Shown: positions 1 to 64,000 of the stretch, one piece after another
How positions within the stretch are numbered: position 1 is the first letter of the stretch
Layout of the letters: the number at the start of each line of letters is the position of its first letter
Source of the DNA: Rhynchopus sp. YZ270_cl-10
Lineage: Eukaryota > Euglenozoa > Diplonemea > Diplonemida > Diplonemidae
Length of the DNA: 64,000 bases
Assembly: GCA_964035575.1 (NCBI GenBank)
Contig: OZ037862.1
Span: 1 to 64,000, forward strand
Reading direction: 5' to 3'
Notes under the pieces: model-generated
The model's input: only the letters and a program-made list of their open reading frames with translations
What the model was told of the DNA's origin: nothing
The model's database searches: none
Position numbers and translations under genes: made by a program

Positions 1-3000
1 GGGGCTTCAGCTCACCGCGACAGCATCCCGCATCAACATCGTGGTGGTGCAGGCATCGGAAGAGAACCCCCTCGTGCGCATCACCCCTGGTAGCAAAAGA
101 GTCGCCAAGTCGTACGCGGAGAGCTTCCAAGCGAAACTTCCCACGGTCGTCATCGCTCTCTGTGACTCTCACTTTGAGGCAGTGGAGCTTGTCCCGGAGG
201 TGGGGAAGACCAAGGAGGGGATGGCAGAGAAGATGAGGAAGGAGGCTCGGCAGGCAGTGCTGGACACAGCGCATTTGGATGGCATCATCCCCACCAACAC
301 CACCACCACCGCCCCCCTGGCTACCAAGCTGGGGCACATCAATGCGGATCGGGTGTTCTGCCCCTTTGATGGATGCAGAGCGGGAATTTTGTCTTCGAGT
401 GATGCGGTCGGGGGCCTGTCTCGTAAGGGCTTGCTGCAGCATATGCGTCGCCACCAGGCGGATGGAGCGTACATCCCCGACGAGCTGTTGGGCCACTTGG
501 GCATGTCGCGCTGTGCGAACGATCAGTGCGACATGCTATTGCCGCAGAGCAAGGAGGTCTGCAACACCTGTACGGTGCACTTTGGCGAAGAAGGCTTCAC
601 CGGTGGAGGGTCTGCGCCAGGCGGCAGTGAAGAAGGTCCAGGGCCGCGCTGATCTGTCGAGTGCGGCTGTCCCTAATTTTGGGGTCTGGCAGCGGCTGAT
701 GACGAGTGGGGACAGAGGAGACGAGCGTACGTGGGCGGATGCCATTGCAGTGGCGGGGGCAGGGGAGGCTCTTGAGGTATCTGTGGTCATCCTCAACGAG
801 TTCGCCCGCCCTTCTCTGATGGTGCCAAGAAAACGGCCTAAGGCAGTGGTCCTTCTCCTCCACTCGGGTGATCAGGATGCGGCAGATGGATCCGGCAGTA
901 TCCCGGGACACTACGAGCCCCTCACCATGGACCCGGCTCTGCAGCAGCACATCCTGTCTTTTGAGGCCACAGGTGGTAAGGGGGAGTGCCAGTCAGAGCG
1001 CCCCATGGCTTTTGTGGGAGCGAGGGAGGCGGAGGCGTCGAACACTTTCCTGCAGTGCGAACAATGCAGCAAGCTCTTCGATGCGTCGGACGCACACTTC
1101 TGCTGTCACACGTGTGGTGGCTTGGCATGTCTGCACTGCGCTCAGGGGTCCAAGCACTGCCCTCTGTCGCAAATTGGCAGGGCGGAATATTTCAGTGCCC
1201 TGTCTTTTTTGCACTCGAATGTTCCGGCTCAGGCTGCCTCTGCGGAGGGGAGCGGAGACCCACCACCTAAACGGGCTCCTTCTCCAGCAGTGCCAGCTCC
1301 CGAGGGCGAGGACGTCGAGGAGGTAGACATGCCAATGGCGGGCGAAGAGGGGCAGCAGGCAGAACAGAAGCAGCAGAAGCACGAGAAGCAACGGAAACAG
1401 CAGAAGCAGCAACAACAAAAGGCGGACCAGGAGAAGAAGGAAGCGTTGCAGCGTGCGTCGGACGCGTGGCAGCAGGCCCTGGAGGTACGGCGGGAGCATC
1501 GTCGGTCGTGGGGACCGGATTTGGCCGCGCTTCGGGGCACTTTTGGCGACCGCCAGCAGGAGTTGAGTCGTTTCCTGGAGGAACAGAATGTGCGTCTGGA
1601 CCAGGCGAAGGCGGCGGACAGGCATCGTGTGGAGGAGCTGACCGCCAGGCACAAGCGGGAACTCGCAGAGGACGCGAAGAAGATGCATGCGCAGTACTTG
1701 GAAGACTGCGATCGGCACCCCGAAGCAGGAGAGTCGCTCCGGGCGGAGTATGACAGGCAACGCTGCGAGAGGCATTACGCCATCGCAGCTAAGCATGAGT
1801 CGGAGCAGAAGGCGACCACTCTGTTGTTGACGGCGGTGAACCTCTCCCGACAGCTGGAGGCAGAACGCATGGTGGCATACGGGCGGTGCTTTGGGGTGGT
1901 GTGCGAAGGGCGGCTATTCCTCCCCTGCCATGCGGTGCGGAGAGCGGTGGGCGACGACCCTGAAGGACTCGAACCTGACTGTGTCGGCGACTGGATGGCT
2001 CTCTTTGGTCCTCAAGGTGCTTCTCCGTGCCCGGGCGAGTTCCTGTACTGCTGGGCGACACAGCAGCCGTGGAGTGGGAACGGGGAGGGGGACGGTGATT
2101 GCCCGGAGTCGGTGGTCGCCCGTCAGGCGGTTAGGAAGATAGCAGGGGAGGCCGGATACTGCGACACCTGGGGCAAGACCAGCGCGGTCATCGTCGTTCG
2201 GGAAGGCAGGGTCAGCTGGGGAACCCCTTCTCGGGATCAGCTGGAGGAGGAGGTGGGGCGACAGGCCGAGGCGGCAGACACCGAGGTGCGTGTGAAGGTG
2301 GAGGAGATGGATGATGATGAGCAGGAGCAGGAGGAGGACCTCGACACCGCGATGGAGGGGGCGGATCGCTCGCATTCTCTGTCAGTGGAAGGCATCCCTG
2401 ACCAGAAGAAGCAAGCGAGGGTGAGGGAATTGCTGAGGGCGCAGAGCGAGGCTTGGATGTGGACGGAGGAGGAGCGGACGGAGAGGGGGGGTCTTTTCCC
2501 GTGCCTCACCATGGGGTCGCCGGTGCCTTCTTCTGTGACGAAGTGGATCTCCCTGTTCCACTACCGTCAGGGAGAGAAACAGGATGGCAGACCCTTGTTG
2601 TCACTCCCCCTCTCTACCGCTACTTTCACTCAGTGGTATGAGGTGATGAAGGTGGTGGGTTTGCATGAGTGGTCAGTTCAGGAAAAGTGCAAGGCAAAGT
2701 CGACGTTGCATGCCCTGACGGACAACCGGAGCAGTAGGGGGCAGGCCTTTGCAGCGGAGAGTACAAGGAGGGAGAATGAGGCACGAGCGGCTCGAGAGGG
2801 AATAGGCCGACAACCTCAAGCCTCCTCTTCTTCTTCTTCTTCCTCCACCTCTGCAGGCCGTGGCACTACAACCTCCATCGCCCAACCTGCAGTCTCCACT
2901 TCTTCCTCCTCCTCATCGGCAGGCCGTGGCAATGCAACCTCCTCCGCCCAACCTGCTCCTTCCCCAGCTCCCAAAGGACCCCAGCGCCATGCAGCTCAGG

Positions 3001-3164
3001 GTAGGTCCAACACGTCGAACGTGTTCACCGACGCAGTGGCACAAGCGACGCAGCATGTGCTCTCGCCCCAGGAGGTGCAGAGAGGGCGCAATGGTCGCGG
3101 TGGTGGACAGAAGGGGAGACAGAGCGGAGGAAGGAAGGGGAAAAAGGGGAATAAAAAGAATTAG
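1..3164 (+). CDS. OTU-like / zinc-finger protein, 5-prime end outside window
   Basis: Coding signal runs from the left edge to the stop at 3162-3164. The first 60 codons look like the C-terminal half of an OTU cysteine protease, ending in an HFEAVEL motif near 170-190. A C2H2-like finger follows (CPFDGC to HMRRH, about 358-455), then a CxxxxC/CxxC cluster (about 505-570). A second OTU-like end (VSVVILN to HYEPL, 778-927), a Cys/His-rich RING-like patch (about 1050-1150), a Gln/Lys/Glu-rich coiled coil (1340-1800) and a low-complexity Ser/Gly/Arg tail follow. The parts before and after about 600 lie in different frames; an intron or a damaged copy could explain that and I cannot tell which. 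OTU domains plus fingers occur in some LINEs (Dualen/RandI, Tx1-type), so this may be a retroelement ORF rather than a host gene. No reverse transcriptase is visible in the window. Confidence 0.5.
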
Positions 3165-4477
3165 AGAGTTAGAGAGTTAGAGGGTGAGAGTGTGTGTGTA
3201 GAAGCGTGTAGAGAATGACAGTTTGCCCCATGTTTATTTTTAACCCTTTTTATTTTGTGTTTTTTGTTCTTTTCATCCTTTGGGGTTTGCCCCCCCTTTC
3301 CCCCCTTTCCGCCCCCCTTCCTATTTGTTAATATTTTTGGTTGGCTGCTGGCTAGGACGGGTCTACCCCAGCGACGGCCCTTACCCCTTGGACGAGGCTC
3401 TGAGGGTAGAGGGCAGTCTCGGAGTAAGACCTGTCTAAGAGCCAGGCCAGTGGCATCAGGAGCCATTGGGCCACTTTTATAGATTGTGCAGTAGAGTAGA
3501 GTTTGTACAGAACTCTTGTCCTTTGAGTTCCTTTTTTCACTCCTTTAGTTTTTCATTTTTACCTTGTGAAGGTCAATTTCAATTTTTCATTTTTCAAAAC
3601 CACCGCAGGTAAGCACGAGATCCACCATTGTTGTTGTTGATTTTGTTGTGCGTTATTGTTGTTTTACCCTTTGGGTGTCAGTCAGTCGGGTCAGGTCACA
3701 CTTACAGAAGTTCTCAAAAATTTTCACCAAAAAGAAAACTACTAAAAAGATTATGGAACTTCCTTTTTATTTGTTTGTGTGTTACAGAGGAAACGGCTCA
3801 CTCAATCCCCTCCTTCTCCTCCCCTCCCCTCCCCAAGACAAAGCAAAATAAAACTACACCGGTAGACAGAGCAACCCTCCCGTCCCATCCCCTCCCCTTT
3901 TCCTTTTGGGAAAAATTGCACTCACATACGACCCTTTTGCTTATTTGCAGGGAAGTGTTGGTTGTAGTTGTCCCACATGCTTTCTATTTTAGTGCCACTA
4001 ACTGTGTTTTCAGGCACTGTCTTGCCAGTACAATAGTAAAGTGCCCTTGTCTGGACATCTAGCTGTTTACATACTCGCTTGACTAGTAAGTACCCCCTCT
4101 GTCACTGGATGTAGATAAAAAAAAGCGAGCCTAGGGCTAAGTTGAACAACACCAAAAAAAAAAAAAAAAAAAAACCAAAAAACGAAAACAAAGAAGGACA
4201 AGACACACTACGCCTTGCGCTTCGCCGGCCTGCACCCTCTACCGTTGCCCAGGGACCGCCCCGTGGAGGCGTACAAGGCTCACAATAAAACAAAGGAAAG
4301 GGGGAGGGAGGGAGGGTAAAAAGAAAGGACAAGTGTGTTGTAATGTGTAAAAAATGGTCCCCTGTAAAAAAATGGTCCCCTGTAAATCTAGGAAGTAGCT
4401 AAAGTCAGACAGACAGAGGGAGAGACAGAGTAGGACATCAATGACTTTCCAGAACCTTTCCCAATACATACCAAGCG
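3165..4477. other. Intergenic / 3-prime flank of the left gene
   Basis: T-rich sequence with no convincing gene. The part at 3345-3500 is GC-richer and can fold (GGCCAGTGGC with nearby complements), as expected of a 3-prime UTR or element tail. An A-run lies near 4153-4173. A hydrophobic-start ORF at 3628-4062 was rejected. Confidence 0.5.
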
Positions 4478-6452
4478 AAGGAGCTAAGGAGCTAAGGAGC
4501 TAAGGAGCTAAGGAGCTAAGGAGCTAAGGAGCTAAGGAGCTAAGGAGCTAAGGAGCTAAGGAGCTAAGGAGCTAAGGAGCTAAGGAGCTAAGGAGCTAAG
4601 GAGCTAAGGAGCTAAGGAGCTAAGGAGCTAAGGAGCTAAGGAGCTAAGGAGCTAAGGAGCTAAGGAGCTAAGGAGCTAAGGAGCTAAGGAGCTAAGGAGC
4701 TAAGGAGCTAAGGAGCTAAGGAGCTAAGGAGCTAAGGAGCTAAGGAGCTAAGGAGCTAAGGAGCTAAGGAGCTAAGGAGCTAAGGAGCTAAGGAGCTAAG
4801 GAGCTAAGGAGCTAAGGAGCTAAGGAGCTAAGGAGCTAAGGAGCTAAGGAGCTAAGGAGCTAAGGAGCTAAGGAGCTAAGGAGCTAAGGAGCTAAGGAGC
4901 TAAGGAGCTAAGGAGCTAAGGAGCTAAGGAGCTAAGGAGCTAAGGAGCTAAGGAGCTAAGGAGCTAAGGAGCTAAGGAGCTAAGGAGCTAAGGAGCTAAG
5001 GAGCTAAGGAGCTAAGGAGCTAAGGAGCTAAGGAGCTAAGGAGCTAAGGAGCTAAGGAGCTAAGGAGCTAAGGAGCTAAGGAGCTAAGGAGCTAAGGAGC
5101 TAAGGAGCTAAGGAGCTAAGGAGCTAAGGAGCTAAGGAGCTAAGGAGCTAAGGAGCTAAGGAGCTAAGGAGCTAAGGAGCTAAGGAGCTAAGGAGCTAAG
5201 GAGCTAAGGAGCTAAGGAGCTAAGGAGCTAAGGAGCTAAGGAGCTAAGGAGCTAAGGAGCTAAGGAGCTAAGGAGCTAAGGAGCTAAGGAGCTAAGGAGC
5301 TAAGGAGCTAAGGAGCTAAGGAGCTAAGGAGCTAAGGAGCTAAGGAGCTAAGGAGCTAAGGAGCTAAGGAGCTAAGGAGCTAAGGAGCTAAGGAGCTAAG
5401 GAGCTAAGGAGCTAAGGAGCTAAGGAGCTAAGGAGCTAAGGAGCTAAGGAGCTAAGGAGCTAAGGAGCTAAGGAGCTAAGGAGCTAAGGAGCTAAGGAGC
5501 TAAGGAGCTAAGGAGCTAAGGAGCTAAGGAGCTAAGGAGCTAAGGAGCTAAGGAGCTAAGGAGCTAAGGAGCTAAGGAGCTAAGGAGCTAAGGAGCTAAG
5601 GAGCTAAGGAGCTAAGGAGCTAAGGAGCTAAGGAGCTAAGGAGCTAAGGAGCTAAGGAGCTAAGGAGCTAAGGAGCTAAGGAGCTAAGGAGCTAAGGAGC
5701 TAAGGAGCTAAGGAGCTAAGGAGCTAAGGAGCTAAGGAGCTAAGGAGCTAAGGAGCTAAGGAGCTAAGGAGCTAAGGAGCTAAGGAGCTAAGGAGCTAAG
5801 GAGCTAAGGAGCTAAGGAGCTAAGGAGCTAAGGAGCTAAGGAGCTAAGGAGCTAAGGAGCTAAGGAGCTAAGGAGCTAAGGAGCTAAGGAGCTAAGGAGC
5901 TAAGGAGCTAAGGAGCTAAGGAGCTAAGGAGCTAAGGAGCTAAGGAGCTAAGGAGCTAAGGAGCTAAGGAGCTAAGGAGCTAAGGAGCTAAGGAGCTAAG
6001 GAGCTAAGGAGCTAAGGAGCTAAGGAGCTAAGGAGCTAAGGAGCTAAGGAGCTAAGGAGCTAAGGAGCTAAGGAGCTAAGGAGCTAAGGAGCTAAGGAGC
6101 TAAGGAGCTAAGGAGCTAAGGAGCTAAGGAGCTAAGGAGCTAAGGAGCTAAGGAGCTAAGGAGCTAAGGAGCTAAGGAGCTAAGGAGCTAAGGAGCTAAG
6201 GAGCTAAGGAGCTAAGGAGCTAAGGAGCTAAGGAGCTAAGGAGCTAAGGAGCTAAGGAGCTAAGGAGCTAAGGAGCTAAGGAGCTAAGGAGCTAAGGAGC
6301 TAAGGAGCTAAGGAGCTAAGGAGCTAAGGAGCTAAGGAGCTAAGGAGCTAAGGAGCTAAGGAGCTAAGGAGCTAAGGAGCTAAGGAGCTAAGGAGCTAAG
6401 GAGCTAAGGAGCTAAGGAGCTAAGGAGCTAAGGAGCTAAGGAGCTAAGGAGC
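4478..6452. repeat. Uninterrupted 8-bp tandem satellite (AAGGAGCT)n
   Basis: 1,975 bp made only of the octamer AAGGAGCT, about 247 copies, with no mismatch that I can see. Because 8 and 3 share no factor, every frame repeats the same eight codons and meets a stop every 24 bases on both strands, so the array cannot be translated. Each unit contains the palindrome AGCT. It is not a known telomere repeat. Such uniformity implies very recent expansion or homogenisation; assembly collapse or extension could also have altered the length. Confidence 0.97.
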
Positions 6453-6678
6453 ACAAAATATCAACTTGTCAAATTGTCATCCGACAAAACATCAAATAAA
6501 AGAAATGAAGGCAGCAAGACAGAAAAGGTTGAAGACCCCTGACACGTTCCAATTTCAGGGTGCGAACACGTCACACCAGCTGATCTTGGGGACGCTGTTT
6601 CACGGGCAACAATATCTAAACAAATCATCTGATTGACTAGCACCGACCAAGGTCAGCGTCAATCAGCCTAAATATTAG

Positions 6679-7556
6679 AATTGATACACGGATTCCGCCA
6701 CACCATGGACTCGTAATGACATTACGCGCGTCATGACGAGGTAATTACGAGTGCCTTGACGAGGGCACCCCCTCGTAATTACGAGGGGGTGCCCTCGTCA
6801 TGACGAGGTAACTACGAGGGCACCCCCTCGTAATTACCACGTCACGACGTCGTCATGACGTGGGCACCCACGACAAGGCGATTTTTGACCAATACAAAAA
6901 AAAAATTTTTTTTCAAAAATCGGGCGTGGTAGGTCATAAAGTGGCCCAAAAAATCCAAAGAAAACCTCAGATTGACCAAATGGTGAAAAAAATTGTCAAG
7001 TCAAATTTCAGCCAAAATACGGCCATTAGACCCCCACAGATGCTTAAAAGTGCCAAATTTTGCTTTTAATGGCCTCAAATCGTCGAAATTAGCCCTATAT
7101 AGGGGCCAAAAAAAAAAATTCGAGAGTCCCTTTCCCTGGGAGGCAATAGCCAGACAATGACCACGGGAGCACCCCTCGTAATTACGAGGGGTGCCCTCGT
7201 AATTACGAGGGCACCCCCTCGTCATGACGTCGTAATGCCGTCGTCGTGACGAGGGAAACCCCACGTCATGACGTCGTCATTACGAGGGGGTGCCCGCGTC
7301 GTGACGACGTCATTGCGCGCGTAATTTCCCACGTAATTTCCCTCGTCCCTCGTCACGTAATGTCATTACGAGTCCATGGTGCATCTGCAAACGTGGAAGC
7401 CAGATCCCAGATCTGGATAAGTTGTGAATCTGGGTTTTCATTTTTTCTGAGAAAAACGGATCCAGATGCCACATCTTGAGCTCTCGAGCTGGGAAACGAG
7501 ATATGGGAGCTGTCTTCCATAATCTGGCCATATCTGGCAGTATCCGTGTGTAAATT
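6679..7556. mobile_element. MITE-like element (outer), with a second element nested in it
   Basis: The sequence at 6679-6700 and the reverse complement of 7535-7556 match at most of 22 positions, sharing the core ACACGGAT and a terminal GCCA. These look like terminal inverted repeats of a non-autonomous DNA transposon. The inner element at 6701-7381 starts directly after the left repeat, leaving 153 bp of outer-element sequence (7382-7534) before the right one. No transposase is encoded. The flanks are AT-rich and a target duplication cannot be assigned. Confidence 0.6.
6701..7381. mobile_element. MITE with perfect 26-bp TIRs and palindromic subterminal words
   Basis: Starts CACCATGGACTCGTAATGAC and ends with the exact reverse complement; the perfect inverted match is 26 bp. 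About 180 bp inside the left end and 230 bp inside the right end are built from short self-complementary words, chiefly CTCGTAATTACGAG, CGTCATGACG and GACGTC, repeated and joined by GGGGGTGCCCTCG-type connectors. The central 260 bp (about 6880-7140) is plain A-rich DNA. The words may be transposase-binding sites; that is inference. No coding capacity. Confidence 0.8.
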
Positions 7557-8330
7557 AAAAGGAACTAAAAGAACTAAAATGGTGATATGGTGCAAAAAAT
7601 ATGAAACTGACTCAGACCTGAGAAGGCTCCGTCGTGAGCACCTCTTTCGCCTAGACGTTCGCAGGAGCTGCCTCACCCTCCACATCAGCAGTGCACCTTG
7701 AGTGAAGAGAATGCAGTTCACGATACCGAGCCCAGCCGCAGCAAAGATGAATGGAATCCCATAGTTAAGGGGGCACTCAGAGAGGGAGTGCTCAGAGAGG
7801 GAGTAGTCGTCTTCGCTCGAACGGAACATCCAAAAGGATTCGTCCGCGACGATGTCCCTGTGCACCGCACCCAGCAGCATCGAGCCGGAGGTCACCGCCA
7901 ACACCGTCCCAACCAACCAGTGGAAGCCAGCCCCTCCCAATATCCTGCAACTCCACGCCCATAAACTGTGCAATGTGCACGCACGACGCAGCGAAGAACA
8001 CTATCGTCGAAATTGCAAACGCCTGTGCTGCCTCAAAGAGACTGCTCACCGGCGTTAGGTCCTTCGTATTAATGTCACGTGAAGTCGTCAGAATGCCATC
8101 TGAATATCTGCGAGCAAACACGTACGTCTGCTTACCTCTGAACAGCCCTGTCTCCTGTAGGGGAATCACAGGCAACGCAGGCAACAGCCAGCACGACAAT
8201 GGGAGGGCTAAGGGGCACATTGCAGGCCATCGCGACAGAAGTTGCAACGATGAAGCCGATCGCAGTGGCACTGAACACCAGAATCAAGACGCGTGCAGCG
8301 ACAGAGATTGTTTGTGTTGGTTTTGTAGCT
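7353..8330 (-). CDS. Four-helix membrane protein, amastin-like
   Basis: Minus-strand coding signal in three frames joined by probable short introns. TM1 is VLILVFSATAIGFIVATSV (about 8240-8300). A short outer segment ending GLFRGKQTY follows through a possible 65-bp intron that keeps phase, then TM2 (FAISTIVFFAASCVHIAQF, about 7985-8045), TM3 (WLVGTVLAVTSGSMLLGAV, about 7855-7920) and TM4 (YGIPFIFAAAGLGIVNCIL, about 7700-7760), then a basic tail. Four helices, the loop after TM1 and the YG start of TM4 recall amastins, surface proteins best known from kinetoplastids. The match is by pattern only. No start Met is visible before TM1, so an upstream exon is likely. The last 67 codons (7353-7556) lie inside the MITE, so the natural stop is doubtful. 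Confidence 0.45.
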
Positions 8331-8429
8331 GAGCGGTGGGGTGTGGGTAGGGCTGTTCAAACCACTATGGGTTGGTTGCAACATAACGCAACGCAACGAG
8401 TGGTTGGTTTGCACCCAATCGCATGTCGA

Positions 8430-8951
8430 ACGTCGTAGTGGTGGGTTTGTCAACACCCTGAACGCAAGCATGCGCACCTCACTTGCTAGCGACTTCAGCG
8501 GGGGCGGCCCTGACGTGGACGCTGCCTCACCAAAGGTAATATCCATGAGCGATACCGACACGACAGCGTCCTCGAGCGTCACCTCCTCCTTCCCGAGGAG
8601 AAGACTGTGCGCCTGGGCGAGGCGGATGAGCGACTCCAACATACGGATAGTACGCCTGCTTTGGTTGAGCTTGCTGCGGTTCTCCCTTTGCCAGTTGAAG
8701 TAGCGCTCCAGGAGCGCAGTAGCGGCAGGGGCAATGGGGGGCGGACCTTTTGCCTTTCTCGACTTAATCATTTCAAGGTACACTCTCATGCTGTCTACCG
8801 GCCAGAGCGAATCGTCGTCGGCATCCAACAGTAGCACCATGCGGAACAAGGTATTGTCGACCGTAAAGGTGAGTAGGGATGCTCCTGAAGGGATCGTAAA
8901 GGAAACTCGGTTTACAGGAATCAAAAATACAACTCCAACGAAGCTGCACAC
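8430..8951 (-). pseudogene. MCM-helicase C-terminal lid fragment (MCM8/9-like)
   Basis: About 110 residues match the end of MCM AAA+ helicases: MRVYLEMIKS, PAATALLERYFNWQR, RTIRMLESLIRLAQAHSLL and VTLEDAVVSVSLMD in the right order. The arginine-containing RMLESLIRLAQAH helix is a hallmark, closest in wording to MCM8/MCM9. Walker A, Walker B and the arginine finger are absent, and the ankyrin gene sits directly upstream, so no room is left for the rest. The usual 12-15 residues between LLLD and the SMRVYL helix are also missing. It may be a gene relic or a captured exon; a short lid-only protein cannot be excluded. The open frame runs on to 8208, but residues after SLMD are not recognisable. 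Confidence 0.55.
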
Positions 8952-8990
8952 AAGAATGACGCAACTTAAGGAGAATGTCCGGCAATTGTT

Positions 8991-9254
8991 CTAACGCTCA
9001 GTGTCTGCCCCTGCATCAATGAGCACCTGCACCACGTCTGCATGTTTTTGTTGCACAGCAACGTGCAACGCAGTGCGGTTCCTGCTGCCTTGGTGATTCA
9101 GGTCCACCTCTGGCAAGCTCAAAAGATAGCGCACAGTATCGGTGTGTCCCTGATACGCTGCACGGATAAGACACGTGTTTCCTTTGGCGTCCGTGGCACG
9201 TACATCCTCACCAGCTTTGAACAACTTCTTCACAGTTGCGACCAACTTCATCAT
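8991..9254 (-). CDS. Small ankyrin-repeat protein, 87 aa
   Basis: Single exon from the first of two adjacent Met codons (9252-9254) to a TAG at 8991-8993. A short N-terminal helix (MMKLVATVKKLF) is followed by two ankyrin repeats: NTCLIRAAYQGHTDTVRYLL and TALHVAVQQKHADVVQVLI, the second ending DAGADTER. The repeats keep the TALHxA and GADxxx signatures, so it probably binds a protein partner. It is very short for an ankyrin protein and may be the remaining end of a longer one, but start and stop are clean. Confidence 0.7.
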   Translation of the reverse strand: MMKLVATVKKLFKAGEDVRATDAKGNTCLIRAAYQGHTDTVRYLLSLPEVDLNHQGSRNRTALHVAVQQKHADVVQVLIDAGADTER

Positions 9255-9315
9255 TGTTGTGTTGTGAGTTCTCCTGAAAATGTACACAAATAAAGGGTGA
9301 GAAAGTTGCACCAGA

Positions 9316-10095
9316 TCACACTACGCCCTCACTGATCAGGATTGAACCAAAGGGAAACAACGCTTTGAGACTACCGTGAGATAAACGGTGACCATCTCCC
9401 TGCGAGACAAGAACATAGTACTGCCCCTTCCCCTCCACCCCACCATCAACAACACAACTCAACGAGATGCGACGTCCCGTCCCCCTTGACGAGTGTGAAG
9501 AGCCCCTCGGACAATGGTGGCACCTCAACCACTGATGCCACACCCACACCTCCTGCATCAGGCTCTGTCTGTGTGGGGTGTTGCTGGCAGACGTGGGGTT
9601 AGGTTCATCCTCTAGGTCTCGAATACCACCAGCATCCTGCCCACCTTCTGCTCTAAAGGGTGGTATGCAGGTTCTACTCAAATGGTGAAAGTTGAGAAAA
9701 GAGGGAAATTCAGAAAATAGATGAAGACGCCTCGCTGGGTACCAAAATCATCCGCAACAAAGTGCGGGTGGTATGTGGTTGCGAAGAGAACAGTCTTTCT
9801 CAGAATCCAGATCGTCTTCAATGTGCTCGTTCCAGCATAGCTCTGCGGCTCACGGCGTCCGCGTACCCAACCGTACTGAGACATCAGCGCTGCAACGTCG
9901 TACGATTAAATCAGAGAGAAACACGGAAGCAGGTTTTGCATTGCATGGGAGCTTCTGCAAAGGCACAGAACACGGGCCCACGACCCGCCATCTCACACCG
10001 GCCAAAGGCCGTGCACCACGAATTAAAAAGGGTGAATCAGGAGACGGCTTTATGAATTTGAGACGAGCAGACTTCGTTGCAGACTTCGAAATCAC
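9316..10095 (-). CDS. Unrecognised split gene
   Basis: Protein-like stretches appear in several minus frames: SARLKFIKPSPDSPFLIRGA (about 10000-10065), MSQYGWVRGRR to VADDFGTQRGVFIYF (about 9710-9884, after a likely TTGCAG acceptor at about 9890), and GVGVASVVEVPPLSEGLFTL ending VELCC and a stop (about 9450-9560, after a possible CTGCCAG acceptor). They are compatible with one gene of three or more exons, but I could not fix all junctions. No family recognised. Confidence 0.35.
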
Positions 10096-10265
10096 TTAAG
10101 ACTTATGTTGAGAGGAAGAGAACATAAAAACAAAGAAAAAAATATGGTGGATTCTGGTTCTTTGTGTTGTTGTTTTTTTTTTTTTTTTTTTTTTTTCTTG
10201 TCTTCTTTCGTTCTTTTGTTTTCGTTTTATGGTGACCGTCTGTTGACGCCCACCCCACCCTTTTT

Positions 10266-11529
10266 TTACTGCAAACTCAGCGGCGTTGTCAGGTCCAGGC
10301 TTTCCGATTTAGGCATAGGTGTCTCCGACACCTGCGGTCTGAATGTAGGGTGGAACTCTTGTACGAGTCTGTTGAACTCCTTCATACACGCGGACATGTC
10401 TACGAGTGTGTCTTCGAACGCAGAGTCGAACACTTCGTATTCCTCCTCCTCCTCCTCCTCCTCTTCCTCTTCCTCCTCCTCCTCCTCTTCTTCCTCCTCG
10501 GCACCCCCTGTTGATGTTATGTACGGGTGGTTTGCAAGCTCCTCTGCAGTCGGGCGGTCCTTGGGTGAAAACTGCATGCACTTCCCGATGAAGTCCATAG
10601 CGTGGTCCGACACACACGGCGGGAAGCATGAATCACCCTCGGGCCATTTGCGCAGGTCTTTTCGCTCCTCACGCTCCATCTTGAGGAGGTGCCGTCGTGT
10701 TGCTTCGGACGGTATTTGGGCGAGATCCTCTTCGCTGGGGTTGCCGATGATTTGGTTGAAGAGGCGGAGCATCGCTAGGTAGTCACGCCCTGGGTACAGC
10801 GGGTTGTGCTTGATGGAAAGCATCTCCGCCACAATGCACCCCACCGACCAGATGTCCACCGCATAGCTGTACTGGCTGCTTGAACAGATCAGCTCCGGCG
10901 GCCGGTAGTACCGTGTCACGACGTACATCGTCTTCTCGAAGCCCTCCCCATCCCGCGACAACCCTAGGTCCGCAATCTTCAAGGAGCCCTCCCTAAGGAT
11001 CAAAACGTTTTCGGGTTTCAGGTCGCGGTGGATCACCTGCGCTTGGTGCATGGCTTTTACCTGCAATGGAGTGGTGGTGGTTGTTGTTGTGGAGTGTATG
11101 TGGATTGTGTGGACATACCCCAGATATGAGTTGGTCTGTGAACCACTGAACATGATCAAGAGTGAAGTCTTCTGGTGTGCACTGCTCCAGCAGTGTCTTC
11201 AGGTCAATGTCCATCCGCTCTGTGGACAGACACACATATGCGATTTCGTTTGGATCCCACGGTGGGATGATGTCCAGGAGCGACAGGATGTTGGGGTGGG
11301 ATTGGAAGTGTTTGAGAAGGCGGATCTCTCGTATCAGTTTTCGTGCGCGGTCGACGCCGGAAAAGGGGTCAAAAATGGTTTTTATTGCAACGTCAGTGTT
11401 CGTCTCTTTGTCCAAGGCGCGGCCAACGACAGCATACGCACCCCGACCCAATTCTTCATGCACCTGGTATCGCGAGTGCATTTTGACTTTTATCTTTCCT
11501 TGATACTCAACGATCGAGCTGTCGCCCAT
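10266..11529 (-). CDS. MAPK-family protein kinase, 401 aa
   Basis: Exons 11119-11529 and 10266-11060 with a 58-bp phase-0 intron (GTATGT to TTGCAG). Glycine loop GRGAYAVV (28-35), catalytic Lys50 (VAIK), HRDLKPEN (148-155), activation loop TMY (181-183) followed by VVTRYYRPPEL, and DIWSVGCIVAEML. The TxY with VVTRYYRPPE places it in the CMGC group, MAPK branch, with a MAPK-type insert (CMQFSPKDRPTAEELANHPY at the end of the lobe). The metal-binding motif reads DLG (168-170) instead of DFG; Asp is kept, so activity is expected. An all-Glu run of about 20 residues encoded by a GAG/GAA microsatellite (10440-10500 on plus) follows the kinase domain, then an acidic tail. Likely a signalling kinase activated by dual phosphorylation. 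Confidence 0.9.
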
Positions 11530-12274
11530 TGTTATTATTTTTGCTTTCTATGTCATCAAGGGGGGGTGTTGCGAAACAAAAGAAAAAAGGGGGGTTGTTT
11601 TGGGTTGTTTTGTCCCAAACAAGCAAATAACGAAAGAAAAAGAAAAAGAAAAAAAAAATGTGTCGCTGTTTGTTCTTGTGCAGTAGTTTAGGGGGCAAAA
11701 ACCAGACTATCATCCGTCCATTGATCAACATAAAAATGAACAGTGTTTTTTCGTCGAACGCAGCCAAATAGGTGTTTGGCGCAAGGTGAAAGGCAATTCA
11801 AGAGGAAAATACTGTTGTACAAAATCTGGTTTCTTATCACACTTCATGTGAGGGGGGGAACACATAAAAAACAAATAAAGGCGGACCAAATCGTTTTGTA
11901 ATCTGTGAACTGAAAACACATGGGTGTAGTGGGTTCTCTTCAATACTAAAAAAACCCAAGGTCTTGAGGATGTGAATTCACTTTGGCTGTACCGATCTGA
12001 AAAGACCGTGGACGCCAACGGAAAAAGGGCAAAAGCATAAGGTGTTCTACAGCAATGTGTGCAAATCAAAAATATGAAATAAAGGACCTGCTGGGTTTGC
12101 GAGGGCGATAGGGCGATAGCCCAGAGGGAAAAGGCGAAGGGAATACTGCAAAGCTTCTGAACAACTCACGCACATCGGAAAAACGAGATATTGTTTGTTT
12201 GCTTCGTGGTATCAGGCACGAAAGGCTTTGAACCATCTTCTACATTTGTTTACTGCAACATTTTCTTTTGCTGA
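11530..12274. other. Intergenic spacer
   Basis: AT-rich DNA between the kinase start and the EF-hand gene end. It holds homopolymer-rich stretches near 11560-11670 and no gene I can support. It should contain the kinase promoter and the EF-hand terminator, but no motif is clear. Confidence 0.5.
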
Positions 12275-13443
12275 TCAACTGTTCTTCGGTGCGTCTTGGC
12301 ACGGCGCCATCATAAGAGAAAACTGTAAGAAAAAATGGAACCAAACCAATATTCTCAAAGGGATTTCATAAACGTTTTATGATAGAAATGGAGAAGTTGA
12401 TCAAAAACGTGAAAGGACATCAAAAGACATCTCTAAAGGCATACCTGCTCTATTGTGATGCGCTTTCCGTCGCCAAACTCCTTGAGCGTGTTGTCGATCC
12501 AGCGGTTTGAAATGGACTGCGAGAGGTGTGCACGAAGGTCGGCAAAGCAGAGGTGGTCAGCGTCGCTGTCTTCGGGTTTGAAGGAGGCGAAGATGTCGCA
12601 GATGTCTTGCGCCTGCTCACGGGTGAACATATCTTTCCACTCTGGCTCTTCTGCGTCGGAGAGGTCGACGCTGATGGGCATGCCCCACTTAGACGTTGCG
12701 TAGAGCAGTGCCCTATTCGAGCACTGCGGGTACATGCACTTCAGCATCTCAACAAAGTCAACCGACCCACTCCCGTCAGCGTCCATCTTCAGGAACGTCT
12801 CCTCCGTGATCGTGTGGCTGCTCAGCTCGCCCAGCTCCTGCATCTCCTCCCAGTCGAGCGTGCCGCTCGCGTCCTTGTCGATCGCCTCAAAGCATGACTT
12901 CAGCCGCATATAATCATCCTTCCCAAACGGCAGCTTCACACTCCGCTTCTTCGCCGCCTTCTCGTCCCTCTCGTTGTCTGCGCTCTGCAGCACCACACCT
13001 ACGACTGCCTTCTTTGAAAAATCCGCTGAAAAGGCGGACAAAACCTTTGCACGCGATGCCCTGGGGCTTTGGTGGCGTGGGCTCGCACGGGGCGATTTGT
13101 ACGACGCCTTCGACGCGACTGAGACCTTCCTGCTGTCAATGGGCGGCAGTTTTGTGGCGCGTATATGTGTCCGTGTAAGGTCCCGTGGCTTGAACTTTGC
13201 CGAACGGGTAACAGGCACGCATTTGGACGGACGCGGGAAGAGGCCTTTGCGATAATTTGGCGGCAAGTAATCCCATTTGAGGTTGAGCCGCTGGAGGCTT
13301 TTCTGTTGGATACAACAGGAGCTCTCGACTGAGTCGCAGTATGCCTGCAGTACTGCAAGCTCGTCGGGCACGACACATGGCGCTGGGGTCGGAAGGGTCA
13401 ACGCTGGAAGCGAAATCAGGGGAATAGACGGCAGTCGCGTCAT
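12275..13443 (-). CDS. EF-hand calcium-binding protein, 348 aa
   Basis: Exon 1 is 12445-13443 (MTRLPSIPL start) and exon 2 is 12275-12322, joined over a 122-bp phase-0 intron (GTATGC to TTACAG); the last residues are FSLMMAPCQDAPKNS. The N-terminal half is basic and Ser/Pro-rich (SPRASPRHQSPRASRAK), likely disordered. Two canonical EF loops follow, DKDASGTLDWEE and DADGSGSVDFVE, each with all ligand positions filled, 37 residues apart as in calmodulin-type pairs. The C-terminal part (FTREQAQDICDIFASF to RITIEQ) may hold a further degenerate helix pair. Probably a calcium sensor with a protein-binding N-terminus; the partner is unknown. Confidence 0.8.
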
Positions 13444-15370
13444 GTCTATACCGTCTATGCGGTGGTCGTGTGTCCCCCAAATGGCTCTTCTTTCATTTTG
13501 CAGATATGAGGGATAGTGTTTTCTGTGATGGGAACAATAAAGAGCTAGAGGGCATCGAGGAGAGGGAGACAGATGTAAAAGGGTGAGGTGGCAGGAGAGC
13601 TTATTCGTGTGAGCATTGCAAAGGCAAATCTCATGAACAAAAAAAATAAACGAGGGGGCCAACAGAAGAGGGAGGAGGGGGAGAAAGCAATACAGTGTTC
13701 CGACACACGTAGGTACTGTTTGTATTTTTTTGGCTTTTCCCAGTACGGCCAATTTGACATGGCGGTGCAAGGGTTTGCTTCAAAAACAAATCGGGGGGTG
13801 GTGGCAAGTAGTGAAAAGACAAAACTACTGTGCAAAGAAAGAAAACATGCCTGTGTGTGGGAAACCGTTTGCTAACGCCCGGCTTTCTCATCATGTTGAG
13901 CGAGGGAAGAAGGGAAAGACGGTAAATGAATGGAGGCGGAAAGTGTAAATAAAGGCATGGTGCAACTAAATGTCTCGAGAAAAAAAACACTACACCAACA
14001 ACAAATTGTTTGAAGAGAAAAAGAAGGGGGCCTTATGTTCGTGAGAACATAAATGCATCCCGTAAAACACATCACACCTTCAGACGTGATTCCTTTTTCT
14101 CTAAATCTTTGGAGCTGATTAGCGTAGACTAATGGCAAACCAAGATTTGAAAAACCTTACTTTTTTTGTGAATCGTTTTGACAAAAAAAAAAAAAAAACG
14201 CACACGTGTGCTACTGTTGGCGACACGTGAGGCGATGCATGCTTCCTCTTCGGCATCAGAGTAGTACGGTGTGTTCCAACTATCTCCTCCACGTAAGAGC
14301 GAAACGTCGATCACAGTGCTAGACCCTTTGAGAGGACAATGGTTGGACCATACTAGGAACTGGGGAAGGGGAGGGAGGGGGAACGGGGTTGGGAAAAGGA
14401 AGAACACTTCTCTCTAGGAAAATGGAAAGTCTTTTTTTCCTGGGAAGGCAGAAAAATTGAAAACAGAGTAGGGGGGGAAATTGGGACACACACAGAACAA
14501 CAAAAGCATTTTTTGTAAGTGTGATGCACAGACGTGCCTGAAAAAATTGAAAGTTGAAAATTACTGTTGCAGAACCTAAAAGCTTCGAGGCGGTTTCCAG
14601 AACAGTGTACGGTACAATTGCACAGTTGCCCTGTCATGCCGCTGTGGAGAGGCACGAGAGGGTTGTTTTGTGTCTAGTTTGTATCATAGTAATTCATGTG
14701 CTCACTTAGCAAACACTCAAAATCAAAAAGGATTTTTGTTTGAGAGGTAAACGGGTCTCACGTGCACAACGACACAAAAGGAAAACTTGTGCATTGAGCA
14801 CTCATGGAATTTATATAAAAAATATGAAGAAAAGGCGGTATTTTGTATGTGGCATGTGCTGCGGCACTTTTTCATACTGAAAAGAATCGTTGCACATAAA
14901 GAGCATCTGTCTCGACTTCGCACGCACAGCGCTTGTTCTTTGTTTGGTGCCAATCGAACACTTGGCTCTGTTACTCACACAAAGGTCACCGAAGGCTGGC
15001 TGTTTGGACATGTAGGTGTCCTCTTTAATACTTTGTTACTTCTTGTTTCGCGATTACAAGCTCGAATTGCATTCCAATTAATGGTTCTCCATACGAATTG
15101 TTGGGCGGGATGGGATGGGAGGGATGGGGAGAAGAACGTCGTGAGCAAAATAAAAATTCTCCTAAACACGAAATTAGCTGGAAAGCCATTTCAGTGAGGA
15201 AGATACCAACCAAAGCAAAGAAAGTGGGATTTTATTTTTATTTTTTATAGCGCGTCTGCAAAGTTTGATACAGAGCAACAATAGGTGAAACGGGCAGCGG
15301 CAGCAACCCTCGTTTCCTCTTTTTTTTCCCCCTATTTATTTTTTTGTTCGAAATTTTGGACGAGGATGAT

Positions 15371-15462
15371 ACGACGGTCTAAACCCAGCTCACGTTCCCT
15401 GTTAGTGGGTAAACTATCCAACCCTTAGACAATTCTGCTTGTCTAGGCTAAGAGAGGAGACC
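15371..15462 (-). rRNA. Isolated fragment of large-subunit (28S) rRNA
   Basis: Read on minus, the segment contains GGGAACGTGAGCTGGG followed by TTTAGACCGTCGT, with ACCCACTAAC and GGGTTGGATAG just before. These are the near-universal eukaryotic 28S words from the 3-prime part of the molecule. Similarity stops exactly after GACCGTCGT, where the gene should continue GAGACAGG. A stem that reads roughly GTGAAGCAGAATTCAC in other eukaryotes here reads AGACAAGCAGAATTGTCT, still fully paired, so it derives from a divergent but functional rRNA. No neighbouring rRNA sequence was found. It could be an rDNA-derived insertion or a stand-alone rRNA piece as in organisms with fragmented LSU rRNA. Confidence 0.75.
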
Positions 15463-15851
15463 AATACAGTGTATTCATTTGAAGGGCGGTACCATTTTCA
15501 TTGAGTGCAGCTACACGACGCAAGCAGTCTGCACTGTGTTATTAATAACCATCGTCGGTCTTCCTTTGTTGGCAAACAACCTCAAAAAAACCCACATTTT
15601 GGAACCTTTTATTTAGATTTTGCGGTTCCAAGCGTCCATTTTTCTAACCAATGACATTAGAAGCAAAGTTAAGTCATCACCCCTTTCAAGGCAACACAAA
15701 AGCAAAAAGGCAATAACATCGGGCTGCAGCATAGGGGGGGAAACAGTGCACCACGAAAACAGGGGAAACGGCAACGAATGGAGAATAAAACAAAAGAACG
15801 CTTGAAAGATGAATAGTACCTGCACTGTGCACATCCGACAAAAGGCTTGCT

Positions 15852-15888
<37 letters not shown>

Positions 15889-18554
15889 TTACTTCACCGT
15901 CTCTCGTGGAAAGAGGATCGGGCCAAATAGCGCAGTACTGTGGACTTGTCTCACAGTAACTGCAAAGAAGAAGAGGAAAAAAAAAAAAGGGTAACCCGGG
16001 TTGGACGTCCTCACTTCCCTGCTGAATCAGCATTTTGCTTTCGACATAATGACGGTGTGCACAGTCAGTACCGCTGTGCCCCACACGGGTGGTTTCATAA
16101 AACCCCTATGGGGAAGCGACACATTCAGGAATAAAATACAGCTGAGGAACCCAACTGATCATCACAAGGGTGGAGGGAAGGGTGGGTGGGAATACATAAA
16201 ATGAACAACAAAAAATCCACCCCAGAACCAAGGGTGTGTGCTGAGTGTGCTGGGGGAGCGGGTATTACCCTTTTCCACCCAGGACATATTTTAGTGTTTT
16301 TTTTTTTGAAATATTGGTTGTAATAGCTGAAGCCCTGGGAGATGATGCTCCCGACTACATTGGAAAAAAAAAATCTTCGTCACGTTTGAAAGCAGCTTTT
16401 TTTTTACAGACGGTCGGGTATAGATTTGTTTTGCTTTCTTTACTCTCTGGACAGTAACACTGCTCCAGGCATATATTTCCTCCCCGCAGGATTTTTTTAA
16501 TTTTTGCGAGTGTATCATTTTTAAAATGAAAAATAACAAAATAACAGGTTTCCACGTACGAATAAGGATGTGTACAACGAAACATTTTTTACGACCCACG
16601 AATAAGGGACAAAATGGAGGGAGGGGGTTGTGCAAACTGAGTAATGTAGCACATCACAAAAAAGGCAGGGACAGGCAGGAGAGGGGAGAGAAAAAAGCAT
16701 AACAGCGAAAATGCATTTGGGAGGAGATGAGTCAGGGGGACATGAGTGGTTTACTTTTAAACTAGGAAGCATTTTTTTTTGTGTTGGTTTTTATTTTTTT
16801 AGTTTTAGCTTTTTTGTGGTATCGACAAATCACCTATCCAAAGACAGGAGAAATTGTGTACACAATTTTGTTTCTAACAATATTGGTTTTTTTGTGTAGC
16901 AGCACCGACAACATGCTACGCTCAGCATTTTTATGTTTTTTTTTTTTTTTTTTGAAAATCTTTGAAACCAAATCTCCACTTTTTGGATTTTTTTATGTTG
17001 TTGATGGCCATTAACACTCCGTTTCTAGAACAAGAAACTATCCTCAAACGTTAGTGTGGCTGACGTACAACTGTGGGGGGAGGTGGTGACTGTGGAAGGG
17101 GGAAAATCTCTCTGGATTTGGCACATTTGTTTGTTTTTTGCTTTTTTTTTTGCATAGGTAATATTTGAAGGTTTTTTGCCAAAGAGTAGCGACAATGAAA
17201 ATGTGAAAAATTCGAGGGTGAGCGGAGGGTGGGAGAATATGGGGGAATGTGAGGGGGCCACCGGTTCAAGGAACACAGGACGACGGAATAAAAAAAAAGC
17301 GGTCTTTTCTTGCAATAATAACAATCGAGGAAAAAATTGTAGTTGTAAAAGTGCAAACGCCTCTGTGGACGCAGGCATCAAAAAAGAAAAGGTTTTTAAG
17401 ATGAACCTAAGCATTTCGTGTTTAGGCACCTCGTCGAAAAAAAAATGGTGCAGAGAGAAAGAACATTTTTCTCTGGTCTGAGACCAGAGCAAAAGAAGCC
17501 TTTCATTTTTGCAAAATTCAATAAAAACGGAAACAAAGAAGCATGGCAAAAAAAAAGGGCAGAGTGCGACATTTATTTTGTGATTTTTTTTTTCTGTGTC
17601 AAGAAGAGTAAGGTCAAACCGACACAAAAAACAATGAAGCTGAAAGATGAGCATGCCTCACGTACACCGCATCCACCTTAACAAAAGCACTGCTCTAAAA
17701 AAGTGGCAAACAAAAACTAGCAACAAAATTCAATAAAACGGCATTTGTTTCTCAGTTGTTCTTTATTTTTTGATCTTTCGCTTTGATGTCTAACCTTGCC
17801 TCACCCAAGCTTTGCGCAGAGCGGTTCAAGGAAAGTTACCAACAAAGCTACAGGAACAGACTGAAAGAACGTTATTTAGCGAGACCTCAATAGATACACA
17901 ACAAAAAGACCTGAAAAAAAAAGACGATTGCACCCCTGCGGGCGTAATCTTTGAGAATAAAACTTTTGAAAATTAAAAATTACACACCAAAAAAATCACA
18001 TTCAATTGCTCCGTGTGCACAGAAAACCTACGAATTCAGCCCAGAAAGCATGTATTTGTAAGCATTCGGTAGAGCGATTATGGAGAAGAAAAAGAGAGGG
18101 AAAAAAAAAACGGAAACCTCACAACTTTTTTAGGTGGGATGTAAGACGTAAAACATCTTTTGTCTTGCACAACATATTTTGAGTTTTCGAGACGAGCCAG
18201 AAGCGCACAAAGATAAAAACAAAGAACCCATTCGCTCACATCCGTCGCGCAGACACCTTCACAGGTTCCGCAAAAAAGTTGTCTGACGTCGCAAAACACC
18301 AGGCAACTTATTAGGAAGAGAGGGGCATGAGTTGTTGCTTTTCTATGCTTTGCGACTAAAGACTTTGCGCATTGACGCGATTGTCTCTTAACCTCTATTG
18401 GCATATGTGTGGTAAGACCTTTTCACCCAACTGAATACTGAAAAGAGAACAAAAAAAAAACACTAAAACAAACCCCAACAGCCGTACAGATATCAACAGA
18501 CTGTTGGGTAAAAGGGAGGGAGAAATCCATTTAGATGCGGGAAGGAACACCTGG

Positions 18555-18650
18555 TTGTCAGGCGCCCAGGTGGGTGCGCAGCAAATTGGACGAGCAAAAA
18601 GCGAGTGTGCAGATGCACGCCCAATTTAATCACCCACCTGGACCTGACAA
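18555..18650. repeat. Strong imperfect hairpin
   Basis: TTGTCAGGCGCCCAGGTGGGTG at 18555-18576 pairs with CACCCACCTGGACCTGACAA at 18631-18650, and AAATTGG / CCAATTT continues the stem inward around a loop holding GTGCAGATGCAC. The compound stem suggests a small structured RNA or a foldback-element relic. A short minus ORF overlaps but looks non-coding. Confidence 0.55.
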
Positions 18651-20049
18651 CTAGCTTCTTGGGAGGCCGCGTGTTGGAGCATGATGACTGGTTCACCTCC
18701 CCTGACCTACACACCACGATATGACGCACGGCACTCCTTTTTGTGTGGCTTCAATATTTCAAATAGCTTTGTGCGGGGAAAAACTTTGTTTTTGAAGGTC
18801 ACAACTGAGACAACACAAATTCATATACTTACCACAGCAAAACAGTAAGCAATAATTTAGACAAAAAAAATCGAGTCAGTGCAAAAAGGCACAAAAAATG
18901 CAACCAAGTTTTTCCAAAGAAAATACAGCCTAAAGCCTCTCCACTCTACTGTAGTCCTTTGTGAAAAATTGGTGAATAGTCAGATCCTATGGGTGCTGTT
19001 AGAAGGACCACCTTTGTGTACTGATGTCAGGAGAGGACGTGGTTGCAGGTGTGCAGTCCAATAATGGGTTGGGAGTGGGAGGGACAAATGGCGGGGAATG
19101 GGTGGAGTCAATAGGATAACAAACGCTGAAACATTCTTTTTAAGAACCAAAAGAAAAAGGGAAATAATTGGAATAATTGAGCAGGGAGGAGGCGGGGGGG
19201 TAAGGGGTTCTGTGGAGAAATATGGGGACAAAAAAAAATAGCTTGTACAGTTCCAGCAATAATATTGTATATTTTTTTTTGTTCCTTCTTACAGTATCGA
19301 CAAAAACTATGGTCAAAGACAGTGGTGGGTTTTTTGGTAAATGTCACCACCGTAAGGCTAGGATGCTTACAGACGGCACACTGCACCACAGTAGTGTGAC
19401 AAAGAGAGATAAGACAATTAAGAAAAAAACAAAACAAAAAAATTCTGGCCACCTTCCCGCCCCTGTTTTTGCATACTGTACGGGGACTACTGAGCATTTG
19501 TTGAAGCTACGTTGACTACCTTGTTAGAGGTATTCTGTACTTCTTTTTGTTCTTTTTGAAACTTTTAAATCAAGGCGACATTGGGCCGTCGTCCGCCTTT
19601 CTTGACGACGAAAAGAAAAAGTGAAGTTGATAGTGCAAACGCCGGGGACGCAGGCACAAAAAAAGGTGGGTATAAATAGTATTGTGGAAAGGGGAGAGAA
19701 TGCTGTGCAAAATGAACAGCGAAAAAGAGAACAACAAAAGCCAATGGGGAATAAAGAATATAAAACAAAGGGGGGTGCACCTTTCATGATTTGCTGTGAA
19801 CGAGATCCGTTTTGAGCCTCTACCATTATCGACAGGTTGGTGGACCTGGCTAAATAGACACTAAAACGGCCTTTCGTCAATGAATAACTGTCCCACTTTT
19901 TTTTTTTGGGGACAAACTATTCCAGCTCTTCCAAGGCAGTCAACAGAAATAAGAAAAAGTTTGTAAGATGATCCTATGCCTTTCATGCTTACCTTGAAAA
20001 AAAGGCATCAAAAACAATAAAAGCAAAACAAGCATTTTGTATAATTTTT

Positions 20050-22076
20050 TCATGCACCAATGATGTTGCCTGCACAAGTCTTCCCGGGAGTCAAATCGCC
20101 AGCGTTCTGAGGGTACTCCGCGCGTGGCACCTTGATCATACGTGGCTTCTTCGCGCCTCCTGGGGCAACGTACTTGGACGGGTTGCTCACGATGTTGACA
20201 GGGTCTTTGCTTGCAGGGAGCAGGATGGGGGTGTCTGGCGGTGAGGCAACAGAGTCAGAGATCATTGGCGAGAGGCCCTGTGGTTAGGGGAAGAGGGTGA
20301 AAGGAAGAGCATGCTTGCAAGATTGAGCATACCTGTGAGGACACCGCGGACTGTGCGCTGTCGTTCTGCGCAGAGGCGTGTGAGTCGTCGATCGAGCGCA
20401 GGGTGGCTGCCTTAACACCCTTAGGCGAGTCGAGTGCACCACCCATCTTGAGGGCGGCGAGGAGTGCCTTGGGGGAGGCAAGGGAGCCACGTCTCTTCTG
20501 TGGTGTGGTGGTGTGGTGATGTGGTGATGCTCGGTGACATACCACTTCGTCCTCCGTCAGCTCCTCCAGCAGCGGCGGCGGGGAGTGTGAAATGGAGTTC
20601 GAGTTCTCCACGAGCTGCATGACATCGATGCAGGGGTCCATGTGGTCGCAGAGGCTGTCCTCGTCGATGTCCTTGTGCATGTCCATCCCGAACATCATGC
20701 CTGCCTGCTGGATGTTCACCTGGTTCGGGTTCACACTCACCTGCTGGTGGTGCATGTGGTTCTGCTGTGGCGCGTACATAGCTGTGTGCGGTGGCGGCAT
20801 GCCCATGTGTGTCTGGCGCATCATCGGGTGCTGCTGCTGCTGCTGCTGTTGCTGCTGCAGCCCCATGCCCATTCCCATGCCCATAGGACGCTGCAGGTCA
20901 AGCTCAATGCGCCTGATGGCAGCCTCGGCAGCGTCGAGGTGGCCTGCGTCGACGTAGGCGTAGATCGTGACTGTCTGGATGCCGTTTGGCTCGCCCTTGG
21001 GCAGAGGTTCGACAAAGAGAGACCCCTGCATGGTGTGGTTGGAGAGAGAAGTTAATACAAAGTTCGGAATACCTGTTCCCGCGGGAGAATGCTGCGCCTT
21101 GCCTTGATGACCGCGCTCGCTGCAGCAGGGCTGACATGGATGACACGTTTGGAGACACCGCTCTGGCTTTGCATCGACATCAGGTACTCAATGGCGGACT
21201 CGACAACGTGCTGTTGTTAGTCGTGGTTTGAGTTTTTTTTTGCTATTTTGCTAAATTTGGCGCAGTGCAACTTTGAAGTTACAAGGTTAGAACGGTTTGC
21301 CCCTAACATACCTCTGGCCCGTAAATGTCGACACACTCGTCGGCAGGACGCGAGATGACAAAGGCGCCTGTGGACTCGGTGAGGTTCTTGACGCTGTTGA
21401 TGACTTCGAAGCAGCGCCGCCTGGATGACTTGACGGTGCGCTTGTTCCCCAGGAAGAGCTGGTCGAGCACGGCGTGCACGACGACGGGGTCGAACTGGCC
21501 GACCACCTTCGCCTCGATGTTCATCTCAGCAAGACCTTTGTAGCGCGAGTCACCTCTGCTCAGACGCTTGCGCGACAGCTCCACCAGGCCCGGAGGGACG
21601 TTGATCACAAGCTCCGTCTCGGGCCCAATCAGCGACTCCACGTACAGCTTGTGCTTGTGGAGCAGACGTGGCGGGAGTGCATGTCTGAAGTTCTTCTCCT
21701 CCAGCGTCTCATGCGGGTTGGTCGCAGTGGGGACGTACTTGTCAAGCTTCATCACCATTGTCATGCGCTTGTCCTCCCCCAGGGGCACCATCATTGGGTG
21801 CTGCACTGGTGTCAGACTCAGCGACGTGCCCGGGCTCGTTGCTTCCCAGTAGCTCATGGAGCTCATGGTCTGCGGCGTCATCGGGCTCGTCGGGGACGAC
21901 AGAATCGGCCCCATCAAATGCTGTGGCGCCATCTGGTAGCCCTGGCTGGGGCTCACAGGGGGAGAACCCATGGGAAGCACTGTGGGAAGATGGGGTTGAG
22001 ACACAGGGAGTGGAGGCATACCCTGGAACGGAGTGAACGCAGCTGGGTTCAGCACAGGGGTCATCCCGAGGACCAT
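20050..22076 (-). CDS. KH-like RNA-binding protein with polyQ, about 600 aa
   Basis: Four phase-0 exons: 21312-22076, 21073-21210, 20333-21025, 20050-20277. A further 45-bp possible intron (GTATGT to CACCACAG, about 20496-20540) is a multiple of three and stop-free, so both spliced (592 aa) and retained (607 aa) forms are readable. The N-terminus (MVLGMTPVLNPAAF) is Pro/Met/Gln-rich. The core has alternating units such as CFEVINSVKNLTESTGAFVI to VDIYGPEHVVESAIEYL and SKRVIHVSPAAASAVIKAR to TVTIYAYVDAGHLDAAEAAI, which fit KH-type beta-alpha-alpha-beta folds without a GxxG loop. A CAG run encodes nine Gln, followed by His/Met-rich, then basic Ser-rich sequence. Probably a cytoplasmic mRNA-binding regulator. 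A CCCATTGCAG acceptor at about 22120 suggests an upstream, perhaps untranslated, exon. Confidence 0.65.
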
Positions 22077-22331
22077 TGTTGCGGTGGGGATGTTGGGGGT
22101 GGGGTGTTGGTATAAACACTGCAATGGGAGGGTGGTTTGGTGAAGGTGCATAAGGGGGAAGAGCATCACTTCGCGTACGATAGCATAGTGTAAAACATAG
22201 GCTGCATCTCGTATTCTTTTCTGGGTTCATTCAAAAAAAGATGGGTAGCGGAAAACGTCTCCACAGACGTCACACGCCCCCTCGGGGAATAAGTGCCCCG
22301 CCCCAACCCCCGTAGATATAGTTTGCTAATG

Positions 22332-22882
22332 TCAAAATACTTCGTTGCTTCGTGAGACACGCTCTGTGCTCATTCGTCGGCTCGCAAGTCCCATACAGCA
22401 CGGCTCTTACCTTCCCGCACCATCTCGGGTCTTGCCAGGTTCACCTGATAAGAGGATGTTTATTCACCATATTTTCAATATTTTACCGATATTACGTTGC
22501 AGTGATGTGCATCCTCAAAAAAAAATGCCCGTGACGTTAATTATCGCGTTGGTTAGAGAATTATTGGAGAGTGCCGCTGTGGACAGTCCTATCACATTGT
22601 CATGCATCGTGCCTTTTTATGAAGACGGCAGTGGCAACATACCTTCAGGGTCCGGCCAAACAACTCTGCACCGTGCATGTTCTCTATTGCTGCAGCAGCG
22701 TCCTCTGGGCTTTCCATTTCAACAAAGGCAAACCCTTTGTGCTTCTGCCCCGCACTGCCATCCTTTGGCATGTTCACAGGCAAGATCACATCGCCAAAGG
22801 GGCGGAATGCATCCTCCACAGTCTCCGCCGTCGCCTCCTCGGACAGCCCACCAACGTACAGCATACGCTTCTGGTCTGCCAT
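22332..22882 (-). CDS. Single-RRM protein related to the PPIE/Cyp33 RRM, 101 aa
   Basis: Three exons: 22643-22882, 22411-22444 (34 bp) and 22332-22363 (32 bp), with phases 0 and 1 that fit. RNP2 is LYVGGL and RNP1 is KGFAFVEM; the order MADQKRMLYVGGL, EDAAAAIENMHGAELFGRT and then VNLARPEMVRE follows the N-terminal RRM of cyclophilin E (Cyp33) almost phrase by phrase. The cyclophilin isomerase domain is absent: the protein ends VSRSNEVF shortly after the RRM. It may be a free RRM protein, for instance a spliceosomal or 3-prime-end factor. The two micro-exons make it easy to miss. Confidence 0.8.
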
Positions 22883-23422
22883 ATTTTCTCTTTTTTTGCA
22901 ACCCCTGTGGGGAAGAAAGGTGGGCCAAAGGGGTGGGGTGAAATAACCCGGGGAGTCATGGGAGGAGGGTTACCTTGTCAAAACAAAATGGGTTGCTTTT
23001 TATTTCGAGAGATCTACGGCCAGAAATGGATAAATAAAGGGGGAGGAGGGGCTTGAAAGACACGAAAGGGAAAAGGGGCTTCACAGAGGGGTGCACATTA
23101 ACCAATGTGTGGGCCTCTTGTGGGTTGTTGTTTTTTGAAAATGTAAGAATCTGACCACACTTTCTGATTCATTCTGAATTTCTTTTTGGGGAAGGCGGAG
23201 CTCGCACACTCTATTCCCTCCGTAGCCCCCTAAAAACCAAAAAGGCTTTTACCCCGTTGTCTTTTTCATTTCTTTCTTGAATTTTTTTTATTTTTCGAAT
23301 ACGTGTACCTCCACACCCCTCATCCTCAGCGTCTGTCACCTAAGGTGGGTTCAGCTCAATGCCAGGGATGCTCTCTCTACCTCAGTGGAAGACGATTCAG
23401 AAGTGCGTCTCTATTGTTTGTG
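22883..23422. other. Intergenic spacer
   Basis: G-rich then T-rich DNA upstream of the RRM gene and downstream of the next minus-strand gene. No coding signal or RNA gene seen. Confidence 0.45.
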
Positions 23423-24690
23423 TCATCTGTACCCCATCGTTGCCTTGGCCACTGCGGAAGACATGATGCCGGTGCCGAGCCCCCTGCGTGCGGTGTTGGG
23501 TGCAGCAGAAGGTGCGGCGCGGTGTGTGGGGTCGGTGTGCTTGCTGACAACGACGGGGCGGGAGGAAGGGCCAAGGCTGTTGCGCTTGGGCCCCGTGGGA
23601 CGTGCCTGTGTGCCCGCCTTGGCAGCGTTGCGCACACTGCGTGCAGAGGAGCACCTCCGCACAGCGTCGTCGGGCACACCCAGCTTCGCACCACCCTTCT
23701 TTGCTGCCTTAGGCCCGCTCGTCTGCGAGCGAGCGAACTGTGGGCGCGACCCGTAACCTGCTGTGGTGGGGGTTAAAAAAGAATAAATTTAAGTTTATCA
23801 GATGATCGTGAAGGCAAGATAACCAACTATCTATATGGTCAGACACATATGGACGCGGAGGGCGAGAGTTGTCAAAGTCTCTGTCAAAAACGTGCGAAGA
23901 AAAAATTGCCACACAGTTTTTTTCGCTCACACCGGTTTTTTCAAAATCCCACATTTTTAAAGTCCCCTGGAGGTGCGGCCGTATCGAGTATTTAATGAAG
24001 GAGAACGCCGCCCTCAGGAGGCAGATCAACATACAGCTTCCACCTGATTTCTCCCCCCTATGCGTCGCGACGTATGCCGCAGGACTTGGACCTCTCTGGG
24101 ATGCGCACTTTGGTGTTGGGATGCGAACGCATGACGCGTTCAGCATCCGCCTTCCGACTACCTCGCCAACGCGAAGGAATACGAATACGAGACACAAAAA
24201 TGGGAGACATTCAAAATCACTATGAACGGCATAGGCGACACCTGACGGAGGAACGTATGAGGCTCCACATCCTCGCAAACACCATTCTTCTTATTGGGAG
24301 AGTTCGGCTCCGAGGTACGCCGTGCGCACATGACGACGTCAGGGGCGTACACGCCTTCTGGGTTCGCACGCGTTTTCTAGGAACATCTTCCGCCTTTGGA
24401 GGGTCGTGAGAGTACTGAAGGTGGGCCCACCTAACTTAACCGGAAATGATGACACACAACACATGTTTACTTTCTCTTTGGGATATAAGGTACGCCCTTC
24501 CCTGACCACGACATGAAGGGGGGGTGGGGGTGTGGGGTGGAAACACAACACACCTGGTGTCGACGGTGCGGAGTCGATGCCTGCTGCCACAGGCCCGGGG
24601 CGTGGGAGGTAGAACTCTTCGGCGTTGGGCGATGTGTTGGCGACAGGGAGGGGTGCCTTGCGTTGCAGGGCTCTGTGTGGTGGTGTGGTG
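23423..24690 (-). CDS. Unrecognised basic Ser/Pro/Ala-rich protein (partial model)
   Basis: Terminal exon about 23423-23757 after an acceptor in ACCCCCACCACAGCAG. It reads GYGSRPQFARSQTSGPKAAK, then GVPDDAVRRCSS, and ends AVAKATMGYR stop. A probable earlier exon at about 24556-24684 (acceptor CACCACACAG, donor GTGTGT) reads APLPVANTSPNAEEFYLPRP then AAGIDSAPSTPG. The style matches: low-complexity, basic, disordered. The part between (about 23780-24540) has protein-like pieces on both strands, for example plus RIEYLMKENAALRRQINIQL near 23980-24040, which could be an antisense gene. No function can be assigned. Confidence 0.35.
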
Positions 24691-25396
24691 TGGTAGAAAG
24701 AAGTAACAACTTAAGTTTAAAAGTGTAACAGCTTAAAAACATTTGGAACAAAGAAGTTCAAAAGTGTGTCGAACACAGGCACAATCCTTTCCACTGACAA
24801 AGGTGTTTTTGAGAGTTTTATTGTTCACTTTGTCAAAATCTCTTTGTTTTTCTCTTTGTCTATTTTTCCTGCATTTTTTATTCTCTTCTTTGTACTTTCT
24901 TTTGTTTTGGTTGTTGTTAGATAAGCTCAATCGCCTATCGAGTTCTGTGAATAGCACGGAACTCCTTTTCATGTGTATCCATGGAAATCAGTATCATATG
25001 TGATACCGGGCTGGCAACGCTTCAGCAAGCACATCTCCGTCAGGTTGTCCCACTCGCACACAGCGCCTCCTACGGTCACCGCACGGACAGCGACGAGTCA
25101 AACCACACACAGTCTCTGTTCATGTTGTACATGACTTTGTTCTTTGTCAGCGTGCACGGCTCGACATAGTTAGAGAAAAAATAGACAGAGAGAAAAATTG
25201 GAGGTAAAAAATTTTGAAAAAAGGTGTCGTTTGAGAAAAACAAACAAACGGACGCGCTGTGTGAAAAACGAGTGTTTCTCTGCGCGTGATATTTTGTGGG
25301 GAAGAATAAAACATTATGAAAAAAGCTCGTTGCGTTCCCACTATCGTTTCCGCTGCGCTCTCACTAGCGTTCCCACTCCATTCGGTTTTCTCTTAC
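24691..25396. other. Intergenic spacer
   Basis: Mixed AT-rich DNA. A direct repeat GCGTTCCCACT lies at about 25332 and 25370. No supported gene. Confidence 0.4.
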
Positions 25397-25564
25397 TTAG
25401 AAAAAATTTCCAATGCAGAGTGAAAGGGGGAAAGCATACTTTATTGTCAACGGGATGGCCGCAGTGTTGCCCGGTGTAGTGTAAGGCCTGTGGGTGCGCT
25501 CAGGTGCACGACCACGGTTGTTTTTAATGTACGACGCAAGGTCGCCTGCTGTCATGAGAGACAT
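25397..25564 (-). CDS. Tentative 55-aa protein or exon
   Basis: An acceptor-like CACATCGCAG stands 13 bp before an ATG at 25562-25564. The reading continues MSLMTAGDLASYIKNNRGRA to GNTAAIPLTIK. An AATAAA lies inside the frame, and a GTATGC donor follows the same bases, so this may be an exon of the gene downstream rather than a stand-alone gene. No family recognised. Confidence 0.3.
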   Translation of the reverse strand: MSLMTAGDLASYIKNNRGRAPERTHRPYTTPGNTAAIPLTIKYAFPLSLCIGNFF

Positions 25565-25739
25565 GGTGCGTTGTGTCCCTCCTGCGATGTGTATGTGTGT
25601 TGAGGTCTTTGTTTGAGGCAAATTTTGCTCAAAAAAACTGATCGGCCACAAAAAAATGGAAAGGGGGTGGGGGGTGGATCTCTGCCAATATTAACTGAAG
25701 AACACAAAGGACAACTTTTTTTTGTTAACTGCATGGGGG

Positions 25740-27945
25740 TTAGAGAGAGAACTCCTGCGCACGCACCCGCATTGCGTGGATCTCTGTGGGGAAAGCCTCG
25801 CGTCTGCCTTCTAGTGCGTGCTCGAGTTTGGCGATTTGTGTGCTGAAGAGCTTGCGCCGTTCATCGCGGATGCGGCTGACCTTGACCCACTGGCGTTTGC
25901 GGTGGATCTCTGCAAGCTTGAGGTTGGGGTGCTCTGCTGTTGTGCGCTTGGTCTTGAGGTTGAGATAGTGCGTACTGCCGTCCTGCTGCTGCTGTGGCGC
26001 CCACTCTGCGTCCAGCGGCACCTCCGTCAGGCATGTGTGGCTCAGCTTGTCCTCCCACTGCTTCCACTCCCGCCGGAACGTGCTTTCCTCCTCTTGGCTC
26101 GCAAGGCGTGTCTGCTGCAGCTCCGCCGTCAGATTCAGCACGGCCTCCACATAGCCGTCCACAATGTCAGCCTCAGCGTTGTGCTCCTCCACCAAGCGCC
26201 GCAGCAGTTGACCACCTCTTCTGCGCTCGCGGACCTGAATGGTGTTATGGTAGAGGGGAGAGGGGAGGAGGGGAGAATGCTTGGTAAGGTTAGGAGTCAC
26301 CTTGCAATAGGGGGTGATGGTGGTGGTGGTGATGGTGGTGGTGGTGGTGGTGGGGTGGTGTACCTCTGCCAAAGTCTTCCTCAACGGGATTACCTTCCTG
26401 GCGACGCATCCACGCATGATCTTCTGCACGTTGTGCACGGCACGCCGCTTTGTGGCTGCGATGTACCTGCCGCGGTGGCCACGGAAGGCGCGTTGTATCT
26501 GCAGCGCAGCAGTGCAGGCAGAGGGGCGTGAGGTGAGGTCGCGTGTCGTGCGGATGTGCTTCATGTGCTGTGGTGTGGTGTGATTTGGATGCCTTAAGAT
26601 GAACGGCAAAAAGATCAAAAAAAGAAGGAAATGGAAGGAAGCAAAACTCGCAGGTCTTGAAGATAGGGTGGGTATTATTTCCCCTCAGGAGATCAGAAGC
26701 GAGGCTTGGGGGTCATATACCTGTAGGTGCTTCTGTGCACCTTCTTTCGCCTGCCGCTTGACAAGACCCCGCCACACCGCACACACACGCCTCCAGTACC
26801 TGCACCGCCGCCACCACCGCGCGAGGCGGAACACTGCCAACTCCCTGCTTAACGTTGTGGACCGCCTCTTTGCCTTTACTATGACTACCTCCGGCTTCTT
26901 TTCCTTCACCACCACGGGCTTTGGGTCGTCAGGGATGCTTGGGGTGATGGTGCGCGGTTTGTGTGTACTGAGCGGTGCGGGGACTGAGGGGGACAAAGGG
27001 ATGGCACTCGGCTGCGATGCTTGGACGACCTTTTTGCTGTGCTGTGTGTTCACAGCACTCCCGGCATCACCCTGTGGGCGTATCTGCGCAATCTGCGACA
27101 CACGGTACTCTTCTATCTTGCGCAGCGTGACTGGTGCCCTGCGGAGCTTGATGAGCAGGTCCGTGCCGTCGCCGCAACGTGCCTGCGCATCTTGCATCTG
27201 CTGCAGCCACCTCGCACGCTGCCCTGCCATGCGTCGACAGCAGTGCAGGAACGGGTCCATCTCCTCTGCAACCAAGACGCCTGCAGCGCTGCCCGCAGCT
27301 TGGCGCTTCAGGTTGATCTCACAGAGGTGGATCAGCTGCGCCACGTCGTGCAGGGCGTCGAAGAGGCTGCCACTTATGCTGCAGTGCGCTTCTGCTTGGG
27401 TTCGGAATTTGTCTGCCGTGGTGCGTGCCACCTCTGCCTTGTGGTCCACTGTGCCTTTCCACAGACGGCCGCTCTCGCTGTGGTAAGCGTTCTTCGCAAG
27501 CTCGTCCGAAACAAGGCAATGCAAAAAACCGAGCTCCTCCTCCTGCAGGTTGCGCAGCTCCCCAGAGGTGCCGCCCCACGGCAGCTGCCCGAGAGGTGTG
27601 AAGCTGACGTCGTTCGCGGCGCGTGTGCTGTCCTGCCGTGCCACCATGCTCAGGGTGTGCACCTCCTGCTCGACACGCCACTCCTCACGCAAGGCAAGGC
27701 GGCGCAGTGCGGGGCAAGTGGAGGAACGGTGCACTGCCTGCATGTCTACGTCACGCATGCTTGCAAGCCGCGCCAGCTTGTCGTATTCACACCATTGTTC
27801 GCCCTGAAGTGTTGGTGTTGTGTTGATGCTGCACAAAGCTCCGCATTGCGGGATGGGTGGCGGAGGAAGCAAGACATACCTGTTTCGTGTACTCATCTCG
27901 CTGGGCATTAAGCTCGTCAGAAAGGGAGTGGAACTGTGCTGCCAT
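25740..27945 (-). CDS. IQ-motif and WW-like domain protein, 615 aa
   Basis: Four phase-0 exons: 27880-27945 (MAAQFHSLSDELNAQ), 26721-27803, 26364-26567, 25740-26234. Two acceptors follow ACCACACCACAG-type or similar tracts, and the 26235-26363 intron carries (CAC)n. The long second exon is helical, with LQEEELGFLHCLVSDELAKN and KIEEYRVSQIAQI, then basic and Trp/Arg-rich (LARWWRRCRYWRRV). The third exon has IQ motifs ALQIQRAFRGHRGRYIA and AVHNVQKIMRGCVARK, which bind calmodulin-type proteins. The last has a WW-like unit (DAEWAPQQQQ, STHYLNLKTKRTTAEHP) as in centrosomal and ciliary proteins, ending in a coiled coil. A cytoskeletal or flagellar scaffold is a fair guess. Confidence 0.75.
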
Positions 27946-28418
27946 TATATGGAGCGTTCTATTATCGATTGTACGGACCCCTTAATAATATGGGATCACT
28001 GTAATACGTGTAGCATGGTTTAGTTTGTTTTGTTTGTTGTTTTTTTTTGTGTAAGTTCTGTAGATTTTCAGTGGGCATGGACGTATTGAGCTGTCTCTTT
28101 TTGGACACTGTGATCGACGTTGTTGCACAACAAAAATAATACTGTGGGGAGGGGAAGACGAGAAGGTTCGTTTCATGTTCTAATATTCTACCGTACAGTT
28201 AGTTCCCTATTCGGAACCTGTAATATTGTGACAAAAAAATTCAAATACAAAAAGAAAACAAGAAGGAAGAAAGGCAGACATGGGGAGTACCTTGACACCC
28301 AGAAGAAAGGAAGGGGGTTCGGCAAGTCCTCCCTATGGCAGCTGTATTCCTTCTCTTCGGCGAAGTGCATATGCAATTATATAAAAGGAAAGTGTGATGA
28401 ATGAAACAAGGTGAACTC
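27946..28418. other. Intergenic spacer
   Basis: AT-rich DNA between two minus-strand genes; no feature seen beyond T runs. Confidence 0.45.
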
Positions 28419-30263
28419 TCAGTTCGCAGGCAGGATGACGTGGACAGAGTCGCCGTCGCCTACACCCATCTGCTCTAGTGTTTTGTCGTCCTCCCAGGCA
28501 CGTGCCGAATGCACAACACGCATGCCCTCGGCTACACCTCCCCATGCGTCCTGTTGTGGTTAAATGATGCAATAAAATGTGAAAAATGAAGGGGAAAAAA
28601 ACGGGGAAATGGCAGCATGATAAGCATGGCTACGGTGCGGAAAACTAACATACCACAACTTTGTTCTTCAGGGAGAGCACAGTGTCGCTGGGGTTGCACG
28701 TTAAGGTTAGTGACTGTGGTTTTGGGGGTTTTGTTTTTTTAAACGTTGTACATTTTCACTTACAACAATTCACAGCGTGAGAGCGTGAGCGCTGTCACCT
28801 CTCTTCATGACATGTTGTTCTTTTGTGCATTTCGAAAACCTTTATCTTTGACATACCCTCCCGTCCAACGCCTTTGCCTCCACCTTGATCGTCCCTGCTG
28901 CTGCTTGCGGTGCGGCGCTTGAGGGGAAGCTAGGGAGGCGGTTTCTGCTGTCCCGCCTTTGGCGGGAGGAGGAGACGACTGTTGCGCTGTTGAGGCGCTG
29001 GAGGTTAGCTGCTGTGAGGGGGGAGGTGGGCTGTGGTGTGGGCGCCGCTGGAGCTGCTACTGACGCTACCTGCACCACTGACGCAGTGCGCGCTGACTCC
29101 ATGCGCGTTGCTGGTACTGGTGCTGGTGCAGGTGGTGCTGGTGGCGGCGGAGGTGGTGGCGGTGGTGGTGCCGCCATAGAAATATCGCTTGGCCGTGCAT
29201 CTGCCTGAGGTGGCGGTGCCGAGTGTGTGACAGACACACTCACTAGCTCCGCCTCGCCCTGTGGCGACTCGCTCCGTGGCGGTGCCTCCCCGTTCCCCTC
29301 CCCACCCACCTCCATCCCATCCATCCGGTAGTCCCGCCTCGCATGCGCATGCGACTCCCACTGCTGCCACCGCCCCTCCAGCTTGCTCCACCCCTCCCCT
29401 ACAGGGCGGCGGTCTCTCGGGCTCGTCGAGGGGTACCTCCCCACGGCTGCCTCTTCGTCCTCAGGCTCCCGCTGAGACTTCTTGAAATCAAACTTGCTGC
29501 AGTTCTCCTCTACCCGTTTGAGGGGACTCCGGTCCAGCCCAGTACCACCCTGCTTCCGCGCAGGAGTCGATGCAGTCGCTGCCGGCACCCTCCCCCGCAC
29601 ACTCTCTGCAGAAGACGCCTGGCTACGCTCCCTACGCACAGAACGGCGGCAGCTCTTACACGTTACATCCTCTTGTCGGGTGCGGACGTCCATATCGAAG
29701 ACGGGCTGGTCTGTCCTGGGGAGGGGGATTCCTGTTGGCCTGCTTGGTCTGTAACCTCTGGAGGGCGAGAGGACGGGTGTCCTCTTTACCCTTTGGACGC
29801 TCTGTATGCGGGGTTGGTGGCTGTTGTGTGTGTGCTGTGCACCGCAGGCTGTGCAGGCAGGGCCGTGGTCGGTGAGGTAGAGCGCACCACCACAGTCGCA
29901 TACGGTGGTGTTGGTGTGCAGTGTGTGCCCGGGTGTGTGTGGTGTGCGCTGGCCTGCAGGACGGACCTTGTGCATGGTGGACGGGCTGGGTACACGTCTC
30001 GAGGCCATGCGCTGTGCAGTGCGCTCGAGACTCCCGTAGACATGCTCCAGCTGCACAACAGAGTCCTCCGCCCCGCACATCCGTGCCCGCGATGAGGCAC
30101 TGCTCTGCAGCAGCTGCCATAGAATGTTGTCCGTCAGCAGCACCTTCGTCTGCAGCTGCTGCGCACTGTCGTGGCGGTGCAGCTCGCCAACACGGATCTC
30201 AAACTCAGTCCATAAACTCGCAAACTGCGTTGACACCTTCAAGATCAAACCACGTTCATCCAT
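28419..30263 (-). CDS. Protein with C-terminal ubiquitin-like domain, about 532 aa
   Basis: Exons 28857-30263, 28654-28713 and 28419-28550, all phase 0. The start chosen is MDERGLILK at 30263; an acceptor (CCTACCAG) just upstream at about 30297 leaves room for an earlier exon. The N-terminal 90 residues are helical. A C-x-C/C-x2-C pair (VCDCGGALY, PACTACG) and CKSC could bind zinc. The centre is disordered with a proline run. The C-terminus across all three exons, from TIKVEAKALDGR through SLTLTCNPSDTVLSLKNKVV to LEQMGVGDGDSVHVIL, has the strand-helix layout of a ubiquitin-like fold, lacking a terminal Gly-Gly. So it is an integral ubiquitin-like domain, not a modifier. Role unknown; a proteasome or Cdc48 adaptor is possible. 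Confidence 0.7.
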
Positions 30264-30948
30264 TCTTGAACAGGCCTCCGCCACACAGCTCACCCTCTGG
30301 TAGGGAGGTGAAGAGAGAGGAAGAGGGGGGGGTGCAGAGAGATTGCGAATGTGGGGTGAATCCAAACGATTTGTATGTGTCTCGGTGTTCTCGGTTGTTT
30401 TGCTTTGTTTTTTTTTTTTTTTTTGCTTTGTCTGTGTCTTGTCTTCGTTTCCCTAAATAACACCCCCCACCCCCTCAGATACCTATGTGCACACAGCCCC
30501 TCGACCATCGCGGAAGCAATGTAATGGGTAGGGTGGGGAAGGGGGTTTTGGGCCTCAAAAGAAAGCAACCCTTGAGATAAAATGTGTGCACAACCCAGCT
30601 TAGTACACCCTGCACAGACGTGAATTGTGTGATGGAATAAGTTGAAAGAACCGGAATAATTTTTTATTGGACATAAATGGTTCTGTGAATCGAACGTGAG
30701 GGAACACCCACGACGCCACAGTGGTATGCGCATTAATGCTCCAGACAAACATACGACTCAGGTGAGGATGGCTGATCAGGAGGCCAAACGAGAGTCACCT
30801 CGAGAGAAATTGAAAAGACAGAAAAACAGCGAAGCAAACAGCACTTTTCCGCACCCAAGCACGAGAACGAGAGAACACGGAAATGTTCCCCTCCTAGAGG
30901 GTTTGCGTTGTGCTGTGCTGAATTTGCTGCATGTGTTGCGTGGACGCT
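30264..30948. other. Intergenic spacer
   Basis: No gene supported. It contains a T run (about 30410-30424) and possibly a 5-prime exon of the ubiquitin-like gene that I cannot place. Confidence 0.4.
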
Positions 30949-31823
30949 TCAATTCAACATAAAAACGCCGCCCTTTCTGTAAAACCCATTTTTGATCACA
31001 GGCTTCCGCCCGTAGTTTGTGAGCGAGCTGTTCGCGACTGGCGGGAGGGAGCTGCATTTCCACCCCACAGCCTGCAAAACAAGGTGTCGTGGATTATGCT
31101 TAAAATCACCAAATAAAGAGAAGTTGCGAAGATTTCCGTGCTGAAAGCAGAGATCCTCTTCTCAAGCTTTTGAAAAAATTGATCGCAACACTAATCACAT
31201 ACCTGGCTTGTTGTGACAGGAATCTGCTGCTTCTTCTGCGGCGGGAGGTCGTTGCGGAGCTTGAGGTACGCCTTCCTGCCTGTGCCGTCCTTGGACACAC
31301 CTTCGTAGAGGACATCGCGTATCGAAGTGTCCATTGACTCCATCTCAGTGCGCGTTTCGTTCTGACGGTCCTTCCATCCTGTGTGTAGTGTGATGTGTTG
31401 TTTGAGAACAGGTGTGGATCATCCTAGCCCATGGAAAAATTACAGCTGGTCGGGAATGAACCGTATGTGGTGGTGTGGGTGGATGACTTGTGAGGGCAAA
31501 TCCTGTGCAAAACATAGCCCTTGATGTGTGATGTGTGGTGGTTGATGTCTAGTGAGGGTAATTCTTGGGCAGAATATGGTCCATAGTGTGGTGTGATGTG
31601 TGGTGTGCAACGGAGCTTTGTATAAGCGGGGGTGGTGTGGCTGTGCCATACGCGTGCAAACTGTGTCCTCAAGCCCTTCCAGGTGCGGCGCAAACTTACT
31701 CCGCCACTCCTCGCGGATCACATTCTCTTTGTTGACCTGCGCCTTCCAGCACTCCACAGCAAGCGTGTTCGTGCCCATCCCCATGGCATGTGTGCAGCAC
31801 TGCTTCTTATCTTTCTCAGGCAT
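30949..31823 (-). CDS. SPMIP1/ATP6V1FNB-like ciliary microtubule-inner protein, 156 aa
   Basis: Exons 31652-31823, 31203-31378, 30949-31071 with phases 1 and 0 that fit exactly. The start is MPEKDKKQCC. The line DVLYEGVSKDGTGRKAYLKL, then PVTTSQAVGW and finally NYGRKPVIKNGFYRKGGVF follows the pattern I recall for the SPMIP1 family: LYxGxSxxGxGRxxYL, a P-T-S-x-G-W block, then a Y-G-R and an FYRxxGV end. Proteins of this sort line the lumen of axonemal doublet microtubules. If right, the organism builds a flagellum. The identification rests on remembered motifs, and another small ciliary family is possible. Confidence 0.55.
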
Positions 31824-32087
31824 TTGCACAGGTGTGTTTCTAGGTAGGGGTGGGGGTTGTGTTGGGGGTGTTGGGAGGGCGGCTGGCAAAAAAGAAAAAA
31901 TTCTGCTAGTGCTTAGTCACCAAACCCGTCCCCATTCTCGTTGTTCTCTAAATACACTGAACAGCGCTATGATTGTTCCTGTGGTTGTTTTTGTCCTTTC
32001 GAAATTCCGCATCTAAAATCAGGGAAGGCGAAAAAGGGGCAAGAAGGGCGAAGCAAGAGAAGAGACGACGTGCAGTGCAAAATAACC

Positions 32088-33295
32088 TCAGCGTTCTGGC
32101 GTTTCCTGTTTGGCAAAGGGGGTGGGTTTTGAACCGCTTTTTTGGAAAAACATATCGACAAATAACATACCAAAAAAAACTTGTGTTTGAGTGCTTCTGA
32201 TGCAGGGATGCGATGTGCGGGCTCCCAGAGGAGCATTTTCTTCATTAAGCTGTTGTGTATTGGTGTGTTTTTTTGTTTGTGCGGAACACATAAAATACAG
32301 GCTCTATGGTCCGTGCATATTGATAAACCACCCCGAGGGAACCGATAGGTTCTGTACACCTCTTCTCCTTAAGAGATACGCAAATCATCCTCAACTCTGG
32401 CATTTGTTATTGTTTACGCATTCAGCCCACAACGCTGCACCAACATTTTTTTTTTTTTTTTTTTGGAGTGAAATTAGGAATCATCCCCGACATACTCTTT
32501 GCCTGCGGCCCCAAGCTTTTCGTTTGGATCGAGGTTAATCGAAGAAGGGTAGTGTGCGAGGAACTCCTCCTTACGCAGGGTCTCTGTCGAGAGTGGGTAG
32601 CGCCGCATGCTGGGCCAGAAGTCCTCTGAGGGCGTGCCGAGGCCTTTGAAGATGCGGAGGAGCTGGTCGTTGTCGTTGTTCCCGGAGAAGAGGGGCACGC
32701 CTGTTGCCATTTCGTAGCACACACAGCCGACGGACCACAGATCTATCCCATTGCAGAACGACGTCGACCCAAGCAAAATGTCAGGCGCACGGTACCACAA
32801 CGTCACCGCTTCGCTTGTCTCCCGCCGTATCGGAATCCCCACCGCCCTCGCCAACCCAAAGTCCGCTATCTTCAACGTCCCCTTCTCTACCAACAAATTC
32901 TGCGGTTTCAAATCCCTATGCAGAACAGACCGGTAGTGGCAATACGCTAACCCACTTAAAAGCTCGTAGAGGAAGTGTCTGACCAGACCTGCCTCAAGGG
33001 TGCCTTGGACGGCAATGAACTTCTTTAAGTCTTGCTCGAGGTATTCGAAGACTAGTGTCAACTTCATTGGTGTGTACATAACGTCGCTAAGCTTGACGAT
33101 GTTCGGGTGCTTCAGCTCCTTCAGCAAAGAGATTTCACGGATGGCAGAGCACGGCACGCCACCTTCGTCGGCTTCGATGCGGATGCGCTTCAAGGCAACA
33201 AGCTCGCCACTGTCCTTGTCCTTCGCTTTGTGCACAATGCCAAACGCACCTTCACCAATCTTATCAAGTTTTGTGTACTTCGACGTTGCAGCCAT
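32088..33295 (-). CDS. Cyclin-dependent kinase (CDK5/CDK2-like), 298 aa
   Basis: Exons 32496-33295, 32171-32249 (after ACACAACAG) and 32088-32105 (GAA ACG CCA GAA CGC stop); phases 2 and 0 fit. Gly loop GEGAFGIV, Lys36, cyclin-binding helix PCSAIRE (PSTAIRE type), HRDLKPQN, DFG, a T-loop Thr in RRETSEAVTLWYRAPD, and the C-lobe end MLLWEPAHRIPASEALKHKF. Length is normal for a CDK. The two inhibitory positions of CDK1/2 (Thr14, Tyr15) are Ala17 and Phe18 here, so Wee1-type inhibition should not work. The APE motif is APD. Likely binds a cyclin and acts in cell-cycle or PHO85/CDK5-type signalling. Confidence 0.9.
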
Positions 33296-33458
33296 TGTGA
33301 CAACTCTCTATTCGTTGTGCAATTCCCAAAAGGATTGTACGGCGCAAAAGTGTTGCTGTGTAAATGCTTGGGGGGACTTTCCTCGCGTGCTGTGGTAGAT
33401 CCACTGTGTTGTGGAAATCAATTCTGAGCAATTCCTGGAATATTTCAGTGTGGGTGGT

Positions 33459-33830
33459 TTGAGGTAGAAAGAGGTGGCGGTTAGATTTACGTCAAGAAAA
33501 GAGTTGTGACCTTGCAGGGGGCTGGATGCAAGGGGGTATGATGGCAGTGCATTTTTTTCAACGTTGGGCGTAATTTTAAAACAAAAACAAAAACAAAAAC
33601 AACAACAAAGACAACTTTAAAGTGCAAAGGCCTCACCCACATCAGCAGACAGGCACTATAAAAAGAGAAAGATAGGCACGATGACAGCCTATCGTGCATA
33701 GTCAATTCATCACAATCGATATCGTACAGTGTCAAGCTTGTACGGCTTTGCACAAGAGGGTTGTCGTCACAATGTCAATAAATGTACGTTTTTGTGCACA
33801 AAGATACACAAGAGAATGGCAATTGGGGAA
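33459..33830. repeat. Duplicated module A, copy 1
   Basis: Nearly identical to 49341-49715. Both copies include a TATA-like CACTATAAAAAGAG (about 33652 and 49540), then a short inverted repeat in copy 1 (GCACGAT / ATCGTGC), and a later CGTACA / TGTACG stem. A third partial copy (ATCGATATCGTACAGTGTC onward) lies at about 34358-34415. It marks the junction of the tandem GTPase duplication and could drive a short plus-strand transcript, but no conserved ORF is evident. Confidence 0.75.
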
Positions 33831-33880
33831 AAAAAGGGGGTTAATAAAGGCTCTCGTGCTTAGTCACCTTAAAAAAGAAC

Positions 33881-35495
33881 GAAAACTTGAAGATGAATGT
33901 GCCTCTGGTGCACACACAGCTAATAAAATGGATAGGGGACGCAGGGGAGTGTTGTCGCTAGGTGTGCCTCTCATAAAAGCACGTGAAGCGATAACGCACG
34001 GGCTGGGCCCATGAGGGTGACAGCAGATGGTGCATATTTAGGGAAATGAAAAATAAATTTCTGCAATTCCAGAGTGTCAGATGGAGCAAACAAAGACTCC
34101 ATTTGGGGTTAAGAAGTGAAGTGTTCAGGAAACACCTAAAAATCAGTGCGAAAAAATCTTTTGAGATGAGAGAAATCTTCTAAAAATAAATAATAAGATG
34201 ACCCAAGCCTCGTGTGTTTAGTTATCTTCAAAAAGGGGGAGGGGGAAACCCCCCCAAAAAAATAGTGACTGTGTCCGTCAATGGTGGAGGTTTTCGCCAG
34301 AAACACCGGGTTTTCACCACCCACAAGAAAAAACCAAAAAAATACCCCCCAGTTTTTCCAATCGATATCGTACAGTGTCAAGCTTGTACGGCTTTGCACA
34401 AGAGAATGGCAATTTAAAAAGAAAGAAAGAAAAATTGAAAGACGTATGTGCATACACATCCAATAAAATGGATAGGGGATGCAGTAATTGATTGAGTGAA
34501 CATTGTTCTGAACATTTTTTTTCTGACCAACAAATGTACGTTTTTGTGCATAAAGAAATATACACAAGAGAATGGGGGGGGGAAAGATAGCAAGTTTAAA
34601 AGACGTAAGTGTGCCTCTGGTGCACACACAGCTAATAAAATGGATAGGGGACGCAGGGGAGTGTTGTCGCTAGGTGTGCCTTTCATAAAAGCACGTGAAG
34701 CGATAACGCACGGACTGGGCCCATGAGGGTGGCAGCAGATGGTGCATATTTTGTGAAATGAAAAATCAATTTCTGCTAATCTCACAATATACCACTGCGT
34801 GCTCAGTCACCTTAAAAAAAGGGGGTGGGTGGGCAAAAAATGGAAGCTTTTCTTTCTCTGCTAAAAACTCAAAAAAAAAAATCGTGAGGTTCACCCCCAT
34901 CACCCCTTCAGAAAAAAACTCTGAGGATACCAGTGAAAAAGAATAAAAACAAATAGCACACCCTTGGGTGGCTACACTAGTACAACCAACGTTTCAAAAA
35001 TAATAAAACCATCCTCAAACTTTTCTACAGAATTAATTTCATTGAACGCATTCCCTTAAAAACCCAGATAAGCAAACAAACAAACAAACAATTGACAGCT
35101 GTAGTCACCCAAAAGAGGTGTTCCACCGTTCGTCGTTCAGGGTAGGGCGGTACGACACATGAAAAGCACTTGGTCCGAGCGAAGCAAAAGAGCCAAAGGC
35201 GTTACAATCTGTACAGATACCGGTTAGTTAAAACGAGGCACAAAGTGAACAAAACTAGATAAAATTGTGCGAGTGCATATTTTGTGGACTCACAATACAC
35301 CACTGCGTGTGCTTAGTTATGTTCTAAAGGGGGGAGGGATATGGCGCGGGATTTCATGGTGCAGTCAGCAACCAGTTCCCCAAGCCCAATTTTTTTTCTC
35401 CAAAAGTTTTTTTTTCCCCGTTCCTTTTTAGGGAACGGAGCATGTACGATCCTGGAAGCTCCAAGAATATGGAGTCGGCGGGCAACAGAGGAAAT
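33881..35495. repeat. Repeat-module spacer 3-prime of GTPase copy 1
   Basis: Module B (about 33881-34055 and again 34605-34765) includes GGGGAGTGTTGTCGCTAGG, a pairing GCGATAACGC and GGGCTGGGCCCATGAGGG. Module C (about 34056-34235) ends AAGCCTCGTGTGTTTAGTTA. A short module E (CACTGCGTG onward) recurs at about 34786 and 35296. The remainder is AT-rich single-copy DNA. B can form an 8-bp stem with one G-U pair, so a structured RNA is possible. No protein-coding signal. Confidence 0.6.
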
Positions 35496-38400
35496 TTAGT
35501 CGCCGGTCAAGTACGCGCCTATGCTGGCACCCACAGTAGAACCTATTGCAGAACCTGCGGTGGCACCCACGAAGGCACCTGCAGGTGCTGCAGGTCCCGT
35601 AATTACGGCACCTACCGCGCCACCTACTACCGTACCCACAGCTGCCCCAACGGCTGCTGTTGCGTAGGGGACGGTTTCCTTCACGACTGCGATTAATGCA
35701 TTTTCGCCATTTGCAATGCGTGTGTAACATGAGGTGATCGAACAGGCCACACCGGCCACGACGAGAGTTTTGCCAACCAAGTTAACGCCCTTCGCAGCAG
35801 TGCTCAGCACTTTCTCCGTAGTTCGCGTCCGCTTTACGAACCCCGCCACCTTCTCCGTAGAACCTAGGGATTTCGCCTTCTGACCAGCACTCTTGGTCGC
35901 TTTGTCCAGCTCTGCGGTTGTGAAGGATTTGGACTCGACTTTCACATTTTTCTTCCTGAACAGACCCTTCTCAACGTCTACTTGGATCTTCGTGCTTGTG
36001 GGTCTCGCTGTTGCAGATGCTTTCCCCGGTGCGCCAGCATCGTTCCTCACAAGCAGGTCCACCTTTTTGTATTTAGGGTCTTGCAATGCTTTTGCTGCAC
36101 GCCCTGGTCTTGCACTGGTCTTGCACTGAACGTTGTCCACACCTTTCCCATTGAACACCTCCAAATCAACCGTGGGATGCCTCGCGTTGGGGTGCACGCG
36201 AACCTTCACCCCCCGTCTTCCCCAAAGCTGCTCAGCGTGCACTCCCTTCAAGCTTGCGTCCACATTTGCAGTGCCAGCTTGTAGATGCTCGAACAGGAAT
36301 CCACCCTGCTGGCGAAGGCCTAGACCCTTATACTTCCATGCCGCAGAGACCAGATCCCCTCGCATGCGCACATGCTGACCGTATGCGTGCAGTCCCTTCC
36401 CAATCCCATCCGTCCCCTGCAGAATAACGTCTTGCAGAGTTACCTTAAAAAACGGTCCCCGGTCAGCACCAGGGTCACCGATGATGTGGTCATTTGAACC
36501 TGCTGCTGTTGGGTCTGGATCGAAGACAAAGACATTGCTCTGAAACGACTTTTCAGCCAGGAGCTCGTTGATGCGGTCACGTTGCGATGTGGAAAGCTGG
36601 GTATAGGATGCTGGCACTTTGGGTGGGTCCGGCATCATGTCTGTGGTGTACTTCTTGTCGTTCCATTCAAATTCGCTCTCTCCATTTTTCCTTGCGTCAC
36701 GGAAGGCTTCATTGAAGGTCGCCTTGGAAGCTTTCTCCTCTGCCTGCTGCTTCTGTGCCTGCCTCTCTTGTGCCTGCTGCTCCTCTGCCTGCTGCTTCTG
36801 TATTTTCTGTCGCTGAGGGTTGCCCGCAACGTGGAAGCCTTCTGCCAATAGATTCGAGGCAACAACGTTCCTGCATGTTTCTGCAAAGTCCACCTTCCCA
36901 TTTGTTACGAGTGACCCAAGGGTGGTGCCGGTTACTTCCTGCAGAAGCTGCCCTATCTTGCCTATGATGTCCATTTCCACAGACAGCGCCTGACGTGCAC
37001 TACTGGCAAACTCTTGCATCACTTTGGTATCTGCTATTTTCCCTGCGACCGACGACACACAGCCACTCAGAGCCCCGCAGGTCATCGCCGCCCCGAGACC
37101 CTTGTACCACTTGCGGCCATCCATCACGTTCGCTGCCACTGCCCCGGCACCACTGACGGCACCACTGACACAAGCCTTCGTAGCGCACTGCGTTAAAAAG
37201 TTCCCCGCTTGAGCCCCTTGGCTGAGAGGACTAAGCATCTTCCCGCAGCCTGCGGTAACAACGCTCACCACCGCCACCTTCACCAGGCCTTTGAAGTACT
37301 TACCCCACGGCTGCCCTTGGTTCATCATAGAGCTGATGCCGCAAGAAATCAGCGCAGGTCCGATGACAGGGCATATCGGAGTCAAGAAGCCGCCGACGAC
37401 ACCAATGACCGCACCCAGGACAGACTGAAAAAGGCCTCTCTTCTTCTTCTTCCTATTCTGGCGGTCCATCTCATCGTAGGCTGCGTGCACCTCGTTGATA
37501 ACCTTCTGCAACTCTTTGCATTGCTCTGCTTTCTCAGCGTAGAACAGTTTGTCATGATGTGCCTCTGCAACCACTTCCTGCAAAGCAGACACAAATGCGG
37601 GGTCCACGCCTGTCAGATCAATGTTGCCTTCCCGCAGCTGCTGTTCCCACCCCTCTCCCAGCAAAGAGCTCACATCGCCTCCTTTGCCAATGCGCGTCAC
37701 AAACTTCACAAGCTCCTCTTTTTTGAGTGAAGAAGCAATAAACGCGTCATGTGCTTCACGCATTTCGGTGTGAATTGCTTTGAGGTTGCGTTGTGCACGC
37801 GCCTCCACCTGCCTGAGCTCTGACATCATTCGTCTCTGGTCTTTTGCGCAGGACGTGTACATTTCAGCCAAGCCCTGCAGCAGCTCCAACTCCTCTTGTG
37901 CACAGGCCGATCTCGCCTGCAGGTCCCTGTGGCACGCTTGTCCACCTGTCTTCCCACAGAAGTCAACCACACCTTCGATGGCTTTCATGGACCGCTCAGA
38001 CATAAACTCCAGAAAGTACTTCGCCTTCAGCTCGTCCGATGCATGGCCGTCCTCAGCACGGAGGAAGTGTGTTGTGTTGTTGAAGAACTCTGTCCTTGCC
38101 CGCTTCAGTTCTTTTTCAAGGTCAAATGCATTGTCGGTTACTGCTGGACACCCTGCAGCCTCTGCTGCCAGCCTGTCCATGTGGAACTCTATGAGCCGTG
38201 TTGTGTACTCGCCTGATGAGAGGTTACGCTGCACTCTATTCCACGCAGTACCCTTCTCCAAGACTGCTCGTGCGTGAAGCTTCTCCTGTGCCTGGAGAAA
38301 TGCGTCCACCTCAGAAACGTTCTCCGTCAAAAAACCCTCCACGTCAGTGAAGTAAGTTGCGTCCACTTCGCGCACACCACGTTGTGTAAGGTCTTGTGCG

Positions 38401-41400
38401 CGCAGCTTCTTTTGAGCGTCGTCTTTGTACGTGGAAAGAAGTGGTTCGACGATTTTAGACTGAAACCGTGCCATCAGGTCCGCCCTGCTGTGTCCGTTAA
38501 AGATCCTGTCGTGCACCTTGGCGGCTGCTTCTGTCTCATCTGATACAAGATCCTTCCATGTGGCCGACACACGGCCTGCAAGGTCGAACCCAAGTTCGCG
38601 GAAGAACGTCATCCGATTGCTTTCGAAAGTGCGGTGCAGGTCATGCGCGAGTTGGTCCAAGATTGGACGCACAGTCTGTTCGAAGACAGAACCAAGCTTC
38701 AGTGTTGCTGCCATTGGATTGACGCACGACCACGCGGCGATGTCACTCACTCCAGTGTCCAGACTCTGCAGCAGGCATCTGCACTGCTCTGCAACACGCT
38801 GTGGCTTCAGTGCCGCACTCGCACCCACAAGGTCGCTCACAATGGCACTGCCCAAAGCATCTTTGTTTTCGATCATCTCCTCAACGCTTGTCGCAGAGCT
38901 TGCTTGCGCTGCTAAGTGCGCCACCTCACGCAACCAAGCCATCCAGCCACCGCATGCCTCCCCACACCCAGCGGCACTTCGCCTCTGAAGTTGGATGTCG
39001 AAAACGCTTTGCACAAAGCTTCCCTGCGACGCCACGTACTCATGGCCTTCCTTCTGTGCCGAAGGCTTGGCAAGGAATGTGCAATGCAAGTGTGCCCTGG
39101 CATGCTCCTTGAACACATGGTCCATGTGGTCGGAGTCGGTTTCGCAACGCAAAGATGAAGAAAACTCTGCTGACATCTCACACAGCATGCGCTCCTGTTT
39201 ATTGCTGAACTCTGAGGACATGTGTGCCTCCAAGTCACTGCGCTCTGGGTACTTTGTCCTGGTTGTGTTGTATTCACGCGTGTACGTTTCCAATCCGTAA
39301 AACGCAGTGATGTAGTCGGCAACTTTGTTCGCCGCCCTTGGCTCTTCCATCGTGACAGCAGCTTCTGACGGCAGACTGTATGTGTCATCAGGTTCTCCAG
39401 CGGTGCTTTGTGGCACTTCCTCAGACAACACACTCCGCAACAGGTCTTCCCTCCGCAATCTTTCCAACTCCTCACGAAGCAGCACTTGCTCACGTGTCTC
39501 CGTGAGCGTCGGCATAATCAGTATGTGGGTGATCTCGTCCTCCTCAGTGATCTCGTCCTCCTCAGTTAGACCATCGCTTTCGTCCGTCCCCACACATACG
39601 TCTGTTGTCGAGCATTGCGAACCTAAGTCGTCGTGCGCTGCGTTCCTGCATGCCGCCCCTTCTTCCTCGGTGAGGTGTGTAAGATCCTGCAGCACAGAAG
39701 CCTCTCGCAACACTGACCACTGATGCTCCCCCACACAGCGCACAAGCAACTGAAACCGCTCGAATGCGAGTCCTTGTAACTGCGGCTTCACGGCACCACT
39801 CTGGCAAACGCTGCCCGCCCCACGGACGTCAATCAGAACATCAGTGGTCAAAGACAGAAACGTTGTCAACACGCTTTCATGCAACGAGGCCACAGTGGAA
39901 CGCTTTTGCCAAGGCACATCAGACCTGCACTGCACGGCACTGTAGGGAAGCAGCAAGTACACATGTATTTTCCTGTCGTGGCCCAGTCCCCACGCAAGCA
40001 TCACGGACGGGAAGCTTGTGGGGTTCTGTTCTGGTGCATCTGCAGGGAAACAAAGGCCCCGCTTGCCTGCTGCTGCTTGCAACAACTCCACACCACATGC
40101 TCCTCGGCTGTCGCCAGTGTCGACGAAGGCAAGCAAGTCACCTTGCTCAGACGAGTCGCAGTTCGAAACATCATTCACAAACTCGCGCACAGTTCCCTCA
40201 TTAAGACGCAACGTCCCATCTGCAGGGGCCGTAATGAACGGACGGAGCACCAGGCTTCCTTCCGTGTGCTGTGTGCAAGGTGAGGACAAGAGCCCAGTGG
40301 CCACTTCGGGACCGTCTGGAGCTTCTGCTGCGGCAGTAGCACTCTCGAGAAGCGCAACGTTTTCATCTTCCGACACACTCTCGCTTTCTGAGGAAGACAG
40401 CAGTTCACGTGAAGAATCCGAACTCTCGAAGCTGGCGTCACTCACGCATTGTGGGAAGGCTTCCTGAAGTCGCTGTGCCGCCTCCACCATCAGCTGCTGC
40501 ACCACAGCAAAGTCCACGGTCTCCCTTTCGCCAACAGAGTCGCTGCTTTGGGTGAAGCCTTTCAACAAATGCTTCGTGACCTTCATCCACAGTGCTGAGT
40601 GCGCCACATCCTCTGCAGAGGCATCAAGGAAGTCCTCCGCAACCATCTTCCTTTCGTCCAACGTGGAGCGTGCCAGGTGCCGACAGAACACTCCGCTCAC
40701 AGCTTCGCGCACCAGGAAAAGCACGTCGCTGTCATCCTTTACACGCCCACACCCCTCCATCACGGTGTCGAATATCTGCTTCGCCTGCACCAGCACTGCG
40801 TCCCTCTCCGTGTCGCAGGATACACGCTCCCACTCCCGTATCACGAGAGGTGCAACGGTGTTCAGAGTGACCAACGTCGCAATTGGGTTCTCTGAAAACT
40901 CGACGGGCAAGCTGTGCGTCACGTACACCCCGTCCACAGCAAAGGCAACCGGTATCAACGCGTTCGCACAGTCTCTTGCACCACACTGCTTGATGTATTG
41001 CGCACGCGCAGTGTTGCCTTCGCTACTGCGCTGTGCCTCTTGCACGGAGAGGCTGAACCTCCCGCCTGGCAGTGAAGAGCCACCACTTTGTGCCAAGTCT
41101 GCAGGGTTCAAAACAAGGTCGTACACAAGAGAACTGTCCAACTCGGTCTCAGCATCGCTGTCCTCCAAGATCTCAACCCTCTGCGAAAGCTCCGCCACAA
41201 GCCCGTGGTCCTCTGTGATGGCAGTGCTTTCACGCCCACAAATGCTTCGCACACGAGACAACCTCTTGCGGCCACGTGAAGACGCAGTGACAGCGAGCAC
41301 ACGCACGATTCTCCCGTCAAGCAAGCAAACGCTGTCTGTACGCGGGTTTAGCTGTGAGATCGGAACGTCTGCCTCGGTGCGTGACAATAACTTCCTTGCA

Positions 41401-44400
41401 GTACAGAATTCGGTCCTGAGGATCGATATCAAGACTGCTCCGTCAAAGCAAAGAAGTCCCCACCCCCAGCATTTCCTTTTTTTAATGACGGGTGCGCGTG
41501 CTGCAAGCCTTTGAGTTTCGGCCCTCAGCCTTGCCATCTCCTGCTCGCTTTGTTTTCTGTGTTGCTCCTGTTCCCTCTGCATTTTTTGCATTGCTTCAAT
41601 GCTTTTTTTCTCTGCAAGCTCTCTTTCCTTTGCCATAGCTGCTTGTTTCTCTGCGGCTCTTTTTTCAGCTTTTTCATAATTAGCCTGCATTACTGCCCTT
41701 TCTTTGCTGCTCTTGTCTTTCGCTTGAGCCATCTCCTGCTTCGCCTTCTCGACCTCTGCCTGTGTTTTTCTGCGCTCGTTCTCCTCTATCTGCCGAAGGT
41801 ACCAGGCTTTTCGGAGGGATTGGTTACTACTTTTCAACTGGGCGCGCACTGCCTCCACGTTTGCCTCGCTGTGCTGCAGCCAGGCTTTGTCGATGATAGA
41901 CACATCCGCACATCGCACAGGAAGCACCTCTTCACGCAGCTTCCTTTCTAGAGTCTGCACGTCCTTCAGAAAGAGCTTCACACGAGGGCAGTCTCCTGTG
42001 TCGTTCATGGCAGCCTTCACGTCGACGGCAGGGTCGCAGACGTTCACCACCGGATCCAGCTCCCGACTCTGTGGGCCTTCACGTCCTCCGGCGAAGGTGT
42101 ACCGTCCGGACAACAACGGGTCCTGGATGTCACGTTTCCAGTGCTGCGCTATTTCATCCTGAGCCCACTTAAGGCCCCTCTCTGTGTTCAATCTGCAGCT
42201 GTTAGCGTATTTGCTGTCACATTCACTGATCATCTCGTTCTTCACATCTTCAAAGTTTGCTCTCCCAGCAGGGGTGTTCAGCTGCCACACCCCATTGCTG
42301 AAGTCGTCCAGCACCTTTTGCCTCGCATCCTGGTAAACCTTCTCGAACTGTGCAGCAGGCATGGGAAAGCCCGACACCCCTTCACCTTCAATACGCCCTT
42401 CGCTGTAATCCTCTAAGGCAGTGTCCAAGGCGTCCAGCAGCAGCGCCCGTTTCCTCTGAAGATTGTTGCGATGTATCATCTCAGCTGCACCTCCGATCTC
42501 TGGAATGATGTCTGTGCCTGCGGTGTTGAGCTGCGACACTACCGACGAAAGGAAATCTATCAGTTGCGCCCCAGTGCAGATGTCGCTGCCGAGGAACTGC
42601 ATGCGGGCACTGTCCTTGGAAAGCTTCGAGGTAAGTTCACGCTGCAGGCGCTTGAAGGGCGATATGAACGAAGGGTCGAAGTCCGTGAAGGGGAGCGTCT
42701 TCATCACCTCGCAGCTCTGTACCTCTGAGTGAGGCTTGTTCATCAGGAACAGCGATACATCCCTGTTCTCGAAGCCCTCTGCAGCTGTGTCAGCAGCGCC
42801 GTCGGTTTCAGACAACACAGAAGCCTTCTCCCCCAGAAATGCCTCGCGCAGAATGTCCGTCCTGTACGACTCGTCTGCATCGAGGTACGCAGAATTGTAA
42901 TCACGGGAAATCAGAATCAGACTCTTGTCACACGCCACGTCGTCACAGCGACGAGAGGGGTCCTCATCCTCCTGTGCTTTGTTGATCGCCTTCTTCAGAC
43001 CGTTGCCGATGTCAAGCAACAGCTTCATTGAGTTCATGCCACTCTTCTCCGTAACAGGACCCTTCTTGTTGTACATAAACACAGATGCACAGGCGAACAC
43101 AGCAGAGAACAGTCGAGCGTCTGCACCAGATTGATCATCTCTCGGCGCAGTGTCCCCCACAGGGAGTGCGGACTGAGCCTTCTCGCAGGACTCAGTGCCC
43201 TCGCAGTCGACGAGCAGCAGCCACCCGTTGTTGTTTGGGTTGGGAATGGCCACGACCCACGCACCCTTGGTGAAGGAGGACACCTGCGACGATATGTTGA
43301 AGCCACCTGTTTCCTGCCACGACTGCGGCAGCAGCTCCTTCCCCACAAGCTTCTCCACAAGCAGTCTCAGGCAAAAGGACTTTCCCTGGCGCACAGGGCC
43401 GGTTATCGCCGCAGTGGCGATGGGTCCTGGTCTCTGGTGCAGATCCTCCTCCAGAAGGGAAAGCTCGTTCCCACTGTCGCCTTCGACAACTTCCCTCGGC
43501 CCTGTGTTCTCGCTCAGAGTTTCGTTCTGCCCGACGTTCTGCCGAAACCACTCAGCAGTGTCGCTGTGAACACGGTACCTGCGATGCGGTGGTTCACTTT
43601 TGCGGGATTGCTTCTCACCCTTTGACTTTGGCTCTGGACGCGATGTCTTCTGTGTTTTGGACGAGGGCAGCCCCTTTGTGCAGTCGCCCTTGGACGCGCC
43701 TGAAGTGGGTAGCTGTGTGTTGTATGGGTTACTGTAACTGTCACTGTCGCTGGCGTTGGCCTCGTACGCCCGGAGGTACTTTACAGCAAGATCACGACGT
43801 CCGTCGTAGATGTCGAGCGCAAACCGCACGTCGTCCAGCGGCAAGTGGGGGAACAGCTCTGCATGCAACGACTGCACAACCTCGCCCTCCTTCTGCTGCT
43901 GCTCCTGTGCAGACAGCTCCAACACACGTTGGAATGCAGATAGCTCCAACCCATGCTGGAGCGCAGATGTCTCCATCGTGGGTTGGAGGGCAGACAGCTC
44001 CAATGCGCGTTGTAAACGCAGCTCGTTGTCAGCTGCATCTTTCGGCTGTCTACAGAACGGGCCTTGCCGTGCGAGTGATTCTCCTGCAGGGACACTTGTT
44101 GCAACCGACGGCTGCGCCGTGCTGGCCTGTGTGGCTACCCGGACAGACAGCCCCAATGCGCGTTGGAAATGCAGCTCCTCATCAGCTGCATCCTTCGGCT
44201 GTCTACAGAACGGGCCTTGCCATTCCAGTGATTTTTCTGAGCTTGGTGCCGCAGGGGCACGTGTTGCAACCGACGGCTGCGCCGTGCTGGCCTGTGTGGC
44301 TACCCGGACAGACAGCTCCAATGCGCGTTGGAAATGCAGCTCCTCATCAGCTGCATCTTTCGGCTGTCTACAGAACGGGCCTTGCCGTGCGAGTGATTCT

Positions 44401-47400
44401 TCTGCAGGGACACTTGTTGCAACCGTCTGCGCCGTGCTGGCCTGTGTGGCGACCCGGGCAGAAGACACACAGTCTCCACTCACCAACGGCGACTCCTCCT
44501 TGGTGACGGACGTCTCAACAGCGTCGACAATGGGTGCAGGTAGGCGCTGGCTGCTTTGTGCGCTATCCAGCTGGCTTGATGTCTGTGATAAAGTGTAGTT
44601 GTTGAAAGTTAGGGGTGCACATTTTTAAAATTGTTCCGGGTCCTGCGTGCGGACAGATTTTTGACAACCTGGGGGGGAAACTAGTTTTCACTTGAGGTTG
44701 CTTTCCCCCTATGAAGGAGGGTGACCCCGTTTCAACTCAACAAAGACTGCAATCAACAACGAGCAAGAGTTTTCAGGGGGTATGAAAAAGACAATAATGA
44801 CAAGTAAACCTCCTGTCTGTACTTTCAATTTTTGTGTCTGCGGCGCCATTTTTCGTTTTTTCGGCCCGCAAAAAGAGGTTGGTTGAGTGATTTGGTAGTG
44901 GTGTAAACGCTAGATTAGGTGGAGGGGAGGGTGGGACGTACCTCGTTCTCGTTCTCGTTCATGTCCGTCAATTCCAAGAGGTTTTCGCACTCCTCCGCAG
45001 ACCGCTGAAGAGAGTGCTTCTCATCCTCAGGCACGATCAGCTGCATTGCCTGCGACACCTGACGCCCGTGCTTGTAGCGAAACTGTGCACGCTCCATTAG
45101 TGCATTTTGAAGAAGCTTCAGTGTTTCGCGGACATCGTGCGACACGTGAGTGGAAGTCGGACTCAGACTTTCGAGTAGCGGATGAGTCTGTGGGTAAACG
45201 TTTTCCCAAACGAGTTCCAAGTACTTCCCAGCACTGCTGTCACACGAGCTCTGCACGACCTTCTGGGGAAGCAGCCCGCTGAAGAGTGGGTACGTCATCA
45301 CCAACGCAAGCCCGCACGACAGGTAGCGCGCAACAGTCACATTTACCAGCTGATCTAAATTTTGTTTGTCTTGCCAGCTATCCACAATCTGCTGCGGAAA
45401 GGCTTCAGAACCATCTTCCCGCATGTCCTGCTTGAGTGCCGCAAACAAGAACGTTGCCTTGACGTCACTGCAACCCGCCAGTGCCCAGCGTTTGCTCTCC
45501 AAATCCTGCGTGTACATTCCAATGGCAAAGTCTGGGTGCCTGTCCCGCTGCAATGTGTCAACGTCCCGTACATACTTGAGGTACTCCTCCTTGGCGTGAG
45601 TGATATCCTGCTTGATGCCTGCCTCCGTGGGTTTGATTGTGTCTGCCTCGAAGGCGTCCACTGCTTCGCCGACGATGGCTGCAGATACCCTGTACTGGAG
45701 GAGCCAACGAACCCTGGTCTCCCACAGCTTCACACGGTCCTGAAACCGCACAACACCGCTGAAGTCCTCAGTGCCGATCTCATCCTCGTTGCAGAATTGC
45801 CACAACCGACTGACGTTTGTTACGTACGCGTCAAACCTGTCTTTCAAGACGTCCTTCGCCAAGCTGCGTGCCTTGTCCTCGTTGTCTCGGCGCAGTGCGG
45901 CGTACTCCAGCTCGAAGCCCTCCTCCACCAGGAACTTCGCCTCCCCTTTCTTCATCAGTTGTGTCCCTTCTGCACCAGGAATAACAAAGTCCACCACACG
46001 CTCGGGGTCTGTAGCTGGAAGGTGGAACCGCTTCCTCGCAGCATCAAGGAGTGCTTCGTAGCGTCTGCGGAGCTCTTCCTCGGGCACAGGGTACATCGCG
46101 AAGTCTTCGATGCAAACAGATTCAATGCGAATCTCACCAGGCTTCTCTTCATCCAAACGCACGTACTTGTCTTTGGTAAAGCTGTAGTCACTCAGGAAGT
46201 CCAATCGGCTCACATCACGTAGCGCGTGGTCCTCCAGGTTGTTCGATGACCTGTCCAAAGACGTCGCAGCTCTGCTTTCTGCGGCGAAGTTATCGGTTCC
46301 TCGCTCCCACACACTCCCACGACCGCTGTCGCTTTTGGCCCAGCCGCTTCTGCTGATGACGGGGAATTGGTCAGGCGCACTCTGCAACCTGCTGATGAAG
46401 TCGTGCCGGAACCCTTGCAGCAGACGGCTCGCACCGTTCTTCATTTTTTGGTCCTGCAGCGAAGCGTTGATGGAGGGCAAGTAGATGCCTTCCTTGTCCA
46501 CTGCCTTTGTCACATCATAAACATGTCTGACGAGGTCTGTTCCACTGAAGATCACTTTGCCTTGCAAGTCACGCAACGGCGCACCCATGTTCAGGTCTGT
46601 TTCAGGTGCATCGTCATATAACCTCTCTGCACAACCGTCGTGCGAAGAGTTCTTCGATCGCAATCCAAGTGCACACTTTGACACATTCTCAAAGAACCGC
46701 CATACAGGGGCACGGTACTCTTTGTTAAGAGCGTGCCACGGTTTTAGTGAAACTTGTCTCAGTGCTGGAACACCACCCAGGTGCAGGTGGACGTTCTTGT
46801 TCGCAGGGTAGAACTCAGACGTGTTGTGTCCGTTCAAATCCTTGAAGCAGCCAGACTCGGTGAAGATGCTCTGCAAGATTTCCTTTTGCTTGGCGACAGA
46901 GAAGTCACGGTCCGCCTGAGCGGAGTCCTTTACCATCAGAAGCAGGTTGCGCCTTTGTGTCTGGTTCGGTGACGCCATTGCAGTCTGCTGCAGCTTCGCC
47001 TCTGCGTCGATCGCTATCTGCAAGTACTGCGTCATCTTCTGCACAGCATCCGTGTCGTCCAGCTTTGTCCCACGGTAGATCAGACTCTGGCACAGCATGT
47101 AGGTGAGCGTCACAATTAAGCTGTCGTGGGTGTCGTTCCTTAAAGTTGATCCCGTGCCCTCGCTGTCAGCGAACAGCACAGTCCCAACACCGGATGGATG
47201 CGGTGCTGCAATGAACCATGCACCTCGTGTGCAGGACTCATGGTTCCCACTTGTCCGAAAGAAGCTACTCCCCATAGTCGCACCACGGATGCTTCCTACC
47301 AAGGACCGCACCGTGCGGTTCATGAGCTCGCTCTTGCCTGACCGCTGTGACCCAGCAATGACAGTGATGTAAAACGGCCCAGGCAGGGGCTCCAGGAAAG

Positions 47401-48907
47401 CCACCGCGTCTTGAGAGAAAACAAACTTTGTTTTCCCTGCGGAATCTTCCTCACCTTCGTTGTACACCAGATGCTGGGCGTTCGAAGTGTAACTGTTCTC
47501 AGTGTATCGCTTTTGCACACAACCCCAGTACGTGCTGGCATCCGCAGCGCACCTTGGAAATGCTTGCCAAACATGATCCTCACCAGAGAAATGACCCTGT
47601 CTCGCAATCTTCTTCTGCACAAGAGACGCCAAATTCTTCACAATCGTGTCGCAGTTGTTTGGCGCTGAACTGTCGGTGGTGTTCCCCTTCACATTCTCGA
47701 GCATGCTCCTGATTAGATTGATGGTGTCTGTCAGCAGCGTAAACAGCTCTACCTCATCCTGCAAGTTTGTCCTGCTGCTCTCGGAGAGGCTGGAGAACTG
47801 TGAACTGTGCACCGAGAACTCTTTTGGCTTCACTTGACTCCAGAGATTCCGTTCGGCGTCCGATATCTCCAGTTCCCGTTTGTGCAGTTGGCGGTCGACC
47901 CAGTCTTGGAACAGAGGGAAGCTGGCCTTTTTTTTGCGGCAGTGCCTCAGCAGGTAGCTCATGATGGAGCTGAGGGGAGGATGTCCACCGTGTCTTCTTG
48001 CGTTGTGCAGCTCGAGTATGCGCTTGTCATCCTTCTCCGCGTCGGGGGAGGTGCTGCCGTGTGGGGAGGAACGGCGGATGCCCTCTCTCTGGAACGCATC
48101 CAAGGCTTCGTTCAGCACCAAGCCGCTCCACGCAGGCACAGCCATGATGACGTACGCAGTGGTTGTGTGCAGGACAAGCTCTTTGGTGCCGCCGTGCTCC
48201 ACGAACACTCTCCCACCACGCAGCGCGGGTTTGCTGTCCTTCTTCAGGATCTGCAGAAGCTTCACCTCAAACGCGAAGTGGCCTCGGAACCTATCTGCGA
48301 AGACCTCCAGGGCCTCAAGGTCCTTGTCGTTTAGCAGCTTCCTCACCTGGTACGCCTCTGCGTAGTTGTCGGGCTGCAGGTCCTTCTCCGGCACAGTGTA
48401 GGACACATCATTCAACTTCCTCCACAGCACGTCGGACCCCTTGGTGTTCCAGTGTTTATTGTGATCGAATGCAAAGGAAAACCTCCTGTCCCCGTTGTGG
48501 TCAGGTTCTGTTGCAGTTGTGCGGGTGAAGAAGCACATCGCAATGCCAGGATTCGTGCCGTCCTCGCCCGAAAACACGTTGGACAGCTCCCCGTATTCGG
48601 TGAATACTTGATCTTCATGTGGGGGGCGAGCCTCAAGCTCGTCATGCTGTGAAGAGGAGGGTGCGGACGAGCCACTCTGATGCCCTGCCTGTGGCAAAGC
48701 GTTCGAAGCCCCCTGCGCAGACAACTGCTTCTGCAGCTCTGCAATCATGGCATCCCGCTCTGCAGCGGCAGCACGTTCTTGGCGAAGCATGTTCTCTGCA
48801 CGCTCCCTCTCCTCTTTCTCTTTGTGCAGCTGCTCGAGCACATTGCCTTCGTGTACGGCTTCTCTGAACTCCATATCTGCATCAAGCCACTCCGCATCCC
48901 CTGACAT
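35496..48907 (-). CDS. Giant dual-GTPase protein, copy 1, about 4,350 aa
   Basis: Exons 44942-48907 and 35496-44582 joined over a 359-bp phase-0 intron. Start MSGDAEWLDADMEF lies 24 bp after a CCCTCCAG acceptor. Order: coiled coil (about 20-60); G domain 1 with P-loop GSQRSGKS (519-526), DSEG (581-584) and KD (660-661); helical region; ubiquitin-binding cassette (about 1345-1595); G domain 2 with GPVRQGKS (1717-1724), DCEG (1781-1784) and RD (1882-1883). Both have the DxEG and R/K-D motifs and downstream helices of the GBP/GB1-RHD3 family. Then a coiled coil, a Hint-like domain (2367 to about 2450), an acidic Ser-rich part, long helical stretches, a glycine-rich hydrophobic block (near 37030-37440), a QAEEQQAQ coil, a nuclease-like QxK segment (near 36120-36160) and a glycine zipper at the end. 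Probably a membrane-acting immune-type GTPase; function is inference. Confidence 0.85.
41120..41456 (-). other. Hint-like (hedgehog/intein-type) domain inside the giant GTPase
   Basis: CFDGAVLIS starts with Cys2367. ADVPISQLNPRTDSVCLLDG matches the I-x-x-L-x-x-x-D-x-V turn of Hint folds, RIVRVLAV follows, and TAITEDHGLV supplies a TxxH with His2448, 81 residues after the Cys, the usual block A to block B spacing. Later, YDLVLNPADL and VDGVYVTHSLP recall the Vint subtype. Copy 2 keeps Cys, TEDH and nearly all of the rest (about 58830-59160). If active it would cleave or splice the chain ahead of the Cys. Confidence 0.5.
43780..44582 (-). other. UIM-like repeats and CUE-like domain of copy 1
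   Basis: Three tandem units of about 52-55 residues each contain DAADEELHFQRALELS or a close variant (near 44340, 44180 and 44010). The FQRALELS core fits the ubiquitin-interacting motif (hydrophobic-x-x-A-x-x-x-S preceded by acidic residues). Two degenerate copies follow (LQHGLELS, FQRVLELS), then LFPHLPLDDVRFALDIYDGR with DLAVKYLRAYE, a CUE/UBA-like pattern. Together they predict binding of ubiquitin chains. Absent from copy 2. Confidence 0.6.
44583..44941 (-). other. Only visible coding intron of GTPase copy 1
   Basis: Donor GAG|GTACGT and acceptor TATCACAG|ACA, phase 0 on both sides. It separates the G-domain-1 exon from the ubiquitin-binding exon. Reading on past either site meets a stop or leaves the conserved protein, and copy 2 joins the two flanking parts without it, which supports a single gene. 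Confidence 0.8.
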
Positions 48908-48931
48908 CGTTAGTTCAGTGTTCGTTGTTAT

Positions 48932-49340
48932 CTGGAGGGAGATGGTTGTTGTGTAACGAAAGGGGCAAACAGGGGTGGATGTGCAAGAAGAAGGGAGGAG
49001 GGAGGAGGGAGGAGGGAGGAGGGTGCGTATGCATTGTTCAGTGAGAAGAAGAGGTAGTAGCTGTGTGGGAACACGTAACATGAGAGGTGATGTGCCCTAC
49101 GTGTATTGTCGATGAGGCACAGTCATGGATCACCACAGATAGCTGAAGGGTGCAGACACTCACAGATGAGGATACACAGAGCGAGACGCTCCACATGGCT
49201 GTGGTTCGCTGGCACTCGCTCGTGTCATGAATGCGCAGCTAAGGCGTCGCAGCGCATGTGGTCTTTCCTTCATCTGGAGGGGCCGGAGCATGTAGTGCCG
49301 AACGGATAGGGAACAGTCAAGAGCGTCTTGTTTGGGTGTG
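48932..49340. other. 5-prime flank of GTPase copy 1
   Basis: Holds a probable 5-prime UTR intron (acceptor at 48932-48933) and a GGAGGGA microsatellite (about 48990-49022). No further gene supported. Confidence 0.5.
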
Positions 49341-49715
49341 GTTGAGGTAGAAAGAGGTGGCGGTTGGATTGCGTAAAGAAAAGAGTTGTGACCTTGCAGG
49401 GGGCTGGATGCAAGGGGGTATGATGGCAGTGCATTTTGTTTTTTTACCGTTGGGTAATTTTAAAACCAAAATAAAAACAACAACAACAAAAAGACAACTT
49501 TAAAGTGCCAAGGCCTCACACACATCAGCAGACACAGGCACTATAAAAAGAGAAAGATTGGCACGATGACAGCCTCGCGTGCATAGTCAATTCATCACAA
49601 TCGATATCGTACAGTGTCAAGTTTGTACGGCTTTGCACAAGAGGGTTGTCGTCACAATGTCAATAAATATACGTTTTTCTGCATAAAGATGCACAAGAGA
49701 ATGGCAATTGGAAAA
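49341..49715. repeat. Duplicated module A, copy 2
   Basis: Partner of 33459-33830, sharing the TATA-like box, the ATCGATATCGTACAGTGTC segment and the CACAAGAGAATGGCAATT end. In this copy the following A/G run is much longer and is interrupted by the palindromic element. Confidence 0.75.
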
Positions 49716-49735
49716 AAAAAAGGGGGGGGGGGGGG

Positions 49736-50927
49736 TAGGGGATACGACTCCAGCCATTTTGGCTGGGACCAAACGCACGGAAAATTCATTTGGCATTATC
49801 TGGCCATCTCCAAGGCAACTGCGGGTGAAAAACACCCTCAGAGTGGGTCACAGGGGGCCTGTGGGTCGAAAAACGACCCAGAAGCCACCCCAGAATACAA
49901 AAAAATGGAAAAAAATAGTGAAAAAACGGCTTTTTTCACGTTTTGGCCACTTTGGGCAAAATAGCGATTTTTCGAGAAAAAAATCAAAAACCGGGATATT
50001 TTTTGACATCACAAAGCCTCCTTTGGCACAAATATACCCCAAAAGTGGCCTGTGAGTCCATTCCAACCTGTTTTGGACATATTTGACACTTTTGGAAGTG
50101 TTTTTTTGGTGTTTTTAGGTCAAAAAAATGCCCAAGACGTCCCCAAGACATCCCCAAGACACTTTGCACACCCCCTGTTACGGTCATATTTTTTTCGTTT
50201 TTTTGCCTGAAACCCCCAAAATACCCCTCCCGGACCCCACATAGTCCCGAATATCCATCACACACCCACTCAGAGTGAGTAGAAGCACCCCAAAAAAAAT
50301 ATTTTTTAAAGCCCTTCAACTTCAACATGGATGCTGCCGAAACTGAAGCACAATTTTAGGGCTTTAAAAAATATTTTTTTTGGGGTGCTTCTACTCACTC
50401 TGAGTGGGTGTGTGATGGATATTCGGGACTATGTGGGGTCCGGGAGGGGTATTTTGGGGGTTTCAGGCAAAAAAACGAAAAAAATATGACCGTAACAGGG
50501 GGTGTGCAAAGTGTCTTGGGGATGTCTTGGGGACGTCTTGGGCATTTTTTTGACCTAAAAACACCAAAAAAACACTTCCAAAAGTGTCAAATATGTCCAA
50601 AACAGGTTGGAATGGACTCACAGGCCACTTTTGGGGTATATTTGTGCCAAAGGAGGCTTTGTGATGTCAAAAAATATCCCGGTTTTTGATTTTTTTCTCG
50701 AAAAATCGCTATTTTGCCCAAAGTGGCCAAAACGTGAAAAAAGCCGTTTTTTCACTATTTTTTTCCATTTTTTTGTATTCTGGGGTGGCTTCTGGGTCGT
50801 TTTTCGACCCACAGGCCCCCTGTGACCCACTCTGAGGGTGTTTTTCACCCGCAGTTGCCTTGGAGATGACCAGATAATGCCAAATGAATTTTCCGTGCGC
50901 AAAAAATGGCTGGAGTCGTACCCCCTA
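49736..50927. mobile_element. 1.2-kb palindromic (foldback) element
   Basis: Arms 49736-50315 and 50358-50927 are inverted copies, roughly 98 percent alike by eye, around a 42-bp loop. The element is bordered by G runs of 13 or more. The paralogous site in the other duplication unit (about 33816-33845) reads as a short A/G run leading straight into TTAATAA, so that unit lacks the element. No transposase; ORFs in the arms mirror each other and look like chance. Classed as foldback or MITE-like, family unknown. Confidence 0.8.
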
Positions 50928-50954
50928 GGGGGGGGGGGGGGGGGGGGGGGGGTG

Positions 50955-51345
50955 GTTAATAAGATGACCCTAAGCCTCTCGTGTTTAGTCACCTCGAAAA
51001 AGAACGAAAACTTGAAGATGAATGTGCCTCTGGTGCACACACATCTAATAAAATGGATAGGATGCAGGGGAGTGTTGTCGCTAGGTGTGCTTCTCATATA
51101 AACACGTGAAGCGATAACGCACGGGCTGGGCCCATGAGGGTGGCAGCAGATCGTGCATATTATGTGAAATGAAAAATCAATGTCAGATGGAGCAAACAAA
51201 GACTCCATTTGGGGTTAAGAAGTGAAGTGTTCAGGAAACACCCAAAAAATCAGTGCGAAAAAATATTTTGAGATGAAAGAAATCGTCTAAAAATAAACGG
51301 TAAGATGATCCCAAGCCTCGTGTGCTTAGTTATCTTCAAAAAGGG
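50955..51345. repeat. Repeat modules B and C
   Basis: A leader AAGATGACCCTAAGCCTCTC is followed by module B (about 51006-51175) and module C (about 51178-51345), matching 33881-34235 closely. The spacing is the same as in the first unit. Confidence 0.65.
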
Positions 51346-51365
51346 GAGGGGGGGAAACACAAAAA

Positions 51366-51683
51366 ATGCAGACAATCGGGGAAATGAATATCACGGAGAG
51401 TAGACTGTGGCTATTCTTTGTTTCCAGCATTGGTACTCAGCTGGTTGTGAAGAGGTGGGGGTGGAGAGAGAGGGTGCAGATTCTTGCCATTACAATACGA
51501 AGCACTGTTCTTGTGATTGTTGTGTTGTCTTTAGTCTTTTTTGTTACAGTTATTACTGCCATAAGCGGTCAGGTTTGCAACGGGAGGACTTCACAAGTTA
51601 AGAAAAAAAGCATCTGTCACTACATGGCAGGGAGTTTGTTTTTGTTAGAAAAAAATAAAGAGGTCGGTCCAAATAACTGCTAA
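51366..51683 (+). CDS. Small single-pass membrane protein, 105 aa, copy 1
   Basis: Starts MQTIGEMNIT. A hydrophobic stretch VLVIVVLSLVFFVTVITAI (about residues 46-65) is preceded by RWGWRERVQIL and followed by a Cys-containing loop SGQVCNGRTSQVKK. No family recognised. Compared with 53050-53370 the first 95 or so codons differ at five bases, all synonymous, and by indels of 12 and 3 bp only. This is the only plus-strand coding signal in the duplicated spacer and runs antisense to the GTPase genes. Confidence 0.55.
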   Translation: MQTIGEMNITESRLWLFFVSSIGTQLVVKRWGWRERVQILAITIRSTVLVIVVLSLVFFVTVITAISGQVCNGRTSQVKKKSICHYMAGSLFLLEKNKEVGPNNC

Positions 51684-51703
51684 GAGATACACAAGAGAAT
51701 GTC

Positions 51704-52626
51704 CAAGGATATCTCTAAATCCGTCCCTTTTTGGCCAAATTCCGAAATCCCAATCCAAAAAATTCCCTGTTTTTTTGGTATAGTTTTTGGGCTGTTTTTT
51801 GACTTTTTTGTGGGGGGAAAAAAAAAATTTCCCGATATGTCGTCAGGGCTCTCGCCGGGGGTCATTTGGGGTCCCGAGTTTCCCCCCGTAAAAGCGGTCG
51901 CTGCGCGCGCTTCGCGCGCGCGACTCCCTGCCAGTGCAGGGAGGCGTGGCGCTTTCTCCCCTCTGATGCACAAAAGGCAGGTGGGGAGGGGTGAACCACA
52001 ATCCGTGTGTCAGCCTTATCATGGTGTTACCGATCTGCTGTCGGGGACATGTCAACGACATGTCAAGGACATGTCAATATAGGGGGGGTGTGTCATTTTC
52101 CCCTGTAAACCTTGTGTCAAGGACATGTCAAGGACCTGTCAATATGGGCCCTTTCGGGAACACCATATCAGTAAACTCGGTACATTTATGAAAGAAACGG
52201 CAGTCATGGCACCCAAAGGTTCCTGGCGAAGCCACGGTACGCAACATTTGAGATCTCCTCCGTCTTCCAACCCTCATAATTGAATGCGATTGACACGTCT
52301 TCTCCTTCTTCTTGTGCACAACCTCAAATGTCTCTGATGCTGGACGTTTGCCTGCAACTGACGTGAACATCCGCACCCACAACTACAGCAACCGCCTGCA
52401 GAGCCAATTTTTTCCTCAAAAATCCGGGACTTTTTTTTTTTCCTTTTCCCCTTTTTTCGCTTTATTTGATCGCGTTGATCGATCGCATCCCACAGGCGAA
52501 ACTCTCTGGGGTGGGGTGGAGTAGAATGTCCCTGAAATTGCTGTAGGGAAAAACAGGGAATTTTTTTCAGGGAATTTTTTTATTTTTCCGAAATCCCAAT
52601 CCCAATCCAGAATTAGAAAAATCCCT
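51704..52626. mobile_element. 923-bp element with 9-bp target duplication (Mutator-like MITE)
   Basis: GAGAATGTC stands at both ends (51695-51703 and 52627-52635). The paralog near 53380-53400 has the site once and no insert. Nine-base duplications are typical of Mutator-like elements. The ends share CCGAAATCCCAATCC in direct orientation, and subterminally AAAAAATTCCCTGTTTTT is inverted. Inside are a GCGCGCGC-TTC hairpin, CTCCCTGC-cag-TGCAGGGAG, and five spaced copies of the GACATGTC type. A minus ORF (52128-52382; GCHDCRFFHKC) is unrecognised and could be a captured or relic fragment. Confidence 0.75.
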
Positions 52627-52676
52627 GAGAATGTCAATTTAAAAAAAAAAAAAACAAAAAAAAAAAAAAATGAAAA

Positions 52677-53035
52677 GGAAAACTTGAAGATGAATGTGCC
52701 TCTGGTGCACACACATCTATCAAATGGATAGGGGACGCAGGGGAGTGTTGTCGCTAGGTGTGCCTTTCATAAAAGCACGTGAAGCGATAACGCACGGGCT
52801 GGGCCCATGAGGGTGACAGCAGATGGTGCATGTTATGTGTACTGAAAAATAAATTTCTGCAATCCCAGAATGTCAGATGGAGCAAACAAAGACTCCATTT
52901 GGGGTAGAAGGGAAGTGTTCAGGTAACACCTAAAAATCAGTGCAAAAAAATCTTTTGAGATGTGAGAAATCTTCTAAAATTAAATAATAAGATGATCTCA
53001 AGCCTCGTGCTTAGTTATCTTCAAAAAAGGGGAGG
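52677..53035. repeat. Repeat modules B and C, further copy
   Basis: Same modules as at 33881-34235 and 50955-51345, with small differences (TGTGTACTG in place of TGTGAAATG in B). Leads directly into the second small membrane ORF. Confidence 0.65.
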
Positions 53036-53049
53036 GGAAAACACAAAAA

Positions 53050-53370
53050 ATGCAGACAATTGGGGAAATGAATATCACGGGAGAGGCAGGGGAGAATAGA
53101 CTGTGGCTATTCTTTGTTTCCAGCATTGGTACTCAGCTGGTTGTGAAGAGGTGGGGATGGAGAGAGAGGGTGCAGATTCTTGCTATTACAATACGAAGCA
53201 CTGTTCTTGTGATTGTTGTATTGTCTTTAGTCTTTTTTGTTACAGTTATTACTGCCATAAGCGGTCAGGTTTGCAACGGGAGGACTTCACAAGTTAAGAA
53301 AAGCATCTGTCACTACATGGCGGGGAGTTTGTTTTTGTTAGAAAATAAATATAGAGGTCGGTCCAAATAA
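53050..53370 (+). CDS. Small single-pass membrane protein, 106 aa, copy 2
   Basis: Same protein as at 51366, with four extra residues near the N-terminus (GEAGEN for ES) and one Lys fewer after SQV. Start, transmembrane segment and CNGRTSQVKK loop are unchanged. The last dozen codons differ because of small A-run changes near the stop, so the C-terminal tail is not conserved. Confidence 0.55.
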   Translation: MQTIGEMNITGEAGENRLWLFFVSSIGTQLVVKRWGWRERVQILAITIRSTVLVIVVLSLVFFVTVITAISGQVCNGRTSQVKKSICHYMAGSLFLLENKYRGRSK

Positions 53371-53426
53371 ATGCTAAGAGATACACAAGAGAATGTCAAT
53401 TTAAAAACAAACAAAAAAAATGAAAA

Positions 53427-54185
53427 GGAAAACTTGAAGATGAATGTGCCTCTGGTGCACACACATCTATCAAATGGATAGGGGACGCAGGGGAGTGTTG
53501 TCGCTAGGTGTGCTTCTCATAAAAGCACGTGAAGCGATAACGCACGGGCTGGGCCCATGAGGGTGACAGCAGATCGTGCATATTATGTGTACTGAAAAAT
53601 ATATTTCTGCGATCTCACAATATACCACTGCGTGTGCTCAGTCACCTTAAAAATAGCACTCTAGTATATTAAACTCAGTGATTCCGATACCTTTGCAAAA
53701 TTGAAAAGAAAACTGCAGGATCAACATTACAGAAGAAAGGAACACCGACTTCAAGCCTTCAAGCAAAACAAAAAATGTTGGACGAAACACGATTGAGAAC
53801 TGGAACAAAATTAAAACCGCGCGGTGTTTTCAGTTTTTTTGGGCATGGGGGTGTCAGAACGACGTGAGTCTTGGTCCTGATGGCTGCCGTGTATACGTAA
53901 AGTATTACGTGCGATAATTGCTACCAATCCAAACAAATACCAGCACATCCTGTTTGTGTATCAGATAGAAAACCTCAGCAAACACAGAAGAAAGCAAAAA
54001 TAAAATAAAAAGCAAAATAAAAAGGTGTAAAACATACTGAATTTTCTGGACTTAGTTCGCCGCCCAAGCAATGATTTAAAATTAGTCTTTAAAAAAAACC
54101 CCCCCCCATTTCAAAAAAGAGACAAAGACAAGGGTCGGGTCTTCGCCTCTGTTTTCAAGCAGTGTGGAGAACCCCGCTTAGTCGC
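53427..54185. repeat. Module B and E copies, then single-copy spacer
   Basis: Module B at about 53427-53600 and the CACTGCGTGTGCTCAGTCAC module E at about 53625-53650. From there to the GTPase stop the DNA is AT-rich and unlike the other unit; nothing else seen. Confidence 0.55.
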
Positions 54186-57100
54186 TCACCTGCAGTGCAG
54201 GGCTGCTGTTTTGTTAGAGACATGTTTGCACGCTCCTACGCTGGCACCCACAGTACCACCTATTACGGAACCAACGATGGCACCTGCAGGTGCTGCAGGT
54301 CCCGTAATTACGGCACCTACCGCGCCACCTACTGCCGCACCCGCAGCTGCTGTTGCGTAGGGGACGGTTTCCTTCGCCATTGCGACGAATGTATTTTCGC
54401 CATTTGCAATACGTGTGTCAACTGAGATGAACGAAGAGGTCACACTGGCCACCAAGACAGTTTTGCCAACCAAGTGAGCACCCTTCGCAGCAGCGTTCAG
54501 CACTTTGTTCGTAGTTCGCGTCCGCTTTACGAACCCCACCACCTTCTCCGTAGAACCTAGGGATTTCGCCTTCTGACCAGCACTCTTGGTCGCTTTGTCC
54601 AGCTCTGCGGTTGTGAAGGATTTGGACTCGACTGTCACATCTTTATTCCCGAACCAACCCTTCTTCTCAACGTCTACTTGGATCTTCGTGCTTGTGGGTC
54701 TCGCTGTTGCAGATGCTTTCCCCGGTGCGCCAGCATCGTTCCTCACAAGCTGGTCCACCTCAGTGTATTTAGGGTTGCGCAATGCATGATCTGCACGCCC
54801 TGGTGTTGCACTGGTCTTGCACTGAACGGTGTCCACTACTTTGCCTTTCCCATTCAACACCTCCAAATCAACCGTGGGATGCCTCGCGTTGGGGTGCACG
54901 CGAACCTTCACCCCCCCTTCTCCTCCCAGCTGCCCAGTGTGCACTCCCTTCAAGCTTGCGTCCACATTTGCAGTGCCAGCTTGTAGATGCTCGAACAGGA
55001 ATCCAGCCTGCTGGCGAAGGCCTAGGTTCTTGTATTGTAATGCCGCAGAGACCATGTCCCCTTGCATGAGCACAGTCTGGGCACCCGCGTGCAGTCCCTT
55101 CCGAATCTGGTCTGCTACTAAAATCCCGCAGGACCCCTGCAGAATAACCTCTTTTAGCGATCCCCAGTCAGCGCCAGGGTCACCGATGATGTGGTCATTT
55201 GAACCCGCGGCTGTTGAGTCTGGATCGAAGACAAAGACATTGCTCTGAAACGACTCTTCAGCCAGTAGCTCGTTGATGCTGTCACGTGGCATCGTGTCAG
55301 TGGTGTACTTCTTGTTGTTCCATTCCTCTGATTGCTTCCGCGGCCCTTTGTTACCGCAGCCTTCGTAAACAGAATTTACTGCCGCCGCATACACCAGGTC
55401 CTGTAAACATTTACTCCACGGCTCCCCTTTCGCCATCATAGTGCGCACGCCGAAAGAAAACAGCGCAGGTCCGATGTTAGGGCATGTCAGAGTCAAGAAG
55501 CCGCCGGCGACACCGCTGGCCAAACCCAGGAGACACTGAATATAAACTCTCTTATTCTCGAGGTCCAGCTCATCGTAGTCTGCGTGCACCTCGTTGATAA
55601 CCTTCTGCAACTCTTTGCATTGCTCTGCTTTCTCAGCGTAGAACAGTTTGTCATGATGTGCCTCTGCAACCACTTCCTGCAAAGCAGACACAAATGCGGG
55701 GTCCACGCCTGTCAGATCAATGTTGCCTTCCCGCAGCTGCTGTTCCCACCCCTCTCCCAGCAAAGAGCTCACATCGCCTGATTTGCCAATGCGTGTCACA
55801 AACTTCACAAGCTCCTCTTTTTTGAGTGAAGAAGCAATAAACGCGTCATGTGCATCACGTATTTCGGTGTGAATTGCTTTGAGGTTGCGTTGTGCACGCG
55901 CCTCCACCTGCCTGAGCTCTGACATCATTCGTCTCTGGTCTTTTGCGCAGGACGTGTACATTTCGGCCAAGCCCTGCAGCAGCTCCAACTCCTCTTGTGC
56001 ACAGGCCGATCTCGCCTGCAGGTCCCTGTGGCACGCTTGTCCACCTGTCTTCCCACAGAAGGCAACCACACCTTCGATGGCTTTCATGGACCGCTCAGAC
56101 ATAAACTCCAGAAAGTACTTCGCCTTCAGCTCGTCCGATGCATGGCCGTCCTCAGCACGGAGGAAGTGTGTTGTGTTGTTGAAGAACTCTGTCCTTGCCC
56201 GCTTCAGTTCTTCTCCAAGGTCAAATGCATTGTCGGCTACTGCTGGACGCCCTGCAGCCTCTGCTGCCAGCCTGTCCATGTGGAACTCTATGAGCCGTGT
56301 TGTGTACTCGCCTGATGAGAGGTTACGCTGCACTCTATTCCACGCAGTACCCTTCTCCAAGACTGCTCGTGCGTGAAGCTTCTCCTGTGCCTGGAGAAAT
56401 GCGTCCACCTCAGAAACGTTCTCCGTCAAAAAACCCTCCACGTCAGTGAAGTAAGTTGCGTCCACTTCGCGCACACCACGGTCTTGTGCGCGCAGCTTCT
56501 TTTGAGCGTCGTCTTTGTACGTGGAAAGAAGTGGTTCGACGATTTTGGACTGAAACCGTGCCATCAGGTCCGCCCTGCTGTGTCCGTTAAATATCCTGTC
56601 GTGCACCTTGGCGGCTGCTTCTGTCTCATCTGATACAAGATCCTTCCATGTGGCCGACACACGGCCTGCAAGGTCGAACCCAAGTTCGCAGAAGAACTTC
56701 ATCCGCTTGCTTTCGAAAGTGCGGTGCAGGTCATGCGCGAGTTGGTCCAAGATTGGACGCACAGTCAGTTCGAAGACAGAACCAAGCTTCAGTGTTGCTG
56801 CCATTGGATTCATCATCTCCTCAACGCTTGTCGCAGAGCTTGCTTGCGCTGCTAAGTGCTTCACCTCACGCAACCAATCCATCCAGCCACCGCATGCCTC
56901 CCCACACCCAGCGGCACTTCGCCTCTGAAGTTGGATGTCGAAAACGCTTTGCACAAAGCTTCCCTGCGACGCCACGTACTCATGGCCTTCCTTCTGTGCC
57001 GAAGGCTTGGCAAGGAATGTGCAATGCAAGTGTGCCCTGGCATGCTCCTTGAACACATGGTCCATGTGGTCGGAGTCGGTTTCGCAACGCAAAGATGAAG

Positions 57101-60100
57101 AAAACTCTGCTGACATCTCACACAGCATGCGCTCCTGTTTATTGCTGAACTCTGAGGACATGTGTGCCTCCAAGTCACTGCGCTCTGGGTACTCTGTCCT
57201 GGCTGTGTTGTATTCACGCGTGTACGTTTCCAATCCGTAAAACGCAGTGATGTAGTCGGCAACTTTGTTCGCCGCCCTTGGCTCTTCCATCGTGACAGCT
57301 GCTTCTGACGGCAGACTGTATGTGTCATCAGGTTCTCCAGCGGTGCTTTGTGGCACTTCCTCAGACGGCATAATCACTATGTGGTTGATCTCGCCCCGCT
57401 CAGTGGGACGCAACACTGACCACTGATGCCCCCCCACACAGCGCAAAAGCAACTCAAACCGCTCGAACGCGAGTCCTTGTAACTGCGGCTTCACGGAACC
57501 CCCCTGGCAAACGCTGCCCGCCCCACGGACGTCAATCAGAACATCAGTGGCCAAAGACAGAAACGTTGTCAACACGCTTTCATGCAACGAGGCCACAGTG
57601 GAACGCTTTTGCCAAGGCACATCAGACCTGCATTGCACGGCACTGTAGGGAAGCAGCAAGTACACATGTATTTTCCTGTCGTGGCCCAGTCCCCACGCAA
57701 GCATCACGGACGGGAAGCTTGTGGGGTTCTGTTCTGGTGCATCTGCAGGGAAACAAAGGCCCCGCTTGCCTGCTGCTGCTTGCAACAACTCCACACCACA
57801 TGCTCCTCGGCTGTCGCCAGTGTCGACGAAGGCAAGCAAGTCACCTTGCTCAGACGAGTCGCAGTTCGAAACATCATTCACAAACTCGCGCACAGTTCCC
57901 TCATTAAGACGCAACGTCCCATCTGCAGGGGCCGTAATGAACGGACGGAGCACCAGGCTTCCTTCCGTGTGCTGTGTGCAAGGTGAGGACAAGAGCCCAG
58001 TGGCCACTTCGGGACCGTCTGGAGCTTCTGCTGCGGCAGTAGCACTCTCGAGAAGCGCAACGTTTTCATCTTCCGACACACTCTCGCTTTCTGAGGAAGA
58101 CAGCAGTTCACGTGAAGAATCCGAACTCTCGAAGCTGGCGTCACTCACGCATTGCGGGAAGGCTTCCTGAAGTCGCTGTGCCACCTCCACCATCAGCTGC
58201 TGCACCACAGCAAAGTCCACCGTCTCCCTTTCGCCAACAGAGTCGCTGCTTTGGGTGAAGCCTTTCAACAAATGCTTCGTGACCTTCATCCACAGTGCTG
58301 AGTGCGCCACATCCTCTGCAGAGGCACCAAGGAAGTCCTTCGCAACCATCTTCCTTTCGTCCAACGTGGAGCGTGCCAGGTGCCGACAGAACACTCCGCT
58401 CACAGCTTCGCGCACCAGGAAAAGCACGTCGCTGTCATCCTCTACGCGCCCACACCCCTCCATCACGGTGTCGAATATCTGCTTCGCCTGCACCAGCACT
58501 GCGTCCCTCTCCGTGTCGCAGGATACACGCTCCCACTCCCGTATCACGAGAGGTGCAACGGTGTTCAGAGTGACCAACGTCGCAATTGGGTTCTCTGAAA
58601 ACTCGACGGGCAAGCTGTGCGTCACGTACACCCCGTCCACAGCAAAGGCAACCGGTATCAACGCGTTCGCACAGTCTCTTGCATCTGCACCACACTGTTT
58701 GATGTATTGCGCACGCGCAGTGTTGCCTTCGCTGCTGCGCTGTGCCTCTTGCACGGAGAGGCTGAACCTCCCGCCTGGCAGTGAAGAGCCACCACTTTGT
58801 GCCAAGTCTGCAGGGTTCAAAACAAGGTCGTACACAAGAGAACTGTCCAACTCGGTCTCAGCATCGCTGTCCTCCAAGATCTCAACCCTCTGCGAAAGCT
58901 CCGCCACAAGCCCGTGGTCCTCTGTGATGGCAGTGCTTTCACGCCCACAAATGCTTCGCACACGAGACAACCTCTTGCGGCCACGTGAAGACGCAGTGAC
59001 AGCAAGCACACGCACGATTCTCCCGTCAAGCAAGCAAACGCTGTCTGTAAGCGGGTTTAGCTGTGAGATCGGAACGTCTGCCTCGGTGCGTGACAATAAC
59101 TGCCCTGCAGCACATAACTCGGTCCTGAGGATCGATATCAAGGCTGCTCCGTCAAAGCAAAGAAATCCCCACATAAAGCACATCACTCTTTTGGGTTCAC
59201 GTTTCCGAAGCTTTTCATTTTCGGCCCACAGCCTCGCCATCTCTTGCTCCGTTTGTATTCTGTGTTGCTCCTGTCCCTTCTTCATTTTCACCTGATGCCT
59301 CTGCATGTCTTCCCTTGCTTCAATGACTGTTCTCTCTGCACGCTCTCTTTCCTTGAACATCGCTGCTTGTTTCTCTGCGGCTCTCTTTTCAGCTTTTGCA
59401 AACTTAGCCCGCATTTCTTCCCTTTCTTTTTCTGTCTTGTCTTTCGCTTGATCCATATCGTCCTTCGCCTTCTTGGCATCTGCCCGTCTTTTTTTTTCCT
59501 CCTCCTTCTGCCTCTGCCGAAGGTACCAGGCTTTCCGGAGGCATTGGTTAGCACGCATCAACTGAGCAAGCTCTGGCTCCACGTTTGCCTCGCTGTGCTG
59601 CAGCCAGGCTTTGTCGATGCTAGACACATCCGCACATCGCACAGGAAGCACCTCTTCACGCAGCTTCCTTTCTAGAGTCTGCACGTCCTTCAGAAAGAGC
59701 TTCACACCAGGGCAGTCTCTTGGGTTATCCAGTCCCGGACTCTCTGTGCCTCCGACTCCTCCGCCGAAGGTGTACCGTTCGGAACGCAACGGGGTCACGA
59801 TGTCACGTTCCCAGTGCTTCCTTATTGCATCCTGAGCCCACCTAAGTCCCATCTCTGCGTTCAATCTGCAGCTGTTAGCGTATTTGCGGTCACATTCACG
59901 GATCATTCCGTCCTTCACATCTTCAAAGTGTCTTATCCCAGCAGGGGTGTTCAGCTGCCACACCCCTTTGCTGAAGTCCTCCAGCACCTTTTGCATCGCA
60001 TCCTGGTAAACCTTCTCGAACTGTGCAGCAGGCATGGGAAAGCCCGACACCCCTTCACCTTCAATACGCCCTTCGCTGTAATCCTCTAAGGCAGTGTCCA

Positions 60101-63100
60101 AGGCGTCCAGCAGCAGCGCCCGTTTACTCTGAAGATTGTTGTGATGTATCATCTCAGTTGCACCTCCGATCTCTGGAATGATGTCTGTGCCTGCGGTGTT
60201 GAGCTGCGACACTACCGACGAAAGGAAGTCGATCAGTTGCGCCCCAGTGCAGATGTCGCTCCCGAGGAACTGCATGCGGGCACTGTCCTTGGAAAGCTTC
60301 GAGGTAAGTTCACGCTGCAGGCGCTTGAAGGGCGATATGAACGAAGGGTCGAAGTCCGTGAAGGGGAGCGTCTTCATCACCTCGCAGCTCTGTACCTCTG
60401 AGTGAGGCTTGTTCATCAGGAACAGCGACACATCCCCGATGTTCTCCAACGCCTCTGCAGCTGTGTCAGCAGCGCCGTCAGTTTCATACAACACAGAAGC
60501 CTTCTCCCCCAGAAATGCCTTGCGCAGAATGTCCGTCCTGTACGACTCGTCTGCATCGAGGTACGCAGAATTGTAATCACGGGAAATCAGAATCAGACTC
60601 TTGTCACGCGTCACGTCGTCATCGTCATCCTCCTGTGCTTTGTTGATCGCCTTCTTCAGACCGTTGCCGATGTCAAGCAACAGCTTCATTGAGTTCATGC
60701 CACTCTTCTCCGCAACAGGACCCTTCTTGTTGTACATAAACACAGATGCACAGGCAAACACAGCAGAGAACAGTCGAGCGTCTGCACCAGATTGATCATC
60801 TCTCGGCGCGGTGTCCCCCACAGGGAGTGCGGACTGAGCCTTCTCGCAGGACTCAGTGCCCTCGCAGTCGACGAGCAGCAGCCACCCGTTGTTGTTTGGG
60901 TTGGGAATGGCCACGACCCACGCACCCTTGGTGAAGGAGGACACCTGCGACGATATGTTGAAGCCACCTGTTTCCTGCCACGACTGCGGCAGCAGCTCCT
61001 TCCCCACAAACTTCTCCACAAGCAGTCTCAGGCAAAATGACTTTCCCTGGCGCACAGGGCCGGTTATCGCCGCAGTGGCGATGGGTCCTGGGCCCTGGTG
61101 CGGATCCTCCTCCAGAAGGGAAAGCTCGTCCACACTGTCGCCTTCGACAACTTCCCTCGGCCCTGTGTTCACGACGTTCTGCTGAAACCACTCAGCAGTG
61201 TCGCTGTGAACACGGTACCTGCAATGCGGTGGTTCGCTTTTGAGGGATTGCTTCTCATCCTCAGGCACGATCAGCTGCATTGCCTGCGACACCTGACGCC
61301 CGTGCTTGTGGCGAAACTGTGCACGCTCCATTAGTGCATTTTGAAGAAGCTTCAGTGTTTCGCGGACATCGTGCGACACGTCAGCGGAAGTCGGACTCAG
61401 ACTTTCGAGTAGCGGATGTGGGTAAACCTTTTCCCAAACGAGTTCCAGGTACTTCCCAGCACTGCTGCCACACGAGCTCTGCACGACCTTCTGGGGAAGC
61501 AGCCCGCTGAAGAGTGGGTACGTCATCACCAACACAAGCCCGCACGACAGGTAGCGCGCAACAGTCACATTTACCAGCTGATCTAAGTGGTGGCTGCGTT
61601 GCCAGCTATCCACAATCTGCTGCGGAAAGGCTTCAGAACCATCTTCCCACATATCCTGCTCGAGTGCCGCAAACAAGAACGTTGCCTTGACGTCACTGCA
61701 ACCCGCCAGTGCCCAGCGTTTGCTCTCCAAATCCTGCGTGTACATTCCAATGGCAAAGTCTGGGTGTCTGTCCAGCTGCAATGTGTCAACGTCCCGTACA
61801 TACTTGAGGTACTCCTCCTTGGCGTGAGTGATATCCTGCTTGATGCCTGCCTCCGTGGGTTTGATTGTGTCTGCCTCGAAGGCGTCAACTGCTTCGCCGA
61901 CGATGGCTGCAGATACCCTGTACTGGAGGAGCCAACGAACCCTGGCCTCCCACAGCTTCACACGGTCCTGAAACCGCACAACGCCGCTGAAGTCCTCAGT
62001 GCCGATCTCATCCTCGTTGCAGAATTGCCACAACCGACTGACGTTTTTTACGTACGCGTCAAACCTGTTTTTCAAGACGTCCTTCGCCAAGCTGCGTGCC
62101 TTGTCCTCGTTGTCTCGGCGCAGTGCGGCGTACTCCCGCTCGAAGCCCTCCTCCACCAGGTACTTCGCCTCCCCGACTTGCTTCATCAGTTGTGTCCCTT
62201 CTGCACCAGGAATAACAAAGTCCACCACACACTCGGGGTCTGTAGTTGGAAGGTGGAACCGCTTCTTCGCAGCATCAAGGAGTGCTTCGTAGCGTCTGCG
62301 GAGCTCTTCCTCGGGCACAGGGTACATCGCGAAGTCTTCGATGCAAACAGATTCAATGCGAATCTCACCAGGCTTCTCTTCATCCAAGCGTCGGAATTGG
62401 TCAGGCGCACTCTGCAACCTGCTGACGAAGTCGCGCTTGAATCCTTGCAGCAGACGGCTCGCACCTTTCTTCATTTCCAGGTCCTGCAGCAAAGCGTTGA
62501 TGGAGGGCACGTGGATGCCTTCCTTGTCCACTGCCTTTGTCACAGCACAAACATGTCTGACGAGGTCTGTGCCACTGAAGATCACTTTGCCTTGCAAGTC
62601 ACGCAGCGGCGCACCCATGTTCAGGTCTGTTTCAGGTGCATCGTCATATAACCTCTCTGCACAACCGTCGTGCGAAGAGTCCTTCGATCGCAATCCAAGT
62701 GCACACTTTGACACATTCTCAAAGAACCGCCATACAGGGGCACGGTACTCTTTGCTGAGAGCGTGCCACGGTGTTCGTGAAACTTGTCTCAGTGCGTGTG
62801 ATGGCAGGGGAACACCACCCAGGTGCAGGTGGACGTTCTTGTTCGCAGGGTAGAACTGAGACGTGCTGTGTCCGTTCAAATCCTCGAAGCAGCCAGGCTT
62901 GAAGATGCTCTGCAAGATTTCCTTTTGCTCGTCGGCAGAGAAGTCACGGTCCGCCTGAGCGGAGTCCTTTACCATCAGCAGCAGGTTGCGCCTTTGTGTC
63001 TGGTTCGGTGACACCATTGCAGTCTGCTGCAGCTTCGCCTCTGCGTTGATCGCTATCTGCAAGTACTGCTTCATCTTCTGCACAGCATCCGTGTCGTCCA

Positions 63101-64000
63101 GCTTCGTCCCACGGTAGATCAGACTCTGGCACAGCATGTAGGTGAGCGTCACAATTAAGCTGTCGTGGGTGTCGTTCTTCAAAGTTGATCCCGTGCCCTC
63201 GCTGTCAGCGAACAGCACAGTCCCAACACCGGATGGATGCGGTGCTGCAATGAACCATGCACCTCGTGTGCAGGACTCATGGTTCCCACTTGTCCGAAAG
63301 AAGCTACTCCCCATAGTCGCACCACGGATGCTTCCTACCAAGGACCGCACCGTGCGGTTCATGAGCTCGCTCTTGCCTGACCGCTGTGACCCAGCAATGA
63401 CAGTGATGTAAAACGGCCCAGGCAGGGGCTCCAGGAAAGCCACCGCGTCTTGAGAGAAAACAAACTTTGTTTTCCCTGCGGAATCTTCCTCACCTTCGTT
63501 GTACACCAGATGCTGGGCGTTCGAAGTGTATCTCTGCTCGGTGTACCGCTCTTGCACACAACCCCAGTACGTGCTGGCATCCGCAGCGCACCTTGGAAAT
63601 GCTTGCCAAACATGATCCTCACCAGAGAAATGACCCTGTCTCGCAATCTTCTTCTGCACAAGAGACGCCAAATTCTGCACAATCGTGTCGCAGTTGTTTG
63701 GCGCTGAACTGTCTGTGGTGTTCCCCTTCACATTCTTGAGCATGCTCCTGATTAGATTGATGGTGTCTGTCAGCAGCGTAAACAGCTCTACCTCATCCTG
63801 CAAGTTTGTCCTGCTGCTCTCGGAGAGGCTGGAGAACTGTGCACTGTGCACCGAGAACTCTTTTGGCTCCACTTGACTCCAGAGATTCCGTCGGCGTCCG
63901 ATATCTCCAGTTCACCCTCGTGCAGTTGGTGGTCGACCCAATCTTTGAATTGCAGAGGGAAGCTGGCCTTGCGGCAGTGCCTCAGCAGGTAGCTCATGAT
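54186..64000 (-). CDS. Giant dual-GTPase protein, copy 2, N-terminus outside window
   Basis: Open from about 63875 to the stop at 54186 (at least 3,228 codons, no intron). It has G domain 1 (GSQRSGKS near 63390, DSEG near 63200), then directly G domain 2 (GPVRQGKS near 61045), the Hint-like part with the same Cys and TEDH, and the C-terminal QxK and glycine-zipper parts. Compared with copy 1 it lacks the ubiquitin-binding cassette and intron (1,406 bp), about 70 residues after G domain 1, about 50 in the late helical region and about 170 in the glycine-rich block, all in frame. Upstream of about 63.89 kb the match to copy 1 continues in another frame because of a one-base length difference, so the 5-prime part may be damaged, or the assembly is wrong there. 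Confidence 0.8.

Follow-up and report, generated by a model that had tools for sequence, protein, structure and literature searches.

Within the window, i.e., the whole stretch of 64,000 nucleotides analyzed, a gene on the minus strand (copy 1) encodes a giant GTPase that, judged by sequence, carries two GBP-type G domains in a single chain. We read it as one of a lineage-specific set of giant GBP-type GTPases that would coat membranes, be targeted to ubiquitin in the case of copy 1, and act in cell-autonomous defense; as a whole, this reading is held at about even probability. The genome contains three giant copies: copy 1, a tandem copy 2 in the same window and copy 3 on another contig. Copy 1 is a real gene. 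Its coding parts (48907-44942 and 44582-35496, minus strand) yield 4350 residues without internal stop and flank one intron, bearing out the coordinates and the single intron proposed in the preliminary description.

35496-48907, minus strand: copy 1 gene, ATG at 48907, stop ending at 35496
44942-48907, minus strand: exon 1 of copy 1 (residues 1-1322)
44583-44941, minus strand: intron of copy 1, 359 bases, phase 0, GTACGT...TCACAG (GT-AG)
35496-44582, minus strand: exon 2 of copy 1 (residues 1323-4350 and stop)
46871-47431, minus strand: first G domain with P-loop GSQRSGKS, DSEG and KD (Pfam, alignment to human GBP1)
42633-43445, minus strand: second G domain with P-loop GPVRQGKS, DCEG and RD (Pfam, alignment to human GBP1)

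Exon 1 comprises, in order, a coiled-coil-like start, an unknown N-terminal region, the first GBP-type G domain and a further region. The preliminary description had considered that exons 1 and 2 might belong to different genes. This was checked and ruled out: copy 3 joins both parts, including both G domains, in an uninterrupted frame of 3917 codons, so exons 1 and 2 form one gene. Their unity is further supported by a formin gene of the same genome, in which an exon end with GT lies at the place and in the phase homologous to the copy 1 intron.

For the Pfam family PF02263 (cut-off 21.1 bits), the G domains of copy 1 scored 46.2 and 37.8 bits. In each of the three copies both G domains exceeded the cut-off; genome-wide, the family gave seven matches in four genes. 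Alignment to human GBP1 revealed counterparts of R48, K51, S52, S73, T75 and D97xEG in both domains, residues whose numbering and catalytic roles we take to be as assigned in human GBP1. The RD motif of the second domain was covered by this alignment, and the KD of the first was read by eye. A profile built from four sequences found GBP1/2/5 at 2.6e-16 to 8e-14 versus atlastin at 5e-4 to 7e-4. By these comparisons both domains are of the GBP type and nearer to GBP1/2/5 than to atlastin. The two P-loops, each with a DxEG and an R/K-D motif, and with them the reading as a giant double-GBP GTPase, were thus upheld.

The giants share G-domain type and catalytic residues with GBP1/2/5, but differ from them in having two G domains per chain, 3228-4350 residues (in the frames seen), additional regions and no CaaX end. 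Gnbp of Dictyostelium is presumably much smaller than the giants found here. Like them, it has a conserved G domain and a predicted C-terminal membrane segment, whereas the available text on it describes one G domain (PMC8565484). With VLIG/GVIN1 the giants have in common their size, an intronless gene (apart from the one intron of copy 1) and an N-terminal domain preceding a large GTPase domain; the available text on GVIN1 names one such GTPase domain, in contrast to two here (PMC11974893). A word-based search of limited reach (7997 candidates scored) returned no match to other giant GTPases such as VLIG/GVIN. The titles and abstract beginnings of the open-licence literature matches listed do not name a single chain with two GBP G domains. 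A protein with two G domains in cis would offer a way to ask whether separate molecules are required for GBP assembly.

Copy 1 differs from the other two copies by a segment with predicted ubiquitin-binding motifs.

43602-45007, minus strand: copy-1-only segment of exon end, intron and UIM-CUE exon (comparison with the other copies and the formin gene)
44310-44348, minus strand: UIM 1 (placed by letters; Pfam located the best stretch only)
44145-44183, minus strand: UIM 2 (Pfam and letters)
43992-44030, minus strand: UIM 3, the best Pfam stretch (Pfam and letters)
43779-43859, minus strand: CUE-like motif (Pfam, under the curated cut-off)

UIM 1 and UIM 2 lie in a tandem repeat of 165 bases (44086-44404). 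When the 248-residue segment was scanned alone, Pfam UIM scored 22.9 bits over three stretches (cut-off 21); in a scan of the whole exon-2 protein, UIM was absent from the list at E 0.1. Pfam CUE reached 17.9 and 18.8 bits, below its cut-off of 21.1. The UIM half of the UIM/CUE-like assignment in the preliminary description therefore stands for the segment scanned alone, and the CUE half is marginal. Six blastn pieces within 43621-45007, which together fall short of full-length coverage, match an FH2 formin gene on contig 48 of the same genome. The UIM-CUE segment and the flanking exon end are common to both genes, and the CUE part has a dN/dS of 0.40 against the formin (80 codons). The two differ in that a Pfam scan of the copy 1 protein gave no match to the FH2 family; what copy 1 has in common with the formin is confined to the formin's N-terminal part and does not include FH1/FH2. 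Most likely, the UIM-CUE segment of copy 1 and its intron were captured from this formin gene. Comparison of the copies showed that copies 2 and 3 do not have the segment; it was consequently dropped as a candidate for a shared family core and does not belong to the core function. Within one genome, an immunity-type GTPase would thus have gained a ubiquitin-reading module by capturing another gene's exon and intron.

The mechanism that we favor begins with GTP loading, which would make the two G domains pair and the protein assemble as a coat on membranes. Where some ordinary GBPs use a prenyl group, the giant may instead be anchored to the membrane, or inserted in it, by its hydrophobic C-terminus, which is rich in glycine. 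Copy 1 could be directed by its UIMs and CUE-like motif to ubiquitin-marked targets, e.g., damaged or invading compartments, and the setting would be cell-autonomous defense. By analogy, resting on resemblance to the GBP family and on fast change, the protein is probably a membrane-acting GBP-type GTPase in cell-autonomous defense. GVIN1 of humans, a giant GTPase whose gene lacks introns, is described as coating bacteria (PMC11974893) and, together with the C-terminal membrane segment predicted for the Dictyostelium GBP (PMC8565484), was counted in favor of this explanation. Counted against defense was a report on Aureococcus, in which a number of GBP genes are described as being lowered rather than raised after infection by a giant virus (PMC5917014).

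The GTPases might instead have a routine role at membranes or in the cytoskeleton (vesicle traffic, cortex, actin), with the formin-derived piece reflecting that setting, a reading to which we assign a real but minor chance. The captured piece common to copy 1 and the formin gene speaks for it, as does the Dictyostelium GBP, which is described as part of the macropinosome proteome and is thought to act in traffic (PMC8565484). However, the piece corresponds to the formin N-terminal part without FH1/FH2, and fast change with no relatives found elsewhere would be unusual for housekeeping proteins.

How the giant family changes was assessed by comparing its three copies.

54186-63911, minus strand: copy 2 (tandem), open frame with both G domains

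The N-terminal part of copy 2 is found in a different frame, running from 63791 to beyond the end of the window (a one-base frame change), and by its sequence the copy may be partly broken. That copy 2 lies beside copy 1 in the same window was not mentioned in the preliminary description. Two NCBIfam models on copy 2 were far below cut-off and were set aside, as were weak matches to DUF2682, YfbU and HBS1_N on other genes. A word-based search of limited reach through 5.8 billion proteins (7997 candidates scored) recovered copies from this genome and found no relatives outside it. The giant open frames extend over 3228, 3917 and 4350 codons and differ by 30-54 length changes. Between the copies no stop codons were observed, whereas random placing (500 runs per pair) gave means of 17.2, 36.3 and 34.1 and lowest counts of 6, 20 and 19, in a test favored by the choice of frames that were picked for being open. 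dN/dS between copies is 0.77-0.98, and the regions differ in how far they have diverged. These sequences indicate a preserved frame and a rapidly changing protein, a combination that suggests conflict-driven change. Weak constraint is likewise compatible with a dN/dS close to 1.

It is unlikely that the copies belong to a relaxed or dying family, drifting since a recent origin and devoid of function of their own. Such a family would account for the dN/dS values, the frame change in copy 2 and the patchy divergence, but not readily for zero stops against the 17-36 expected in frames of this length, the low dN/dS of the CUE part or the kept catalytic residues.

Exon 2 also contains the segments to which a Hint-like domain, a nuclease and a glycine zipper had been assigned.

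40911-41456, minus strand: segment previously called Hint-like, almost identical across the three copies; searches gave no relation to Hint
37041-37439, minus strand: first glycine-rich hydrophobic region
36042-36314, minus strand: nuclease-like segment GFLFEHL...VDLEV...VQCKTS, in copies 1 and 2
35517-35648, minus strand: C-terminal glycine zipper with GxxxG repeats, seen in the letters

The motifs C...PISQL..TDSV and TEDH of the first of these segments are kept in all three copies and resemble what we take to be Hint motifs. For the 252-residue segment no Pfam family was listed at E 10, in a search whose HMMER filters drop most matches above ~0.1. An intein profile of N-terminal blocks gave the segment a score of 9.5; the 60 shuffles had a higher median, 11.1, and reached up to 20.0, while true-intein positive controls scored 92-122; 22 windows of the same protein were also compared. 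In these tests the query was a single sequence and the profile was of the intein type, not of the Hedgehog, Vint or PT-HINT type. PT-HINT had no match in the whole genome, and the segment had none in a PDB profile search. Profile searches thus recovered the GTPase (PF02263 in both domains) but not the Hint domain, and self-processing, which depends on it, is likewise not borne out.

The E, D and QxK of the nuclease-like segment are kept in copies 1 and 2; the segment was not found in copy 3. A protein search gave no match at E 1 among 8000 candidates scored, and none of 159 pattern matches in genome contigs or 197 in viral contigs was confirmed. Plasmids and phages yielded no match at E 1, anti-phage families none at E 0.1 and Pfam no nuclease. 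The sole PDB match, a kinase at E 1.3, was dismissed as unrelated. An AlphaFold model of the C-terminus places helix-strand-strand-strand-helix around E, D and QxK at very low confidence (mean pLDDT 27.8). The QxK effector nuclease of the preliminary description is therefore an unproven, motif-level guess. The glycine zipper fared better: GxxxG repeats are present in a hydrophobic stretch at residues 4301-4344 of copy 1, with Pfam glycine-zipper models below cut-off on its C-terminus, and such tails end copies 1 and 2. Matches to DUF6861 (19.7 bits versus 28), P22 portal, phrog_34863 (E 0.0014) and others were put down to glycine-richness or chance.

A one-chain defense executor, in which two GBP motors coat the membrane, the formin-derived ubiquitin reader aims, and the nuclease-like payload and glycine-zipper tail are exchangeable (both would have been replaced in copy 3), is clearly improbable. 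Very improbable is a self-processing executor in which cleavage of the chain by Hint releases a C-terminal nuclease together with its glycine-zipper tail, as first proposed: the Hint-motif resemblance in all three copies, the kept E, D and QxK and the modeled fold around them agree with it, but the Hint searches and the intein score, a nuclease with no homologue found, its low pLDDT and its absence from the copy 3 results argue against it. The giant GTPase is not a demonstrated self-processing toxin, and its likeness to bacterial polymorphic toxins (HINT, Tox-REase) is at the motif level, with no sequence relation found. The giant GTPase family also appears to exchange its C-terminus within one genome, and exon-intron capture combined with such exchange may be one way in which new effector proteins arise.

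The last residues of the giants are YLTGD, ALHCR and SRHCR, without CaaX. As a CaaX end is described for three of the seven human GBPs (PMC8565484), it does not define the GBP family. A single-GBP gene of the same genome ends in the CaaX-like CVIA.

Copy 1, the giant GBP gene studied here, lies on the minus strand of the window, which opens contig 30 of this eukaryotic genome (152 Mb, 126 contigs). Its start codon, intron and stop codon were re-read and agree with the coordinates of the preliminary description.

Gene structure of copy 1
48907 (ATG) to 44942, minus strand: exon 1
Between 44942 and 44582, minus strand: intron of 359 bases, with ends GTACGT and TCACAG
44582 to the stop ending at 35496, minus strand: exon 2

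Joined in phase, the two exons encode 4350 residues without a stop. In copy 3, a paralogue on contig 80, both G domains and most of the downstream part are contained within one unbroken frame of 3917 codons. Exons 1 and 2 therefore form one gene, and the alternative of two separate genes, the main objection foreseen in the preliminary description, is ruled out.

Both G domains of copy 1 passed PF02263 (46.2 and 37.8 bits, cut-off 21.1). In an alignment to human GBP1, both retain the arginine, lysine and serine of the P-loop, a serine and a threonine in switch 1, and DxEG, and the second also keeps RD; these correspond to catalytic residues of GBP1. The proposed pair of GBP-type G domains in one chain is thus borne out. 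A profile of the window's four G domains matched GBP1, 2 and 5 at 2.6e-16 to 8e-14 and atlastin at 5e-4 to 7e-4. The first and second domains share only about 25 % identity, so we infer that the doubling is probably old or stems from two different GBP genes. Scanning the genome with PF02263 yielded seven matches in four genes, every one over the cut-off, in a scan that intron-split genes may escape.

Genes matched by PF02263 in the genome scan
Copy 1: in the window
Copy 2, tandem paralogue of copy 1: in the window
Copy 3: contig 80
Single-domain gene: contig 23

When full-length copy 2 was searched against 5.8 billion proteins, 7997 candidates were scored and two proteins returned, one identical to copy 2 and one of 3915 residues that fits copy 3 by length and identity. 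With the single-domain gene as query, 8000 candidates were scored and the one protein returned matched the query exactly (E 1e-5). The search depends on shared five-residue words, which distant relatives escape; this limited reach is evident because ordinary GBPs are absent from the proteins returned.

Over aligned codons, dN/dS (Nei-Gojobori) was 0.98 for copies 1 and 2, 0.77 for copies 1 and 3 and 0.92 for copies 2 and 3, and substitutions were spread near-evenly over the three codon positions. Placing the same number of substitutions at random gave means of 17.2, 36.3 and 34.1 stops (minimum 6, 20 and 19; 500 runs), against 0 observed. Since the frames were chosen for openness and that of copy 2 begins past a frame change, the test is fair for the pair of copies 1 and 3. 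We read these data as a frame maintained while the protein evolves fast. Between copies 1 and 2, dS is patchy (0.012 to 0.33 by region), as would be expected from gene conversion between the copies. Region-wise dN/dS for this pair ranged from 0.30 to 1.55, values that carry no significance estimates and include an uncertain coiled-coil alignment, and positive selection is not claimed. At 63791-63911, a one-base frame change, by mutation or sequencing error, separates the N-terminal and main frames of copy 2; the counterpart in copy 3 is unbroken.

Among the three copies, only copy 1 carries about 350 additional residues between the G domains. For this segment, described earlier as UIM/CUE-like, the UIM part held when the segment was scanned alone (22.9 bits, cut-off 21, three stretches), whereas CUE stayed below its cut-off (18.8 against 21.1); a whole-protein scan at E 0.1 listed CUE and left UIM unlisted. 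A 165-base tandem repeat contains two of the UIMs. Contig 48 holds a gene that resembles the segment (72 % over 100 residues, 64 % over 55) and is a formin (FH2, 180 bits). Because a Pfam scan at E 0.1 listed neither UIM nor CUE in the formin, we label its UIM-CUE part by resemblance to copy 1. The formin frame (L021, 3297-5564) joins this N-terminal part to FH2, itself an unusual pairing. At the DNA level the likeness falls into six pieces; one covers 50 bases close to where exon 1 ends (94 %), and another spans the 3' end of the intron (78 bases, 83 %). The formin has GAG|GT at the place and phase homologous to the exon end of copy 1, in an alignment whose far side is misplaced and whose intron bodies align poorly. 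Given these DNA pieces and the matching phase, the exon end was most likely acquired together with the intron and the UIM-CUE exon. The segment is missing from the other two GBP copies, which argues for transfer from formin to GBP. In the shared CUE part dN/dS was 0.40 over 80 codons, a rough value based on 29 differences in total.

The glycine zipper was confirmed as GxxxG repeats at residues 4301-4344, in the C-terminal end of copy 1; such repeats also end copy 2 and are weaker in copy 3. A second hydrophobic, glycine-rich region spans residues 3704-3836. In contrast to the GxxxG end of copy 1, the single-GBP frame on contig 23 (L011, 3078-5843, 922 codons) terminates in CVIA, which is CaaX-like.

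PMC3482391 describes HINT and restriction-fold toxins of bacteria and the presence of some such families in eukaryotes, so the suggested Hint and nuclease parts merited testing. The Hint candidate, residues 2365-2546, is nearly identical across the three copies. Pfam at E 10 listed no family for it, in a search where HMMER filters discard the bulk of matches beyond an E of about 0.1. PT-HINT had no match in the whole genome, with matches in 2 of 14 control genomes. An intein profile built from six intein N-terminal parts recovered its leave-one-out positives at scores of 92-122 (probability 98.8-99.5 %). The candidate scored 9.5 (0.07 %), against a median of 11.1 and a top of 20.0 for 60 shuffles, and also fell under the best of 22 windows from the same protein (13.4). 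A Hint domain is thus not supported by the searches with Pfam, PT-HINT and the intein profile.

In the QxK nuclease-like segment, copies 1 and 2 both retain the motif letters E (in GFLFEHL), D (in VDLEV) and QxK (in VQCKTS). These copies are 79 % identical there, so residue conservation carries little information. PD-(D/E)xK nucleases have the element order helix-strand-strand, and a predicted model places E, D and QxK on elements in that order, at a mean pLDDT of 27.8 and a pTM of 0.17. No homologue of the segment was found in the sequence collections searched, and copy 3, whose C-terminal end differs, has no match to it.

Taken together, copy 1 would be a GBP-type GTPase whose paired motors assemble on membranes, where its hydrophobic C-terminal end would hold it and to which ubiquitin may target it. 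Defence would be the likeliest setting, we infer, given the GBP family, the fast change and the coat formed by the human giant GVIN1, as outlined in PMC11974893. Counting against defence, roles in traffic have been proposed for the Dictyostelium GBP (PMC8565484), and in Aureococcus infected by a virus a number of GBP genes were expressed at lower levels (PMC5917014).

Elsewhere in the window, 4474-6452 is a near-perfect array of 247 copies of the octamer AGCTAAGG. Across the genome, runs of four units were counted at 13511 places in forward and 13665 in reverse orientation (control 0); AGCTAAGG is an abundant octamer satellite. The sole Rfam match in the window is a large-subunit rRNA piece at 15305-15461, minus strand (63.3 bits, gathering score 50). 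Genome-wide, 5.8S rRNA matches lie on many contigs with falling scores (39 candidates scored, from 3857 at first look, of which 38 were listed; 27 over cut-off), and rDNA pieces seem scattered over the genome. Contig 111 in addition holds five 5.8S rRNA copies in tandem, ~6.6 kb apart, and, at 700-2560 of locus L024, an 18S rRNA that looks divergent by eye.
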